A stretch of 64,000 bases of DNA, from the NCBI RefSeq assembly GCF_001700965.1, contig NZ_CP016756.1, positions 2,470,501 through 2,534,500 on the forward strand, read 5' to 3'. Of the stretch, positions 1 to 64,000 are shown one piece after another; positions within the stretch are counted from its first letter, which is position 1; each line of letters opens with the position of its first letter. This DNA comes from Stenotrophomonas nitritireducens. GTDB taxonomy: Bacteria > Pseudomonadota > Gammaproteobacteria > Xanthomonadales > Xanthomonadaceae. The notes under the pieces are model-generated. The model was not told where the DNA came from and searched no databases. It saw only the letters and a program-made list of their open reading frames with translations. A program made the position numbers and the translations under genes.

Positions 1-39
1 GGGTTGAATCAGAGGCGGAAGGGCCAACCCCTCCCCAAC

Positions 40-139
40 CCTCCCCTTTGCTGCGCAAAAGGGAGGGAGCGGTAGTGCCGAGCCATGCTCGGCAGAGGCC
101 TTACTGGTAATGCCCCAGCCGAGCATGGCTCGGCACTAC
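40..139. repeat. Stem-loop repeat plus facing SMAG pair
   Basis: A G/C-rich stem-loop (CCTCCCCTTTG facing CAAAAGGGAGGG, about 40-67) is followed by two SMAG palindromes: 72-94 with the GTAG header on the plus strand and 117-139 with the header on the minus strand. The two headers point outwards. SMAGs are the REP-like family of Stenotrophomonas. The pair lies beyond the 3' end of the LysR gene and could form a larger stem protecting its mRNA, which is inference. Confidence 0.8.
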
Positions 140-174
140 AGGGAGATCGCCCCTGCCGATCATCGGCATTGCGC

Positions 175-1056
175 TCAATCCGTTGGCTGCAACAGCGCCG
201 TGCGCGCCTCGTCCAGCAGCACATTGACTTGGCGCAGGCGCACCGAGGCGCGTGACCAGACCATGCCGATACGGCGCGGCTCGCTGGCTTCTGGCAGGGG
301 CAGGCGCACCACCGAGATGCCTTCCGGCCACGGCTTGGCCCAGTCCGGCACCAGCGACACACCCAGGCCGCGATCAACCATCACCGCAATCGCGTTCAGG
401 GCGTTCAGTTCGAACCGTTCGCGCGGCACGATGCCCGCCTTGCGCAGGTATTCGTCAGCCTGGCGGCCGCCCCATTCGTGACGGTCATAGCGGATCAGCG
501 GTTCCTCGCGCAGCAGCTGGTGCGGGTCGGCACCGGCCATGCGTGCCGGCGCCAGCACCACCAGCGGCTCTTCGCGAAGCAGCTGCCAGTCGCAGGTCTT
601 GGGCAGCGAGAACGGCGCCTGCAGCACCATCGCCGCGTCCAGGTCGCCCGATTCCACTGCGCCGTACAGGTCGGCCGAATAACCAGGCTTGATGAAGACG
701 TTGATCTCGGGGAACTTGGCCACCATCCGCGCCAGGATGTCCGGTACCAGTCCGCCCAATGCAGTGGGGCAGGCGCCCAGCCGCAGCTCGCCGGCCATGC
801 CGCTTTCATTGGCGACGCTGCGCAGATCCGCCACGCCGCGCAGCAGATCGCGCGCGCGCTGCAGGATGCGCGCACCTTCTTCGGTGACGCTGACGGTGCG
901 CCCGGCGCGGGCGATCAGCGGTGCGCCCAGCTCGCGTTCCAGCGTGCGGATCTGCTGGGCGACGGCGGCCGGGGTGATGTGCAGCAGGCGGGCGGCCGCG
1001 GCCATGGAGCCACGGTCGACCACGGTAACAAAGGTATTGAGAAACTGGGTTTCCAC
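175..1056 (-). CDS. LysR-family transcriptional regulator
   Basis: A 293-residue protein of normal LysR length. Residues 1-60 form the winged helix-turn-helix (FLNTFVTVVDRGSMAAAARL, then TPAAVAQQIRTLERELG), and the remainder is the two-lobed effector-binding domain. The start codon is GTG, with a GAGAGG ribosome-binding site about 10 bases upstream. It lies 135 bp downstream of the symporter gene on the same strand. LysR proteins usually control neighbouring genes, so the symporter/lyase pair is the obvious candidate target; that is inference. The effector cannot be named from sequence. Confidence 0.93.
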   Translation of the reverse strand: METQFLNTFVTVVDRGSMAAAARLLHITPAAVAQQIRTLERELGAPLIARAGRTVSVTEEGARILQRARDLLRGVADLRSVANESGMAGELRLGACPTALGGLVPDILARMVAKFPEINVFIKPGYSADLYGAVESGDLDAAMVLQAPFSLPKTCDWQLLREEPLVVLAPARMAGADPHQLLREEPLIRYDRHEWGGRQADEYLRKAGIVPRERFELNALNAIAVMVDRGLGVSLVPDWAKPWPEGISVVRLPLPEASEPRRIGMVWSRASVRLRQVNVLLDEARTALLQPTD

Positions 1057-1191
1057 GCGATTAGACCTCTCAGCTGCGCGCCAAACTACACCAGCGGGCG
1101 CGCCGGCGCGATGCGACCAAGGTCCTCGGCTTTGCCGAATCTGTCTTCACGCCGCTGCGGTTCAGGTCCGCAGCGGCATGCGGGCAGGTTT

Positions 1192-3600
1192 TCACACTGC
1201 GTCCTGCTTGTAGATGGTCAGGCCCTTCAGCGAGCGGTTCGGCGCTGGGAAGAACAGGCTGGCCACATAGCCGATCACGATGCACAGGAAGATCGAGATG
1301 GCCAGGTAGAAGTACGGGTGGACCAGATCCATTGACCAGCACAGCAGGGTCAGCGCGATGCTGCCAGCCACGCCAATCGCCACACCCTGCGAATTGGCGC
1401 GGCGGGTGAACATGCCCAGCGTGTAGGCACCAGCGAAGCCACCACCGAGCAGGCCGGCCAGTTCGATCGAGACGTCGAACAGCGAGTGGATGTCGTAGCG
1501 GCTCATCACCAGCGCAATGCCGATGGCGATCAGGCCGACCAGCACGCCGATCCATTCGGCGAAGCGCACGCTCTGCTTGGGCGTCGCATCCTTTTTCAGC
1601 TTCTCGTAGAAGTCGACCGAGGCCAGCGTAGAGACACTGTTGATGATGCTGGACAGGGTCGACATGGCAGCGGCGAAGATGCCGGCGATGATCAGCCCGG
1701 TGACGCCGGCCGGCAGCTCGGCGGCGATGAACAGCGGGAAGGTCGCGTCGATCGGCAGCAGCGGATTCATCCGCTCCGGGTTGTCGCGGTAGTAGACCCA
1801 CAGCGCGGTGCCGATGCCGTAGAAGATGAAGCCGCCGGGGATCATCATCGCCGCGAAGGTCCATACCGAACGGCCGGCTTCCTTGTCGGACTTGGTCGAC
1901 AGCACGCGCTGCATCAAGACCTGGTCCTTGGGGAAGGTGAGCACCACGTCGAACAGCACCAGGAAGATGAAGCCCCAGACGGTGGCCTTGGTCAGGTCGA
2001 AGCTGAAATCAAACAGCTGGGTCTTGTTCTCGGAAGCGGCCGCGGCCAGGAACTCCGGCACGCCGCCGTTGATCTGGTAGAGGATGAAGCCGATGGCGAA
2101 AATGGCGCCGCCGAACATCACGAAGACCTGCACGAAGTCGGTCCAGATCACCGCCTTCATGCCGCCCATGGTGGTGTAGATGATGGTGAAGATACCCATC
2201 AACATGATGCTCCACGCCACATCCAGACCGGTGATGGTGGAGATGGCCAGCGCCGGCAGGAACAGGATCACGCTCATCCGGCTGCCGATCTGCATGACGA
2301 TGCACAGCGCGCTTGCGAGCATGCGGATGGCCGGGTGGAAGCGGGTTTCCAGATAGGAGAACACGCTCATCAGGTCCAGCCGGCGCAGCAGCGGCACGAT
2401 CCAGATCGCCACGAAGATCAGGCCCGCCACCGCGATCAGGTTGTTGGTCAGGTACTGCCAGTTGGTTTCAAAGGCCTTGGCGGGGATGGCGATGAAGCTG
2501 ATCGAGCTGGTATTGGTCGCGTACAGGCTCACGCCCGCCGCCCAGAACGGAATGCTGCGGCCACCGACGAAGAAGTCCGAAGTGGTGCCGTGTTTTTCCT
2601 GGAAATAGAACCAGGCGCCGATGCCGAGCATGGCGGCCAGGTAGACCACGATCACCGCCCAGTCCAGCCAGCGCAGCAGGTGCTTGCTGCCCTCTACTTC
2701 AAACGTATGCACGCTGCCATCGGCCGCTGCCCAGGCCAGGCCGGTGCCCCAGGTGGTGGTGCTCAACGGGGCAGTGGCTTCTGTATCGGGCAGGTCCAGC
2801 CAGGCACTGGTGATGCTGTGGAAAGTACGCGCGTGGCTGTTGCCGTCGGCGTCGCGTACCTGCATCAGCAGATGCGCCTGGCCGAGCGAGCGCAGCGAGC
2901 CGGGTACTACATCGCCGCCGATCGCCGGCAGGTTCTGCCAGCCCTTTTCCGCGCTCCAGCGCAGCAGTTGTTGCGCCCCGTTGTTGCCGACGACGACATA
3001 CAGCGCCGCTTTCTGGCCCTGCATGGCGACCACGGCGGCGGCCCCGGGCCATACCGGCTGCGGTTGCCATTGCGCGGCCGTGGCCGGCTTGCGGTACAGC
3101 TGGGTGACGCCGCTGTCGTCCACACCGGCGACGAACAACGTGCCGTCCAGCGCCGCAGCCTGGGCGTTGGCCAAGCGCGTCGGCAACGCCAGCGCCGCGC
3201 CCTTGGCCAGGTTCTCGCCCTTGAGTGTGAGCTGCTGCAGCTGATCGCTGTGGCTGGCGTCCGGTCCAGTCAGCAGCCAGGTGCTGGCGCCATTGCGCAC
3301 GACACCCTGCACGAGCTCGTTGCCGATGCCGCTGGCAGGCGTCCACGCCTTGCCATCTTTGCCGAGCAGCCAGGCATGCTCGCCGGAACGGGCCAGCAGG
3401 CGGCCGTCGACATCCAGCAGCTGTTGAACGGGCTGGGCATCGGGCAGCGCCGGCAGCGTGCCGGTCTTTACCGAGGTGAGGCTGTCACCGGCCAATGCCG
3501 TGCCGCTCAGCGCCAACAAGGTGGTGACGACAAGCAGGCGGAAGCCGAGCGAGAAGCGATGCGACAGCGCGGCGAGCGCGGTGGCCAAGGGCTTGGGCAT
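1192..3600 (-). CDS. Sodium:solute symporter with N-terminal periplasmic domain
   Basis: An 802-residue protein from the start MPKPLATALAAL. An upstream in-frame ATG exists, but it would add an implausible Cys/Pro-rich leader. A signal-like hydrophobic segment covers about residues 15-36. Residues 37-305 form a soluble region rich in short hydrophobic strands and Trp/Gly turns, resembling a beta-propeller or kelch fold. From about residue 310 (DWAVIVVYLAAMLGIGAW) it is a multi-pass SSS-family transporter, with the typical DFFVGGRSIPFWAAGVSL and GMKAVIWTDFVQ stretches. Ordinary SSS carriers are about 500 residues, so this is a fusion. The substrate is unknown. Kelch-SSS fusions elsewhere have been linked to sialic acid, but no sialic acid genes are visible here. 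It lies 52 bp after the CitE-like gene and is probably cotranscribed with it. Confidence 0.88.
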   Translation of the reverse strand: MPKPLATALAALSHRFSLGFRLLVVTTLLALSGTALAGDSLTSVKTGTLPALPDAQPVQQLLDVDGRLLARSGEHAWLLGKDGKAWTPASGIGNELVQGVVRNGASTWLLTGPDASHSDQLQQLTLKGENLAKGAALALPTRLANAQAAALDGTLFVAGVDDSGVTQLYRKPATAAQWQPQPVWPGAAAVVAMQGQKAALYVVVGNNGAQQLLRWSAEKGWQNLPAIGGDVVPGSLRSLGQAHLLMQVRDADGNSHARTFHSITSAWLDLPDTEATAPLSTTTWGTGLAWAAADGSVHTFEVEGSKHLLRWLDWAVIVVYLAAMLGIGAWFYFQEKHGTTSDFFVGGRSIPFWAAGVSLYATNTSSISFIAIPAKAFETNWQYLTNNLIAVAGLIFVAIWIVPLLRRLDLMSVFSYLETRFHPAIRMLASALCIVMQIGSRMSVILFLPALAISTITGLDVAWSIMLMGIFTIIYTTMGGMKAVIWTDFVQVFVMFGGAIFAIGFILYQINGGVPEFLAAAASENKTQLFDFSFDLTKATVWGFIFLVLFDVVLTFPKDQVLMQRVLSTKSDKEAGRSVWTFAAMMIPGGFIFYGIGTALWVYYRDNPERMNPLLPIDATFPLFIAAELPAGVTGLIIAGIFAAAMSTLSSIINSVSTLASVDFYEKLKKDATPKQSVRFAEWIGVLVGLIAIGIALVMSRYDIHSLFDVSIELAGLLGGGFAGAYTLGMFTRRANSQGVAIGVAGSIALTLLCWSMDLVHPYFYLAISIFLCIVIGYVASLFFPAPNRSLKGLTIYKQDAV

Positions 3601-3652
3601 GGATGGAATCCCGGTAAAGAACAGTGTGGCGACGAACCGCCAGGTGGAAAAA

Positions 3653-4504
3653 TCAGGCGCGTTGGGCGCCGGCGAGCAGGGCTTCGGCCCGGCGCAGATA
3701 GGGCACATCGATCATGCGTCCCTCGAACAGGAACGCACCGCGGCCCTGCCCGCTGGCCTCGCGCGCGGCCGCAACAATACGCTGTGCCTCGTCCAGTTCG
3801 GCCTCGGGCACGCTGAAAATCACGTTGGCCTGGCCGATCTGGCGCGGGTGGATGCAGCTCTTGCCGATGAAGCCCAGTTGCTGCGACAACACCGCCTCGA
3901 CGCGGAAACCTTCCGCATCGGCCACGTCCGGCCAGGCACCGTCGCAGGCGAACACGCCGGCTTCGGTGGCCGCCATTTTCACCGCGAACAGCACCGCATG
4001 CACATTGGCCGGGGTGCGGGCAATGCCATTGGGCGCGAACAGATCACCCAGCCCCAGCTGCAGGCCGGCCACGCGCGGGTGCGCGGCGGCCAGTTCAGCG
4101 GCCAGGCGCAGGCCGCGCGGGGTTTCGATGTTCAGCAGCAGGCCGATCGGGCGGGTCACGCCATTGGCGGCCTCGGCCCGTTCCAGTGCAACGACAACCT
4201 GCCGCACCTGCGCGGCCGATTCCACCTTGGGGATATTCAGCAGCCAAACCCCGGGCAGCGCCATCGCGGCCAGATCGGCGGCGAAGTGCGGGCTGTCAGT
4301 GGCATTGGTGCGGACGATCAGCAGCTTGTTGCTGGCAATCACATCGGTGCGGGCGAGGAAGCTGGCGAGGTTATCGCGCGCCGCCTGTTTGCCGGCCTCG
4401 GGTACGGAATCCTCCAGATCGAAGGACAGGGCATCGGCCGCACTGGCCAAGGCCTTGTCGAACAGTTCCGGACGTGCGCCGGGCACAAACAGCTTGCTAC
4501 GCAT
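3653..4504 (-). CDS. CitE-like CoA ester lyase (HpcH/HpaI family)
   Basis: A 283-residue TIM-barrel lyase of the citrate lyase beta-subunit/malyl-CoA lyase superfamily. It begins MRSKLFVPGARPELFDKAL. It has the acidic metal-binding segments DLEDSVPEAGK (near 50), LLNIETPRG (near 148) and LGLGDLFAPNG (near 175), and the conserved GKSCIHPRQI (near 235). Stand-alone CitE-like proteins cleave or hydrolyse short acyl-CoA esters such as citramalyl- or malyl-CoA. No citrate lyase alpha or gamma subunit is nearby, so it is not part of a citrate lyase complex. It has an AGGGGAAG ribosome-binding site and is the first gene ahead of the symporter. Confidence 0.88.
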   Translation of the reverse strand: MRSKLFVPGARPELFDKALASAADALSFDLEDSVPEAGKQAARDNLASFLARTDVIASNKLLIVRTNATDSPHFAADLAAMALPGVWLLNIPKVESAAQVRQVVVALERAEAANGVTRPIGLLLNIETPRGLRLAAELAAAHPRVAGLQLGLGDLFAPNGIARTPANVHAVLFAVKMAATEAGVFACDGAWPDVADAEGFRVEAVLSQQLGFIGKSCIHPRQIGQANVIFSVPEAELDEAQRIVAAAREASGQGRGAFLFEGRMIDVPYLRRAEALLAGAQRA

Positions 4505-4650
4505 GGCTTCCCCTCACTTTGAAGGGCAGTCTGCGCGAATCGGAAGGCTGAAAAAGTGTATTCCCCGACATTCACCCGATAGGTTTTGTTGTGGTTTGCG
4601 GGGTTTGGCGGGATGGTGGAAGTACTCAACAAGGCGTCTAGCCGCACGCT

Positions 4651-5262
4651 GTCCCTTCCCCCGCCAGCGGGGGAAGGTGCCCGAAGGGCGGAAGGGGGGC
4701 GCTTTTGACGTTGCTTGTGCTATTGCCGACAAGCCAAGGCAGCGGGAGGGCCAAAGCCAAAGCCAAAGCCAAAGCCAAAGCACCCCTCACCAACCGCCCC
4801 TTGGCCTACGGCCAAAGGGAGGGAGCAGATTGCCGCGGCACCCGGCGATGCCAGCCCGCAAGCAATACCTCAGAACCCCAGTGCCGTCCCCTCTCCCGCC
4901 TGCGGGGGAGGGTGCCCGAAGGGCGGGTGGGGGGAGCTTTTGATCTTGCTCATGCTGTTGCTACAAAGCCAAAGCACCCCTCCCCAACGCGCCCGGCCCG
5001 AAGGCACAGCCTTCGGTCGCTCATCAGGCCGCGCGCCAGTGGCGCACAAGCAGGCCTTCTTCACCCCCTTGGCCTGCGGCCAAAGGGAGGGAGCAGATTG
5101 CCGTGGCATCCGGCGATGCCAGGCAGCAAGCAATACCGCAGACCCCAGCGCCGTCCCCTCTCCCGCCTGCGGGGGAGGGTGCCCGAAGGGCGGGTGGGGG
5201 GCGCTTTTGATCTTGCTCGCGCCCCAAAAGCCAAAGCCCCCACCCCAAGCCTCTCCTGCGCT
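4651..5262. repeat. Composite stem-loop repeats with 268-bp tandem duplication
   Basis: The 800-bp gap between the lyase gene and the defence island is almost wholly repeats. There are G/C-rich stem-loops (for example 4653-4675), five tandem copies of the hexamer GCCAAA at 4749-4778, and composite units made of a CCCTCTCCCGC/GCGGGGGAGGG stem, a TTTTGATCTTGCTC spacer and a CACCCCTCCCC stem. The segments at about 4797-4951 and 5065-5217 are near-identical copies offset by 268 bp. No open reading frame here looks coding. Confidence 0.85.
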
Positions 5263-5305
5263 GGCGCGCCATAGAGGGGGCCGGCGCTGAGCGACGCTGT
5301 GGATC

Positions 5306-7213
5306 TCAGAGCACTACGGCCTCTTGGACCTGACCATCACGTACAGAAATCAATAGTTCCACGGGCTTTTCGTTCTCCAGCATCAATGAATCAAATTCGC
5401 GCTGAAGTTGCAGGGCGTCCTGCTGAAGTGGAGGCAGTGTTGCCATCTGGATGATCTTGAGGGTTTCGCGGCTGGCCTGCAGTTCAATGCGGCTGTCGCC
5501 ATATGCGGAGAATGCTCCAAGATGCGCGTTAAGCGCAGTCTCGATAAGCCCGGCAAGCCCATGCTCGCCCAACATCTGATTGAGGTCCTCCCGGATCGCC
5601 TTTTCGCGAACCTTCACTGTGAGCGCGGTGCCCGGGAAGCTGCACAGCAAACGGCACGCCATCATGCGCGCCGCCAGACAAAGCTTCCATTGATTGGCAG
5701 ACTCCTGGAACTCAGTCTGCAACTCGATCAGCTTGTCGCGGAATGTCCCCATTCCGAACTTTCCTTCATCCTTCGCGTTTTTGACCTGGTCAAGAATGGC
5801 GTCAAGCTCGGCCTTCAAATGCTTCTGCTTGGCAAGAAGCTCCGACTCGTAGTCCTCCAGCTTCTGTTCAATAGCCGGCCTCAAGTCGCCCTCAAGAACC
5901 ACGGGGGCCACCTGCTGGAGGTACTCGATGGCGCCCTTCATGACACTGTCACGTTCCAGCTTCTGGAAGCTGGCGATCTTATCCACGTCCTTCTTGATCT
6001 GGTCCAGTCGCGCGCTGATATCCGCCAAATGCTTCTGTGCAAGCGCGAAGGAGGCGACGTTGAATAGGGCGCCAGCATTGACTACATCGCTGATGTTGCC
6101 CTCAAACAAACGAGCATGTTCGGTAATGTGCTTGCCATCGTGGCTGAAGCCGCGGAACCCGTTGCCATCCCGCGCGAGTTGCAATGGGCCGTTGATAACG
6201 ACCTTCATATAGTTTTCGCCGCTGATCGCGTTGGCGGCCAATGCGGTCGGGGCTGCCTGCATCAACGAGGAAAGCCGGCTGATGCCCTGCTTTTTTGGAT
6301 TGATTCTGCGGCCATGTGCCGGCATGCCAGTGATGGCGGCCTGCATTATCGAAATTGCATGCTCGCCGTGGCCGTCCTCCACTACCAGGGATTCAGTGGT
6401 AGGAATTTCCAATGGTTCGAAGGCCTTGCCGGCAGTGCCCGGCTCAGCTATTGCTTCGTTAGACTGTTGAACAAGCCGCAAGCGAATAAGATGATTGATA
6501 CAGGGCAGCGTTACACGGTGAGAAGAAACCATGTTGTTCAGCTTGCCCTTCATGCTGGGTGGAAGCTTGCTCGCTGCTACCTTGCCTACAGCAAAGCCGA
6601 GAAGGCCACCTATGGCTCCACCCGCTCCTCCACTTGCGTTTTCCACGGGGCTTGAGTTCTGGTGTAGCGCTGCAGTATCGAAATCGCTGCTGCAAAGAAG
6701 TTGAGCGAGTCGCAGCAACCCTGCTTTTCCATCAAGCGCCGTATTTGCAGCTGAGAACGATGCTTCACACTCAAGGGTGGTCGCAATTTTTTCCTGGTCT
6801 ACCGCAGTTCCGTGCTCCCAAAGTATCTTCAACTGCTGGCGCAGAAGGGTCTCCTCCAGTAGCTGCACTTTCTTGTCTTTGGGACCGGTATGGCCGAGAT
6901 AGGTGAGCGTGTCCTCAAGCAGTTGCTCATACGATATACCAGAGCCGCGAACCACATTGGCCAGGGCATTGCCACCATAGTGTTGAAGCTCGGCGACCAA
7001 TACCTCGGCGGCGCCTCTGGTCAACGTGTCGTGCTTCAGAATCGTCTGGCATAGCTTTTTGACAGCGGACCCGGTAGCCAGCCGCCCATCCTCGCCATCT
7101 GTCAGGTTGAACAGAAGTCCGCGAACATCGCTGGGCAATGCTGCCAAGATTCGATCGACGAGGTAATCGTTGCCGCAGATGTCCAGCGATTGCGTAGTGC
7201 TTTCCATGCTCAT
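5306..7213 (-). CDS. Unknown 635-aa protein: YaaW-like motif, glycine-rich segment, coiled coil
   Basis: Not assigned to a characterised family. Residues 68-105 (AAEVLVAELQHYGGNALANV, then RGSGISYEQLLED) resemble the ELQxFGGN...RGxGxxYxEIL signature I associate with YaaW/DUF3944-type proteins. Residues 193-215 are a glycine-zipper-like hydrophobic stretch (GGAGGAIGGLLGFAVGK) that could insert in a membrane. Residues about 330-385 are a compact domain with NGFRGF and EHARLFEGN. Residues 395-520 are strongly heptad-like (QIKKDVDKI, KLEDYESELLAKQKHLKAEL). It is the last gene of the type I restriction operon, 84 bp after the DUF262 gene. An effector of anti-phage defence acting on membranes is plausible but purely inferred. 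Base composition is less GC-rich than in its neighbours, fitting acquired DNA. Confidence 0.8.
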   Translation of the reverse strand: MSMESTTQSLDICGNDYLVDRILAALPSDVRGLLFNLTDGEDGRLATGSAVKKLCQTILKHDTLTRGAAEVLVAELQHYGGNALANVVRGSGISYEQLLEDTLTYLGHTGPKDKKVQLLEETLLRQQLKILWEHGTAVDQEKIATTLECEASFSAANTALDGKAGLLRLAQLLCSSDFDTAALHQNSSPVENASGGAGGAIGGLLGFAVGKVAASKLPPSMKGKLNNMVSSHRVTLPCINHLIRLRLVQQSNEAIAEPGTAGKAFEPLEIPTTESLVVEDGHGEHAISIMQAAITGMPAHGRRINPKKQGISRLSSLMQAAPTALAANAISGENYMKVVINGPLQLARDGNGFRGFSHDGKHITEHARLFEGNISDVVNAGALFNVASFALAQKHLADISARLDQIKKDVDKIASFQKLERDSVMKGAIEYLQQVAPVVLEGDLRPAIEQKLEDYESELLAKQKHLKAELDAILDQVKNAKDEGKFGMGTFRDKLIELQTEFQESANQWKLCLAARMMACRLLCSFPGTALTVKVREKAIREDLNQMLGEHGLAGLIETALNAHLGAFSAYGDSRIELQASRETLKIIQMATLPPLQQDALQLQREFDSLMLENEKPVELLISVRDGQVQEAVVL

Positions 7214-7297
7214 GGTGAATTCTCTTTACGTGAGTCGTGCCAGTGACGGAGCTGCGGTGAGCGCGACGCTCACCACAGTTGCCGACATCAGTAATCT

Positions 7298-9109
7298 TCA
7301 GTTGGAGCCAGACGGCTGGTCGTTCGCGCTGGTCTTGGCCATCGCGGCCTTGATCAGCGACATCAGGCCTTCGGAACGTTGCGCATAGAATCCATCGAAG
7401 TCGTCGCTGCGCATGGCTGCACTTGGAATGCCATGGCTTTGAAGCACGGCATCCATCTCGGTGTCGCCGAGCTGCACTTGTTTGTCCTGCTGCAGGGAAC
7501 TGAGGTACTGCGAGGGTGCCGCGCCGCCAATCTTGCGGTTGGCGCGGTAGGAGATCGCGGTCTTGTTGATGATGGAGTCGTATACCTTGGCTTCGATGCC
7601 CTGCTTGATGCACCAGTCGCGCGGGAAGATGTGGTGGATGTCCAGCGCCACATCATCGGCATCCAGTTCGCGGATGCTGGACTTCCAGTAGAAATCCTTG
7701 GCACCACCGCGTTGGACCAGAACATTGACCCCTTTGTAGGCCGCGCTTTGGCGGCTGCGCAGGGACTTGAGCCGGTCGGCCTGGAAGTTTGCATCCTGTA
7801 CGGTGCGCGGCACCTGGCTGTCGTCGTCCAGCCAGGCCAGTACATCTTCAACATCGTTGGCGACGCGGGTTTCCACTGCGCCGCCGTAGAGCTCACCCAG
7901 CACGCCGCACCAGTACCAGGAGGCCAGCTTCTGGTAGATGCGCGGCTCGCGCCAGCGGTTGGGCCCAAGTTCGGCCATGACCGCAGCCAAAGGCGCCAGC
8001 TGGGTGCGATAGGGAAGGTCGCGGGTCTGCCTGACGCATTCATCGCGCAGGAATCTTGCAGCCTGGACGAAGCCACCTTCCAATGCATCGGCGCGTTGCT
8101 TGTAGGCATCCAAGGGCAGCTCCAGCACGGCGGAGCGCTTTGCACTTACCGGCGCGATGCTCTTGCCCTGCTTGTTGGCAGCAATGTCTTCGCGGCGGCG
8201 CTGCAAGGTGTGCAGCAAGGTTATCGATTGCAGGAAGTCGGTGTTCTGCACGGTTTCAAGCAGCGCTTCGGCGTTCTTCATGCGCTTGTAGCGTGACGGC
8301 GTCTTGCGTTGCGCGCTGCCGTACCAGTCATCGCGCAGGTTGTAGCCGTCGGCGGCATAGCTGGCGGTAACCAGTTCAAACACCGACAGCGGAACGCCGC
8401 CGGTGTTGACCTTCTCGAACACCAGGCATACCGCTTCCTTGCTGGTTTCCTTTTTCAGCACGATCAACGGCAGCTGGTACTCGTTATAGGCATCCAGCAC
8501 GGCGTCCTTGAATTCGAAGAACTGTGCAACCGCGCCAGGATTGTGCTGGTACAGATCCTTCAGCCAGCTCATCGGATCGAGGATGGCTGAGCAGGGGAAG
8601 TACAGGTGTTGGCACTCCAGCTCGCGGGTGGACAGGTCCAGATCCAGCTTGCGCTTGAATTCGCTGCGTTGCTGGCGGGTCTCATCGGTGGTGATGATGG
8701 CGTCGTCCAGCCGGTCCGGGCCATCCAGGGCGGTGGGGATGTGGATGTAGTAGTAGCGCTGGACGTCGCGTCCCTTCTCGTTGCGGGTCTGCACCGGGCC
8801 ATCGAGCTTCAATACCTGGGTCAGCGTGGTCAGGCGCTGCTGGCCGTCGAGGATCAGTTGCTCGGGTGCAAGCAGCCCTTGCTCGGGCACGTTTTCCACC
8901 GGGCGTACCTGGAAGCGCACCTGGCCGCCGGTCTCCAGCAGCATCACCGCGCCTACCGGGAATGAGCGACCAAGGCTGACCAGCAGGCTGCGGACATGTT
9001 CGTCATCCCAGACCCAGCCACGCTGGAAATCCGGCAGCTGGATCTTGCCTTGCACGATGTCTTTGAGCAGCTCTTTGAGCGGCAGTTTGGTGCTGTCGAA
9101 TGTAGTCAT
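7298..9109 (-). CDS. DUF262/DUF1524 protein, GmrSD-type endonuclease
   Basis: A 603-residue protein fusing the two halves of GmrS/GmrD-type enzymes. The N-terminal DUF262 domain (ParB/sulfiredoxin-like nucleotide-binding fold) shows LPDFQRGWVWDDEHVRSLL (about 25-43) and the hallmark ILDGQQRLTTL (about 86-96). The C-terminal DUF1524 domain carries the His-Me finger motif DIHHIFPRDW (about 488-497). Family members cut modified, often glucosylated hydroxymethylcytosine, phage DNA using NTP hydrolysis. It starts 29 bp after hsdS on the same strand, so a type IV-like activity sits inside a type I operon. Both catalytic motifs are intact, so it is probably active. Which DNA modification it recognises cannot be read from sequence. 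Confidence 0.9.
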   Translation of the reverse strand: MTTFDSTKLPLKELLKDIVQGKIQLPDFQRGWVWDDEHVRSLLVSLGRSFPVGAVMLLETGGQVRFQVRPVENVPEQGLLAPEQLILDGQQRLTTLTQVLKLDGPVQTRNEKGRDVQRYYYIHIPTALDGPDRLDDAIITTDETRQQRSEFKRKLDLDLSTRELECQHLYFPCSAILDPMSWLKDLYQHNPGAVAQFFEFKDAVLDAYNEYQLPLIVLKKETSKEAVCLVFEKVNTGGVPLSVFELVTASYAADGYNLRDDWYGSAQRKTPSRYKRMKNAEALLETVQNTDFLQSITLLHTLQRRREDIAANKQGKSIAPVSAKRSAVLELPLDAYKQRADALEGGFVQAARFLRDECVRQTRDLPYRTQLAPLAAVMAELGPNRWREPRIYQKLASWYWCGVLGELYGGAVETRVANDVEDVLAWLDDDSQVPRTVQDANFQADRLKSLRSRQSAAYKGVNVLVQRGGAKDFYWKSSIRELDADDVALDIHHIFPRDWCIKQGIEAKVYDSIINKTAISYRANRKIGGAAPSQYLSSLQQDKQVQLGDTEMDAVLQSHGIPSAAMRSDDFDGFYAQRSEGLMSLIKAAMAKTSANDQPSGSN

Positions 9110-9138
9110 GGTGGCTCCCCTCAGCCTGGTTGATGTGG

Positions 9139-10473
9139 TTAGTGTGCTGCCGTCTTGCGGCCGCGCTTGGGTTTTGGTTCGGCGGCGCGCTGGGCGGCAA
9201 TGCGCTCCAATAGCACGCTGGCCGGTTCGTCATTCGGATCCTGCGGTACCAGCTCGCCACGGAAGGCTTTGGCCAGGATGCTTTGGGTCAGCGCGTCGAC
9301 GCGCTGGCGGGCATCAGCCAAACGGGCTTCTAGTTGGTCGGCGAAGACGAAGAGTTGTTCGACGCGGCGGACGATCTCGTATTGTTCATCGCTAGGAGGA
9401 AGGGGAATGATTAGCGGGGCTATGTCGGAATTGTTGATTTGAGGAATTGCAGTTCCGGTATTGAGTTTTGCGAGATCAATGGTCTCGAGCCAGCGGTAGA
9501 CGTAAAGCACTTCAACGCCGGTTGGGACTATCAGTCCCATTACGTTCAAGTCGACGAATGATTCCTCTTTCAGAATCCTTTTCTTATTCGTCGCGATGGC
9601 TCCCCCTCTTTTGGGAAATACAATGGATCCAGCTGGTAAGAGAGCTTTCTCTGAGAAGTCATCCAAGGAGAGATATCGACCAGTTTCATGGAGGTAGAGC
9701 TCATTCCCCTTGAGGTTCATCTCTCCAACTTTGAAGTACTTGTGACTTCCCTCGTGGTGCTCTAGGTCTATAGAGGCGGCGATACCGCTTTTCAATCTGC
9801 ATAGTTCGCCGACAGCGATGCTTTTCCATTCGCGATTGCCATAGTTCTTGCGCCAATTTTCGGTAAGTTTTCCCGATGTAGCTGTTTCAAGCACTGATTC
9901 TCGGAAGTGTTTTATCAGTGCAGGCAGGGTGTCAAGGCGGGCCTTGAGGGTGTCCACCTGAGCCAGTAGACCGTCGAGCGCCTGTGCGATGCGTGCTTGC
10001 TCAGCTACCGGTGCAACCGGCACCTTCATTCCACCCAGAGTCTTTAGATAAATCCCTTTCTGCGCAGTTCCTTTCGCATTCTTCTCAAAGAAGGATTGGG
10101 CTTCCGGAGATTCAAGAAGGTAGCTCAGATACTTTGATGCAATTGCGTCCGGCTTGAGGACTGCCACGCTTCGCTGCAAGGTGAATTTCTGATGCGAATC
10201 AAGAGCTATTGCGGTTCGACCAATTGCGCCGACTATAGTTAGTAGTACGTCGCCAGGGGTGATGCTTGTCCGCTTGTCCTCATGGTCGAACGCATCTTGG
10301 CTGATCAAACGATATTCGTCGAAGCTTATTTTTCGTGCCTTAATGTTTTTAGCGCTAAGCATCGGCAAGCCCGAGGGCATGCCCGCGGGTGGATTGTGCG
10401 ATCCATCAGTAATTCGATTGCAAATTGTGTCGAGATCCACGACGCACCAGCTTTCAGGAATTTTCCAGTTCAC
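9139..10473 (-). CDS. hsdS: Type I restriction enzyme specificity subunit HsdS
   Basis: A 444-residue specificity subunit with the usual two target-recognition domains, about residues 1-150 and 205-360. Each is followed by a conserved helical spacer: PVAPVAEQARIAQALDGLLAQ near 155 and PPSDEQYEIVRRVEQLF near 350. HsdS binds the split DNA target and joins two HsdM subunits. Its ATG overlaps the hsdM stop codon by four bases, indicating translational coupling. GC content falls within the recognition domains (AT-rich stretches around 9420-9800 and 10030-10400), as expected for the variable exchanged parts of hsdS. The C-terminus ends in a basic PKPKRGRKTAAH tail. Confidence 0.95.
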   Translation of the reverse strand: MNWKIPESWCVVDLDTICNRITDGSHNPPAGMPSGLPMLSAKNIKARKISFDEYRLISQDAFDHEDKRTSITPGDVLLTIVGAIGRTAIALDSHQKFTLQRSVAVLKPDAIASKYLSYLLESPEAQSFFEKNAKGTAQKGIYLKTLGGMKVPVAPVAEQARIAQALDGLLAQVDTLKARLDTLPALIKHFRESVLETATSGKLTENWRKNYGNREWKSIAVGELCRLKSGIAASIDLEHHEGSHKYFKVGEMNLKGNELYLHETGRYLSLDDFSEKALLPAGSIVFPKRGGAIATNKKRILKEESFVDLNVMGLIVPTGVEVLYVYRWLETIDLAKLNTGTAIPQINNSDIAPLIIPLPPSDEQYEIVRRVEQLFVFADQLEARLADARQRVDALTQSILAKAFRGELVPQDPNDEPASVLLERIAAQRAAEPKPKRGRKTAAH

Positions 10474-12020
10474 AGAACAGAGCCCTGATTTGTCATTTCG
10501 CCAATTTCCATCCCCAGTACCTGTGCCAACAGTTGCTTCTGCTGATTGGCCTCATCGCCCGCGCCCAAGGCCTGCATCAACGCATCCAGCTCACGCAGCG
10601 CCTCGCTCAACTCCGCCATTGCCTGCGCGGCCAGCTCTTCCGGCGGCGGCAGATTTGCGGCATCCACCGCATCGGCATCCTTCAACCAGCTGATATCCAG
10701 CGAGTCACCCCGCTCGGCGATCTGGGCGCGGGTAAAGCAACGGAAGCGGCCTTCTTCGCCTTCATCTGCGCGCGGGCTGCCGCCATCGCGGTCAGTACCA
10801 TAGGCATCTTCAAACGGCTTGAGGTGCGTGGCACCAAACGGCGTGCGCTTGCCAAAGGACGGCATATTGCTGCGCAGGTCATAGACCCACACGTGCTGGG
10901 TGCAGCCGGTGTCCTGTTTGGAATTGGTAGCGCTGCCCTTGCGGAAGAACAGCACATTGGTCTTTACACCCTGTGCATAGAAGATGCCGGTAGGCAGGCG
11001 CAGGATGGTGTGCAGCTCGCATTTGTCCATCAGGTCGCGGCGCACATCGGTGCCGACACCGGCTTCAAACAGCACGTTGTCCGGCAGCACGACTGCGGCG
11101 CGGCCATGTGGTTTCAGGTTGCGGTAGATGTGCTGCAGGAAGGCCAGCTGCTTGTTGCTGGTGACAAACGGCAGGTCGTCACGGCTTGGCCCGCCGCCGC
11201 CCTTGGCGGTGCCGAATGGCGGATTGGACAGGATCACATCGGCGCGTGGCAGCTTTTCGCCCAGGCTGCCGAGGCTGCTACCCAGCCGCACCACGCCTTC
11301 GTCTTCACCGTGCATGCCGTGCAGCAGGCAGTTCATCAGCGCCAGGCGGCGGGTGCCGGGTACCAGCTCTACGCCGGTATAGGCTTTGTTGCGCTGGAAC
11401 TTGCGCGCCTTGTCGGTGACCTTGGGGCCATACAGATCATCGTGCTCGGCCTTGATATAGGCGTCGGCGGCGATCAGGAAGCCCGCAGTGCCTGCAGCCG
11501 GGTCCTGGATGATTTCGCCCAGCTGCGGTTGGATGCAGCGCACGATGCTGTCGATCAAGGGGCGTGGGGTGAAGTACTGGCCGGCACCGGACTTGGTCTC
11601 GCCGGCGTTCTTTTCCAGCAGGCCTTCGTAGAGATCACCCAGCCCGTCCTGACGGGCGGAGAACCAATCCAGCCCGTCCAGGCTCTTGATCAGCTGCTCC
11701 AGATGGCGCGGCTCTTTCAGGCGGGTCTGCGCATCGGTGTAGATGGCGGCCACCATCGGGTCGCTGTTCTGGCTCAGGTTGAGCAGCATCTGCTTGTAGA
11801 AGGTATGCAGCGGCACGCCCGACTTGCTGGTCAGGTCGGGCCAGCGGGCACCCTTGGGCAGGCGGTGCTCGAAGTTGTCGTTGGACTGGGCCTGTTCGTA
11901 TTCCATCTTCACGAACAGCAGCAGCACCAGCTCGGTGACGTAATCGCTGTAGTTGATGCCGTCATCGCGCAGGATGTCGCACAGGTTCCATAGTTTGGCG
12001 ACGATGTCGTTATTGGTCAT
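10470..12020 (-). CDS. hsdM: Type I restriction-modification methyltransferase HsdM
   Basis: A 516-residue N6-adenine methyltransferase subunit. The N-terminal HsdM helical domain begins NNDIVAKLWNLCDILRDDGI. The catalytic domain has the SAM-binding motif DPAAGTAGFLIAA (about 165-180) and the adenine-methylase motif IV NPPFG (about 265). A GQYFTPRPLI segment precedes the SAM motif, as in the family. With HsdS it methylates the host target; with HsdR it restricts unmodified DNA. Its start overlaps the end of the Fic gene by four bases and its end overlaps hsdS by four, so fic-hsdM-hsdS form one coupled unit. Confidence 0.96.
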   Translation of the reverse strand: MTNNDIVAKLWNLCDILRDDGINYSDYVTELVLLLFVKMEYEQAQSNDNFEHRLPKGARWPDLTSKSGVPLHTFYKQMLLNLSQNSDPMVAAIYTDAQTRLKEPRHLEQLIKSLDGLDWFSARQDGLGDLYEGLLEKNAGETKSGAGQYFTPRPLIDSIVRCIQPQLGEIIQDPAAGTAGFLIAADAYIKAEHDDLYGPKVTDKARKFQRNKAYTGVELVPGTRRLALMNCLLHGMHGEDEGVVRLGSSLGSLGEKLPRADVILSNPPFGTAKGGGGPSRDDLPFVTSNKQLAFLQHIYRNLKPHGRAAVVLPDNVLFEAGVGTDVRRDLMDKCELHTILRLPTGIFYAQGVKTNVLFFRKGSATNSKQDTGCTQHVWVYDLRSNMPSFGKRTPFGATHLKPFEDAYGTDRDGGSPRADEGEEGRFRCFTRAQIAERGDSLDISWLKDADAVDAANLPPPEELAAQAMAELSEALRELDALMQALGAGDEANQQKQLLAQVLGMEIGEMTNQGSVL

Positions 12021-13204
12021 TGGCTGCCGTCTCCTGACGGAATTGCGTTGCCGGCGTGGCCGGGCAGGTTGATTTGATAACGGGTGCTACGACCGCCGCC
12101 GGGCAGGCGCCGCAGGCAGCCCTTGTCCAGCAGGTCGGTCAGGTGGCGGGTAGCGGTGGCTTTGGAGACCTTGGCCACGGCCTGGTATTGGGAGGCGTTG
12201 ATGCCGTTGGCAAAGCCGCGCTCACCGCCATCGAGCAGGCGGTTGAGTACCTTGGCCTGCTCGGCGCTCAAGGCCTGCTGTGCATGCAGTTGCCAGAAGC
12301 GGGCCTTGTCGATCACACGCTGGATGCGGGCCAAGGCCTGCAGCAGGCTGTGCAGCAAGGTTTGCAGAAACCAGTGCAGCCAGGCGCTGATATCCAGGCC
12401 GCCGCGCTGGCTGGTTTCCAGAATGCGGTAGTAGCCTTTGCGGTCGTCCAGGATGCTGGCCGACATGGCGTATAGGCGGGCGATGCGGGGCGCGGCCTGG
12501 GCCAGGGCCAGATCGGTGATGGCGCGGGTGAGGCGGCCATTGCCGTCGTCGAACGGGTGCAGGGTGACAAACCAGAAATGGGCGATGCCGGCGCGCAGCA
12601 GCGGATCCAATGCCGGATCGTCGGTGCTGGCCGCAAACCATGCCAGGAAGTGCTGCAGCTGTTCGTCCAGCCCTTGCCGCGGCGGCGCCTGGAAATGCAC
12701 GGTCGGCCGATCGATACGGCCGGATACGACCTGCATGGGCTCGTCGCCGCGCAGTTGGCCAATGCGGATCCGCAGTGGCAGCAGGCCGTCGTGGCCGGCA
12801 AACAGCAAGGCGTGCCAATGCAGCAGGCGCGGCAGATCCAGTGGTTTGCCCGTATCGCCGGTGGCATCAAGCATCAGTTCGGCCACGCCCTCGGCGCGGG
12901 CGCTGTGCGGGGCCGGTTCGGCGGCGTCGGGGATGCCCAGGCGCCGGGCCAGTGAGGAGCGCACCGAGCCGACATTGAGGTTTTCACCCTCGATGGCGGA
13001 GGAGGTGACGATGTTCTGCAGCAGGGTATCCAGTGCCTGCCGCCCATCTTCGGGCAGCACCCCGGCCAAGGCGCTCAGCTGGCCTTGGGCCTGCTGGCAC
13101 TGGCGTAGCAGCGGCGCCAGTGCAGCGTCCTGATGGACAAAGGCTGGCCAGCTCGGCTGTTGCCAGATCCAGAGCGGGGCAGTTGGGGTTGGATTGGAGT
13201 CCAT
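12017..13204 (-). CDS. Fic-domain protein with DUF4172 and winged helix
   Basis: A 395-residue Fic protein, a likely AMP-transferase or related nucleotidyl transferase. Residues about 10-90 match DUF4172 (WIWQQPSWPAFVHQ). An inhibitory-helix motif TSSAIEGE (about 71-78) marks N-terminal autoinhibition. The active-site loop HPFDDGNGRLTR (about 216-227) is complete, so the enzyme should be competent. The last roughly 80 residues look like a winged helix (YQAVAKVSKATATRHLTDLL), giving it DNA-binding capacity. Its start codon lies inside a cluster of repeated half-sites, consistent with autoregulation. Fic genes often sit inside type I restriction operons, but their role there is unsettled. Confidence 0.93.
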   Translation of the reverse strand: MDSNPTPTAPLWIWQQPSWPAFVHQDAALAPLLRQCQQAQGQLSALAGVLPEDGRQALDTLLQNIVTSSAIEGENLNVGSVRSSLARRLGIPDAAEPAPHSARAEGVAELMLDATGDTGKPLDLPRLLHWHALLFAGHDGLLPLRIRIGQLRGDEPMQVVSGRIDRPTVHFQAPPRQGLDEQLQHFLAWFAASTDDPALDPLLRAGIAHFWFVTLHPFDDGNGRLTRAITDLALAQAAPRIARLYAMSASILDDRKGYYRILETSQRGGLDISAWLHWFLQTLLHSLLQALARIQRVIDKARFWQLHAQQALSAEQAKVLNRLLDGGERGFANGINASQYQAVAKVSKATATRHLTDLLDKGCLRRLPGGGRSTRYQINLPGHAGNAIPSGDGSQ

Positions 13205-13277
13205 GAGCCGAATAATAACGCTATTCGGCTCATATTGTGAGCCGAATAAGCGCCTTCAGCGGTCGGATTCGGCTCAC
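13203..13277 (-). promoter_or_regulatory. fic-hsdMS promoter/operator with four half-sites
   Basis: Between hsdR and fic lie four copies of the half-site GAGCCGAAT. A perfect 12-bp inverted pair is at 13203-13214 and 13222-13233 (arms ATGAGCCGAATA). A third copy is at 13238-13248 and a fourth, inverted, at 13267-13276. On the minus strand a TATTAT -10-like box (13217 to 13212) ends 8 bases before the ATG, so the inner palindrome spans the probable -10 and the start codon. A protein bound here should block transcription. The Fic winged helix is the natural candidate repressor (inference). Confidence 0.72.
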
Positions 13278-13294
13278 TCGCTCCGGCGCGGGGC

Positions 13295-16200
13295 TTATGC
13301 CACCTGCTCCCATACCGCCTCTTTGAGCTGGTCGATAAGTTGGTCCAGTTCACCGGCAAACACGGTATCGAGCAATTTGACCCCGCCATCCGGTGCGCAG
13401 GCGCTCTGGATGCTGTCGCGGTCGATTACCACCTCGGTGACCAGCTGGTTGGCCAGACGCTTGAGCCAGCGTTGCTGCACCGGGGTCCAGTTACGGCGGC
13501 TGAGGATGCGGTCCAGCGCCTTGTTGACCCGTTGCTCGTAAGGCAGCAGGGGCTCGCCGATGGCAGCGCGGCGGATGTAGCCGATGATGCCGGCGGCAAT
13601 GTCGCGGTTGGACTGCTGGCGTTCGGCGCTGTGCAGGTGGGCCTCGCTATAACCTTTGCCGTCCAATAGCAGGCGCACCTCGCGTAGTTGTTCGCGGGTG
13701 AGGTCACGCGGGCGGTTGACCACAGCTGCGAGCGCGGCGGACTGGTTGAGCTGGGAGCGGATGAAGTCGTTGAAGCTTTCCAGGTAGTCGTCCGGCTTCT
13801 GGTTGTTACCGCCGTAACTCACCTCGCGCACCAACAACTTGTCCGTGTGGTGGGAAATGATGGGGTATTGCTCGCTGGCCAGCAGCGCACGCAGCTCGTC
13901 GATCTGTGCTTCCAACGCTGGCAACCGGGTGCTGATGAAGCTGGCGGCCTGCTCTGGACCGAGCGCGTGCAGATGTTGGTGCAGTTTGGCCGGCTCAAGG
14001 CCCCAGGCGGTTTCAAGCTGCTCCAGTTGCTTGCGTAGCGGCTCGCGGTTCTGCGCCTTGTGGTTGGCGCGGCGCAGGACGCGCATCAGCTTCTGGCTCA
14101 GCTGATCCAGCACATCCTGGGCATGGCTTGGGGCATCGGGACTGGAGCCTGGCTGATGGCTGCGCGGATCCTGCAGCTCGTGCAACAACTGGCCGACGCT
14201 GATATTGGGGTCCTTTACCAGCGGCCGCATGGTGTCCACCGGTTCCAAGGCTTCGTATAGGCGTACCGGGTCGTAGATGCGGAACACGGTCTTGCCGATG
14301 TCATCGCAGCGGCGGGTGGCGCGGCCCTTCATCTGTTCGTAGAGAATGCGCGAGCGTACCCGGCGCATGAATACCAGGTTGGTAATGGCGGGTACGTCGA
14401 TGCCGGTGGTCAGCAGGTCGACAGTAATGGCTACGCTGGGCAGGCGTTCGGTCTTGTAGCGGCGGATTACCTTGGCCACATCGTCGGTGCGGCCGGTGAT
14501 GACCTGCACGGCGGCCTGATTCCACGCCTCGCCATAGACCTGGTGGAAGGCATCGTTCAGCAGGTTGCATACACGTACGGCATGCACCTGGTTGACGCAG
14601 AACACCAGGGTCTTTTCATCACCCAGAGGGTCCAGCTCATCTGCCAATGCCTGGCAGATGACCCGGTCAAAATCGGCGGTGATGACGCTGCGGTTGAAGG
14701 ATTCGATATCGAAGGACAGCTCGTCGTCCAGCTCGGCACTATCTACCTCGCCGGTCAGCGCGTTGACCACCTCGACCAGTTCGCCCTTGTCGAAATGGAT
14801 GCCGTTGCGGCTGAGCTGGGTTTCGAAGCGGATGGGTGGTTCGTGGTCGATCAGCCAGTCATCGGCTACGGCTTCGCGGTAGCTATAGGTATAGACCGGG
14901 CGGCCGAAAATCTCAGTGGTCTGGCGCGCTGGGGTGGCAGTGAGGCCGATCCGGCAGGCGTCGAAGTACTCCAGCACACGCCGATACTGGGACAGGTATT
15001 GGGCGTGGTCGCGCAGGGAGAGCTCGCCCTCGGTCATTTCCTGATCAAGGGTGTAACCGCGGTGCGCCTCGTCGACGATGATGCAATCGAACTGATCAAT
15101 CGGTGGCGGTGCATCGGACTGGAAAATGCGTCGCACCATGGCCTGCACGGTGGCGACCTGCACGCGGGTTTCGGCCTCGGCGGCCATGTCGCCCAGATCG
15201 TTGACGTTGTAGATCTGTGACAGGCTCTGGCCCTGCTCCAGGGACATGTCGTCGAAGGCCTCGCGCGCCTGCGTGCCCAAGCTGGTGCGGTCGACCAGGA
15301 ACAGGACGCGGGTGAAACGCTCGGCCTTGAGCAGGCGGTAGATCAGGCCAATGGTGGTGCGGGTCTTGCCAGTGCCCGTGGCCATTGCCAGCAGGCAATG
15401 CCGCTGGCCTGCAGCCAACGCCCTCTCAACAGCCGCAATGGCGTCCTGTTGGTAACCGCGGAGCTTGAGGTAGCCGTAAGGCTCGGTGCTCAGGCGCTGC
15501 TCTGCCAGTTCCCGGTCACGCAACATCAGCTCGGCCAGGCCTTGAGGGGTGTGGAACTGCTGCAAAGGACGCTTGAGATTGGCAGGGCTGCGCAGGTCGC
15601 GGAACCAGATGCCGGATTGCTCGGCCAGCTGTTTGATCCAAGGCCGGCCATTACAGGCATAGGCAAACGGCACCTGGAACTGCGTGCCCAGACCATCAGC
15701 CCAAGGGCCATGGGCGGGGCCGATGCCGGCGAGTTGCAAGGGCGCGGCAATTGGGAACTCGCGGGAATAGCGCTCGGCTTGATCGATGCAGCCGGCAATA
15801 TTCACCCGCCGGCGCTTGGCTTCGACGATGGCTACCGGCATCAAGCCATCAAACAATACGTAGTCGGCGCAAGCTTTGGCGCTGCGGGTAGGCCACTCGG
15901 CAATTGCCATGCAGCGGCCCTTCTCGGGGCGGGTGCCTTTGCTCCAGGTCAGCTGCAGCGAATCTGCCTCCCAGCCTGCATCGCGCAATTGCTGGTCAAT
16001 CAGGATGCGGGTGAGCTCCTCATCCGGGTCGAACGCGGCGGCGGCCTGGCGGCTGCGTTTGGCTAGTGCGCTGGTTTGCTGTTGGTCGGCGCTGCTGGCC
16101 TGTTGCAGGGCGTGCAGCTGTGCGTGGAATTGGATGCGTTCCTGCTCGAACTGCACCTGGCGTTCATCCAGCTGGGCCTTCAGCGCACGGGCCTCCTCAT

Positions 16201-16777
16201 CCATGGCTTCTGCCAAAGCCATGCTCTGCTCGCTCTCTTGAGCGCGGAGTTCACTCAGTTTGCGGCTACCTTCCAGGGCGGTATCACGCTGACGGAGTTC
16301 CTGCTCCAAGGTGTCGATCTGGCCGTGCAATGCACGCAGCGCGGCACTTGGGTCGGCCGGGGCAGTGAACGCGCCAGGCCGGAACGTGCTGTCGGCTTTG
16401 CCGGAGGCACGGTGGTACCAGACGCTCAGCTCGCGGGCGACACGCAGCCCGTCCATGGCTTCACGGTGCTGGGTGGAAAAGCCATGGGTGGCGCGATTGC
16501 CTTCGACTCGTAGGGTATGGAACAGGTTGCGGATGCCCGGATCCAGATCCAGATGCCGGCTGAGTAGCTGGATCAGGTCCAGTTGAGTCGTCTGGGCATC
16601 AAATTTGAGGCCAGCTTGTGATGCTAACGCTTGGGCCAACGCTTCGCCGAGCTGGCGCAGCTTGATGAGGGTGGTGTTGGGGTCGGACGCGAAAACCTGC
16701 TCGGCGGTTGTCGCCAGCCGCAACAGGACCGGATCGTGTTGGCCGAGGAAGGAGAAATTACCCTGGTTTGCGGACAT
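13295..16777 (-). CDS. hsdR: Type I restriction endonuclease subunit HsdR
   Basis: A 1160-residue motor/nuclease subunit from the start MSANQGNFSFLGQHDPVLL, which has a CGGAG-type ribosome-binding site. An upstream in-frame ATG would add an unlikely leader. The N-terminal part (about 1-220) is a DUF4145-like helical domain plus coiled coil. The nuclease domain shows DYVLFDGLMPVAIVEAKRRR (about 315-335), the PD-(D/E)XK core. The helicase has Walker A MATGTGKTRTT (about 465) and the DEAH box IIVDEAHRG (about 570). The C-terminal region resembles EcoEI-type R proteins. It is first in the operon, 90 bp before fic. All key motifs are intact. Confidence 0.95.
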   Translation of the reverse strand: MSANQGNFSFLGQHDPVLLRLATTAEQVFASDPNTTLIKLRQLGEALAQALASQAGLKFDAQTTQLDLIQLLSRHLDLDPGIRNLFHTLRVEGNRATHGFSTQHREAMDGLRVARELSVWYHRASGKADSTFRPGAFTAPADPSAALRALHGQIDTLEQELRQRDTALEGSRKLSELRAQESEQSMALAEAMDEEARALKAQLDERQVQFEQERIQFHAQLHALQQASSADQQQTSALAKRSRQAAAAFDPDEELTRILIDQQLRDAGWEADSLQLTWSKGTRPEKGRCMAIAEWPTRSAKACADYVLFDGLMPVAIVEAKRRRVNIAGCIDQAERYSREFPIAAPLQLAGIGPAHGPWADGLGTQFQVPFAYACNGRPWIKQLAEQSGIWFRDLRSPANLKRPLQQFHTPQGLAELMLRDRELAEQRLSTEPYGYLKLRGYQQDAIAAVERALAAGQRHCLLAMATGTGKTRTTIGLIYRLLKAERFTRVLFLVDRTSLGTQAREAFDDMSLEQGQSLSQIYNVNDLGDMAAEAETRVQVATVQAMVRRIFQSDAPPPIDQFDCIIVDEAHRGYTLDQEMTEGELSLRDHAQYLSQYRRVLEYFDACRIGLTATPARQTTEIFGRPVYTYSYREAVADDWLIDHEPPIRFETQLSRNGIHFDKGELVEVVNALTGEVDSAELDDELSFDIESFNRSVITADFDRVICQALADELDPLGDEKTLVFCVNQVHAVRVCNLLNDAFHQVYGEAWNQAAVQVITGRTDDVAKVIRRYKTERLPSVAITVDLLTTGIDVPAITNLVFMRRVRSRILYEQMKGRATRRCDDIGKTVFRIYDPVRLYEALEPVDTMRPLVKDPNISVGQLLHELQDPRSHQPGSSPDAPSHAQDVLDQLSQKLMRVLRRANHKAQNREPLRKQLEQLETAWGLEPAKLHQHLHALGPEQAASFISTRLPALEAQIDELRALLASEQYPIISHHTDKLLVREVSYGGNNQKPDDYLESFNDFIRSQLNQSAALAAVVNRPRDLTREQLREVRLLLDGKGYSEAHLHSAERQQSNRDIAAGIIGYIRRAAIGEPLLPYEQRVNKALDRILSRRNWTPVQQRWLKRLANQLVTEVVIDRDSIQSACAPDGGVKLLDTVFAGELDQLIDQLKEAVWEQVA

Positions 16778-16898
16778 CCATTTGTCTCCGGGGCTCCCCC
16801 CTGGAGCACAGACCTGCATGGTATGCGTTAGCTGGCGCCGCAGCCAGCCAACCACGCCAGCGTATACAGGGAAAGTGTGCGTTTTTGGTAGGCGCCGT

Positions 16899-17030
16899 CC
16901 CCTCTCCCGCCTGCGGGGGAGGGTGCCCGAAGGGCGGGTGGGGGCGCTTTTGATCTTGCTCGTGCTGTTGCTTCAAAGCCAAAGCACCCCTCCCCAACCC
17001 TCCCCTTGGCCTGCGGCCAAAGGGAGGGGG
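16899..17030. repeat. Composite double stem-loop repeat
   Basis: This is another copy of the composite unit found at 4.65-5.26 kb: a CCCTCTCCCGC/GCGGGGGAGGG stem-loop (16899-16923), a spacer with TTTTGATCTTGCTCGTGC, then a CACCCCTCCCC arm and a TCCCCTTGGCC/GGCCAAAGGGAGG stem-loop (to 17030). It fills the 316-bp gap between the divergent hsdR and xthA genes. Nothing coding is visible there. Confidence 0.85.
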
Positions 17031-17081
17031 CTGATTGCTGCGGTCTTCAGCTTGGGAGGGGCCTTTGTCCCCAGCCCCGGC

Positions 17082-17087
17082 TAGAAT
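17082..17087 (+). promoter_or_regulatory. Predicted -10 box of xthA (leaderless)
   Basis: TAGAAT ends 7 bases before the xthA ATG, so transcription would begin at or next to the start codon. No good ribosome-binding site precedes the ATG. The -35 region is weak. Confidence 0.55.
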
Positions 17088-17093
17088 CCCCTC

Positions 17094-17867
17094 ATGAAAA
17101 TCGCTTCGTGGAACGTCAATTCGCTCAACGTCCGCTTGCCGCATCTGGAACAGTGGCTGGCCGACTTTGCCCCCGACGTGGTCGGCATCCAGGAAACCAA
17201 GCTCGAGGACCACAAGTTCCCCGACACGCGCCTGCTGGAGCTGGGCTACCGCAACGTGTTCGCTGGGCAGAAGACCTATAACGGCGTGGCGCTGTTGTCG
17301 CGCCATCCGATCGAAGACGTGCAGATCGGCATCCCCGGTTTCGAGGACGAGCAGAAGCGGGTGATCGCCGGCACCGTCAATGGCGTGCGCATCATCAATC
17401 TGTACGTGGTCAACGGCCAGGACGTGGGCACCGACAAGTACGCCTACAAGCTGCGCTGGCTGGACGCGGTGCACGCCTGGGTGGCGGCCGAACTGCAGAA
17501 GCATCCGCAGCTGGTGGTGATGGGTGATTTCAACATCGCCCCGGATGACCGCGATGTCTACGACCCGGCAGTGTGGAACGGTGACCACATCCTGACTTCC
17601 ACCGCCGAGCGTGGCGCGCTGCAGAAGCTGCTGGATCTGGGCCTGCACGATGCTTTCCGCCTGCACAATGATGCCGCCGGCATCTTCAGCTGGTGGGATT
17701 ACCGCGCTGCCGGTTTCCGTCGTGATCTGGGCCTGCGCATCGACCTGACCCTGGTATCCGACGCGCTCAAGCCGCGTGCTGCGGCTTCCGGCATCGACCG
17801 TGAGCCGCGTACCTGGGAACGCCCCAGCGATCACGCCCCGGCCTGGGTGCAGCTGGCGCAGGGTTGA
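17094..17867 (+). CDS. xthA: Exodeoxyribonuclease III
   Basis: A 257-residue AP endonuclease/3'-5' exonuclease of base-excision repair, in the exonuclease-endonuclease-phosphatase fold. It starts MKIASWNVNSLNVRLPHLEQ, with the metal-binding Glu in GIQETKLED (about 32-40), the catalytic core VMGDFNIAPDDRD (about 141-153) and the terminal RPSDHAPAWVQL with the catalytic His. Length is normal. It is a single gene that ends convergently to the GlsB-type gene. Its promoter predicts a leaderless mRNA. Confidence 0.97.
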   Translation: MKIASWNVNSLNVRLPHLEQWLADFAPDVVGIQETKLEDHKFPDTRLLELGYRNVFAGQKTYNGVALLSRHPIEDVQIGIPGFEDEQKRVIAGTVNGVRIINLYVVNGQDVGTDKYAYKLRWLDAVHAWVAAELQKHPQLVVMGDFNIAPDDRDVYDPAVWNGDHILTSTAERGALQKLLDLGLHDAFRLHNDAAGIFSWWDYRAAGFRRDLGLRIDLTLVSDALKPRAAASGIDREPRTWERPSDHAPAWVQLAQG

Positions 17868-17899
17868 AACAACAAGGCCCGGCTGTTGCCAGCCGGGCC
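17868..17899 (-). terminator. Terminator of the GlsB-type gene
   Basis: A 9-bp perfect stem (GGCCCGGCT, loop GTTGCC, AGCCGGGCC, 17876-17899). On the minus strand it is followed by TTGTTGTTTC, a usable T tract. It lies between convergent genes and may also slow plus-strand transcription from xthA, although there is no T run on that side. Confidence 0.7.
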
Positions 17900-17923
17900 A
17901 GGGTCGAACCGGCGCCAGAGCGT

Positions 17924-18178
17924 TTAACGCACGCTTTTGCGGGTAAACAGATTGACGATTGCCAGCAATACCACCGCGCCAACTAGTGACAACAGGAAGG
18001 AGCGCACGGTGATTGCGCCATTGATGCTGCCGCCGCTGAAGAAGAAGCCGGCAATCAAGGCCCCGATGATGCCCACCACGATGTTCAGGATGATGCCCTG
18101 CTGCGCATCGCGGCGCATGATGATGCTGGCCAGCCAACCCACGACGCCACCAACAATCAGCCAGATGATGATGCCCAT
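17924..18178 (-). CDS. GlsB/YeaQ/YmgE-family stress membrane protein
   Basis: An 84-residue inner-membrane protein with three hydrophobic segments: IIIWLIVGGVVGWLASIIM, a Gly-rich ILNIVVGIIGALIAGFFF, and SFLLSLVGAVVLLAIVNLF. This is the layout of transglycosylase-associated/GlsB family proteins. The exact function is unknown; relatives are induced by general stress. The start MGIIIWLIVGG was chosen over far-upstream in-frame starts because the family begins there and the upstream extension overlaps rsmG and the PPTase on the other strand. It has its own terminator. Confidence 0.9.
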   Translation of the reverse strand: MGIIIWLIVGGVVGWLASIIMRRDAQQGIILNIVVGIIGALIAGFFFSGGSINGAITVRSFLLSLVGAVVLLAIVNLFTRKSVR

Positions 18179-18280
18179 GCGCGAACCTCCCTGCCAAAAT
18201 GCACCCCGTAAGGTGCGGTGGCGACAGTCAACCCGCAATGGCGTTAAGAACGTGTTTGTCTGTGATAGAGCGTGTGAAGC

Positions 18281-18871
18281 ATGAGCCAGGCGGATCGCAA
18301 CTGGCGGTTTGGTCCGGTCGAGGTCTGGCTGCTGCCGCACACCGCCGGCGCCCGTGGTGAGCCGCAGGCGCGTGAGCTGCTGGCCGGCGTCTTCGGCACC
18401 ACGCCGCAGGCCTTGCCGCTGACCCGCGATGAGCGCAGTCGCCCTTGGTTGATTGGTGAGCTGGCGCATTACGGCACCGGCTGGAGCCATAGCGGCGGCC
18501 ATCTGCTGGTCGCGTTGGGCGAGGGTGCGCGGCTGGGCGTGGACTTGGAACGGCAGCGCCCGCGCCGGCAGATGCGCGAGGTGATCCGGCGGTTCTTCCA
18601 CCCTGATGAGATTGCGTGGCTGCAAGGGTTGGATGACGCTGGCTGCGAGCACTGGTTTTTCCGTGTGTGGTGCGCCAAGGAAGCGCTGCTCAAGGCGCAC
18701 GGGCACGGTATCTCGTTCGGGCTGGAGAAGCTGCGTTTTGCGCCGGATGCGGACGGCGTACTGCAGCTGGTGTGGTGCGATCCGGGCCTGGGCGATGCCG
18801 CCCGCTGGCACCTGCACGAGTGGCAGGCGACCGAGGATTTCCGCGCCGCACTGGCGTGGTACCCCTTGTGA
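18281..18871 (+). CDS. 4'-phosphopantetheinyl transferase (Sfp superfamily)
   Basis: A 196-residue PPTase that transfers phosphopantetheine from CoA to the serine of carrier proteins. Visible motifs are LGVDLERQRPR (about 86-96, the Mg-binding G(V/I)D) and FFRVWCAKEALLKAHG (about 125-140, matching the FxxxWxxKEA signature). The N-terminal third is short, as in compact HetI-like members. No carrier protein lies beside it, but the xanC carrier at 61.5 kb is a plausible client (inference). It overlaps no neighbour and precedes a repeat and rsmG. Confidence 0.88.
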   Translation: MSQADRNWRFGPVEVWLLPHTAGARGEPQARELLAGVFGTTPQALPLTRDERSRPWLIGELAHYGTGWSHSGGHLLVALGEGARLGVDLERQRPRRQMREVIRRFFHPDEIAWLQGLDDAGCEHWFFRVWCAKEALLKAHGHGISFGLEKLRFAPDADGVLQLVWCDPGLGDAARWHLHEWQATEDFRAALAWYPL

Positions 18872-18950
18872 GCAGGAACGAGTGAGCAGGAACCAGTAAC
18901 CAGAGAAGGCGCTGCGTCTGACCTTGCTCCTTCTCGTTCCTCGTTCCTGC
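18872..18950. repeat. AGGAAC-type short repeats forming an inverted repeat
   Basis: Immediately after the PPTase stop codon, GCAGGAACGAG (18872-18882) is partly repeated directly as GAGCAGGAACC and then inverted as CTCGTTCCTGC (18940-18950). The arms could form an 11-bp stem and may act as the 3' end of the PPTase mRNA. The rsmG promoter follows directly. Confidence 0.65.
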
Positions 18951-18972
18951 GCCCTAGTTCCTGGCTCTTTGC

Positions 18973-18978
18973 GATAAT
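18973..18978 (+). promoter_or_regulatory. Predicted -10 box of rsmG (leaderless)
   Basis: GATAAT ends 8 bases before the rsmG ATG, in TGCGATAATCCCCGCC. No Shine-Dalgarno sequence is present, so a leaderless message is likely. No convincing -35 is seen. Confidence 0.55.
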
Positions 18979-18985
18979 CCCCGCC

Positions 18986-19624
18986 ATGAATGACACCACT
19001 CTCCCGCGCGAAGTCGCCAGCGACCTCGACCACGGCCTGAAGGCCATGGGCCTGGATGCCGCCTTGGCCCAGCCCCTGTTGGCCTACCTGACCCTGCTGG
19101 TGCGCTGGAATCGCACCTACAATCTCACCGCCATCCGCGACCCGCGCGAAATGGTCACCCGCCATCTACTCGATTCTCTGGCCATGGCCGAGCATGTCAG
19201 CAGCGGCAGCCTGGCCGATCTGGGCACCGGCCCCGGCTTGCCGGGCATCCCGCTGGCCATCACCCATCCGCAGTTGCAGGTCACCCTGGTCGAAAGCAAT
19301 GGCAAGAAGGCCCGCTTCATGCGTGAGGCCGTGCGCCAGCTTGGCCTGGGCAATGCCCGCGTGGCCGAATCCCGTGCCGAGGCGCTGGACGAGCCGGGCG
19401 CCTATGACAACCTCACCGCCCGCGCCATGGACACGTTGGCTGGCATCATCGAGGTCGGCGGCCACCTGCTGCGCCCCGGCGGCCAGCTGCTGGCGATGAA
19501 GGGCGTCTACCCGCACGAAGAGATCGCCCAGCTGCCGCCCGGCTGGCAGGTACTGGAAGTGCGCCCGCTGCAGGTGCCAGGCCTGGTCGGCGACCGCCAT
19601 CTGGTGGTTGTGGAGCGCAAGTAA
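18986..19624 (+). CDS. rsmG: 16S rRNA (guanine527-N7)-methyltransferase
   Basis: A 212-residue RsmG/GidB enzyme. It shows [20 protein letters not shown] (about 36-55), the target-loop HLLDSLAM, and the SAM-binding motif [17 protein letters not shown] (about 72-88). It methylates G527 of 16S rRNA; loss in other bacteria gives low-level streptomycin resistance. Length and motifs are normal. It stands upstream of parA-parB, a common arrangement near replication origins, although mnmG is not adjacent here. Three SMAG repeats follow it. Confidence 0.97.
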
Positions 19625-19636
19625 GCAGGCGGGGGC

Positions 19637-19930
19637 GTAGTGCCGAGCCATGCTCGGCAAGGGGCTTTACCAGCCAAAGCTGCCCTCACCCCAACCCCTC
19701 TCCCAAAGGGAGAGGGGCTAAAACGGTAGTGCCGAGCCATGCTCGGCAGGGGCTTTACCGGCCAAAGCTGCCCTCACCCCAACCCCTCTCCCGCAAGCGG
19801 GAGAGGGGCTTTGAGCAAGAGCGGGGCGGGTAGTGCCGAGCCATGCTCGGCAGGGGCTTTACCAGCCAAAGCCAAAAGCCACCCCTCCCCAACCCTCTCC
19901 TTGGCTTGGCCAAAGGGAGGGGGCAGCCGC
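19637..19930 (+). repeat. Three tandem SMAG plus stem-loop units
   Basis: SMAG palindromes (GTAG header, arms TGCCGAGC/GCTCGGCA) begin at 19637, 19726 and 19830, all in the same orientation. After each comes AGGGGCTTTACC-GCCAAAG and then a stem-loop of the CCCCTCTCCC...GGGAGAGGGG type; the third unit ends in a CTCCTTGG/CCAAAGGGAGG stem. Units are 89 and 104 bp apart. They fill the roughly 430-bp gap between rsmG and parA, and nothing coding is visible there. Confidence 0.88.
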
Positions 19931-20054
19931 AAAAGCGGAGCAAATCAGGGCGACTTCCCGGCCCAAAGCCGCCTGTTGCCCGGAAACCGATTTCCGCCTG
20001 CGCGCCGCTACCCCCATAATGACCAGTCCAACTTCGCCAACGAGGCTCTCCTGC

Positions 20055-20852
20055 ATGGCTCGCATCATCGCCATCGCCAACCAGAAAGGCGGCGTCGGCA
20101 AGACCACGACGGCTGTCAATCTGGCTGCTTCCCTTGCCGCCGCACCCAAACGTGTGCTGCTGGTCGACCTGGACTCGCAGGGCAACGCGACCATGGGCAG
20201 TGGCGTGGACAAACGAGAAGTGGCAGCGTCCACCTGTGACCTGCTGCTGGGCGAGAACACTGCAGCCGAGGTGCGTGTCACCACGCCCGAGGGCTTCGAC
20301 CTGCTGCCAGGCAACATTGACCTGACCGCCGCCGAGATCCAGCTGATGGACCAGAGCGAGCGCGAGCAGCGGCTCAAGCGCGCGCTGGCGCCCATCCGCG
20401 ATGAATACGACTACATCCTTATCGACTGCCCGCCGGCGCTGTCGCTGCTGACCCTCAATGCGCTGGCCGCCGCCGATTCGGTGATCGTGCCGATGCAGTG
20501 CGAGTACTACGCGCTGGAAGGCCTGAGCGCGCTGGTCGAGACCATCGACGCGCTGAAGATCAACCTCAACCCGGCGCTGGAAATCGAAGGCGTGCTGCGC
20601 ACCATGTTCGACGTGCGCAACAACCTGGCCAATGCGGTGTCGGCGCAGCTGACCGAATACTTTGGCGACCGCGTGTTCCGCACCATCGTGCCGCGCAATG
20701 TGCGCCTGGCCGAGGCGCCCAGCCATGGCCAGAGCATCGTCGGCTACGACCGCGCCTCGCGCGGTGGCGTGGCCTACCTGGGCCTGGCCGGCGAGATCAT
20801 CCGCCGCAACAATGAAAGCAAGCAGCCCTCCCGGGCCGTGGAGGCTGTCTGA
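20055..20852 (+). CDS. parA: Chromosome-partitioning ATPase ParA
   Basis: A 265-residue ParA/Soj ATPase. The deviant Walker A motif ANQKGGVGKTTTAVNLAA starts at residue 7, the A' motif LLVDLDSQGNATMGSG follows, and the Walker B is DYILIDCPPALSLLTLNAL. The start MARIIAIANQKGG was chosen because it is the usual N-terminus; upstream in-frame codons run into the repeats. It has no N-terminal helix-turn-helix, so it is the chromosomal type. The last base of its stop codon is the first base of the parB ATG. Confidence 0.97.
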   Translation: MARIIAIANQKGGVGKTTTAVNLAASLAAAPKRVLLVDLDSQGNATMGSGVDKREVAASTCDLLLGENTAAEVRVTTPEGFDLLPGNIDLTAAEIQLMDQSEREQRLKRALAPIRDEYDYILIDCPPALSLLTLNALAAADSVIVPMQCEYYALEGLSALVETIDALKINLNPALEIEGVLRTMFDVRNNLANAVSAQLTEYFGDRVFRTIVPRNVRLAEAPSHGQSIVGYDRASRGGVAYLGLAGEIIRRNNESKQPSRAVEAV

Positions 20853-21766
20853 TGAGTGCGGCGAAAAAGCGCGGTCTTGGCCGTGGTCTTGATGCATTGC
20901 TGGGCCCCAAGGGCGCAGTAACCCCGGTCACCGTCGCTGCGGTTTCCGAGCCGCAACCGGGCGAAGTGCTGCGCAAGCTGCCCATCGACCAGCTGCAGCC
21001 GGGCAAGTACCAGCCGCGTCGCGACATGGACGAAGGCAAGCTGGCCGAACTGGCCGAGTCGATCAAGGCACAGGGCATCATCCAGCCCATCCTGGTGCGC
21101 CAGATCGAAGGCGGCCGCTACGAAATCATCGCCGGTGAACGCCGCTGGCGCGCCTCGCGCCTGGCCGGGCTGGACGAAGTGCCGGCCGTGGTGCGCGAGC
21201 TGGAAGACCGCACCGTCATCGCGATGGCGCTGATCGAGAACATCCAGCGCGAAGACCTCAATCCGCTGGAAGAAGCCGAAGCGCTGGCGCGGCTGGTCAG
21301 CGAGTTCTCGTTGACCCACGCCGAAGCGGCGCAGGCGGTTGGCCGCTCGCGCGCCTCGGTGTCCAACCTGCTGCGCCTGATCGATCTGCCGATCGGCGTG
21401 CGCGTGCTGCTGGAAACCCGCCGGCTGGAAATGGGCCATGCCCGCGCGCTGCTGACGCTGGCGCCGGAACTGGCCACCAAGCTGGCCGAAGAGGCCGCCG
21501 AGCAGGGCTGGTCGGTGCGTGAAGTGGAACACCGCGCGCAGCAGTTTGCCGCCGGCAAGGTGCCGGGCGCGCGCAAGGCCAAGCCGTCGCCGAGCGCGCC
21601 GCAGGCCGATATCGCATCGCTGGAAACCGAGCTGTCCGAATCGCTGGGCGCCAAGGTGGCGATCAGCCACGGCCGCGGCGGCAAGGGCAAGCTGGTCATC
21701 CATTACACCGATCTGGACACGCTGGACGGCGTGCTGGAGCGTCTGCGCGTCCGCCAGAACGGCTGA
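20852..21766 (+). CDS. parB: Chromosome-partitioning protein ParB
   Basis: A 304-residue ParB/Spo0J protein. The N-terminus is AAKKRGLGRGLDALLG. The CTP-binding N-domain contains LQPGKYQPRRDM, QPILVRQIEGGRYEIIAGER (ending in the GERRWRA box) and VIAMALIENIQREDLNPLEE (about 112-131). The helix-turn-helix is LTHAEAAQAVGRSRASVSNL (about 151-170), and the C-terminal dimer domain is DIASLETELSESLGAKV onward. It binds parS and works with ParA. I saw no perfect parS palindrome in this window by eye. Confidence 0.97.
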   Translation: MSAAKKRGLGRGLDALLGPKGAVTPVTVAAVSEPQPGEVLRKLPIDQLQPGKYQPRRDMDEGKLAELAESIKAQGIIQPILVRQIEGGRYEIIAGERRWRASRLAGLDEVPAVVRELEDRTVIAMALIENIQREDLNPLEEAEALARLVSEFSLTHAEAAQAVGRSRASVSNLLRLIDLPIGVRVLLETRRLEMGHARALLTLAPELATKLAEEAAEQGWSVREVEHRAQQFAAGKVPGARKAKPSPSAPQADIASLETELSESLGAKVAISHGRGGKGKLVIHYTDLDTLDGVLERLRVRQNG

Positions 21767-21800
21767 TGCAGTTCTTCCCCAACGAGGTGAACGCAAGGCA

Positions 21801-22109
21801 ATGAACCCCACCAAGGTCGACCGCAATCATCTATTGCGTCTGACCGACCTGCCGAATGTCGGGCCGGCCTGTGAAAAGGATCTCCGTCTGATCGGAATCC
21901 GAGTCCCCGCGCATCTGCGCGGGCGTGATGCCTACGATATGTACGCGCAGCTGTGTCTGAAGACCGGCGTGGTGCATGATCCGTGCGTGATCGACGTGTT
22001 CCTGTCGGTGCTGCGTTTCATGGGCGGCGAAGCGCCGCAGCCATGGTGGGCGTACAGCAAGGAACGCAAGGAAACCCTGGCCAAGGAAGCGCCGCTCACC
22101 ATGTGGTGA
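21801..22109 (+). CDS. Helix-hairpin-helix protein (Cdd1-like)
   Basis: A 102-residue protein starting MNPTKVDRNHLLRLTDLPNV. The LTDLPNVGPACEKDLRLIGI segment (about 14-33) is a helix-hairpin-helix like that of Cdd1/"mitomycin resistance" proteins, and it ends in a Trp-rich EAPQPWWAYSKERKETL tail. Such proteins are small and poorly characterised; non-specific DNA or nucleotide binding is likely from the motif. It sits 34 bp after parB and 39 bp before the SUFU gene, on the same strand. The start follows GAACGCAAGGCA. Confidence 0.85.
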   Translation: MNPTKVDRNHLLRLTDLPNVGPACEKDLRLIGIRVPAHLRGRDAYDMYAQLCLKTGVVHDPCVIDVFLSVLRFMGGEAPQPWWAYSKERKETLAKEAPLTMW

Positions 22110-22148
22110 GGCAGGGGCGATGCTCGTGGCCACCAACCGGAGCAGTGC

Positions 22149-22880
22149 ATGGGCAAGGTAAGCGAACAGATCAGCCCGGGCGGCAGCCGCATCCTCAGCC
22201 ATGCGCAGGGCAGCGACTTCGCGCCCGCGCGTGGGCATGCCCATGCCGATGCGATCAGCGCGCATGTCGAGCACCATCTCGGGCCGGTTTCGAATGTGCT
22301 GCACGAGATCGTCGCCGATACCGTGCAGGTGGATGTGCTGGTGGTGCCGCCGGGCGCGGACTGCCCGAATACCCGTCTGGTCACCTGCGGCATGAGCGCG
22401 CTGCCGATGCAGCTGCCCGATGATGTGGACGCCTCGCCCTTTCTGGAGCTGATGCTGACCCTGCCGGGCCACTGGCCGCTGGAGCATGCCCAGCTGCAGG
22501 ACGAGCGCAATTACTGGCCCATCCGCCTGCTCAAGACGCTGGCGCGGCTGCCGCACAGGCACAACACCTGGCTGGGCTTGACCCATACCGTGCCCAATGG
22601 CGATCCGGCGCAACCGTACGCGCCCCGCGTGGCGTTCGATGGTGCGATTCTGCTGCTGGCGCTGTCGGCACCGGAGGATTTCGACACCCTGGTGGTCGAT
22701 GACGACACCAGCATCGAATTCCTTTCCGTGGTGCCGCTGTACCCGCAGGAGATGGCCTTGAAGCTGCGCGAAGGTGCCGATGCGTTGATCGACCTGCTGA
22801 GTGACCACGACATCGGCGATGTCATCGAACCGGGCCGGCACAATCCGGCCCGTGAATACCTGCCTGGAATTTCTGCATGA
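22149..22880 (+). CDS. Suppressor-of-fused (SUFU) domain protein
   Basis: A 243-residue soluble protein. Its central region matches the bacterial SUFU domain: HVEHHLGPVSNVLHEIVADT, VDVLVVPP, RLVTCGMSALPMQLP, and ELMLTLPGHWPL (about 100-111) with LLKTLARLPHRHNTWLGLTH (about 127-146). Bacterial SUFU proteins are often immunity proteins or stand-alone proteins of unknown role. No toxin is adjacent here. The stop codon overlaps the start of the epimerase gene by four bases, so the two are translationally coupled. Confidence 0.88.
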   Translation: MGKVSEQISPGGSRILSHAQGSDFAPARGHAHADAISAHVEHHLGPVSNVLHEIVADTVQVDVLVVPPGADCPNTRLVTCGMSALPMQLPDDVDASPFLELMLTLPGHWPLEHAQLQDERNYWPIRLLKTLARLPHRHNTWLGLTHTVPNGDPAQPYAPRVAFDGAILLLALSAPEDFDTLVVDDDTSIEFLSVVPLYPQEMALKLREGADALIDLLSDHDIGDVIEPGRHNPAREYLPGISA

Positions 22881-23842
22881 CCATTCTTGTCACCGGCGCC
22901 GCCGGCTTCATCGGCGCCTACACCTGCCAGGCACTGGCCGCACGCGGCGAGCGTGTGGTCGGGCTGGACAACTACAACGACTACTACGACCCGCAGCTCA
23001 AGCGTGACCGCGTTGCGGCGCTGTGCCCGCAGCTGGACATCCGCGCGCTGGACCTCACCGACCGCGACGGCCTGGCTGCATTGTTCGACGAAGTCCAGCC
23101 GACCCGGGTGATCCACCTGGCCGCCCAGGCCGGCGTGCGCTATTCGCTGGAAAACCCGCACGCCTACGTCGAAAGCAACCTGGTCGGCTTCGTCAACATG
23201 CTGGAGCTGTGCCGGCACCGTGGCGTACAGCACCTGGTGTATGCCTCCAGCAGTTCGGTCTATGGCAACTCGGCCACGCCGCCGTTCTCCGAAGACCAGC
23301 GTGTGGATCAGCCGCGCTCGCTGTACGCCGCCACCAAGGCCGCCAACGAGTTGATGGCCTATACCTACGCCCAGCTATACGGCCTGAAGGCCACCGGCCT
23401 GCGCTTCTTCACCGTCTACGGCCCCTGGGGCCGGCCGGACATGGCGCCGCTGCTGTTCTCGCGCGCGGTGCTGGCCGGGCGCAGCATCGATGTGTTCAAC
23501 GACGGCCATATGCGGCGCGACTTCACACATGTTTCCGACATCGTCGCCGGTATCCTCGGGGCGCTGTCGCATCCCTCCGCCCAGGCCACACCTCACCAGG
23601 TGTTCAACCTGGGCAACCACACCCCGGTGGAGCTGGAACATTTCATCGACGTGATCGCCGCCGCCGCGGGGCACCCAGCGCACAAGGTCTACAAGCCGAT
23701 GCAGCCGGGCGACATGGTGGAAACCATGGCCGATACCTCGCGCGCACAGGCGGCCTTCGGCTATGCGCCGAACACGCCGATCGAACTGGGCCTGCCGCCG
23801 GTGGTGGAGTGGTGTCGCAGTTACTTCGGGTCGCGCGCCTGA
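22877..23842 (+). CDS. NAD-dependent nucleotide-sugar epimerase (UDP-glucuronate 4-epimerase type)
   Basis: A 321-residue extended short-chain dehydrogenase. It has the glycine motif VTGAAGFIGAYTCQALAARG (about 5-24), LDNYNDYYDPQLK typical of UDP-glucuronate epimerases, the catalytic Ser/Tyr/Lys set in VYASSSSVYGN and YAATKAANE (about 150-158), and the substrate loop RFFTVYGPWGRPDMAP. It is predicted to interconvert UDP-glucuronate and UDP-galacturonate in the cytoplasm. Together with the following glycosyltransferase and LAB_N genes it suggests polysaccharide or lipid glycosylation. Confidence 0.92.
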   Translation: MTILVTGAAGFIGAYTCQALAARGERVVGLDNYNDYYDPQLKRDRVAALCPQLDIRALDLTDRDGLAALFDEVQPTRVIHLAAQAGVRYSLENPHAYVESNLVGFVNMLELCRHRGVQHLVYASSSSVYGNSATPPFSEDQRVDQPRSLYAATKAANELMAYTYAQLYGLKATGLRFFTVYGPWGRPDMAPLLFSRAVLAGRSIDVFNDGHMRRDFTHVSDIVAGILGALSHPSAQATPHQVFNLGNHTPVELEHFIDVIAAAAGHPAHKVYKPMQPGDMVETMADTSRAQAAFGYAPNTPIELGLPPVVEWCRSYFGSRA

Positions 23843-23872
23843 CTCACCTTCCGCTAAGTTGAGGTTTGGAAA

Positions 23873-24637
23873 ATGCGTGACCTTTCTTCAAATGCACAAC
23901 CTGCGGAACCAGCAATGAACCAACCCAGCCTTTCAGTGGTTGTTCCGGTCTTCAACGAACGTGACAACGTCACCCCGCTGGTCAACGAAATCACTGCCGC
24001 CCTGCGCGGCCTGGTCGATTTCGAGATCGTCTATGTCGACGACAATTCCAAGGACGACAGCCTGCAGGTACTGCAGGCGCTGAAGACCGCCAACCCGGAA
24101 CTGCGGGTGCTGCACCATGTCAGCCAGAGCGGCCAGAGCACCGCAGTGCGCACCGGCGTCAAGGCCGCGCGCGCGCCGTGGATCGCCACCCTCGATGGTG
24201 ATGGCCAGAACGACCCGGCCGATATTCCCAAGCTGCTGGCCGCACGCGGCGGCGCCGAGGCGCAGGTCAAGCTGTTTGCCGGCTGGCGCGTCAATCGCCA
24301 GGATTCGGGCAGCAAGCGTTGGGCCAGCAAATGGGCCAATGCCATCCGCGCGCGCATGCTGCGCGATGACACTCCGGATACCGGCTGCGGCATCAAGCTG
24401 TTCGAGCGCGCCGCGTTTCTCGACCTGCCGTACTTCGACCACATGCACCGTTACCTGCCGGCGCTGATGCAGCGCGCCGGCTGGAAGACGGTGAGCGTGC
24501 CGGTCAACCACCGCCACCGCACCGCCGGCGTGTCCAAGTACAACAACCTGGGCCGCGCGCTGGTCGGCATCCGTGATCTGCGCGGCGTGGCCTGGCTGAT
24601 CACCCGTTCCAAGCGCACGGCTGTGGAAGAGGTCTGA
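23873..24637 (+). CDS. Family 2 glycosyltransferase (dolichol-phosphate mannosyltransferase-like)
   Basis: A 254-residue GT2 protein, or 240 residues if translation starts at the second ATG (23915), where the family homology begins (LSVVVPVFNERDNVTPLV). It shows EIVYVDDNSKDDSL (about 52-65), the metal-binding ATLDGDGQNDPADIP (about 104-118) and a C-terminal RYLPALMQRAGWKTVSVPVN. It lacks the C-terminal membrane pair of some ArnC-type enzymes. The likely donor is a nucleotide sugar and the acceptor a polyprenyl phosphate. It is followed two bases later by the LAB_N gene. Confidence 0.9.
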   Translation: MRDLSSNAQPAEPAMNQPSLSVVVPVFNERDNVTPLVNEITAALRGLVDFEIVYVDDNSKDDSLQVLQALKTANPELRVLHHVSQSGQSTAVRTGVKAARAPWIATLDGDGQNDPADIPKLLAARGGAEAQVKLFAGWRVNRQDSGSKRWASKWANAIRARMLRDDTPDTGCGIKLFERAAFLDLPYFDHMHRYLPALMQRAGWKTVSVPVNHRHRTAGVSKYNNLGRALVGIRDLRGVAWLITRSKRTAVEEV

Positions 24638-24639
24638 GC

Positions 24640-24975
24640 ATGGAGTTCATGAACCAACCGCTGGTGTGGCTGGAGTGGACCGGCCTGCACATGTCGCCGT
24701 GGAAGCTGATCGGCCTGACCGGCGCGTTGATGTTCGGCGGCCGCTGGCTGGTGCAGTTCGTGGCCTCACGGCGCGCGGGCAAGCCGGTGATCCCGCGCCT
24801 GTTCTGGTACATGAGCGTGTTGGGCAGCCTGATGACGCTGAGCTACTTCCTGTTCTCGTCCAAGCAGGATGCGGTGGGCGTGGTGCAGAACCTGTTCCCG
24901 GCATTCACCGCCTTGTACAGCCTGCGCCTGGATATCAAGCACCGTGGCTGGCAACGTGACAAGGCCGGTCACTGA
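24640..24975 (+). CDS. LAB_N (lipid-A-disaccharide synthase N-terminal-like) membrane protein
   Basis: A 111-residue inner-membrane protein with three hydrophobic spans, matching the LAB_N domain: SPWKLIGLTGALMFGGRWLV, QFVASRRAGKPVIPRLFWYM, and LGSLMTLSYFLFSSKQDAVG. Such proteins pair with GT2 glycosyltransferases, as here, and probably move or modify lipid-linked sugars. It is the last gene of the tight series from the SUFU gene. A 9-bp stem-loop lies 30 bp beyond the stop. Confidence 0.9.
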   Translation: MEFMNQPLVWLEWTGLHMSPWKLIGLTGALMFGGRWLVQFVASRRAGKPVIPRLFWYMSVLGSLMTLSYFLFSSKQDAVGVVQNLFPAFTALYSLRLDIKHRGWQRDKAGH

Positions 24976-25005
24976 GCGGGCGACTGTGCCCAAATCCGGC
25001 GGTTT

Positions 25006-25034
25006 GCCGCCCGAATCCGTCTAGGTCGGGCGGC
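25006..25034 (+). terminator. Possible terminator after the LAB_N gene
   Basis: A 9-bp stem GCCGCCCGA / TCGGGCGGC with an 11-base loop. There is no clear T tract after it, so it could be an RNA-stabilising hairpin rather than an intrinsic terminator. Confidence 0.4.
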
Positions 25035-25084
25035 GGCTTCAATGCGATGATCGGGGTGAATGAATCACCTGGGGAATACCGATC

Positions 25085-26869
25085 GTGAAATCGCCGTTGA
25101 CCGTTGCGCTGCTGCTCACCCTTGGCCTGAGTGCCACCCCTGCCTTTGCCGCCACAGCGTCGGCCCCGGCCACGTTGGCCACGCAAAGCCTCGATGATCA
25201 GTTCAAGGCGATCTACGAGAAGGAATGGGCCTGGCGCCAGACCGGCGGCGGTGAAGCCAGCGAGGACAGCGATGCCTCGGCCAACAGCACCAGGCTGCCG
25301 GATGTGAGCGCCGCTGCACAGCAGGCGCGGCTGAAGGTGTGGGACGAGGTGCTGGCCCAGCTCAAGGCCATCGACCCGGCCAAATTGTCGGCCGAGAACC
25401 AGGTCAACTACGCCATCTACAAATACCAGGTTGAAAGCTTGGCCGAAGAAGTGCGGCTGCGCAGCTACGAGATGCCGTTCAACTCGGATTCCTCGTTCTG
25501 GTCCAACCTCAGCTTCATGGCCAGGGGCGAGATGAAGACCGCCACGGAGTACCGCAACTACATCGCGCGCCTGAACGATGTGCCGCGTTACTTCGACCAG
25601 CAGATGGTCAACATGCGCGCCGGGCTGGCGCGGGGTTTCAGCGTGCCGCGCGCGGTGCTGGAAGGCCGCGATGTGTCCATCTCGACCGTGGCCGAATTGA
25701 AGGACCCGACCGAGTCGCCGTTGTATGAGCCGCTGAAGAAGCTGCCTTCCAGCATTCCGGCCGCCGAGCAGGCCAAGCTGCAGGCCGAGGCCCGGCAGGC
25801 CATCAGCGGCAGCGTGGTACCGGCCTTCGGCAAGCTGCTGACCTTCTACCGCGAAGAATACGTGCCGCAATCGCGCACCACTTTGGCGGCCGAAGCCATG
25901 CCCGGCGGCAAGGAGTTCTACCAGGCGCAGATCCGCGAATACGTCACCCTGGACATGAGCCCGCAGCAGATCCACGCGCAGGGTCTGTCCGAGGTCAACC
26001 GCATCCAGCAGCAGATGAACGCCATCATCGACAAGCTGGGCTTCAAGGGTAAGAGCGAGCAGACCCGCTTCGCCGACTTCCTCGAGTTCCTGCGCACCGA
26101 CCCGCAGTTCTACGCCAAGACACCGGATGAACTGCTGTGGCGCGCGGCGTGGATTTCCAAACGCGTGGATGGCGTGATCGGCAAGTTCATGACCCTGCCG
26201 CGCGCGCGCTTCACCATCGTGCCGGTGCCGCCGGATATCGCCCCGTTCTGGACCGCCGGCCGTGGCGGCATGAGCACCTATTGGCTCAATACGTACAACC
26301 TGCCGGCGCGCCCGCTGTACAACCTGCCGGCACTCACCCTGCATGAGTCCGACCCGGGCCATGCGCTGCAGGGCGCACTCGCGGCCGAGCAGACCGGCCA
26401 GCCCGAGTTCCGCCGCAGCGCCTATATTTCGGCCTATGGCGAAGGCTGGGGCCTGTACACCGAAAAGCTCGGCATCGACATGGGCATCTACCAGACGCCG
26501 TACGAAGACTTCGGCCGCCTGACCTATGAAATGTGGCGCGCCTGCCGCTTGGTGATCGACACCGGCGTGCACCACTACGGCTGGGATCGCGACCGTGCAA
26601 TCGCCTACCTGCGCGACCACACGGCACTGAGCGAGCATGAAGTGACCACCGAGGTGGACCGCTACATCTCCTGGCCGGGCCAGGCACTGAGCTACAAGCT
26701 GGGCGAGATCACCATCGTCAAGCTGCGCGAAAAGGCCGAGAAGGAACTGGGCGACAAGTTCGACATCAAGGGCTTCCACGACGCCGTGCTCAAGCAGGGC
26801 TCGGTACCGCTGCCGGTGCTGGAGCAGCAGATCAACGCGTATATCGCCGAGCGCAAAGCGGCGAAATAA
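25085..26869 (+). CDS. Secreted DUF885 metalloprotease-like protein
   Basis: A 594-residue protein with a GTG start preceded by CTGGGGAA. The signal peptide is SPLTVALLLTLGLSATPAFA (residues 3-22). The DUF885 domain carries the zinc motif LTLHESDPGHALQ (about 416-428) with the downstream SAYGEGWGLYTEKLG (about 450) supplying the further ligand, and SWPGQALSYKLGE near the C-terminus. DUF885 proteins resemble M32/M2-like gluzincins; substrates are unknown. It is a single gene, probably periplasmic. Its stop codon begins a 19-bp sequence repeated perfectly 20 bp later. Confidence 0.88.
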   Translation: MKSPLTVALLLTLGLSATPAFAATASAPATLATQSLDDQFKAIYEKEWAWRQTGGGEASEDSDASANSTRLPDVSAAAQQARLKVWDEVLAQLKAIDPAKLSAENQVNYAIYKYQVESLAEEVRLRSYEMPFNSDSSFWSNLSFMARGEMKTATEYRNYIARLNDVPRYFDQQMVNMRAGLARGFSVPRAVLEGRDVSISTVAELKDPTESPLYEPLKKLPSSIPAAEQAKLQAEARQAISGSVVPAFGKLLTFYREEYVPQSRTTLAAEAMPGGKEFYQAQIREYVTLDMSPQQIHAQGLSEVNRIQQQMNAIIDKLGFKGKSEQTRFADFLEFLRTDPQFYAKTPDELLWRAAWISKRVDGVIGKFMTLPRARFTIVPVPPDIAPFWTAGRGGMSTYWLNTYNLPARPLYNLPALTLHESDPGHALQGALAAEQTGQPEFRRSAYISAYGEGWGLYTEKLGIDMGIYQTPYEDFGRLTYEMWRACRLVIDTGVHHYGWDRDRAIAYLRDHTALSEHEVTTEVDRYISWPGQALSYKLGEITIVKLREKAEKELGDKFDIKGFHDAVLKQGSVPLPVLEQQINAYIAERKAAK

Positions 26870-27105
26870 GTGCTGTGCCCCCTCCGTAAGTGCTGTGCCC
26901 CCTCCCTTTGGCGCAGCCAAGGGGAGGGCTGGGGAGGGGTGCTGTTCGCAGAAATCTGAAGCGACAAGCCAAAGCCACCCCTCTCCCCAACCCCTCTCCC
27001 GCAAGGGGAGAGGGGCTTTGATCCAGCAGTTTGAAGCACCGCTCGGAACTGCAGCTTTGCTTCAAGCCCCTCTCCCCTTGCGGGAGAGGGGTTGGGGAGA
27101 GGGGT
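26867..27105. repeat. Direct repeat, stem-loop and perfect 42-bp inverted repeat
   Basis: Three nested structures fill this 328-bp gap. A 19-bp direct repeat (26867-26885 and 26887-26905) includes the stop codon of the DUF885 gene. A CCCTCCCTTTGGC/GCCAAGGGGAGGG stem-loop follows. Then comes a perfect 42-bp inverted repeat with arms 26977-27018 and 27064-27105 and a 45-base loop; each arm is itself a CCCTCTCC-type stem-loop. No coding sequence is seen. Confidence 0.9.
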
Positions 27106-27197
27106 AGCGCCGAAGACGCAATTACCCGCACCCCACCTGAACCACCGCCCCCGCTCTGCGATTGTGTAACCCAAGCAGCACCGGCTAACCTGCGCCG

Positions 27198-27581
27198 ATG
27201 CTGCAATCCCTGCGCCACCGCCGCCTTTACCTGTTGCGCCTGCTGATGCTCGCGCTGGTTGGCCTTGGCGTGTTCTGTACCTCGATGGCCGCCGCACTGA
27301 CCGACATCCACATGCTGGCGCATACCGACATCGGCGCCGATGTGCACGAACACGATGACGCCAAGCTGGCGATGGCCCCGGATGCCGAGGACAGCGCCAA
27401 CGCGCTGCTGCACGCCCTGGTGCATTGCGTGGACTGCCATGGCCACGGCGGCGTGCTGCCGACCGTGACGCCCGCCTGGATCCTGTCCTCGCCGCCGGGT
27501 CAGCAGGCTGTGGTGGCCTTGGGAACGCAAGCGGTCTCGCACCCGACCGAAAGTCTGTTCCGCCCCCCGATAGCCGTTTGA
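27198..27581 (+). CDS. Small His/Cys-rich membrane-anchored protein upstream of czcCBA
   Basis: A 127-residue protein. An N-terminal hydrophobic span (LLRLLMLALVGLGVFCTSMA, about 13-32) is followed by a histidine-rich stretch (HMLAHTDIGADVHEHDD) and a HALVHCVDCHGHGG cluster (about 74-87). This resembles DUF2946-type or CopL-like proteins that precede metal-resistance genes in xanthomonads. It probably binds metal in the periplasm and could sense or buffer it. It lies 52 bp before czcC, likely in the same transcript. The family assignment is tentative. Confidence 0.75.
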   Translation: MLQSLRHRRLYLLRLLMLALVGLGVFCTSMAAALTDIHMLAHTDIGADVHEHDDAKLAMAPDAEDSANALLHALVHCVDCHGHGGVLPTVTPAWILSSPPGQQAVVALGTQAVSHPTESLFRPPIAV

Positions 27582-27633
27582 CGTCCCGGCCGCTGGCCGA
27601 GCCTCACGTCCTACCTGCTATCTGGAGAAACCC

Positions 27634-28910
27634 ATGTGGATGCGCCTGGCGGCTGTTGTCGCCTTTGCGCTGGTGCCGCGCGCGTATGCGCAGGTGCCGG
27701 CGTCTGCTGTGCCGCTGACGCTGGACGACGCCATCGTCCGCGTTGCACTTGATCACCCCGACCTGCGCCTGATCGATGCGCAGCGCCCCGTACTTGAAGC
27801 CCGCCGCGATGCCGCGCTGCTGCGTCCGCCCATGCAATTGGGTGTCGAACTCGAGAACCTGCTCGGCAGCGGTGATACCCGCGGCGTGCAGGGCGCCGAA
27901 GCTACGGTCAGCCTGTCCGGCGTACTGGAACGCGGCGACAAGCTCGACGCCCGCCGCATGCTGGCGCAGGCCAATATCGATGCGCTGGCGCCACAACGTG
28001 CCACCGCCAGGCTCGATCTGCTGGCCGAAACCGCACGCCGTTACCTTGCGGTAGCACAGGCGCAATCGGCGCTGCAGATCGCCAATACCGATATCGAACA
28101 GCGCCGCCGCGCGGTCGATGCCGCGCGCCTGCGCCTGCAGGCCGGCGCCTCGCCGGAGTCGGTGCTGTTCACTGCGCAGGCGATGCTGGCGCAGGCCGAG
28201 CTGGACCGTGACCGCGCTATCGAACAAGCCCGCACTGCGCGGCTGTCGCTGGCCGCGCTATGGGGTGCACGCTCAGCCGATTTCACGGTGGTGAGTGGCG
28301 ATGCCCTGCAATTGCCGGCGCTGCGGGAGTTCGCGCAGCTCGATGATGAGCTGAAACGCGCACCCGAACTGGCCGAACTGCTCGGCGAGCAGCGCATCCG
28401 CGAAGCCCAGCTGCAATTGGTGCGCACGCGCAGCCGCCCGGATTGGAGCTGGCAGGCCGGGGTGCGCAACAGCCGCGCTGACAACGCCACCTCGCTGGTT
28501 GGCGGCTTCAGCATTCCGCTCGGCAGCGCCCGCCGTGCCGCACCGGAAATCCGCGAGGCCGAGGCTGACCTCGCGCTGTTGCCTTACCAGCGCCAGGCGC
28601 GCCAGCAGCAGCTCTACGCCACCTTGGCCGAGGCCCACGGCCGCTACGTCACCGCACGCCTGGAAGTGCAGCGCATGCAGGCCGATGTATTGCCGCAGCT
28701 GCAGAAGGCCGAACGCGCCGCAGAACGTGCATGGCGCGCCGGTGCCGCCAGTTACATGGAGTGGGCACAGCTGCAGGCCATGCGTATCGAGGCGCGCCAG
28801 CGCCAGTTGGATGCGGCCATCACCGCACACACCGCGCTGATCGAAATCCAGCGTCTTACCGGCCAGGGCATGTTGGCCACCGATGTAACCGTTGCCGTGG
28901 AGAACGCACG

Positions 28911-28914
<4 letters not shown>
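27634..28914 (+). CDS. czcC: Outer-membrane factor of metal efflux pump (CzcC-like)
   Basis: A 426-residue TolC-fold protein. The signal peptide is LAAVVAFALVPRAYA (to about residue 19), followed by PLTLDDAIVRVALDHPDLR, which opens the first TolC repeat, and the second repeat is around 230-420. The long helical stretches are Ala/Glu/Gln-rich. It forms the outer-membrane channel for the CzcA/CzcB pump. A TCTGGAGAAACCC ribosome-binding site precedes the ATG. It ends with a four-base overlap into czcB. Length matches the CzcC subgroup. Confidence 0.9.
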
Positions 28915-33112
<4,198 letters not shown>

Positions 33113-33138
33113 CGCGATGGGTTTGTAAGGTTCTCCCT

Positions 33139-33159
33139 GACATGTGCGTACCGCATGTC
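33139..33159. promoter_or_regulatory. Inverted repeat before the unknown AAA operon
   Basis: GACATG (33139-33144) and CATGTC (33154-33159) form a 6-bp inverted repeat with a 9-base spacer, 27 bp after czcA and 65 bp before the next start codon. A -10-like GATAAC lies at 33181-33186. It could be an operator or a weak terminator; the sequence alone does not decide. Confidence 0.35.
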
Positions 33160-33224
33160 TTGGAGGACCGTGCCCAAACTGATAACGTCGCCCTGGCAAT
33201 GAATGCGAAGGTAGGAACAGGGGA

Positions 33225-33710
33225 ATGGTTCGACGATTTTTGACCGGCACGGAGGCTGTTGTTTCCGCAGCTCCATTGCTGGATCGCAGCCGCGCTTCGG
33301 TCGGCACAATGCAGTCGCCGCAGGTGCGGCTGCATTCATTGCGGCAGCCGCGCTCCGCTGAGTACGTAAAGGCTGTGGCCGGATTGGACACAGGCGGACA
33401 CGTACATGATCGCCAGGCGCTGGATGCCTTGAAGGCGATCATCGACAAGGAGCTTGGGGCACTGGTTGCCGACGAGCAGCTGCTTGGCATCGTGTCGCGT
33501 TGCTATCTGGGCTATCCCTACGAGGTGCATACCCTGGCGCTGGGCGGCTTCATCATCGATCACTTCAAGATTGGTCAAGCGCTGCCGCTATCTCTTGAAA
33601 GAGCACGGACGCTGGCCTTGCACCGTTCCTATGCGTTCATCGAGGTATACGCAGCACGCATGGTGGCGGTCAGTGAATCCGGAACAACGGCAATCATCGA
33701 AGGAACGTAA
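33225..33710 (+). CDS. Unknown 161-aa protein, first gene of AAA operon
   Basis: Not recognised. The N-terminal 45 residues look disordered and basic. Residues about 50-161 are predicted mostly helical, with LDALKAIIDKELGALVADEQ, LLGIVSRCYLGYPYEVHTLA and IIDHFKIGQALPLSLERART. The last segment, ALHRSYAFIEVYAARMVAV, resembles a small regulatory or adaptor domain. There is no signal peptide or membrane segment. The ATG has an AGGGGA ribosome-binding site. Its TAA stop overlaps the next gene's ATG by one base, so the two are coupled. Presence in the operon suggests it is a soluble partner of the ATPase or membrane protein (inference). Confidence 0.8.
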   Translation: MVRRFLTGTEAVVSAAPLLDRSRASVGTMQSPQVRLHSLRQPRSAEYVKAVAGLDTGGHVHDRQALDALKAIIDKELGALVADEQLLGIVSRCYLGYPYEVHTLALGGFIIDHFKIGQALPLSLERARTLALHRSYAFIEVYAARMVAVSESGTTAIIEGT

Positions 33711-35422
33711 TGAGCGGGCAGAGGATCATTCAGATGGCGGACCTTTCCGCCATCAGCAGCAACCTGCGGGCAATCAATGGCGACATCCAGTCGTTGAGCA
33801 ACCAGGTGGGCTATGTCCAGTCGAATGTCGAAGACACGCGCGACAGACTGGAGCAGTTGCAGCGGGCATTTGATGCCTTCGTGGCTGCCGATGCCAAGGC
33901 CAAGGAACTGGGGCTGGCGGAGACACGCCATGTCAAGATCCGCCAGGAACTGGAGGCGCGGTTTGGCCATCATGGTGAGGTGAGGCGGCAAACGACCGGC
34001 ATTCTGCAGGCCGCGGACATCAGGCTGGTCCGGCAGGACACGATCCGCGCGGCAACCGAGCAGCTGATGCTGGCAGCACCGGGGTATTGGCTGGCGCCGG
34101 CGCTGGTGGCCCTGGCTGCGTGGCTCAACGACAATCGTGATTTGGCCGAGCGTGGTTTGGCCGAGGCGGTACGCCGTGACGATGAAAAGACCAGTCTCCT
34201 GTTTGCACTGGTCTGCCGCCGTGCCGGACGTCTCGGTGCGGCCCAGCAATGGATGGAGCGCTATCTGGCGCAGCAGAATCCGGTGCTTCTGGATCGTCAG
34301 ACGGTGATCTTGATCGACGCCATTGCCGGTGGTGTCTTCGGGTTGGAGACGGCACAGGCTTGCATCAAACGCACTGCGGAGTGGGTGGATGAGCTTTCCC
34401 AACGGGCGGGCTTTGTCGAGGAACAACGTACCCAATGGATAGATGCGCTGCGCTTCAAGACGCCCAATGCAGATGATGGCGAACGCTTTGCAGCGCTGAA
34501 GGAACACAGTGTGACCTGGCCTGCGCTGCAGGCGTCGCTCAATGGCTGCGCCACCCATGCAGTGGTCACCGAGCATTTTGATGCGGTGTTCTCGGGGCCT
34601 GCAAAGGCCACCAACAGTCTTGTCGCCGACGTGGACAGGCTGTTGGAAAAGCTGGTTTCGCATTTTGACGATGATGAACTTCCGCTTCGCCGGGAAGAGG
34701 AGATGTGTCGGCTCATCATTTCCGAAAGTGGTGACCGGGCCATTGCGCAGAAGCGCTTTGATCTTCAGGAAAAGACGTTGGAGGAGCAGGTCAGCTTCAC
34801 CCAGCTCCTGACCAATGCAGCGATGCATCCGGAGACCAGCCATGCATCGCGCGCGACGCAGCGCTTTGCCACGGCACAATCGCGCGACTGGATTCTGGAT
34901 GCTCATCAGGACTTGACCGCACAGATTCGCGCGCAGGTGCCGGTGGATATCACCCTCAAGGTGTTGGACTGGACGGGAGTGACACGCGACGGCGGCAACC
35001 AGCAGGAGTTGGAGGCTGCACTCGGTGCGCATATCGACCAGCAGCTGCAGGCTGCATTGGCCAAGGTGAAACTGGGCGTGTTGCATTGGTTGGGTGTCGG
35101 CTTGGCGGCCCTGTTGTTGCTTGCCGGTTTTGGTGCACTGGTACCAATGGCCATGGGTGCTGGCTTGTTGTTGTGGGTGGGCTTTGCCTATAAGAACCTG
35201 GATAACGTGCGCGCACGGGTCAAGGCGCAGTTCCAGCAGACACGCGAACACGCGCTGCAGGTATTGAAAGCCTGCATGGCCGAAGTGGTTGAGGTTCGGC
35301 GTGAACTCGCCAAGCGCGATGCCCAGGCCGAGTCCTTGCCTGCCCTGCTTGAATCCATCAGTCCGGAGCAGTTCGCCCTGAGCGGACACGACAACACCCG
35401 CCGCGTACTGGCGACTGCCTGA
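33710..35422 (+). CDS. Unknown 570-aa protein with coiled coil and membrane hairpin
   Basis: Not recognised. Residues about 8-60 form a heptad-rich coiled coil (ISSNLRAINGDIQSLSNQVG, VEDTRDRLEQLQRAFDAF). Residues about 115-230 are Ala/Leu-rich helical pairs reminiscent of TPR or HEAT-like repeats (LAPALVALAAWLNDNRDLAE). Residues about 450-500 hold two close hydrophobic spans (LHWLGVGLAALLLLAGFGAL and GAGLLLWVGFAY), forming a hairpin. The remaining C-terminus is helical. No enzymatic motif is visible. The topology (coiled coil, soluble helical domain, hairpin) suggests an inner-membrane scaffold or receptor. The gene is the largest in the operon besides the ATPase and is coupled to the preceding gene. 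Confidence 0.82.
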   Translation: MSGQRIIQMADLSAISSNLRAINGDIQSLSNQVGYVQSNVEDTRDRLEQLQRAFDAFVAADAKAKELGLAETRHVKIRQELEARFGHHGEVRRQTTGILQAADIRLVRQDTIRAATEQLMLAAPGYWLAPALVALAAWLNDNRDLAERGLAEAVRRDDEKTSLLFALVCRRAGRLGAAQQWMERYLAQQNPVLLDRQTVILIDAIAGGVFGLETAQACIKRTAEWVDELSQRAGFVEEQRTQWIDALRFKTPNADDGERFAALKEHSVTWPALQASLNGCATHAVVTEHFDAVFSGPAKATNSLVADVDRLLEKLVSHFDDDELPLRREEEMCRLIISESGDRAIAQKRFDLQEKTLEEQVSFTQLLTNAAMHPETSHASRATQRFATAQSRDWILDAHQDLTAQIRAQVPVDITLKVLDWTGVTRDGGNQQELEAALGAHIDQQLQAALAKVKLGVLHWLGVGLAALLLLAGFGALVPMAMGAGLLLWVGFAYKNLDNVRARVKAQFQQTREHALQVLKACMAEVVEVRRELAKRDAQAESLPALLESISPEQFALSGHDNTRRVLATA

Positions 35423-35432
35423 GGAATACCGA

Positions 35433-35627
35433 ATGACACGTCAATTGCTTGATGGCACCTTGCCACCGCCGCTGCCACTGGAAGGGGCGGCCCCGCCCCT
35501 GCCGAAGTCAGAGTCCGCGCCTGTCACAGCAGTGCAACCGGCCGCACCGGTAATGGACGCACTCGCGGGTGCATTGCCTGGGTGGGACCTGCTGCCTGCC
35601 AACGGCTTTGTCCGTCGCCGGCGCTGA
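35433..35627 (+). CDS. Small Pro-rich protein in AAA operon
   Basis: A 64-residue product, PLPLEGAAPPLPKSESAPV in the middle and a basic GFVRRRR end; no fold is expected. It is supported by a GAGGAA ribosome-binding site, only 10 bp after the previous stop and 8 bp before the next start, and codon usage like its neighbours. It may be an unstructured linker or tether for its partners (inference). It could be missed by automatic annotation. Confidence 0.65.
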   Translation: MTRQLLDGTLPPPLPLEGAAPPLPKSESAPVTAVQPAAPVMDALAGALPGWDLLPANGFVRRRR

Positions 35628-35635
35628 GTGGTGTG

Positions 35636-36181
35636 ATGCCGGTTTTGGCTCCCCATACTTATGCCGACTGGAGCATCGCCCTGGAACGGTTCGCGCAAGG
35701 TGATGACGATGACGCCGTGTTGCTGTCGATGGCGCAGGGTCGGCTTGACTGGACGCCAGGCGTCGCCACGTTGTTCAGTGAGCGCATTCATGCCGTGCTC
35801 GACCTGAGGGTGCAGGCGTTGTCGACGCGACTGGATCGCAGCTTCAGCTACAGCCGGGATGAGGTCGAGGTGGTGCGTGCGCTTCTGGATGCGCGTCGTC
35901 ACCTTGGGCTGCTTCATAGGTTGGCAAGCGTGCCTGCTTTGCCGGATGTGCTGCGCAAGCACCTGTTGGAGCTGCTCGAAAAGGTCGCCCAGCGGATGCA
36001 GCAGTCGCTGGAGGACAGTGCCCGCAGGCAGAATGCCGAGGCATTGCTCAGAACGCTGCGCCACCACGACCTGCGGCATTTCCATTCGAGCACCGTAGCT
36101 GCACCGGCCGCCGCCGGCGCATCTGCGAGTGATGCGGCACCCTTGCCAGCGCCGTCGCGACGGCGCTCTTTCCTGGTTTGA
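35636..36181 (+). CDS. Unknown 181-aa helical protein in AAA operon
   Basis: Not recognised. An almost entirely helical, soluble protein. It begins APHTYADWSIALERFAQGDD, continues with RLDWTPGVATLFSERIHAVL, and has a helical core LLDARRHLGLLHRLASVPAL and LLELLEKVAQRMQQSLEDSA. The last 35 residues are Ala/Pro/Ser-rich and basic. The start at 35636 was chosen over an upstream in-frame codon that lies inside the small Pro-rich gene. It ends two bases before the ATPase ATG. A substrate or adaptor for the ATPase is plausible (inference). Confidence 0.8.
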   Translation: MPVLAPHTYADWSIALERFAQGDDDDAVLLSMAQGRLDWTPGVATLFSERIHAVLDLRVQALSTRLDRSFSYSRDEVEVVRALLDARRHLGLLHRLASVPALPDVLRKHLLELLEKVAQRMQQSLEDSARRQNAEALLRTLRHHDLRHFHSSTVAAPAAAGASASDAAPLPAPSRRRSFLV

Positions 36182-36183
36182 AA

Positions 36184-37740
36184 ATGACAGACGCAGTTGA
36201 GTTCAAAGCAACATTGACCCGCTACCTGAAGGCGCGGGTGCCGTTCATCTCGATCCGCAGCACCGAGCGGGCACGTGTGTTGGATATCCTGCGCGAAGTG
36301 GCGGGGAGCCTGAGTGCTCCCTTCTACGTGCATACGCTTTCGCAGGGCACCCGCGAGCTGGCGACCGGGCGGGTGGTCAACGAGGACCGTTCGGTCATTG
36401 GCGCGGTGGATTTCGCAAGCCAGCAGATGGCTCAGCGGCAGAACCTGAGCTTCGTTTTGACCGAGGTATCGGATATGGAGGATGACACCGCGTCCTCAAG
36501 GCAGTTGATCGATGTGGTGATGCTGGCTGCCGACCACGGTGGGTCCTTGGTGGTTGTGACCAGCAAGCCGATCTTCGGGCAGTTGCAGCGGCTGGGCATG
36601 TCCGCACAGTTGTCGGCACCGAATGAAGACGAAATGGCGGCGATCATCCGCGAGCAGCTCGACCCCTATCGGGGGCAGTTCGTCATTGAGTGGGATGATC
36701 AGGACGTTGCCCGCGCAGCGGCGATACTTGCCGGTGTATCGCGGCTGGAGGCGGAGAACATCATTGCCACGCTGCTGGTGAATGGTCGTATCAGCAAAGC
36801 CGACATGGTCGAACTGATGTCAGCCAAGGATCGGATTTTCGCCGATATCAGCGGCATTGAGCGGGTCTCGGTGCGTAGTGCGGAGATGACCGTTGGTGGT
36901 CTGGGCGGGCTCAAGGCCTGGTTGCAGCGCGAGCGGCCGTTGCTTACGGCGGATCTGCGTGAGCGCGGTATTCGGCCACCACGCGGCGTGCTGTTGGTGG
37001 GGGTGCCGGGCTGCGGCAAATCCTTGTCGGCCAAGGCCATTGCGCATGATTGGCAGCTGCCCTTGTACCGCCTGGATCTGTCCACCATCCATGGGCAGTA
37101 CCTGGGGCAGAGCGAAGGCCGCCTGAAGGAAGCCCTCGCCACTGCCGATCACGTAGCGCCTTGCGTGCTGTGGATCGATGAGATTGAAAAGGGTTTGGCG
37201 GGCGCGGGTGGCAATGGCGATGGCGGCACGTCTACCCGCTTGGTAGGTCAGTTTCTGTACTGGTTGCAGGAAGCGCGTACCCGTGTGTTCGTGGTCGCCA
37301 CGGCCAACGACGTGTCGCGGTTGCCACCGGAGTTGTTGCGCCGCGGACGCTTCGACGAGTTGTTCTTCGTGGACCTGCCTACTGCCGAGGAGCGCCGCGA
37401 CATCATTGGCATCTATGCACGCAGGGGGTTGCAGGAAGGAGTCCTGGAGGAAGCGTTGCTGGACGAGCTGGTGGAGATGTCCGATGGATTTGCAGGCTCT
37501 GATCTGGAGTCAGCGGTACGCGAAGTGGTCAAGGAAGCCTACCTGCGCGGCGACGGCGTGGTTAACGACGAGTTGTTCCGCCGCAGCTTCCAGAACGTGG
37601 TGCCACTTTCGCGGACTGCACCGGAGCAGATCGAAGGTATTCGCGCATGGGGCAGGGAGCGTGCGGTGCCGGCATCGGGTGAGCCGATTGGCTCGGGTAT
37701 CGCCCCCGCGACCCGTCCGCGCCGCGCAGTACTGGCTTAA
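36184..37740 (+). CDS. Ycf46-like AAA+ ATPase
   Basis: A 518-residue protein. Residues 1-240 look like a degenerate AAA domain lacking Walker motifs ([32 protein letters not shown] in the Walker B place), as in cyanobacterial/chloroplast Ycf46 proteins. The active AAA domain has Walker A GVPGCGKS (273-280), Walker [10 protein letters not shown] (Asp332/Glu333), sensor [12 protein letters not shown] (about 372-383) and arginine finger RRGRFDE. The lid is [20 protein letters not shown]. It should hydrolyse ATP and remodel a partner protein. It is the last gene of the five-gene operon, starting two bases after its neighbour's stop. A TTG start two codons earlier is possible. Confidence 0.9.
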
Positions 37741-38040
37741 CCACAGCAGGCGTTCGCCCTGGCCTGGCATGTCGGCGACTGGTTCGAAAGCGTAGCGTGC
37801 CGTTCTGGTGCCGAGGGCAGCAGAGCGGCATCAGCCTCTCCACCGGAAAATGAATGCGCCGGCATGGATGACTGCCGTGGTAGCACTATGGGCATCGAGC
37901 GCACCATTCTTCAGTGATGCCAGCTCCACCCATTGCGGGCAATCAATTTGGTCGCGCTGGTGACGTTTGCCGCTTGCCACTGCTCGGCATCATCGCAGCG
38001 CGGCGGCCTGGGAAATTATGGTGCCGCACTCTTTGCGCAC
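37741..38040. other. 300-bp gap between AAA operon and glycosyltransferase
   Basis: No supported gene. A short plus-strand frame from about 37850 (MNAPAWMTAVVALWASSAPF) and another with a lipobox-like LVALVTFAAC near 37950 both run out quickly or into the antisense of the glycosyltransferase gene. They may be remnants. No clear terminator stem-loop for the ATPase operon was seen. Confidence 0.4.
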
Positions 38041-39258
38041 TCACCGCCGCAGCAGTACTTCGATCTTCCGCACCGCGTTCGCCACCCCGTTCTCGCTCAT
38101 CATCTGCCTGCCCAGTGCGGCCGCACGTGCGCGGGTCTCTGCCTGCTCGGCAAACGCCACGGCGGCAACGAGTTCGTCGTGCCGCAGCCGCTTTGCAGAC
38201 AATGGGGCCGGTGCCACCCCCAATTTCTGCAGCCGGTCGGCCCAGAAGAATTGATCGGCAGCGAAGGGCATCACCAATGATGGAACACCGGCGCGGCAGG
38301 CCGAATGGGTGGTGCCGCTGCCGCCGTGGTGGATGACCAGCGCGGCAAGTGGGAACAAAGCTTCATGCGGCACGTGGCCGATGACGTGCACGTTGGCAGG
38401 CAATGACTGGGTGGGCTGTCCAGCCCAGCCAGGAGACAGCAGCACGCGGCGCCCATCCAATGCCCTCATCAACGCAGCCAATACCGCTTCGCGGTCGAAG
38501 CCCATCATGCTGCCGAAGCCGAGGTATACCGGGGGCTCACCGGCCTCCAGAAATGCCTGCAAGGCCGGTGCCGGTGACCATGCCTGCGCTTCGTCGAGGC
38601 GCCATTGGCCGCAGACATGATGGTCGCCGGGCCAGTCGTTGATGGCCGGCAGCAGGCTGGGCGAGATGCCATACAGCATCGGCACATCACGCCACAGCGA
38701 ACGTCGTGGCGGCATGCCCAGCACCTGCGTGCGTGCCTGGTTGATCGGGCGCCGGAACTGGCGCCAGATCAATTGATTCACCAGTTGGTAGCTCAGCCGG
38801 TTGAACGCGCGCGGCACGCGGTTTGGTGGCAGGAACGGCGAGGCGAAGGCCTGGGTGGGGGTGATGGGAATCATGCCGGTGCCGATCAACGGCAGCTGCC
38901 GGTGTTCGGCCACGCTCATGCCGATGAAGGCCGCCAGCCCGCCAGTGAGGACGGCATCGCACCCTTCGGCGGCGGCATTGGCCTGGCGCATCCAGCTGGC
39001 GGTATGGCGCATGGCGATGCCGGCCAGGCCGCTGCTGGCCGCGCGCATGCCGTTGCCACTGGCTACCAGCGCGGTCACTTCCGATTGAATGTCGCCTTCC
39101 AGTCCCTGATGGGGTACGCCCAGGGCTTGTGCACTGCCCAGCGTGCCGGCGTCGGCCAGCAGGATGACCTCGTGGCCGGCATCGATCAGGCCGCGGCACA
39201 ACATGGCCAGCGGTCGGGTATCGCCTTCGGTGCCATAGGTCAGGGCCAGCAGTTTCAT
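38041..39258 (-). CDS. GT1-type glycosyltransferase (sterol/macrolide glucosyltransferase-like)
   Basis: A 405-residue GT-B enzyme. The N-domain opens MKLLALTYGTEGDTRPLAML, with GHEVILLADAG. The C-domain has the donor-binding PPVYLGFGSMMGFD (about 243-256) and VIHHGGSGTTHSACRAGVPS (about 309-328), then MPFAADQFFWADRL. These are hallmarks of UDP-sugar-dependent transfer to lipids or small molecules. The acceptor is unknown. It has a GGAGGG ribosome-binding site and is monocistronic. A short palindrome lies just upstream. Confidence 0.9.
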   Translation of the reverse strand: MKLLALTYGTEGDTRPLAMLCRGLIDAGHEVILLADAGTLGSAQALGVPHQGLEGDIQSEVTALVASGNGMRAASSGLAGIAMRHTASWMRQANAAAEGCDAVLTGGLAAFIGMSVAEHRQLPLIGTGMIPITPTQAFASPFLPPNRVPRAFNRLSYQLVNQLIWRQFRRPINQARTQVLGMPPRRSLWRDVPMLYGISPSLLPAINDWPGDHHVCGQWRLDEAQAWSPAPALQAFLEAGEPPVYLGFGSMMGFDREAVLAALMRALDGRRVLLSPGWAGQPTQSLPANVHVIGHVPHEALFPLAALVIHHGGSGTTHSACRAGVPSLVMPFAADQFFWADRLQKLGVAPAPLSAKRLRHDELVAAVAFAEQAETRARAAALGRQMMSENGVANAVRKIEVLLRR

Positions 39259-39289
39259 GGTTGCCCTCCATGGGCGCGGTGCCTTGGTC

Positions 39290-39305
39290 CGGATAAGCGT
39301 ATCCG
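39290..39305. promoter_or_regulatory. Palindrome upstream of the glycosyltransferase gene
   Basis: CGGATA and TATCCG flank AGCG (39290-39305), 32 bp before the glycosyltransferase start on the minus strand. It is placed where an operator or a -10-overlapping site would lie. No regulator is known. Confidence 0.35.
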
Positions 39306-39324
39306 CAAGGCAGGCAGCCGGGGG

Positions 39325-39611
39325 GTGTTGGTGGTTTGCGCGAAATGCGCCGGGGCGCTGCGCTTGGCTGGGCTACAGCAGTTTTCGGCCATTCTGGAAC
39401 CAAGCCGTGTTACCCGGCTGGTCTGGGCCATGGACGTGGACCCGCTGGGTAGGGTTACCCAGGTCGAGGTGGAAGTGGCCGAAGGGGTGGGTGAGCGCCT
39501 GCGTGAACGGGCCATCGCCGCAGGCTACCTGACCCTGTTCCCGCCCGACCCGGGCAGGGCGCTGCCAGGCCGCTGCGCTGGCGCCGCGAGCTGTCTTTTG
39601 CCCCCGATTGA
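39325..39611 (+). pseudogene. Possible broken TonB-C-like small secreted protein gene
   Basis: From a GTG near 39325 a frame with gene-like third-position GC reads AMDVDPLGRVTQVEVEVAEG and RERAIAAGYLTLFPPDPG. After about 39557 the coding look continues only in another frame (RPLRWRRELSFAPD, then TGA at 39609-39611), so a frameshift is likely. The first part resembles the VKLNTQGRVTDVNP region of the secreted protein at 41.8-42.4 kb. It may be a decayed paralogue; it could also be chance. Confidence 0.35.
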
Positions 39612-39631
39612 GCCATTACTGGGGGCTTGGC

Positions 39632-39660
39632 TTGCGCTGATGGGGGCTGGCGGGCATAAT
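39632..39660 (+). promoter_or_regulatory. Predicted rpmB promoter
   Basis: TTGCGC (39632-39637), a 17-bp spacer, and CATAAT (39655-39660), close to the sigma-70 consensus. It predicts a transcript start near 39667 and an unusually long 5' leader of about 157 bases, containing small stems (TCCGGA/TCCGGA and GGCGGGTAACCGCC). Confidence 0.65.
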
Positions 39661-39823
39661 ACGCGGCTCGCTGTGTCCGGAATTCTCCGGATCGGTGGCC
39701 GGGAACACGTCATCTGGCCATCCTCGTCGGCGTAACCTTTTGCATCCCATGACGCGTGGCGGGTAACCGCCGGGGCCGCCGTCTTCCTGGCTAAGGAAGT
39801 CATCAACATTACCGAGGTGCGCA

Positions 39824-40060
39824 ATGTCCCGCGTATGCCAAGTTTCCGGCAAGCGAGTGCAGACGGGTAACAACGTCTCGCACGCCAACAACAAGACCCG
39901 TCGTCGTTTCCTGCCCAACCTGCACGAGCGCCGTTTCTGGGTTGCCAGCGAAAACCGCTGGATCAAGCTTCGTGTTTCCGCGCATGCACTGCGCACCATC
40001 GACAAGAACGGCATTGATTCCGTTCTGGCTGAGCTGCGTGCGCGCGGCGAAAAGGTCTGA
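39824..40060 (+). CDS. rpmB: 50S ribosomal protein L28
   Basis: A 78-residue ribosomal protein, complete: [20 protein letters not shown], then [20 protein letters not shown] and the C-terminal [20 protein letters not shown]. Only the first of the zinc-ribbon cysteines is kept, as in many proteobacterial L28 proteins. The ATG follows a GAGG ribosome-binding site. It is followed 13 bp later by rpmG, the usual gene pair, and is preceded by a long leader. Confidence 0.98.
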
Positions 40061-40073
40061 GGAGTAAACGATC

Positions 40074-40238
40074 ATGGCAGGTAAGCGCGATAAGGTCCGT
40101 ATGATTTCCTCGGCCGGCACTGGCCACTTCTACACGACCGACAAGAACAAGAAGAACACCCCGGGGAAGATGGAATTCCTCAAGTACGATCCGGTTGTTC
40201 GCAAGCACGTGATGTACAAGGAAGGCAAGATCAAGTAA
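40074..40238 (+). CDS. rpmG: 50S ribosomal protein L33
   Basis: A 54-residue ribosomal protein: [40 protein letters not shown], and [13 protein letters not shown]. It is the cysteine-free (zinc-independent) form of L33. A GAGGAG ribosome-binding site overlaps the rpmB stop region. A strong intrinsic terminator follows 34 bp downstream. Confidence 0.98.
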
Positions 40239-40272
40239 TCCTTCGGGGTTGTTTGAGCGCCGTTCCAAGCAG

Positions 40273-40300
40273 AACCCGCCGAAAGGCGGGTTTTGTGTTT
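40273..40300 (+). terminator. Terminator of rpmB-rpmG
   Basis: An 8-bp stem AACCCGCC / GGCGGGTT with a GAAA tetraloop, then TTGTGTTT. A classical intrinsic terminator. Confidence 0.9.
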
Positions 40301-40378
40301 CAGCGGCATGAAAAAAGTTCCCGCTCTGCCAGCATGAATACATGCATTGGCAGCATCAGGCAGGGGTACTGCATCGCC

Positions 40379-40384
40379 TACAAT
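40379..40384 (+). promoter_or_regulatory. Predicted -10 box of the FAD protein gene (leaderless)
   Basis: TACAAT ends 8 bases before the ATG at 40392. No ribosome-binding site is evident, and no good -35 is visible. Confidence 0.5.
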
Positions 40385-40391
40385 CGGGCGG

Positions 40392-41771
40392 ATGAGTGTT
40401 ATCGATACCCCTGCATTGTGTGATCTGGCCATCGTTGGTGGTGGCGCCGCCGGCGTGCTTGCCGCCATTGGCGTGCTGCGCGGCGCAAGCCGGTCGCTGC
40501 GCCTGGTGGTGATCGAGCCCAGGCTGCCGCTGGCGCGTGGCGTGGCCTATGCCACTCCCTGCGAGGAGCACGTACTGAACGTGCCGGCCGCCAAGATGAG
40601 TGGCTTTCCTGAACAACCCCAGGACTTCCTCGACTATCTGTGTGACACGCAGGCCTTTCCTGCGTTGTCGCGGGAGCAGCTGGCCTCGCAGTTCGTGCCG
40701 CGCCGCCATTACGCCGACTACCTGCGCCTGCGGCTGCAGCAGGCGCTGGATGCCAGTCCGGCGCAGCTGGAAATCCTCGCGGTGCGGGTGCAGGCGCTGC
40801 AGCCCAATGACGCCGGCGTACTGCTGACCCTGGATAACGGCAGCTCATTGCAGGCGGGGCAGGTGATTCTGGCGGTGGGCAACGCGCTGCGGCCGTTGCC
40901 GGCACGCGGCGCCGGCAGTCTGCCTGACAGCCTGCGGGTGGAAGCCTGGGATTACCCGGCGCTGGGCGGCATTGCCGACACGGCGGATGTGGCGATCATT
41001 GGCTCCGGCCTGAGCATGACCGACGCCGTGGCGACCCTGCAGGCCAACGGCCACCGCGGCCGCGTCCACGTCCTGTCGCGGCATGCACTGCTGCCCTTGC
41101 CGCATGCCAAGGGTGCGGCGGCCGACTACGATCCCGAGCCGCTGCTGGCGATGAATCTGCGTCAGCGGATGCACGCGCTGCGTGTCTATGCGGCCGAGGC
41201 GGCAGCCCGTGATATTCCCTGGCAGAGCGTGATGGAGCGGATCCGTCCGCTGGGGCAGCGGCTGTGGCAAACCCTGTCGTTCGACGACCAGCGCCGCTTT
41301 CTGCGCCATGTGGTGCGTTATTGGGATGTGCACCGGCACCGGATTGCCGCGCCTGTGCACGCACAGCTGCTGGGGTTGCAACAGGCCGGCCGTCTGCAGC
41401 TGCATCGCGGCCGGCTGGAAACCGCGGTCGCCGAAGGCGCCTGCGTCTGCCTGAGTGCACAGGACCGCCAGCGGCGGCCGCTGCAGCTGGAAGTGCAGTG
41501 CGTGGTCAACGCCACCGGCGTGGAAATGCGTGCGCAGGCCATGCGCAACCCGCTGCTGCAGCAGGTGCTGGGCAGCGGCGTGGGCCGGCCCGGGCCGCAC
41601 GGGATTGGTCTGGATACCGCGGCGGACGGCAGCTTGATCGATGCCGAAGGCCGGGTGGAATCACGCATCCGGGTGCTGGGCAGCCTGCGCATCGGCAATC
41701 TGTGGGAAAGCCTGGCCATTCCTGAATTGCGAGGGCAGGCCGCGGCCGCGGCAAAGCAGGCGCTGCGCTAG
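40392..41771 (+). CDS. FAD/NAD(P)-binding protein (COG4529 type)
   Basis: A 459-residue flavoprotein. The N-terminal dinucleotide motif is LAIVGGGAAGVLAAIGVLRG (about 13-32). It is followed by the family motif PLARGVAYATPCEEHVLNVP (about 45-64) with MSGFPEQPQDFLDYL, and a second Rossmann motif VAIIGSGLSMTDAVATL. This matches the NAD_binding_9 family, whose reactions are mostly unknown. The start at 40392 is preferred over one 45 bases upstream because it matches the family and follows a -10 box closely. It converges on the secreted-protein gene, 33 bp apart. Confidence 0.9.
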   Translation: MSVIDTPALCDLAIVGGGAAGVLAAIGVLRGASRSLRLVVIEPRLPLARGVAYATPCEEHVLNVPAAKMSGFPEQPQDFLDYLCDTQAFPALSREQLASQFVPRRHYADYLRLRLQQALDASPAQLEILAVRVQALQPNDAGVLLTLDNGSSLQAGQVILAVGNALRPLPARGAGSLPDSLRVEAWDYPALGGIADTADVAIIGSGLSMTDAVATLQANGHRGRVHVLSRHALLPLPHAKGAAADYDPEPLLAMNLRQRMHALRVYAAEAAARDIPWQSVMERIRPLGQRLWQTLSFDDQRRFLRHVVRYWDVHRHRIAAPVHAQLLGLQQAGRLQLHRGRLETAVAEGACVCLSAQDRQRRPLQLEVQCVVNATGVEMRAQAMRNPLLQQVLGSGVGRPGPHGIGLDTAADGSLIDAEGRVESRIRVLGSLRIGNLWESLAIPELRGQAAAAAKQALR

Positions 41772-41804
41772 GCAGTGGCAAGGAGGTTTGATTCCCTGCC
41801 TTGC

Positions 41805-42353
41805 TCAGGTGCTTTTGCCCCTAGTAGCCGGTGGCGTTCCACCGTTGCCTCCGGAGGGGCCGCCATTGTTGGGAGGCGAAGACCCGTTCTGGGACCTGTC
41901 CGAGGGTTCACGCTGCATGCGACTCACCGGGGGCAGGTTTCGGTTGACTAGGGCTAGGCGTCGGCCATCGGTATGCGCCCAATACCAGTTGCCGATGGGC
42001 ACCGTTTGGGTGGAAACCAAGGCAAAGTGCACGGTTTGTAGATACTCTGAGCCACTTGGCGTGGCAACAGTGGTCATATTGGCGACGAATTGACGGCTGC
42101 TGTCGCTATCGCCGGGAGCCGCGGTGTTGGTGGGGCCGCTAAAGAGTTCGTTGATGTTTGCCCGTAGCAACCGATCGATCTTTGGAGGCAAGCGCAAAGC
42201 GGGGTTTACGTCGGTCACCCGGCCTTGGGTGTTGAGTTTCACTAGTACCGGCAGCACGCGTTGGTGCGACGGGACTGGGTTGTCTGCTTGGGCGATACCC
42301 GCCAGCATCGCAAGCGCAATGCCTACCAGAGCCACACTCTTGTTCCTTGCCAT
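41805..42353 (-). CDS. Secreted hypothetical protein with Gly/Pro tail
   Basis: A 182-residue protein. The signal peptide is SVALVGIALAMLAGIAQA (cleavage about residue 23). The mature part has VLPVLVKLNTQGRVTDVNPA and LPPKIDRLLRANINELFSGP (about 36-75), resembling TonB C-terminal-like domains of xanthomonad secreted proteins, then HFALVSTQTVPIGNWYW. The last 35 residues are low-complexity Ser/Gly/Pro (PPNNGGPSGGNGGTPP). The function is unknown. The A/T content is a little higher than its neighbours. A related decayed stretch may lie at 39.3-39.6 kb. Confidence 0.82.
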   Translation of the reverse strand: MARNKSVALVGIALAMLAGIAQADNPVPSHQRVLPVLVKLNTQGRVTDVNPALRLPPKIDRLLRANINELFSGPTNTAAPGDSDSSRQFVANMTTVATPSGSEYLQTVHFALVSTQTVPIGNWYWAHTDGRRLALVNRNLPPVSRMQREPSDRSQNGSSPPNNGGPSGGNGGTPPATRGKST

Positions 42354-42541
42354 TTCACACTCCTCGGATAGTGAGAATTGCGCGTGCGTAAGAGAAAGCC
42401 GTAATTCCAGTTACGCCTGAGCATTGCGCTTGGCTGCCTGGATGTCAAATACGCAGTCTTGGGTACACCCCTGCCGGATTCTTTAGTGTTGCCGGTTCAC
42501 GGCGCGTAACCACACTACAGGAACCATTGCGCCGCATCCCG

Positions 42542-42547
42542 TAAAAT
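42542..42547 (+). promoter_or_regulatory. Predicted -10 box of uvrD (leaderless)
   Basis: TAAAAT ends 7 bases before the uvrD ATG. The intervening GGCGG does not resemble a usable ribosome-binding site at that spacing. No LexA-type box was recognised nearby. Confidence 0.55.
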
Positions 42548-42553
42548 GGCGGC

Positions 42554-44749
42554 ATGGATGTTTCCCACTTGCTCGACGGGCTGAACGCAGCCCAGCGCGA
42601 GGCCGTTTCCGCGCCTCTTGGTCACCACCTGATCCTTGCCGGCGCCGGTTCCGGCAAGACGCGTGTGCTTATCCATCGCATCGCCTGGCTCACCGAGGTC
42701 TGCGGTGTGCCTGCGCACGGCATTTTTGCTGTCACCTTCACCAACAAGGCGGCTGGCGAAATGCGCCACCGCATCGATCTGCAGCTGAGCCGCGGCAGTC
42801 GTGGCATGTGGATCGGTACCTTCCACGGCCTGGCCCACCGCCTGCTGCGCCTGCACTGGGCCGATGCCAAGCTGCCCGAGGCCTTCCAGGTGATGGATTC
42901 GGACGACCAGCTGCGCATGATCAAGCGCGTGGTGCAGCAGTTGGAACTGGACGACAGCAAGTACCCGCCCAAACAGGTGATGTGGTGGATCAACACGCAG
43001 AAAGATGAAGGCCGCCGTCCGCAGCACATCCAGCCCGAGCCGCATGACCAGTGGGGCGAAACCCTGCGCCAGGCCTACGCGGCCTACCAGGAGCGCTGCG
43101 ACCGTGCCGGTCTGGTCGACTTCGCCGAGCTGCTGCTGCGCGCGCACGAACTGCTGCGCGACAACCCGGCGTTGCTTGCCCATTACCGCGCCCGTTTCCG
43201 CGAGATCCTGGTGGACGAGTTCCAAGACACCAATGCCATCCAGTACGCCTTCGTACGCGTGCTGGCCGGTGACAGCGCGCATGTGTTCGTGGTCGGTGAC
43301 GATGACCAAGCCATCTATGGCTGGCGCGGTGCCAAGGTCGAGAACGTGCAGCGTTTCCTCAAGGATTTCCCGGGCGCGCAGACCATTCGTCTGGAACAGA
43401 ACTACCGCTCCACCGCCAATATTCTGGGCGCCGCTAATGCGGTGATCGCGCACAACCCGGACCGCATCGGCAAGGAGCTGTGGACCGACAGCGGTGACGG
43501 CGACCCGATCGATCTGTTTGCTGCCTACAACGAAATGGACGAGGCGCGTTATCTGGTTGAACGCGCGCGGCAGTGGGTGCGCGATGGTGGCAGCTACGGC
43601 GATGTCGCCGTGCTCTACCGCAGCAACGCACAGTCGCGTGCCTTCGAAGAAGCACTGCTCAGCGAGCAGGTGCCGTATCGCGTGTATGGCGGCATGCGCT
43701 TCTTCGAGCGAGCTGAAATCAAGGATGCCCTGGCCTATCTGCGGCTGATGACCAACCGCAACGACGATGCGGCTTTCGAGCGTGCGGTGAATACGCCGAC
43801 GCGCGGTATCGGTGAGCGCACGCTGGACGAAGTGCGGCGTATCGCCCGGCAGCAGGCGCTGCCGCTGTGGGAAGCGGCGATGCTGGCCACGCAGGGTACG
43901 GATCTGACCTCGCGTGCCAAGAATGCGCTGGCTGGCTTCATCAACCTGGTGCAGCAGATCACCGCAGAAACCGGTGAGATGGACCTGTCCGAACGCATCG
44001 ATCACGTGCTGTCGCGCTCGGCCTTGCGTGAGCATTGGGGCAAGGAAAGCCGCAACGCGCTGGATTCGGAATCGCGCACCGACAACCTCGACGAATTGAT
44101 CTCGGTGGCCTCGCGCTTCGTGCGCCGCGAAGACGATATCGAAGAAGGTGCCGAGGACATGAGCGAGCTGGTCGCCTTCCTGTCCTATGCCTCGCTGGAA
44201 GCGGGCGAAGGCCAAGCCCAGGCCGGCGAAGAGGGCGTGCAGTTGATGACGCTGCATTCGGCCAAGGGCCTGGAGTTTCCATTGGTGTTTCTGGCCGGCA
44301 TGGAAGAAGGCTTGTTCCCGAGCGCGCGTTCGCTGGAAGAAAGCGGACGGCTGGAAGAGGAGCGCCGGTTGGCCTATGTGGGCATCACCCGCGCGCGCCA
44401 GAAACTGGTGCTGGGCTACGCCGAATCGCGCCGCATCCATGGCCAGGACAACTACAGCCTGCCGTCACGCTTCCTGCGCGAGATCCCGCGCGAGCTGCTC
44501 AATGAAGTGCGCCCCAAGGTGCAGGTCTCGCGCCCGGCTTCGCTCGGTGCCAACCGGGTGATGGGCGGCCACGCCAATATCGAGGCGCCGCCGATCAAGC
44601 TCGGCGCGCTGGTCAATCACCCGAAGTTCGGCGAAGGCATGGTCACCGACTACGAGGGCAACGGCCAGCACGCGCGCGTGCAGGTCGAGTTTGCCGACGC
44701 CGGCAGCAAGTGGCTGGTGATGGCGTATGCGAATTTGACGGTGATTTGA
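42554..44749 (+). CDS. uvrD: DNA helicase II UvrD
   Basis: A 731-residue superfamily 1 helicase for nucleotide-excision and mismatch repair. It starts MDVSHLLDGLNAAQREAVSA. Motif I is LILAGAGSGKTRVLIHRIAW (about 25-44), motif Ia AVTFTNKAAGEM, motif II LVDEFQDTNAIQ (about 220), motif III VVGDDDQAIYGWRGA, motif IV RLEQNYRST, and motif V VQLMTLHSAKGLEFPLVFLA (about 560). The C-terminal Tudor-like tail ends KWLVMAYANLTVI. Length is normal (E. coli 720). It is a single gene with a leaderless-type promoter. Confidence 0.97.
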   Translation: MDVSHLLDGLNAAQREAVSAPLGHHLILAGAGSGKTRVLIHRIAWLTEVCGVPAHGIFAVTFTNKAAGEMRHRIDLQLSRGSRGMWIGTFHGLAHRLLRLHWADAKLPEAFQVMDSDDQLRMIKRVVQQLELDDSKYPPKQVMWWINTQKDEGRRPQHIQPEPHDQWGETLRQAYAAYQERCDRAGLVDFAELLLRAHELLRDNPALLAHYRARFREILVDEFQDTNAIQYAFVRVLAGDSAHVFVVGDDDQAIYGWRGAKVENVQRFLKDFPGAQTIRLEQNYRSTANILGAANAVIAHNPDRIGKELWTDSGDGDPIDLFAAYNEMDEARYLVERARQWVRDGGSYGDVAVLYRSNAQSRAFEEALLSEQVPYRVYGGMRFFERAEIKDALAYLRLMTNRNDDAAFERAVNTPTRGIGERTLDEVRRIARQQALPLWEAAMLATQGTDLTSRAKNALAGFINLVQQITAETGEMDLSERIDHVLSRSALREHWGKESRNALDSESRTDNLDELISVASRFVRREDDIEEGAEDMSELVAFLSYASLEAGEGQAQAGEEGVQLMTLHSAKGLEFPLVFLAGMEEGLFPSARSLEESGRLEEERRLAYVGITRARQKLVLGYAESRRIHGQDNYSLPSRFLREIPRELLNEVRPKVQVSRPASLGANRVMGGHANIEAPPIKLGALVNHPKFGEGMVTDYEGNGQHARVQVEFADAGSKWLVMAYANLTVI

Positions 44750-44800
44750 TGTTTGGTGAGTACCGGTGATGTGCCGGGACTCATGGTCTGCACCAAGGGC

Positions 44801-44823
44801 TGCCGAGCATGGCTCGGCACTAC
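44801..44823 (-). repeat. Single SMAG palindrome
   Basis: One SMAG with the GTAG header on the minus strand and arms TGCCGAGC/GCTCGGCA, between uvrD and the universal stress protein gene. Confidence 0.88.
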
Positions 44824-44950
44824 AGGGTAGGACCACACTGGGAGGTATGGGCCAGCCGTTGATCGGCCCGGTTTGATCTTGCGCAAGGCATGGGGGCAAC
44901 ATCGGGTGTGCAATGGTGTCCCCACCACCCTTCAACCAAGGAGAACTGCC

Positions 44951-45400
44951 ATGTACAAGCGCATCCTGATCGCCACCGATGGTTCCGAGCTTTCCGCCAA
45001 GGGGTTGGCCAAGGGCCTGGAACTGGCCGCCCAGCTGGGCGCGCACGCCGACATCGTCACCGTTTCCGAGCCGTGGGCGGTGGGCATGTACGACGCCATG
45101 GGCTGGAGTGCCGGCTATGAAGCCAGCCCGGAGTACAAGAAAGACCGTGAGGAAGCCGCGCAGAAGATCCTGCGCCCGGCGCTTGAAGCCGCACACGCGG
45201 CCAATGTGGCCGATGTACAGACCCACCACGTGCTTGACCGCTACGCCGCCGACGGCATCATCGATACGGCAAAGGCCTGCAACAGCGACCTGCTGGTGAT
45301 GACCTCGCACGGCCGCCGGGGCGTCACACGCGTCCTGCTGGGCAGCCAGACCGCCGAAGTGCTGGCCCGCAGCACGGTACCGGTGCTGGTGATCCGCTGA
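44951..45400 (+). CDS. Universal stress protein A family
   Basis: A 149-residue UspA-fold protein. It begins MYKRILIATDGSELSAKGLA. The ATP-binding signature is SHGRRGVTRVLLGSQTAEVL (about 118-137) and it ends in STVPVLVIR. It is therefore the nucleotide-binding subclass. The start at 44951 follows an AAGGAG ribosome-binding site; the in-frame extension upstream is not conserved-looking. Its role is in general stress survival; the partner is unknown. It converges on the DUF2782 gene, separated by a stem-loop repeat. Confidence 0.94.
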   Translation: MYKRILIATDGSELSAKGLAKGLELAAQLGAHADIVTVSEPWAVGMYDAMGWSAGYEASPEYKKDREEAAQKILRPALEAAHAANVADVQTHHVLDRYAADGIIDTAKACNSDLLVMTSHGRRGVTRVLLGSQTAEVLARSTVPVLVIR

Positions 45401-45407
45401 GGGCTTT

Positions 45408-45528
45408 TGCCCCCTCCCTTTTGCCGCAGGCAAAGGGGAGGGTTGGGGAGGGGTGCTTCTAGAGCAAAAGCCAAAAGCTCCCCTAATCCGCCCCTTCGGG
45501 GCACCTTCTCCCGCTTGCGGGAGAAGGG
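45408..45528. repeat. Two stem-loop repeats between convergent genes
   Basis: A CCCTCCCTTTTGCC/GGCAAAGGGGAGGG stem-loop (about 45411-45442) is joined by AGAGCAAAAGCCAAAAGC to a CCTTCTCCCGC/GCGGGAGAAGG stem-loop (45504-45527). This is the composite family again, in the 174-bp gap. It may serve as a bidirectional transcription end. Confidence 0.8.
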
Positions 45529-45574
45529 AGGTGTCAGGCTCCGCTTTGTCCACTGGCACTCGCCGGCAGTCAGA

Positions 45575-45856
45575 TCACCAGCTATACAGCTTCCAGTACA
45601 CCGGCTTGGTGCCGTCCTTGTCGCTGTCCATGCGGCCGTCGCCATCGCGGTCGTACATGTAGAACGGTGCGCCCCGTGACGGGGTCACCTTGACCATGCG
45701 CAGGGTGCCGCCGACGCGGTATTCCTCGATGGTGTCACCGTTGTCCATCGCCTTGCGGGTGACATCCGCACCTTTGACGTCGACCGGCGGAGCGCCGTCG
45801 CCCAGGGTGGCACAACCGGCCAGGGCCAACAGCGGGATCAACAGCAGGGATTTCAT
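45575..45856 (-). CDS. DUF2782-family lipoprotein
   Basis: A 93-residue lipoprotein. The signal and lipobox are MKSLLLIPLLALAGC (Cys15). The mature domain includes NGDTIEEYRVGGTLRMVKVT (about 38-57), PFYMYDRDGDGRMD and the C-terminal YWKLYSW. This matches DUF2782, often found beside polA in gammaproteobacteria, as it is here (divergent). The function is unknown. The start at 45856 was chosen because of the signal sequence and a GGAAG ribosome-binding site. Confidence 0.85.
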   Translation of the reverse strand: MKSLLLIPLLALAGCATLGDGAPPVDVKGADVTRKAMDNGDTIEEYRVGGTLRMVKVTPSRGAPFYMYDRDGDGRMDSDKDGTKPVYWKLYSW

Positions 45857-45920
45857 GGGTGCTTCCTTCGGTGGGAATGGTCCGATTATGCCTGTCCACA
45901 TGCAGCAGCGGCCCGCCGCG

Positions 45921-45926
45921 TAGAAT
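45921..45926 (+). promoter_or_regulatory. Predicted -10 box of polA (leaderless)
   Basis: TAGAAT ends 7 bases before the polA ATG. No ribosome-binding site is present. No convincing -35 is seen. Confidence 0.55.
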
Positions 45927-45932
45927 CAGCGC

Positions 45933-48701
45933 ATGAGCAGATTAGTCCTTATTGACGGTTCCAGTTACCTGTACCGCGCGTTCCACGCGCTCCCGCCACT
46001 GACCAACGCCAATGGCGAGCCCACCGGCGCGCTGTTTGGCGTGGTCAACATGCTGCGTTCCACGCTGAAGGAAAAGCCCGAGTACGTCGCCTTCGTGGTC
46101 GATGCGCCGGGCAAGACCTTCCGTGACGACATGTACGCCGAGTACAAGGCCAACCGCCCGCCCATGCCCGATGAGCTGCGCTCGCAGGTACAGCCGATGT
46201 GCGACATCGTGCAGGCGCTGGGCATCGACATCCTGCGCGTGGAAGGAGTGGAAGCCGATGACGTGATCGGCACGCTGGCGCTGGCCGCCGCTGCCGACGG
46301 GCTGGAAGTGACCATTTCCACCGGAGACAAGGATTTCGCCCAGCTGGTGCGCCCGGGCGTGGTGCTGGTCAATACCATGACCGGCAGCCGCACCGATTCG
46401 GACGCGGCGGTGATGGACAAGTTCGGCGTGCACGCCGGGCAGATCGTCGATTACCTGGCGCTGATGGGCGACACCGTCGACAACGTGCCGGGCGTGGAGA
46501 AGTGCGGTCCCAAGACCGCTGCCAAGTGGCTGGCCGAATACAACGACCTGGACGGCGTGATTGCCGCCGCATCGACCATGAAGGGCAAGATCGGCGAGAA
46601 CCTGCGCGCCGCGCTGCCGCGGCTGCCGTTGAACCGTGACCTGGTCACCATCCGCACCGACGTTCCGCTGCCGCAGGGCCCGCGTGACCTGCAGCTGCGC
46701 GAGCAGGACGTGGAAGCGCTGCGTGGCCTGTATGCACGTTACGGCTTCACCCAGGCCCTGCGTGAGCTGGGCGGGGTGGCCGCACCGGATGTAGCCAGCG
46801 ACACCACGCCCAGCCTGCGCGGCACCGCCGCCGGCTATGCCAAGGCTGCCGACAATGAGCCGGTTGTTGGCCTCGACCCGGCCATGGCGGTAAAGGGTGA
46901 ATACGAGACGGTATTCACCATCGAGCAATTGCAGGCCTGGGTACAGCGGCTGCAGGCCGCCGACGAGTTCGCCTTCGATACCGAAACCGATGCACTGGAT
47001 GCGATGCGTGCCAACCTGGTTGGTATCAGCCTGGCGGTGGAGCCGGGCAAGGGCGCCTATATTCCGGTCGGCCACACCTACCCGGGCGCGCCGGCCCAGC
47101 TGCCGATGCAGCAGGTACTGGATGCGCTGCGTCCGCTGTTGCAGGACGCCAGCAAGAAGAAGCTCGGCCAGCATGGCAAGTACGACATCCATGTGCTGCG
47201 CCGCCACGGCGTCGACGTGCAGGGCTATGCCGACGACACCATGCTGGAAAGCTTCGTGCTCAATTCCACCGCTACCCGCCACGACATGGATTCGCTGGCG
47301 CAGCGCTACCTGGGCTACACCACCACCAAGTTCGAGGAAGTGGCGGGCAAGGGCGCAAAGCAGATCTCCTTCGCCCAGGTCGGCATCGACGAAGCCGGTG
47401 CCTATGCGGCCGAAGACGCCGACATCACCCTGCGCCTGCACCGCGTGCTGGGCCCGCAGCTGGCGGCGGTGCCTTCGCTGGAAAGCGTGTACCGCGATAT
47501 CGAAATGCCGCTGGTGCCGGTACTCGCACGCATCGAGGCCAATGGCGTCAGCATCGACATGGCCGAGCTGAAGCGGCAGAGCAGCGATTTGTCCGCGCGC
47601 ATGCTGGCCGCACAGCAGAAGGCCACCGAGCTGGCGGGGCATACCTTCAACCTGGACTCGCCCAAGCAGCTGCAGGCAGTGCTGTTCGATGAACTGGGCT
47701 TGCCGGCGCTGGTGAAAACCCCCAAGGGCCAGCCCAGCACCAACGAAGAAGCGCTGGAAGCGATTGCCGAGCAGCACGAGCTGCCGCGCGTGATCCTGGA
47801 ATACCGTGGCCTGGCCAAGCTGCGCAGCACCTATACCGACAAGCTGCCGGAGATGGTCAACCCGGATACCGGCCGCGTGCACACCAGCTACCACCAGTCG
47901 GGTGCGGCAACCGGGCGGCTGTCCTCATCCGATCCCAACCTGCAGAACATCCCGATCCGCACCGACGATGGCCGCCGCATCCGCCAGGCGTTCGTGGCGC
48001 CGCCGGGGCGCAGGCTGATGGCCTGCGATTACTCGCAGATCGAGCTGCGCATCATGGCGCACCTGTCCGAGGACCCGGGCCTGGTGCGCGCGTTCGAGCA
48101 GGGCGCCGACGTGCACCGTGCCACCGCCGCCGAAGTGTTCGGCCGCGCGCTGGAGGACGTCACACCGAACGAGCGCCGTGCCGCCAAGGCGATCAACTTC
48201 GGCCTGATGTACGGCATGAGCGCCTTCGGCCTTGCCAAGAACCTGGGCATCGACCGCGGCCAGGCACAGGATTATGTAGCGCTGTATTTCAGCCGCTATC
48301 CGGCGGTGCGTGATTTCATGGAAAGAATGCGGGTGCAGGCGCGTGAGCAGGGTTATGTGGAAACCCTGTTTGGCCGCCGCCTGTATCTGAACGATATCCA
48401 CGCCCGCAACCAGGGCCTGCGCGCTGGTGCCGAACGCGCCGCGATCAACGCACCGATGCAGGGCACCGCAGCGGACATCATCAAGCGTGCGATGGTCAGC
48501 GTGGATGGTTGGCTGCAGGGGCACAGTGACAAGGCCAAGATGATCCTGCAGGTGCACGATGAACTGGTGTTCGAGGCGGATGCGGACTTCATCGACACGT
48601 TGCGTGGTGAAGTCGAGCAGCGGATGGCGTCGGCGGCGAGCCTGCGTGTGCCGCTCGTGGTTGACACCGGAATCGGGGAAAACTGGGATCAGGCGCATTG
48701 A
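45933..48701 (+). CDS. polA: DNA polymerase I
   Basis: A 922-residue enzyme with all three domains. The 5'-3' exonuclease (about 1-290) has LVLIDGSSYLYRAFHALPPL and VEGVEADDVIGTLA. The 3'-5' exonuclease (about 325-515) has intact FAFDTETDALD, so proofreading is predicted. The polymerase domain has SSDPNLQNIPIRTDDGR, motif A MACDYSQIELRIMAHLSED (about 692-710), motif B RRAAKAINFGLMYGMSAFG and motif C ILQVHDELVFEAD (about 872). It acts in Okazaki fragment maturation and repair. An sX13-like RNA follows it. Confidence 0.98.
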   Translation: MSRLVLIDGSSYLYRAFHALPPLTNANGEPTGALFGVVNMLRSTLKEKPEYVAFVVDAPGKTFRDDMYAEYKANRPPMPDELRSQVQPMCDIVQALGIDILRVEGVEADDVIGTLALAAAADGLEVTISTGDKDFAQLVRPGVVLVNTMTGSRTDSDAAVMDKFGVHAGQIVDYLALMGDTVDNVPGVEKCGPKTAAKWLAEYNDLDGVIAAASTMKGKIGENLRAALPRLPLNRDLVTIRTDVPLPQGPRDLQLREQDVEALRGLYARYGFTQALRELGGVAAPDVASDTTPSLRGTAAGYAKAADNEPVVGLDPAMAVKGEYETVFTIEQLQAWVQRLQAADEFAFDTETDALDAMRANLVGISLAVEPGKGAYIPVGHTYPGAPAQLPMQQVLDALRPLLQDASKKKLGQHGKYDIHVLRRHGVDVQGYADDTMLESFVLNSTATRHDMDSLAQRYLGYTTTKFEEVAGKGAKQISFAQVGIDEAGAYAAEDADITLRLHRVLGPQLAAVPSLESVYRDIEMPLVPVLARIEANGVSIDMAELKRQSSDLSARMLAAQQKATELAGHTFNLDSPKQLQAVLFDELGLPALVKTPKGQPSTNEEALEAIAEQHELPRVILEYRGLAKLRSTYTDKLPEMVNPDTGRVHTSYHQSGAATGRLSSSDPNLQNIPIRTDDGRRIRQAFVAPPGRRLMACDYSQIELRIMAHLSEDPGLVRAFEQGADVHRATAAEVFGRALEDVTPNERRAAKAINFGLMYGMSAFGLAKNLGIDRGQAQDYVALYFSRYPAVRDFMERMRVQAREQGYVETLFGRRLYLNDIHARNQGLRAGAERAAINAPMQGTAADIIKRAMVSVDGWLQGHSDKAKMILQVHDELVFEADADFIDTLRGEVEQRMASAASLRVPLVVDTGIGENWDQAH

Positions 48702-48870
48702 TTTTCCAGTTTCTTAACCAGAAAGTATTAGTTATTGAAACAATGCGTCGCGTTACATCGTATTTATAAAGTACGGGCACAGTTTGGCTTATGAATCTCT
48801 CCTTAATCTTTCTGGATGGAAGACGGAATCTTCACGAACCATCAAGGTTGAGGATGCTCATATAGCCCTC

Positions 48871-48995
48871 GACAGACGCAATGTCTGTCACGGATCTCTC
48901 CCATCCCCTGGAGCAGATCTCGGAGCGGGGATTCCTCCCCAAATGCCCGCTCCCCGGCCCCGTCGACCCCCCCCTGGTCGGCGGGGCTTCTTTTT
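48871..48995 (+). ncRNA. sX13: sX13-like small RNA
   Basis: Downstream of polA lies a run of four stem-loops: GACAGAC/GTCTGTC (48871-48889); GATCT-CTCC with loop CATCCCCT and GGAG-C-AGATC; GGAGCGGG/CCCGCTCC with a loop holding CCTCCCC (48922-48953); and a terminator stem GCCCCG/CGGGGC with a C-rich loop, ending in TTCTTTTT (48988-48995). C-rich single-stranded loops and the place after polA are features I recall for sX13 of Xanthomonas, a roughly 115-nt regulator that pairs with G-rich ribosome-binding sites. A -10-like TATAGC at 48861-48866 predicts the start near 48872. The exact 5' end is inferred. Confidence 0.82.
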
Positions 48996-49099
48996 GCGCG
49001 AATGAAAATGCCGCAGCGTCATTGTCGGGCCAGGTTTTCTCGCATCATCTTTATCCGTCGTGATTGACGATGGGCCGTTGCCAATGAGGGAGGGGCGTC

Positions 49100-49582
49100 A
49101 TGTCGGATCTGTTTGCACTGGCCATGCCGTGGTGGGAGTTCGTGCTGCGTGCGGTGCTGGTCTATGTCGTGGTGCTGCTGATGGTGCGCGTCGCCGGCAA
49201 GCGCACGCTGGGCCAGTTCACGCCGTTCGACATGTTGTTGCTGGTGTTGTTGGGCAACGCGGTGCAGAACGCCTTGCTGGGGCAGGACACCTCGCTGGGC
49301 GGCGGCTTGTTGCTGGCCGCCACGCTGATCGCGCTGAATTATTTCGTCGGCTGGATCACCACCCGCAGCCCAGCCGTGGAGCGGGTGATTGAAGGCGAAC
49401 CGGTGGTGCTGGCGCGGCACGGCCACGTACTGCAGAAAGTGCTGCAACGCGAGTTGGTAAGCAAGGCGGATTTCGCCAAGGCAATGCGCGACGCCGGTTG
49501 CGACGACGTGGATGACGTGGACCTCGCGCTGCTGGAAACCAACGGCCACATCACCATCATCTTGAAGAAAGAGCAGCGGTAG
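49100..49582 (+). CDS. DUF421 (YetF-like) membrane protein
   Basis: A 160-residue protein. The membrane segments are EFVLRAVLVYVVVLLMVRVA, DMLLLVLLGNAVQNALLG and LLLAATLIALNYFVGWIT. A small cytoplasmic domain follows: PVVLARHGHVLQKVLQRELV and the terminal ETNGHITIILKKEQR. The RVAGKRTLGQFTPFDM motif (about 34-49) is typical of DUF421. The role is unknown; YetF relatives affect spore or envelope properties. The start follows GGGAGGGGCG. Its TAG stop codon is the TAG of the header of the SMAG repeat that begins one base earlier. Confidence 0.92.
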   Translation: MSDLFALAMPWWEFVLRAVLVYVVVLLMVRVAGKRTLGQFTPFDMLLLVLLGNAVQNALLGQDTSLGGGLLLAATLIALNYFVGWITTRSPAVERVIEGEPVVLARHGHVLQKVLQRELVSKADFAKAMRDAGCDDVDDVDLALLETNGHITIILKKEQR

Positions 49583-49765
49583 TGCCGAGCCATGCTCGGC
49601 AGGGGCCTCACCCCAGATCCAAGCTATGTGGGAGCGGTGTCAGCCGCGAAGCTAGTGGTCGATCCGATTACACGCACCATCTCGATTTCATTGTTGTCGG
49701 CTTCGCGGCTTACGCCGCTCCCACAGCACCACTTGCAGCCCCTGCCGAGCATGGCTCGGCACTAC
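49579..49765. repeat. SMAG pair flanking a REP-like inverted repeat
   Basis: A plus-strand SMAG (49579-49601) and a minus-strand SMAG (49743-49765) enclose a second inverted repeat: TGTGGGAGCGGTGTCAGCCG near 49628 faces CGGCTTACGCCGCTCCCACA near 49709-49728. The inner family is a different REP-like element. The whole forms a nested palindrome filling the space between convergent DUF421 and hemF genes. Confidence 0.88.
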
Positions 49766-49769
49766 GGGG

Positions 49770-52275
<2,506 letters not shown>

Positions 52276-52292
52276 GAAAACTCCGGAGTAAC

Positions 52293-52862
52293 TCAACGAA
52301 ACAGGGCGCGAACGTCAGGGCGGCACAGTTTGACCACCAACCAAGCGTGCAGGCCGGCCAATGCCAGCGCGGCGGCAGTGCCGGTGATCAGCGAAGTCCA
52401 CAAGCCCATGCGCAGTTGCGTGCGTATTTCCTGGCCTTGCGGGGAATTGAGGAAGTCGGCAGGCACCATGGCCTGCATGCTGTCGAACATGGTGTGGATC
52501 AGCGGCAGGAAGGCGAAGTTGGCCAAGGCCACCAGCACCAGGAAAACGATGAAGCCGATCCGGCCCCATTCGCGGTGCTTGAGCAAGGCCCAGGACACGG
52601 CAAGGAACACGATCGACAGCAGTAGGCCCAGCACGCTGAGTGAGAACGCATGCTCAGCGAGCCAGAGCATGCCAGGTGTTACCGGCAGGCCTTCGCTCTG
52701 CATCACGCTGATGATGTCGAGTCGCCCCATCAGCGCTACCACCAGCAGCTGCAACAGGCTCCAGACAATGGCCAGCGCTGCCATCACCAGCGACAGCTTG
52801 GCGGTGACCGCGATGAACGATGCGGCGGCGGAAGGATGAGGCGGGAGCTGGGGCGGATTCAC
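52293..52862 (-). CDS. Four-span inner-membrane protein
   Basis: A 189-residue protein with hydrophobic segments at about residues 21-45 (AKLSLVMAALAIVWSLLQLL), 72-96 (AFSLSVLGLLLSIVFLAVSW), 100-120 (IGFIVFLVLVALANFAFLPL) and 153-178 (LITGTAAALALAGLHAWLVV). No family was recognised. It lies 17 bp upstream of the secreted Cys-rich protein gene on the same strand and may be cotranscribed with it. Confidence 0.75.
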   Translation of the reverse strand: MNPPQLPPHPSAAASFIAVTAKLSLVMAALAIVWSLLQLLVVALMGRLDIISVMQSEGLPVTPGMLWLAEHAFSLSVLGLLLSIVFLAVSWALLKHREWGRIGFIVFLVLVALANFAFLPLIHTMFDSMQAMVPADFLNSPQGQEIRTQLRMGLWTSLITGTAAALALAGLHAWLVVKLCRPDVRALFR

Positions 52863-52902
52863 GAGGGCTCGCTACGGATGTGTTGAGGGAAGAGTGCCGG
52901 AA

Positions 52903-53334
52903 TCACTCGGCTTCCTCAGTGGGAAACAGCGCAACGCACGCTGCGGGCAGTACATGCTGCGCACTGAGCGGCGCCAGCTTCACACCGTGTGGTGGCTGCA
53001 GCGGTATCCAGGCCAGCTCGGCGATTTCTGCCTGCACCTGCGGGTTGCCGGTGATGCTTACCAGGAAGGATTCGCCCTGCACGCGGCGCCCGGGTTCATT
53101 GACGGCAACGTCCTCGAAGCTGCCGAGTGCGACTGCGTTGCTGCTGTCGATCTGCACGCCAAGTTCTTCGTGCAGCTCGCGGCTGAGGGTCTGCAGCGCG
53201 TCTTCGCCGGGTTCGCGCTTGCCGCCGGGCTGGATGAAGGTATCCGAGCCGTGCTTGCGCACCACCAGCACGCGTTGCTGTGGATCGAGGATGACGGCGG
53301 TGACGATGCGGATGGGGGCTTCAGTGGTGGACAT
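52903..53334 (-). CDS. NUDIX hydrolase
   Basis: A 143-residue NUDIX protein. The box is GGKREPGEDALQTLSRELHE (about 37-56) followed by ELGVQ, so the GX5EX7REUXEEXGU pattern is complete, with HEEL preserved. Such enzymes hydrolyse nucleoside diphosphates linked to another moiety. The substrate is unknown. It lies 40 bp ahead of the membrane-protein gene on the same strand. The short N-terminal strand VTAVILDPQQRVLVVRKHG is typical. Confidence 0.92.
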   Translation of the reverse strand: MSTTEAPIRIVTAVILDPQQRVLVVRKHGSDTFIQPGGKREPGEDALQTLSRELHEELGVQIDSSNAVALGSFEDVAVNEPGRRVQGESFLVSITGNPQVQAEIAELAWIPLQPPHGVKLAPLSAQHVLPAACVALFPTEEAE

Positions 53335-53418
53335 GTGCTTCCTGCGGGTAGGGCTCCGTGATGGGAATGGTACTGGAGGCTTGGGGGGGTGTTGGGTAGA
53401 AGCAAGGGCAAAGGAAAA

Positions 53419-53551
53419 ATCAAGATCAAGATCAAGAGCACCCCTCCCCAGCCCTCCCCTGCGCTACGCGCAAGGGAGGGGGCAGAAGCGGCGGCGGCTT
53501 TGCTCCCTCCCTTTGGCGCAGCCAAGGGGAGGGTTGGGGAGGGGTGCTCTT
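53419..53551. repeat. Hexamer run and nested inverted repeat
   Basis: Three tandem ATCAAG hexamers (53419-53436) lead into AGCACCCCTCCCC and a large inverted repeat whose outer arms, GAGCACCCCTCCCCAGCC and its near-complement ending at 53551, enclose two stem-loops (about 53452-53480 and 53510-53540). It fills most of the 286-bp gap between the NUDIX gene and the S9 peptidase gene. Confidence 0.85.
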
Positions 53552-53581
53552 CGCTGTTCGCAAAAACCATCCACCACGCGC

Positions 53582-53613
53582 ACAAACAACAAGGGCGCCT
53601 AACGGCGCCCTTG
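53582..53613 (-). terminator. Terminator of the S9 peptidase gene
   Basis: A 10-bp stem CAAGGGCGCC / GGCGCCCTTG (53590-53613). On the minus strand it is followed by TTGTTTGTG. It lies 8 bases after the peptidase stop codon, a clear intrinsic terminator. Confidence 0.85.
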
Positions 53614-53620
53614 TCGGTGC

Positions 53621-55990
53621 TTACTTCAGTTCCTGCTCGAACAATTTGAGGATGCGCTTGTACTGGTCCAGCCAGGAATCAGCACGCGTATAGCTGTGGC
53701 GTTCCAGCGGGTAGGGCGCGATCGACCAGTTGTCCTTGTGCAGCTCGATCAGCTTCTGGGTCATGTTGACCGAGTCCTGGAAGAACACGTTGTCGTCCAT
53801 CATGCCGTGCGCGATCAGCAGGTTGTCCTGCAGGCCTTCTGCGTATTCGATGGGCGAGGAGATGCGGTAGGCCTCCGGGTCGATGTCCGGGGTGTTGAGG
53901 ATGTTGGCGGTGTAGGCGTGGTTGTACTGGTGCCAGTCACCGACCGGGCGCAGCGCGGCGCCGGCCTTGAACGTACCCGGCGAGCGGAACAGCGCCATGT
54001 AGGTCATGAAGCCACCATAGGAGCCGCCGTAGATGCCGGCATGGGCGCGGTCACCCTGCTTGGTCTCGACCAGCCAGTCCAGGCCGTCCAGGTAATCCTC
54101 AAGTTCGGGATGACCCATGTTGCGGTAGATGGCGGTGCGCCAGTTGCGGCCATAGCCTTCGCTGCCACGGTAATCCATGTCCAGCACGATGTAACCCTTC
54201 TGCACCAGCAGGTTGTGGAACATCTGCTCGCGGAAGTAGTTGGAATAACGTGCATGCACGTTCTGCAGGTAGCCGGCGCCGTGCACGAACATGGCGATCG
54301 GATACTGCTTGCCCGGCTCGAGCTTTTCCGGGCCGTAGTACTTGGCCCAGACGTGGCCGGCACCGTGCTTGGACGGCACCTGCACCATCTGCGGCTGCAC
54401 CCACTCGCGCGCCTTGAACTGGGCGCTGCGGGTGTCGGTCAATTTGCGCGCTTCGCCGCCGGCAACCGGCAGTACGGCGACCTGGGCGGGCAGGTACGGT
54501 GCGGAGTAACGCACCAGCAACTGCTGACCATCCGGTGACAGGCTGAAATCTTCCACGCCATCGAGCGCGGTCACTTCGCGCACGGCACCGCCGTTGGCGT
54601 TGACGTTGCACACTTCGTAGTCGCCGGGCCATTTCTGGTTGCAGACGAAGTAGAAACTGCTGCCATCGGCGCTGACTACCGGTGCCGAGGTTTCCCAGTT
54701 GCCGGAAGTGATGGCCTTGGGCTTGCTGCTACCGGTCTGCGTGTACAGGTGCGAGTAGCCGGATTCTTCGGACAGCAGCCACAGGGTGCGGCCATCGGGC
54801 ATCCAGCCGTAGTCGTTGAAGGCCCAGTTGATCCAGCCGGCATCGCTCAGCCGATGACGGCTTTCGAGGCGCGGGCTGCTGACGGGGGTGGTGGCGATCC
54901 AGCGGTCCTTGTTGTCATTGGCGCGCAGCATAAGCGCGGCCTGGCTGCCATCGCTGTTCCAACGGATGCCGCCACCCATGAAGTCGCTCATCAGTTCCAG
55001 CGGACGGTTGCCCTTGAGCGCGTCCTTGCCGGCCTTGCGGCGCAGTTCGGCCAGCGGATCGGTAGCGATGCCGGGCAGGTTGTCCAGCGACAGCGCTTCC
55101 ACCTTGCCGGTGATGGCATCGGCCAACCAGAACGCGTGCGGTTCCGGATCGTTGCGGCCAACGCGGGTGCGGGTGTCCTCGGCTTCTTCATAACCGGATT
55201 CGGTCACGTACAGCGGCATCTTGCCGCCGCGGCCTTCGTCGTAGCCCTTCGGCTTGGTCACCACGATCAGGTGGCGGGCATCGGGCGAAAGTGCGCTGTT
55301 GACGATCTCGACATCGGCACCGAGGAAAATCGGCGCCGGTGCGCGGGTCGGATCGGCCTGGCGCCAACGTTCGCCCTGCTCGCGCAGTTCATCGCGCTGG
55401 GCGCGGTCGCTGCGCAGGGTGGACAGGGTGCGCATCTGCTGGTCACGCAGTACGTCGGCCTTGGGCGCATCGGCGGGGTTCTTGTCGGCCTTGAGCTGGG
55501 CAACCTGGCTGGTGATGCTGCTGCGCGGATTCCAATGGAACCAGTTGTTGCCCACTGCCCAGATCACGCCGCCATCGTTGGCGAAATTGACGCCGCTGGC
55601 GCGTTCGTTGCTGCGGGTCAGCTGGGTCAGGCTGCCGTTGCGCAGGTCGCGCACGAATACATCGCCATTGCGCACGAACGCCATGCGCTGGCGGCTGCTG
55701 TCATAGACGCGGTCGGCCGCATCGAGGGTGCCGCGCTGGTCGTCGGCAACCTGCTGGGCAACCCCACCGGCCAGCGGCTGGCGGAAACTGTCGCGCACCG
55801 CGCTGCCCTGGCGCTTGAGCGTGTATTCGACCTGCTGGCCGTTCCACGACCACCAGGCGGACTCCACCGGCGGCCCGATCCAGTCCGGGTCGGCCATCGC
55901 CTGTTCGATGGTGATCGGCGTGGGCGCAGCATGGGCGTTGCCGAAAGCGGTCAACAACAGCAGGGACAGGGGCAGCAGCTTGGGCATCAT
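53621..55990 (-). CDS. Secreted S9 dipeptidyl peptidase (DPP IV-like)
   Basis: A 789-residue prolyl-oligopeptidase-family protein. The signal peptide is LLPLSLLLLTAFGNAHA (to about residue 21). A beta-propeller domain (about 60-500) has repeated W-box-like strands. The alpha/beta hydrolase domain has the nucleophile motif GIYGGSYGGFMTYMALF (about 660-676), a catalytic Asp in AHGMMDDNVFF and His in PLERHSYTRADS. It probably cleaves N-terminal dipeptides, often after proline, in the periplasm. The start MMPKLLP was chosen for the signal peptide. A terminator follows. Confidence 0.93.
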   Translation of the reverse strand: MMPKLLPLSLLLLTAFGNAHAAPTPITIEQAMADPDWIGPPVESAWWSWNGQQVEYTLKRQGSAVRDSFRQPLAGGVAQQVADDQRGTLDAADRVYDSSRQRMAFVRNGDVFVRDLRNGSLTQLTRSNERASGVNFANDGGVIWAVGNNWFHWNPRSSITSQVAQLKADKNPADAPKADVLRDQQMRTLSTLRSDRAQRDELREQGERWRQADPTRAPAPIFLGADVEIVNSALSPDARHLIVVTKPKGYDEGRGGKMPLYVTESGYEEAEDTRTRVGRNDPEPHAFWLADAITGKVEALSLDNLPGIATDPLAELRRKAGKDALKGNRPLELMSDFMGGGIRWNSDGSQAALMLRANDNKDRWIATTPVSSPRLESRHRLSDAGWINWAFNDYGWMPDGRTLWLLSEESGYSHLYTQTGSSKPKAITSGNWETSAPVVSADGSSFYFVCNQKWPGDYEVCNVNANGGAVREVTALDGVEDFSLSPDGQQLLVRYSAPYLPAQVAVLPVAGGEARKLTDTRSAQFKAREWVQPQMVQVPSKHGAGHVWAKYYGPEKLEPGKQYPIAMFVHGAGYLQNVHARYSNYFREQMFHNLLVQKGYIVLDMDYRGSEGYGRNWRTAIYRNMGHPELEDYLDGLDWLVETKQGDRAHAGIYGGSYGGFMTYMALFRSPGTFKAGAALRPVGDWHQYNHAYTANILNTPDIDPEAYRISSPIEYAEGLQDNLLIAHGMMDDNVFFQDSVNMTQKLIELHKDNWSIAPYPLERHSYTRADSWLDQYKRILKLFEQELK

Positions 55991-56138
55991 TCGGCACCGG
56001 TGTAGAGAACCGGGCAAGGGTAGCAGCAGGCCCGCGCGGCGGGCTGGGCCACAGGTCATGGGCGCAGGGTTCGGCGGGTGAGCTGCCGGAATCGGCAATG
56101 TTTGTGGTCCCGTACTACGTGCGCGGAGGGCGGCTCTG

Positions 56139-56284
56139 CCCCCTCCCTTGCGCCATAGGCGCAGGGGAGGGTTGGGGAGGGGTGCTTTTGGGCTTTTGCT
56201 GTTCTGGCTTTGAAATGTTGCTGTGGAGCCAAGGCAAATGCGTACCCCTCCCCAACCCTCCCCTTGGCTTCGCCAAAGGGAGGG
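56139..56284. repeat. Pair of stem-loop repeats between divergent genes
   Basis: A CCCTCCCTTGCGCC/GGCGCAGGGGAGGG stem-loop (about 56140-56171) and a CTCCCCTTGGC/GCCAAAGGGAGGGAG stem-loop (about 56263-56284), with complementary outer segments GGTTGGGGAGGGGTGC and its partner near 56253-56270. They occupy the 403-bp gap between the S9 peptidase gene and cydA. The cydA ribosome-binding site follows. Confidence 0.82.
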
Positions 56285-56393
56285 AGCTATAGCCGCTGCG
56301 ACTTTTTGACGCACTGCGACATCCGGTCACATCCGTTCTTAACCAATACAGGACCAGAATCGCCCCAATTAATGCGATAGCGGAGAAGCGGCC

Positions 56394-57788
56394 GTGGAAG
56401 CGCTGCTGTTGTCCCGGATCCAGTTTGGGTTCGTTGTCAGTTTTCATGTGCTGTTCCCGGCCTTCACCATCGGCACGGCCAGCTGGTTGGCGTTCGTCGA
56501 ATGGCGTTGGCTGCGTACCCGCGATCCGGTCTGGCGCGAGCTGTTCTTCTTCTGGCAGAAGATCTTCGCGGTGTCGTTCGGCATGGGCGTGGTCAGCGGC
56601 ATCGTCATGGCCTTCCAGTTCGGTACCAACTGGCCGCGTTTGAGCGAAGTGGCCGGCACAGTGATCGGCCCGCTGCTGACCTACGAGGTGCTGACGGCGT
56701 TCTTCCTGGAAGCCAGCTTCCTCGGTGTGATGTTGTTTGGTTGGGAAAAGGTTTCGCCGCGCCTGCATTTCTTTTCCACCTGCATGGTAGCGCTGGGCAC
56801 CTTGTTCTCCACCTTCTGGATCCTGTCTTCCAACAGTTGGTTGCACACGCCGGCCGGCTACACGCTGGTCGATGGCATCGTGCATCCGCAGGACTGGTGG
56901 CAGGTGGTGTTCAACCCGTCATTCCCATACCGGCTTACGCACATGGCGCTGGGGTCGTTCATCACCACCTGCTTCGTGATCGGTGGCGTGGGCGCCTGGT
57001 ATCTGCGCCGTGGCGTGCATGTGGAAGCCGGTCGCAAGATGCTGGTTGCCGCCGTTGCATTTGCGGCATTGACGGTGCCGGTGCAGATCTTCGTCGGCGA
57101 CATGCACGGCTTGAACACGCTGGAACACCAGCCGATGAAGATTGCCGCGATGGAAGCGCACTGGCATGAGACCGCGCCGGGCGAAGGTGTGCCGCTGGTG
57201 GTGTTCGCGGTGCCCAACGAGAAGGAAGAACGCAACGATTACGAGATCGCCATCCCCAAGCTGGGCAGCGTGATCCTGACCCACAGCCTGGACGGCACGT
57301 TCGCGCCGCTGACCTCGGTGCCGGCCAGCGAACGGCCGCCGGTGGTGCCGGTGTTCTACGCGTTCCGCATCATGGTCGGGCTGGGCTCGTTGATGCTGGT
57401 GCTGGCGTGGATCTCGGCGTTCCAGCTGTGGCGTGGGCGCCTGCTGCAGTCCAAGTGGCTGCTGCGCGGCTGGAACTGGATGCTGCCAAGTGGCTTCATC
57501 GCGCTGGTGTCGGGTTGGTTCGTCACCGAGATGGGCCGGCAACCGTGGGTGGTTTATGGCTTGCTGCGCACCGCCGATGCGGTGGGCAAGCAGAGCATGT
57601 GGATGACCGTGTTGTCGTTGACGGTCTATGTGGTCGGCTATGTGTTCGTGTTCGGCTGGGGCATCTGGTACCTGGTCAAGATCATGCGCAGCGGCCCCAC
57701 CCCGCACGAGCTGCCACCGCCCGACGACGGCATGCATACCCCGGCGCGGCCGCTGTCCGGCGTCAATGAACCGCTGGAGGAGCGCTGA
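56394..57788 (+). CDS. cydA: Cytochrome bd-type quinol oxidase subunit I (CIO type)
   Basis: A 464-residue membrane subunit. It starts with GTG after CGGAGAAGCG. The N-terminal QFGFVVSFHVLFPAFTIGTA (about 9-28) has the haem-ligand His. The signature FVTEMGRQPWVVYGLLRTAD is near 380. The Q-loop is short, as in cyanide-insensitive CioA oxidases (E. coli CydA is 522 residues). It oxidises ubiquinol and reduces oxygen without pumping protons. It forms a two-gene operon with cydB, one base apart. Confidence 0.95.
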   Translation: MEALLLSRIQFGFVVSFHVLFPAFTIGTASWLAFVEWRWLRTRDPVWRELFFFWQKIFAVSFGMGVVSGIVMAFQFGTNWPRLSEVAGTVIGPLLTYEVLTAFFLEASFLGVMLFGWEKVSPRLHFFSTCMVALGTLFSTFWILSSNSWLHTPAGYTLVDGIVHPQDWWQVVFNPSFPYRLTHMALGSFITTCFVIGGVGAWYLRRGVHVEAGRKMLVAAVAFAALTVPVQIFVGDMHGLNTLEHQPMKIAAMEAHWHETAPGEGVPLVVFAVPNEKEERNDYEIAIPKLGSVILTHSLDGTFAPLTSVPASERPPVVPVFYAFRIMVGLGSLMLVLAWISAFQLWRGRLLQSKWLLRGWNWMLPSGFIALVSGWFVTEMGRQPWVVYGLLRTADAVGKQSMWMTVLSLTVYVVGYVFVFGWGIWYLVKIMRSGPTPHELPPPDDGMHTPARPLSGVNEPLEER

Positions 57789-57789
57789 C

Positions 57790-58803
57790 ATGGAACTGAC
57801 AACCTGGCTGCCGGTGGCATGGTTCGCGGTGATTGGCTTCGGCGTGCTGATGTACGTGGTGCTGGACGGCTTCGTGCTCGGCATCGGCATCCTGGCGCCG
57901 TTTGCCGAGGATGAGCAGCAGCTCGACGTGATGATGAATACCGCCGCGCCGATCTGGGACGGCAACGAAACCTGGCTGGTGCTGGGCGGCGCAGGGCTGA
58001 TGACGGCGTTCCCCAAGGCCTACGCGGTGCTGTTGTCGGGGCTGTATCTGCCGGTGCTGCTGCTGGTGATGGCGCTGGTGTTCCGCGGTGTGGCCTTTGA
58101 GTTCCGCTTCAAGGCGCATCGTTCGCGGGCGATCTGGAGCGTGGCCTTCGCACTGGGCTCGCTGCTGGCCGCATTCGCGCAGGGGGTGATCCTGGGCGCG
58201 CTGGTGCAGGGCCTGCCGATGCAGGACGGGCACTACAGCGGCGGCGCGTTTGGTTGGTTCAGCCCGTTCTCGATGCTGACCGGGGTGGCGGTGGTGACCG
58301 GCTATGCGCTGCTCGGCAGCACCTGGCTGATCCTCAAGACCGAGGGCCGTGAGCAGGCGCTGGCGCGTTCGCTGACCCGGCCGCTGATGGTGGCGGTGAT
58401 CGTGTTCATGGGCCTGGTCAGCACCTGGCTGCCGTTCCTGCAGTCGCGGGTGATGGAGCGCTGGTTCAGCGACGGCAACTTCTGGTGGCTGTCGCCGGTG
58501 CCGCTGCTGACCCTGGCGGTGGCAGTGGCGCTGTGGCGCAGCGCCATGCATCCGCGCCGCGACCTGCCACCGTTCCTGCTGACCCTGGCCTTGTTCGTGC
58601 TGGGCTTCATCGGCCTGGTACTGGGCATGTGGCCTTACCTGCTGCCGCCCACCCTGACCCTGTGGCAGGCGGCTGCGCCGGTCTCGTCGCTGGCGTTCAG
58701 CCTGGTCGGCCTGGCCCTGCTGCTGCCGGTGATCCTGGGCTATACGGTGTGGTCCTACAGGGTTTTCCGCGGCAAGGTGACCGCAGACACCGGCTATCAC
58801 TGA
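57790..58803 (+). CDS. cydB: Cytochrome bd-type quinol oxidase subunit II
   Basis: A 337-residue multi-pass subunit. It opens MELTTWLPVAWFAVIGFGVL with the family motif VLDGFVLGIGIL (about 25-36), NGNETWLVLGGAGLMTAFP-like (WDGNETWLVLGGAGLMTAFP) and further spans through LPVILGYTVWSYRVF. It pairs with CydA to form the oxidase. The ATG follows the cydA stop by one base. No cydX-like short gene was recognised after it. Confidence 0.95.
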   Translation: MELTTWLPVAWFAVIGFGVLMYVVLDGFVLGIGILAPFAEDEQQLDVMMNTAAPIWDGNETWLVLGGAGLMTAFPKAYAVLLSGLYLPVLLLVMALVFRGVAFEFRFKAHRSRAIWSVAFALGSLLAAFAQGVILGALVQGLPMQDGHYSGGAFGWFSPFSMLTGVAVVTGYALLGSTWLILKTEGREQALARSLTRPLMVAVIVFMGLVSTWLPFLQSRVMERWFSDGNFWWLSPVPLLTLAVAVALWRSAMHPRRDLPPFLLTLALFVLGFIGLVLGMWPYLLPPTLTLWQAAAPVSSLAFSLVGLALLLPVILGYTVWSYRVFRGKVTADTGYH

Positions 58804-58929
58804 TCCCGCTCCTGCTTAACCACAATGCCCGTTCCGGCTTGCCAGCCGGGCCGGGCAGCCCCAAGCTGGCCGCCCTGTCGTGGCTGCGGCCGCGATGGAT
58901 ACTCCATCGAACGAGGTCGCCACAGTCGC

Positions 58930-60276
58930 ATGTCGGTTGTTTCAGAGCAGTTGCCTTCCACCACGCGCCATCCACTGGCCCACGGCCCACTGCACCGCTT
59001 GCTGGTCAGTGGCGGCGGCCAGACCGTCGATCTGCAGACTTTTTTCGCGCATGTGCGCGGCGTGGCGGCGCTGCTGCCGGCCGGGCAGCATGCGGTCAAC
59101 CTGTGTGACGACCGTTACCGCTTTCTGGTGGCGTTCTGCGCCATCGCGCTGCGCGGACAGGTGAATCTGCTGCCGTCTTCACGCGCCCATGCGGTGGTGG
59201 CCGACGTGCAGCAGCGTTACCCGCAGACCTATTGCCTGGGCGACGATCCACAGCAGCCATTGCCGCCGGGCGGGTTCCTGTTGCCGGCGGTACTGCCGCG
59301 CCTGGCCGGTGAAGTACCGACCCTGGGCGAGGAGCAACGGGTGGCGATCGGCTTCACCTCCGGCAGTACCGGCACGCCCTGCGCCAACAGCAAGACCTGG
59401 GGCTCGTTCCTGGCCAGCACCGCGCAGAACCTGCAGGCGCTGCGCAGCCTGTGGGGCGATACCCAGCCGGCGCTGGTGGCAACGGTGCCTTCGCAGCATA
59501 TGTACGGCATGGAGATGGCGGTGCTGCTGCCCTTGCTGGCGCCGGCCACGTTGCAGGCGGGGCGTCCGTTCTTCCCTCAGGATGTGGCGCTGGCATTGGC
59601 TGAAGTGAGCGCGCCACGGGTGCTGATCACCACCCCGGTGCACCTCAAGGCGCTGGTCGAATCCGGCGTGCAGCTGCCGCCGCTGGCCGGCATCGTCACC
59701 GCCACCGCGCCGCTGACGCAGGAGCTGGCGGCAGCGGCCGAGCAGGCCTTCGCCACCGAGGTACGGGAGATGTTCGGTTCCACCGAGACCTGCATCTTCG
59801 CCCGTCGCCGCACCGCGCTGGAGACGGCCTGGACGCTGCTGCCCGGCGTGCGCCTGGAGCCGCAGCCGGACGGCACGCGGGTGCATGCAGCGCACCTGCC
59901 GGCGCCGGTGGTGCTGGCCGATCTGGTGGAACTGCTGCCGGATGATCGCTTCGTGCTGTGTGGCCGCCGCGCCGATCTGCTGGAAATCGCCGGCAAGCGC
60001 GCTTCGCTCGGCGACCTGACCCGCAAGCTGCAGGCGGTGCCCGGCGTGCGCGATGCGGTGGTGGTGCAGCTGGCAGCCGAGCCGGGCCATGCCGTTGGCC
60101 GCATCGCCGCGCTGGTGGTGGCGCCGGATCGCGAGGAGGCGGAAATACTGCGCGATCTGCGCGAGCTGATGGACCCGGTGTTCCTGCCGCGGCCGCTGCG
60201 CAAGGTGGCGGTATTGCCGCGCAACGACACCGGTAAGCTGCCGCGCGATGCGGTGCTGGCGCTGTTGCGGCACTGA
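58930..60276 (+). CDS. xanA2: AMP-binding ligase of xanthomonadin cluster (XanA2-like)
   Basis: A 448-residue adenylate-forming enzyme. The phosphate-binding motif is IGFTSGSTGTPCANSKTWGS (about 138-157), the adenine region EVREMFGSTETCIFARRR, GRRADLLEIAGKRASLGD near 350, and the catalytic Lys in NDTGKLPRDAVLAL at the end. It lacks a carrier domain. In xanthomonads XanA2 ligates 3-hydroxybenzoate to the carrier protein XanC. The start MSVVSEQLPS is chosen; GAGGT lies 13-17 bases upstream. It is convergent with xanB2. Confidence 0.85.
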   Translation: MSVVSEQLPSTTRHPLAHGPLHRLLVSGGGQTVDLQTFFAHVRGVAALLPAGQHAVNLCDDRYRFLVAFCAIALRGQVNLLPSSRAHAVVADVQQRYPQTYCLGDDPQQPLPPGGFLLPAVLPRLAGEVPTLGEEQRVAIGFTSGSTGTPCANSKTWGSFLASTAQNLQALRSLWGDTQPALVATVPSQHMYGMEMAVLLPLLAPATLQAGRPFFPQDVALALAEVSAPRVLITTPVHLKALVESGVQLPPLAGIVTATAPLTQELAAAAEQAFATEVREMFGSTETCIFARRRTALETAWTLLPGVRLEPQPDGTRVHAAHLPAPVVLADLVELLPDDRFVLCGRRADLLEIAGKRASLGDLTRKLQAVPGVRDAVVVQLAAEPGHAVGRIAALVVAPDREEAEILRDLRELMDPVFLPRPLRKVAVLPRNDTGKLPRDAVLALLRH

Positions 60277-60324
60277 CCGTCGAGGTTGTCGAGGCTGCCG
60301 GCGTAGCTGTCGCCGGCGACCAGC

Positions 60325-61335
60325 TCAGGCGTCGTGGACGCCGTCGATCTCCACCCGCAGATCGCGCCGGCACACGGCCGCGTGCAACACGATGTAAGGC
60401 ACCTGCGGCGGCAGCAGTTCGGCCAGCATCGCGCGCACGCTGGCAACTTCGGCCGCGTCGCGCACATACACCTTGAGCCGGCTGCCAGCGCCGAAATGCG
60501 CAGGCAGGCCCGGCCGCTGCGCACGCGCCGCGCCGATCAAGGCATCGAAATTGGCAAAGGTTTCCTGCAGCTGGCGCTGCGTGCAGTCGCCATGCAGGGT
60601 GGCGTGGCCAACCACGCTGGCGGTGCCGGACAACAGCAGCGGCAGGCGGCTGCCGGCAGCGGCCAGCATGGCCCGGGCAAAACTGGGCGACTGCCGGCCG
60701 TACTGGCGCGGGTAGCGGTAGGCACTGACCTGGCGCGGGTTTTCCAACGGCGTGCCGGCGTTGCGCGCCGCCAGCCAGTACACCTGCAGCACGCGCACCC
60801 CATCGAGCCGACCGATCGCGGTGGCCGCCGGCAGGGTGCCGGTGTCGATGTCGCCGATGCCCCGTGCACGGCCCACGCAGAATTCACGGTAGCGCTCGTT
60901 GTCGCCCTCGCCATCGGTGATGGCGTCCAGGTAGTTCCAGATCCGCAGCAGGTGCGGGTAAGCGTGCGCCGGCAGCGTCTGCAACAGCTGCGCGTAGGCG
61001 TGCTCGGCGGCACCGACAATGCCGCCATGCGCGTCTTCCTCGACCTGCAGCGCGCCGAACATCAATGCCCCGTCGCTGGCCCAGGCCACGCCATTGGCGT
61101 CGCGCCCGCAGCTGACCGGCTTGTCGCTGCGCCACACTTCCAGCTGCGCCGCGCCATCGGCCTGCAGGCCTACCTGCAGATAGCGCGGGTCATCGCTGGG
61201 CGGTGCCGCGGTGCCGGCGTGGAAGCCGAAGATGGCCAGCACCTGCGGGTCGGCCAGCAAGGTGGGCAACAGGGCCGGGTCGGCATAATCGACCTGCAGC
61301 GAGGCGGCAGCCGCCGGTGACGTCTGAGCGTTCAT
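60325..61335 (-). CDS. xanB2: Chorismatase XanB2 (hydroxybenzoate synthase)
   Basis: A 336-residue member of the FkbO/Hyg5/XanB2 chorismatase family. Features are VLAIFGFHAGTAAP (about 40), VLQVYWLAARNAGTPLENPR (about 195-214), VSAYRYPRQYGRQSPSFARA (about 217-236), and the C-terminal RIDFAHR-like EVASVRAMLAELLPPQVPYI. XanB2 converts chorismate into 3- and 4-hydroxybenzoate, feeding the pigment and ubiquinone. It is on the opposite strand from the other pigment genes and shares a 189-bp divergent promoter region with xanC. Confidence 0.88.
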   Translation of the reverse strand: MNAQTSPAAAASLQVDYADPALLPTLLADPQVLAIFGFHAGTAAPPSDDPRYLQVGLQADGAAQLEVWRSDKPVSCGRDANGVAWASDGALMFGALQVEEDAHGGIVGAAEHAYAQLLQTLPAHAYPHLLRIWNYLDAITDGEGDNERYREFCVGRARGIGDIDTGTLPAATAIGRLDGVRVLQVYWLAARNAGTPLENPRQVSAYRYPRQYGRQSPSFARAMLAAAGSRLPLLLSGTASVVGHATLHGDCTQRQLQETFANFDALIGAARAQRPGLPAHFGAGSRLKVYVRDAAEVASVRAMLAELLPPQVPYIVLHAAVCRRDLRVEIDGVHDA

Positions 61336-61524
61336 CTCAGCCCCCCGTGACATTGGCAGGGCAGGCGGAGTGTGGATTCGGGCGGGGGCGGAAGTGGAGC
61401 GGGAACGTCATTGCACGGCGTATCGGGCATCGCAGAGACGGCAATGATACCCCGCGTACCCAAGCTGTAATGCTTGCGCAACAGTCGGCGATGCCGGATC
61501 GTTGCGGCTCTATTTGCCGTAGGT

Positions 61525-61800
61525 ATGGAAATGTCGCAACAGAATGAAGCCGAGCGCGAGCTGGCCGGGTTGCTGGTCGAAAGCCTGAACCTGGAAGACG
61601 TGGACCCGGCCCAGATCGACCCGGAAGCCGCCTTGTTCAACGAGGGCCTGGGGCTGGATTCGATCGATGCGCTGGAACTGGCGCTGGCCATCAGCAAGCG
61701 CTATGGCTTCCAGCTGCGCTCGGACAACGAGGACAACCGCCGCATCTTCGGTTCCCTGCGCGCCCTGTCGGCGCACGTTCAAGCCAACAAGACGAATTGA
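61525..61800 (+). CDS. xanC: Acyl carrier protein XanC-like
   Basis: A 91-residue carrier protein. The phosphopantetheine site is LGLDSIDALELALAISKRYG (about 46-65), with Ser the attachment point. The helices ERELAGLLVESLNLEDVDPA and DNEDNRRIFGSLRALSAHVQ complete the four-helix bundle. XanC carries the hydroxybenzoyl starter and growing polyene. The PPTase at 18.3 kb is a possible modifier. The start may be 61525 or 61531. Its stop codon overlaps the next start (TTGA). Confidence 0.9.
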   Translation: MEMSQQNEAERELAGLLVESLNLEDVDPAQIDPEAALFNEGLGLDSIDALELALAISKRYGFQLRSDNEDNRRIFGSLRALSAHVQANKTN

Positions 61801-62528
61801 GCGCGGTGACCGCTGCCCGCCCTGAACCCGGGCAAGGGCCGCTTGCGCTGGCGTTGCGGGTGATCCTGCTGCTGGCCTACCCGGTGCTGTCGCACGTGGC
61901 CAGCCTGCGCAACGAGGGCATGTGGGCGGCGGCGGCCTTGGCCGGGCTGGTGCTGTTGTGCCTGCTCGAACCGCTGGCGCGGTTGCGGCCATGGGCTTGG
62001 GCGGTGCTGGCGGCGTCGTGCGCGCTGCTGTGGTGGCTGGGCGGCTCGGTGTGGGCCTGGATGCTGTTGCTGGCCCCGCCGGTGGTGTTCCCGTTGCTGG
62101 TGGCCTGGGGCTTCGCCCGCTCCCTGCTGCCTGGGCAGGTCCCGCTGATCACCCGCATCGTGCGCGCGCTGTATGCGCGTGCCGGGATGCCGCTGACGGC
62201 GCCGCTGGAGCGTTACAGCCGGCGCCTGAGTGCCGCCTGGGCGGGCGTGCTGGTGGTGCTGGCGCTGATCAACCTGGGCCTGGCGATGAGCGCCGTGCCG
62301 GATGGCCTGCTGGCTGCGTTCGGCGTCCAGCCGTGGTGGCCGGTGACCCATGAACAATGGTCCTGGTGCGCCAACATCGCCGATTGGGGGCTGATCGGCG
62401 GCTTTTTCGCGCTGGAGTATGCGGTGCGTTCGCGGCTGTTTCCGCAGCGCCCGTACCGCAATGCCTGGGATTTCATGCGCCAGATGGGCCAGCTGGGCCC
62501 GGCGTTCTGGCGCGACCTGCTGCGCTGA
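61797..62528 (+). CDS. Multi-span membrane protein of pigment cluster (COG4648-like)
   Basis: A 243-residue inner-membrane protein. The start is either a TTG overlapping the xanC stop codon by four bases or a GTG nine bases later. Hydrophobic spans lie at about residues 18-36, 46-62, 68-85, 90-110 and 150-170 (LSAAWAGVLVVLALINLGLA). It contains SVWAWMLLLAPPVVFPLLVA. The COG4648 family sits in aryl-polyene clusters and is of unknown function. Its position between xanC and the dehydratase supports a role in pigment assembly at the membrane. Confidence 0.82.
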   Translation: MSAVTAARPEPGQGPLALALRVILLLAYPVLSHVASLRNEGMWAAAALAGLVLLCLLEPLARLRPWAWAVLAASCALLWWLGGSVWAWMLLLAPPVVFPLLVAWGFARSLLPGQVPLITRIVRALYARAGMPLTAPLERYSRRLSAAWAGVLVVLALINLGLAMSAVPDGLLAAFGVQPWWPVTHEQWSWCANIADWGLIGGFFALEYAVRSRLFPQRPYRNAWDFMRQMGQLGPAFWRDLLR

Positions 62529-62579
62529 CACGCAGCGCTGCCGGTATCCTGTCGCCCAAATTTGCGGATATAGCACGCC

Positions 62580-62879
62580 ATGCGCTTCACCATTCCTTCC
62601 GACCACCCCTGTTTACCCGGGCACTTCCCGGGCAGGCCGCTGGTGCCCGGGGTGGTGTTGCTGGAGCAGGTGCTGCTGGCGGTCGCCGCCGAGACCGGGC
62701 AGGCCATCGGCGCCCTGCGCCTGCCGCAGGTCAAATTCATGGCGCCGTTGCTGCCCGATGAGGAGGCAAGGGTGGAGCTGGAAGGCCAGGCGCCGCGCTG
62801 GAAGTTCCGCGTGCTGCGTGCAGAGCAGCTGCTGGTGCGCGGTGAGCTGGTGCTGGCCGGGGCTGGTCTGCCGGCATGA
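62580..62879 (+). CDS. Short hotdog-fold dehydratase of pigment cluster
   Basis: A 99-residue FabZ/FabA-like protein. The motif DHPCLPGHFPGRPLVPGVVL, followed by LEQ (about 8-30), matches the family HFPG(x)PxxPGxxxxE with the catalytic His and Glu. It is shorter than FabZ (about 150 residues), as often seen in aryl-polyene clusters. It is predicted to dehydrate 3-hydroxyacyl-XanC intermediates to form the conjugated polyene. The start is 51 bp after the membrane-protein gene and its end overlaps the acyltransferase start by four bases. Confidence 0.88.
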   Translation: MRFTIPSDHPCLPGHFPGRPLVPGVVLLEQVLLAVAAETGQAIGALRLPQVKFMAPLLPDEEARVELEGQAPRWKFRVLRAEQLLVRGELVLAGAGLPA

Positions 62880-63850
62880 ACGACACCGACTGGAAACATC
62901 GCCCCGAGGGCGGCGGGCGCTTTGCGGTCCGTCTGATCGGCGGCATTGCCCGCCATGGCGGGCGCGGCATCGCCCGTGCCTGCCTGTATCCGATCACCCT
63001 GTACTTCTTTTGCGTGCGCGGCGCCGAGCGGCGCGCCTCGCGCGACTACCTGCAGCGCCTCCGGGGCCACCGCGTGGGCGCCTGGCAGGTGGCCCGGCAT
63101 ATCCACACCTTTGCCGCCACCATTCTTGACCGGGTGTTTCTGCTGGCCGGCCGTACCGCGCTGTTCGATATCCGCAGCAGTGGCACCGAGCCGCTGCTGC
63201 AGCTGCTGGACGAAGGCCGCGGCGTGCTGGTGTTCGGCTCCCACCTGGGCAGTTTTGATGCCCTGCGGGTGCTTGCCAGGATGCGCCCGGACCTGAAGCT
63301 GCGGGTGCTGATGGACCGCTCGCACAACGCCGCCATCACCGAGCTGTTGGCCGAACTCGACCCCAGGCTTGCGGACTGCATCATCGATGCGGGGCAGGAC
63401 GGCACCGCGGTCGTGCTGGCCATCCAGCACGCGCTGCAGGAAGGTGCGATGGTGGCCCTGCTGGTGGATCGGGCGCGGCCCGGCGAGCCCAGCATCGCCG
63501 CGCCGCTGCTGGGTGCCGATGCCGCGTTTCCCGCCGCGCCATGGCTGATCGCCAGTGCGCTGAAGGCCCCGGTGATGCTGGCATTCGGCCTGTATCGCGG
63601 TGGCAACCGCTATGACCTGCGCTTCGAATCGTTTGCCGAGGTGGTGGATATCCCACGCCCCCGCCGTACCGAACTGTTGTCCGCGCTTATCCACCGTTAT
63701 GCCGGCAGGCTGGAGCATCACCTGCGGCAGGCCCCCAACAACTGGTTCAATTTCTATGATTTCTGGCATTCCCAAGCTCCTGCGGCAGCGGCTCGCCGGC
63801 CTGCTGACCGCCCTGCTGATCAGCAGCCCGGCCCTGGCCAGCGGCATTGA
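62876..63850 (+). CDS. Lysophospholipid acyltransferase-like protein of pigment cluster
   Basis: A 324-residue LpxL/HtrB-related acyltransferase. The HX4D motif is in VLVFGSHLGSFDALRVLARM (about 117-136), followed by MVALLVDRARPGEPS (about 198-212) and PVMLAFGLYRGG. An N-terminal hydrophobic segment (LYPITLYFFCVRGA) anchors it. In pigment clusters it probably transfers the polyene to a lipid acceptor in the inner membrane. The C-terminal 30 residues (QAPAAAARRPADRPADQQPG) overlap the next gene by 95 bases and are low-complexity. Confidence 0.88.
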   Translation: MNDTDWKHRPEGGGRFAVRLIGGIARHGGRGIARACLYPITLYFFCVRGAERRASRDYLQRLRGHRVGAWQVARHIHTFAATILDRVFLLAGRTALFDIRSSGTEPLLQLLDEGRGVLVFGSHLGSFDALRVLARMRPDLKLRVLMDRSHNAAITELLAELDPRLADCIIDAGQDGTAVVLAIQHALQEGAMVALLVDRARPGEPSIAAPLLGADAAFPAAPWLIASALKAPVMLAFGLYRGGNRYDLRFESFAEVVDIPRPRRTELLSALIHRYAGRLEHHLRQAPNNWFNFYDFWHSQAPAAAARRPADRPADQQPGPGQRH

Positions 63851-64000
63851 TGCGGCCTGGATCCTGCGCCAACTGGCGCAGCCGGCGCCAAGCCAGACCA
63901 ACTTCGTCGAGCTGCGGGGCTCGGCACTGCTGAAGGAACCGCTTCGGGTGGAAGGCCAATACCGCCGCCCCGATGCCGGCACCCTGGTGCGCGAGGTGCG
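63756..64000 (+). CDS. LolA-like outer-membrane carrier protein (partial)
   Basis: Only the first 81 residues lie in the window; the gene continues past the right edge. It starts MISGIPKLLRQRLAGLLTAL with signal peptide LLTALLISSPALA, then SGIDAAWILRQLAQPAPSQT and FVELRGSALLKEPLRVEGQY. This fits the LolA-related proteins of aryl-polyene clusters, which are thought to move lipid-linked pigment across the periplasm. It overlaps the acyltransferase gene by 95 bases in another frame. No strong ribosome-binding site is seen at the ATG, so the start is likely but not certain. Confidence 0.8.
   Translation, partial: MISGIPKLLRQRLAGLLTALLISSPALASGIDAAWILRQLAQPAPSQTNFVELRGSALLKEPLRVEGQYRRPDAGTLVREV

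What the first reader, a model, noticed from the sequence alone, without database searches (positions are those of the whole stretch)
33225..37740. Five-gene operon of unknown function ending in a Ycf46-like AAA+ ATPase
Five plus-strand genes are packed with 1-base overlap or 2-10 bp gaps: a 161-aa soluble protein, a 570-aa coiled-coil/membrane-hairpin protein, a 64-aa Pro-rich protein, a 181-aa helical protein, and a Ycf46-like ATPase with intact Walker motifs. The ATPase carries a degenerate N-terminal AAA half. The tight coupling argues for one complex: a membrane receptor, adaptor(s) and an ATP-driven remodeller. None of the four partners is recognisable. The operon lies between metal-efflux genes and a glycosyltransferase gene like an insertion. 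It could be a stress, envelope or defence module.
Basis: partly seen in the sequence, partly recalled or inferred. Interest (0 to 1): 0.8.

Follow-up and report, generated by a model that had tools for sequence, protein, structure and literature searches.

The report
Mobile five-gene AAA+ membrane cassette
Five neighbouring genes of unknown function turn out to be one mobile unit, kept together across distantly related bacteria, that appears to encode a membrane-tethered ATP-driven protein machine and that in some gut bacteria sits beside toxin-like genes, so it may be an undescribed system of bacterial conflict.

Summary
Five plus-strand genes (A-E, 33225-37740) are packed as described. A-D match no Pfam, NCBIfam, PADLOC or PHROGs family convincingly; E is a Ycf46-type AAA+ ATPase with intact motifs. 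They form one unit: of 83 homologous loci, 74 carry all five on one strand, in order ABCDE (Proteobacteria, Paenibacillus and relatives, Acidobacteria) or BCDEA (Clostridia, Streptococcus, Enterococcus, Fusobacterium, Bifidobacterium). The unit is patchy and mobile: 6 of 91 genomes of the genus, at two positions of one hotspot, and in a Streptococcus satellite phage and plasmids. B models as a TPR-like solenoid with a membrane hairpin. A, C, D and E share a short terminal motif, which suggests a common dock. In some gut Clostridia a HerA-type ATPase precedes the unit and modular effectors (one with a papain-fold toxin domain) with immunity-like genes lie inside it. Best reading: a membrane-anchored AAA+ complex that handles client proteins in bacterial conflict. 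Whether it exports toxins, defends against phage or does quality control is open; most cassettes lack effectors, and the flanking genes scanned were mostly ordinary. I found no description of it in the libraries searched.

The parts
33225..33710 (+). Gene A, 161 aa: low-confidence, probably disordered N-terminal tail with hook motif (MVRRFL), then a small alpha/beta domain; proposed adaptor
   Evidence: no family; present at all 74 complete loci by definition; model pLDDT 81; hook in 71 of 73 homologues
33710..35422 (+). Gene B, 570 aa: long N-terminal helix, TPR-like solenoid, membrane hairpin about 453-494, long C-terminal helix; proposed membrane anchor and dock
   Evidence: no family above a cut-off (5-8); 1106 homologues at E<=0.001 (12); model pLDDT 83 (58); TPR rows; hydropathy
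35433..35627 (+). Gene C, 64 aa: Pro-rich linker with N-terminal hook (MTRQLL) and C-terminal motif LPGWDLLP....VRRRR, similar across phyla; in some Firmicutes a zinc ribbon precedes it (by eye)
35636..36181 (+). Gene D, 181 aa: helical-looking protein with C-terminal hook (RRRSFLV) in the ABCDE order
   Evidence: tail in 30 of 34 ABCDE-order loci and 0 of 45 others
36184..37740 (+). Gene E, 518 aa: Ycf46-type AAA+ ATPase, intact Walker A/B and arginine-finger region, C-terminal RRAVLA (TRKVLV in most Firmicutes)
   Evidence: PF00004 103.8 bits; phrog_8638 6-498, E 2e-101 (8); tail in 70 of 75 (69); 36% identical to a second such ATPase elsewhere in this genome
29912..33112 (+). Left flank: CzcA/CusA-type efflux gene (named by eye), upstream border of the hotspot
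38041..39258 (-). Right flank: glycosyltransferase-like gene (named by eye); the unit lies on either side of it in different species

Best explanation
The five genes are one horizontally moving cassette for a membrane-tethered AAA+ protein-handling complex used in bacterial conflict. Shown by sequence: joint conservation and movement; B's predicted TPR-like region and membrane hairpin; E's intact AAA+ motifs; a shared short terminal motif (one or two basic residues, one residue, two hydrophobics) on A, C, D and E; the same unit in some gut Clostridia with a HerA/FtsK-type ATPase and modular effectors followed by immunity-like genes. Inferred: the proteins form a complex; E forms a ring that pulls on client proteins at the membrane; B anchors the ring and its solenoid docks the terminal hooks; A, C and D are adaptors; in Clostridia the clients are the effectors, passed to or from the HerA-type pump. 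In Stenotrophomonas the client is not in the operon.
For: 74 of 83 loci have all five genes on one strand. Pairwise distances of A, B, D and E across 69 loci correlate at 0.86-0.96 (not corrected for shared ancestry). The cassette sits at two positions of one hotspot in 6 of 91 genomes of the genus. Satellite phage and plasmids. Hook counts: A 71 of 73, E 70 of 75, D 30 of 34 and C 22 of 34 in ABCDE order, against per-site backgrounds of 0.3-2.3%. Divergent locus L145 has E but no A in the region read, and its E lacks the tail. HerA-type ATPase directly upstream of B in 7 loci. Effector coil profile found in 6 of 14 unit-bearing genomes chosen for search; in 250 genomes of one family strong hits in 2, both carrying the unit and both already among the 14. 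PF15644 toxin domain 57.2 bits against cut-off 24.1. Effector and immunity-like domains shared with the divergent version of the system.
Confidence: 0.45

Rival explanations
1. Stand-alone anti-phage system: the complex senses infection at the membrane and the B hairpin, remodelled by E, permeabilises the membrane or blocks phage assembly.
Against: The flanking genes scanned are mostly ordinary; A-D match no convincing PADLOC model; the pore-former rows tie with unrelated helical proteins and Foldseek gives no E<=1e-3.
Confidence: 0.25
2. Accessory membrane-protein quality control or envelope-stress complex with no conflict role: E, a paralogue of a widespread Ycf46-type ATPase, extracts damaged membrane proteins gathered by B.
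For: A second Ycf46-type ATPase in 33 of 41 genomes searched, so the family probably has housekeeping members; ordinary chromosomal neighbourhoods.
Against: Strong patchiness and cross-phylum transfer are unusual for housekeeping; link to toxin-like effectors and a satellite phage.
Confidence: 0.2
3. Core of an undescribed toxin-export apparatus: with the HerA-type pump and its zinc-ribbon membrane partner it moves effectors out of the cell; cassettes without a pump are reduced forms.
For: Order zinc-ribbon, HerA, B, C, D, E, effector, immunity-like gene(s), A in L040, L043, L048 and L054; a divergent locus with SPFH, HerA-type ATPase, effector, B copies, C, D, E.
Against: Most cassettes lack HerA and effectors; no outer-membrane or extracellular part seen; one effector lies away from the unit (G457, 86); immunity-like genes would also fit intracellular toxin-antitoxin use.
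Confidence: 0.25

Closest known systems
Ycf46-type AAA+ ATPases (phrog_8638; second chromosomal copy).
   Same: Similarity over nearly the full length including the N-terminal half; intact ATPase motifs
   Different: E is 36% identical to the other copy in its own genome but 53.5% to the E of a Streptococcus satellite phage, has a conserved C-terminal hook, and comes with A-D
IetAS anti-phage system
   Same: IetA is a AAA ATPase; E matches IetA models over its AAA domain
   Different: E reaches 73.5 bits against the NCBIfam cut-off of 510; none of A-D matches a protease family
Type VII secretion (EssC/EccC, EccA)
   Same: Recalled: FtsK/HerA ATPase, AAA+ with TPR (EccA), toxin substrates
   Different: No HerA or WXG family among A-E; the one L040 ATPase scanned is DUF87/HerA and scores below the FtsK_SpoIIIE cut-off; the unit occurs in Proteobacteria without a pump seen beside it
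Polymorphic toxin systems (Zhang 2012, PMC3482391; listing and passages seen)
   Same: Clostridial effectors share N-terminal parts and differ at the C-terminus, with small genes downstream
   Different: The passages seen name no such AAA+/TPR unit; the terms Ycf46 and AAA+ have 0 occurrences in the held part of the text

Membership tests
Ycf46-type AAA+ ATPase (gene E) | Profile match over nearly the full length including the N-terminal domain | tested here: met
   phrog_8638 (an unnamed family) 6-498 of 518, E 2.1e-101; matches over residues about 10-500 to copies in most of the 33 of 41 genomes with a hit. No reference Ycf46 sequence was compared
Ycf46-type AAA+ ATPase (gene E) | Intact Walker A, Walker B and arginine-finger region | tested here: met
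   Present in the window; Walker A and Walker B patterns in 25 of 25 sampled homologues, the stricter arginine-region pattern in 21 of 25
Ycf46-type AAA+ ATPase (gene E) | N-terminal half is a degenerate AAA domain | tested here: inconclusive
   hhalign probability 7%, E 0.005
IetAS anti-phage system | IetA at curated cut-off | tested here: not met
   73.5 bits, cut-off 510
IetAS anti-phage system | Partner IetS protease in the operon | tested here: not met
   No protease family in A-D
Polymorphic toxin system (Clostridial neighbours, not the window) | Shared N-terminus with variable C-terminal toxin domains | tested here: met
   Shared N-terminal and coil segments, different C-termini; one confirmed toxin family, PF15644 in L054; the others have no Pfam match above a cut-off
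Polymorphic toxin system (Clostridial neighbours, not the window) | Cognate immunity gene directly downstream | tested here: inconclusive
   Small genes downstream; a 62% identical pair follows related effectors (L048, L149) and shares a domain with the L145 gene; no Pfam match above a cut-off in five such genes
Type VII secretion | EssC/EccC-type FtsK ATPase at cut-off | tested here: not met
   None among A-E. Of the HerA-type ATPases two were scanned: L040 has DUF87 36.6 bits (above 23.2) and FtsK_SpoIIIE 17.1 (below 24), L145 has HerA_C 29 (above 22)
ClyA-type alpha pore-forming toxins (gene B) | Fold match clearly above unrelated helical proteins | tested here: inconclusive
TPR-like solenoid (gene B 85-230) | Fold match clearly above background | tested here: inconclusive
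Cytoplasmic-membrane protein (gene B) | Experimental membrane location | not testable with these tools
   Only hydropathy and model

The most novel reading that the evidence does not exclude
The cassette is the minimal core of a previously unrecognised, cross-phylum protein-trafficking machine, in which a membrane TPR receptor collects partners through a common terminal hook, a Ycf46-type AAA+ ring drives clients, and plug-in HerA pumps and polymorphic effectors turn it into a toxin-delivery system in gut Clostridia.
Probability: 0.25. Interest if true: 0.9.

Novelty: categorically new. Interest (0 to 1): 0.7.

Why it matters
A five-protein unit with four parts in no family found, kept together in at least five bacterial phyla (Pseudomonadota, Bacillota, Fusobacteriota, Actinomycetota, Acidobacteriota, read from the record titles) and passed between them, would be a new system rather than a new gene. 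Its two gene orders, shared hook motif and plug-in effectors make its architecture directly testable. It would also give a setting for Ycf46-type ATPases: of 32 papers holding that name, most of the 30 titles listed are plastid or algal genome reports.

Tried and rejected

Defence-island idea: 146 proteins next to the unit in 38 loci were scanned (150 were picked from 39 loci; I left out the 4 of L040). PADLOC at E<=1e-10: 14 models, 12 in one protein each, 2 in two (94); Pfam shows the first 25 of 138 families. My gene caller is crude, and some picked ORFs in GC-rich loci may not be genes. There was no control set, so this is no test of enrichment.

Effector search in the large protein database found two near-identical proteins, one apparently truncated. 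Pfam found nothing in the effectors of L040, L043 and L093 and nothing above a cut-off in five immunity-like genes; HExxH, HD-like, ParB-like and C39-like parts are by eye. The effector profile A6 was built from effectors beside the unit, which favours finding such ones; two weak coil hits in genomes without B (E 4e-4 and 7e-4) were not counted.

Dropped before counts: L001, L002, L004 and L087 (same genome or record as others); 24 of 104 relatives were never returned by the tool. The 74 complete loci include some in which a gene is in fragments or cut (L011, L025, L046, L060, L086). Hook counts used a slightly different duplicate list (L001, L002, L056, L087 dropped).

Papers: searches (9 of 10 allowed) showed no description of the unit in their listings. 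I read passages only of PMC3482391 (first 300,000 of 357,715 characters are held) and PMC7159879; the others were seen as listings. Most subscription papers and all bioRxiv preprints are outside that library.
Full report
Observation. Searches confirm five plus-strand genes at 33225-37740, with a 1-base overlap between A and B and gaps of 10, 8 and 2 bp after that. Searches give no convincing family for A-D in Pfam, NCBIfam, PADLOC or PHROGs. E carries PF00004 (103.8 bits) and matches the unnamed family phrog_8638 over residues 6-498 (E 2e-101). The window lies in a one-contig 4.54-Mb genome.

The five genes are one unit. With 16 B proteins as query, the genome scan found 104 relatives and returned 80 loci. 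Profiles of A-E were run on those and on seven other loci. After removing four duplicates, 83 loci remain: 34 in order ABCDE and 40 in order BCDEA, always on one strand, and 9 incomplete. Eight of the nine end at a contig edge soon after the last gene found; two of these (L044, L085) have 0.6 and 1.2 kb after B without a recognisable C. L083 is a true exception, with B and C followed by zinc-ribbon genes. Gene order follows lineage: ABCDE in Proteobacteria, Paenibacillus and relatives and Acidobacteria (plus L011, filed as Peptococcaceae), BCDEA in Clostridia and other Firmicutes, Streptococcus, Enterococcus, Fusobacterium and Bifidobacterium. Distances of A, B, D and E correlate at 0.86-0.96 over 69 loci, without correction for common ancestry. 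All loci were found through B, so this does not show that A, C, D or E never occur alone.

It is mobile and patchy. B occurs in 2 of 61 relatives, 6 of 91 genomes of the genus, 1 of 398 sampled genomes of the phylum, that one being the window's own, 4 of 72,556 plasmid records, all typed non-mobilizable and one of them probably a chromosome, and 1 of 50,697 phage records. The phage is Streptococcus satellite phage Javan368, which carries all five genes at the end opposite its integrase. In the genus the empty site reads efflux gene, glycosyltransferase, two ribosomal-protein-like genes. Of 30 glycosyltransferase loci fetched with 1.5 kb on each side, one is the window's, two have the unit, and 27 do not show it; in 11 of these 27 the efflux gene is next to the glycosyltransferase with nothing of the unit between. 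The window, G496 and L007 have the unit right after the efflux gene; L008-L010 (the same genomes as G013, G475 and G499) have it between the glycosyltransferase and the ribosomal-protein genes; in L007 no glycosyltransferase was found. The names of these flanks are by eye.

A shared hook. A starts with a basic residue, any residue and two hydrophobics in 71 of 73 homologues; E ends in a related tail with two basic residues in 70 of 75, D in 30 of 34 ABCDE-order loci and in 0 of 45 others; C starts with it in 22 of 34 ABCDE-order loci and 1 of 46 others; per-site backgrounds are 0.3-2.3%. The patterns were chosen after looking at the ends and are loose, so the counts describe and do not test. 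Divergent locus L145 has E but no A in the 20 kb read, and its E lacks the tail; L147 also lacks the tail, but its contig ends too early to say whether A is missing. The zinc-ribbon protein of Clostridia has a similar internal RK[VI]L[LI]GG (sequences, by eye). I infer one docking site, most simply on B's solenoid.

The functional clue. In gut Clostridia a HerA-type ATPase of about 890 aa lies directly upstream of B in 7 loci: 5 of the 31 complete BCDEA loci with at least 2.8 kb upstream, and two incomplete ones. The one scanned, of L040, has DUF87 above its cut-off. Four loci (L040, L043, L048, L054) have a large protein between E and A with repeated F[DE]DC-like motifs, a shared coil and different C-termini, and L081 has the start of one at its contig edge. 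L054's carries PF15644, papain-fold toxin 1 (57.2 bits, cut-off 24.1); L040, L043 and L048 have HExxH motifs by eye. Small immunity-like genes follow. The coil profile hits 6 of 14 unit-bearing genomes that I chose: the four above, G458, and G457, where the effector lies on another contig among unrelated genes and so is not beside the unit. In 250 genomes of one family it hits strongly in two, G456 and G458, both with the unit and both already among the 14, plus two weak hits in genomes without B. In the same 250, B passes the threshold in 9; two of those are weak (E above 1e-4), two are tandem divergent copies, one has B and C only and one B alone. The divergent locus L145 has SPFH, a HerA-type ATPase (HerA_C 29 bits, cut-off 22), a short effector with the same metallopeptidase-like domain as L048 (35% over 161 aa), a small gene sharing a domain with L048's immunity-like gene (31% over 77 aa), three B copies, C, D and E.

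Interpretation. The sequence facts support a mobile, probably membrane-linked AAA+ unit whose genes move and evolve together. That it acts in conflict is inferred from mobility and from the Clostridial effectors. Against this, flanking genes elsewhere look mostly ordinary, such as transporters, TPR proteins and housekeeping enzymes. B also occurs with other partners (L148: Tubulin_2 172 bits and vWA), so B may be a general membrane platform. I put 0.45 on the conflict-complex reading with the client-handling mechanism and rank export, phage defence and quality control as open alternatives; these overlap and need not sum to one.

Novelty. Nine full-text searches and the family libraries gave no description of the unit. 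The ATPase is of a known kind; the five-part system is not one I can place. I therefore rate it categorically new at the level of the system, with the limit that only open-access papers were searched.

Noticed in passing
L145 (G668:C1:828000-847900), 786-16558: Divergent version with zinc-ribbon protein, SPFH (Band_7_1), HerA-type ATPase, HExxH effector, three B-like copies, C, D and E but no A seen.
   Followed up: partly
L148 (G720), 2008-9449: B (888 bits) beside a Tubulin_2 protein of 1175 aa and a vWA protein, without recognisable C, D, E or A in 17 kb: possibly another system using B.
   Followed up: no
G000:C1:2133692-2135155: A second Ycf46-type ATPase in the same genome, 36% identical to E, with counterparts in most relatives searched; its own neighbours were not read.
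   Followed up: no
window 5001-11000: GC drops to 0.54-0.61 against about 0.65 around it; possibly a foreign stretch.
   Followed up: no
L011, L025, L086, L046: E is in two frames or pieces in L011, L025 and L086, and B in L046: decay or sequencing error.
   Followed up: no
L011: A contig filed as a Peptococcaceae MAG carries a Comamonadaceae-like ABCDE unit (B 57% identical to the window); probably a binning error.
   Followed up: no
L005 (NZ_CP084075.1): A 2.1-Mb Fusobacterium record filed as a plasmid, with no gene table for this stretch, looks like a chromosome.
   Followed up: no
L057:14511-16823 and L075:8901-11201: In two Enterococcus species the unit is followed by the same long protein of about 770 aa (read; possibly the HATPase_c members).
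   Followed up: no
L072, L074, L076 upstream of B: In Streptococcus oralis the unit lies near a ribosomal protein S4-like gene (by eye), with an integrase-like remnant beside it in L072 and L074: possibly a former island.
   Followed up: no
L036:9444-9956, L041:9652-9813: Short HerA-type fragments just upstream of B suggest loss of the pump in some Clostridia.
   Followed up: no
L149 (G457:C45), 7477-11432: Effector with an immunity-like gene on a contig without the unit, in a genome whose unit does have a HerA-type ATPase.
   Followed up: partly
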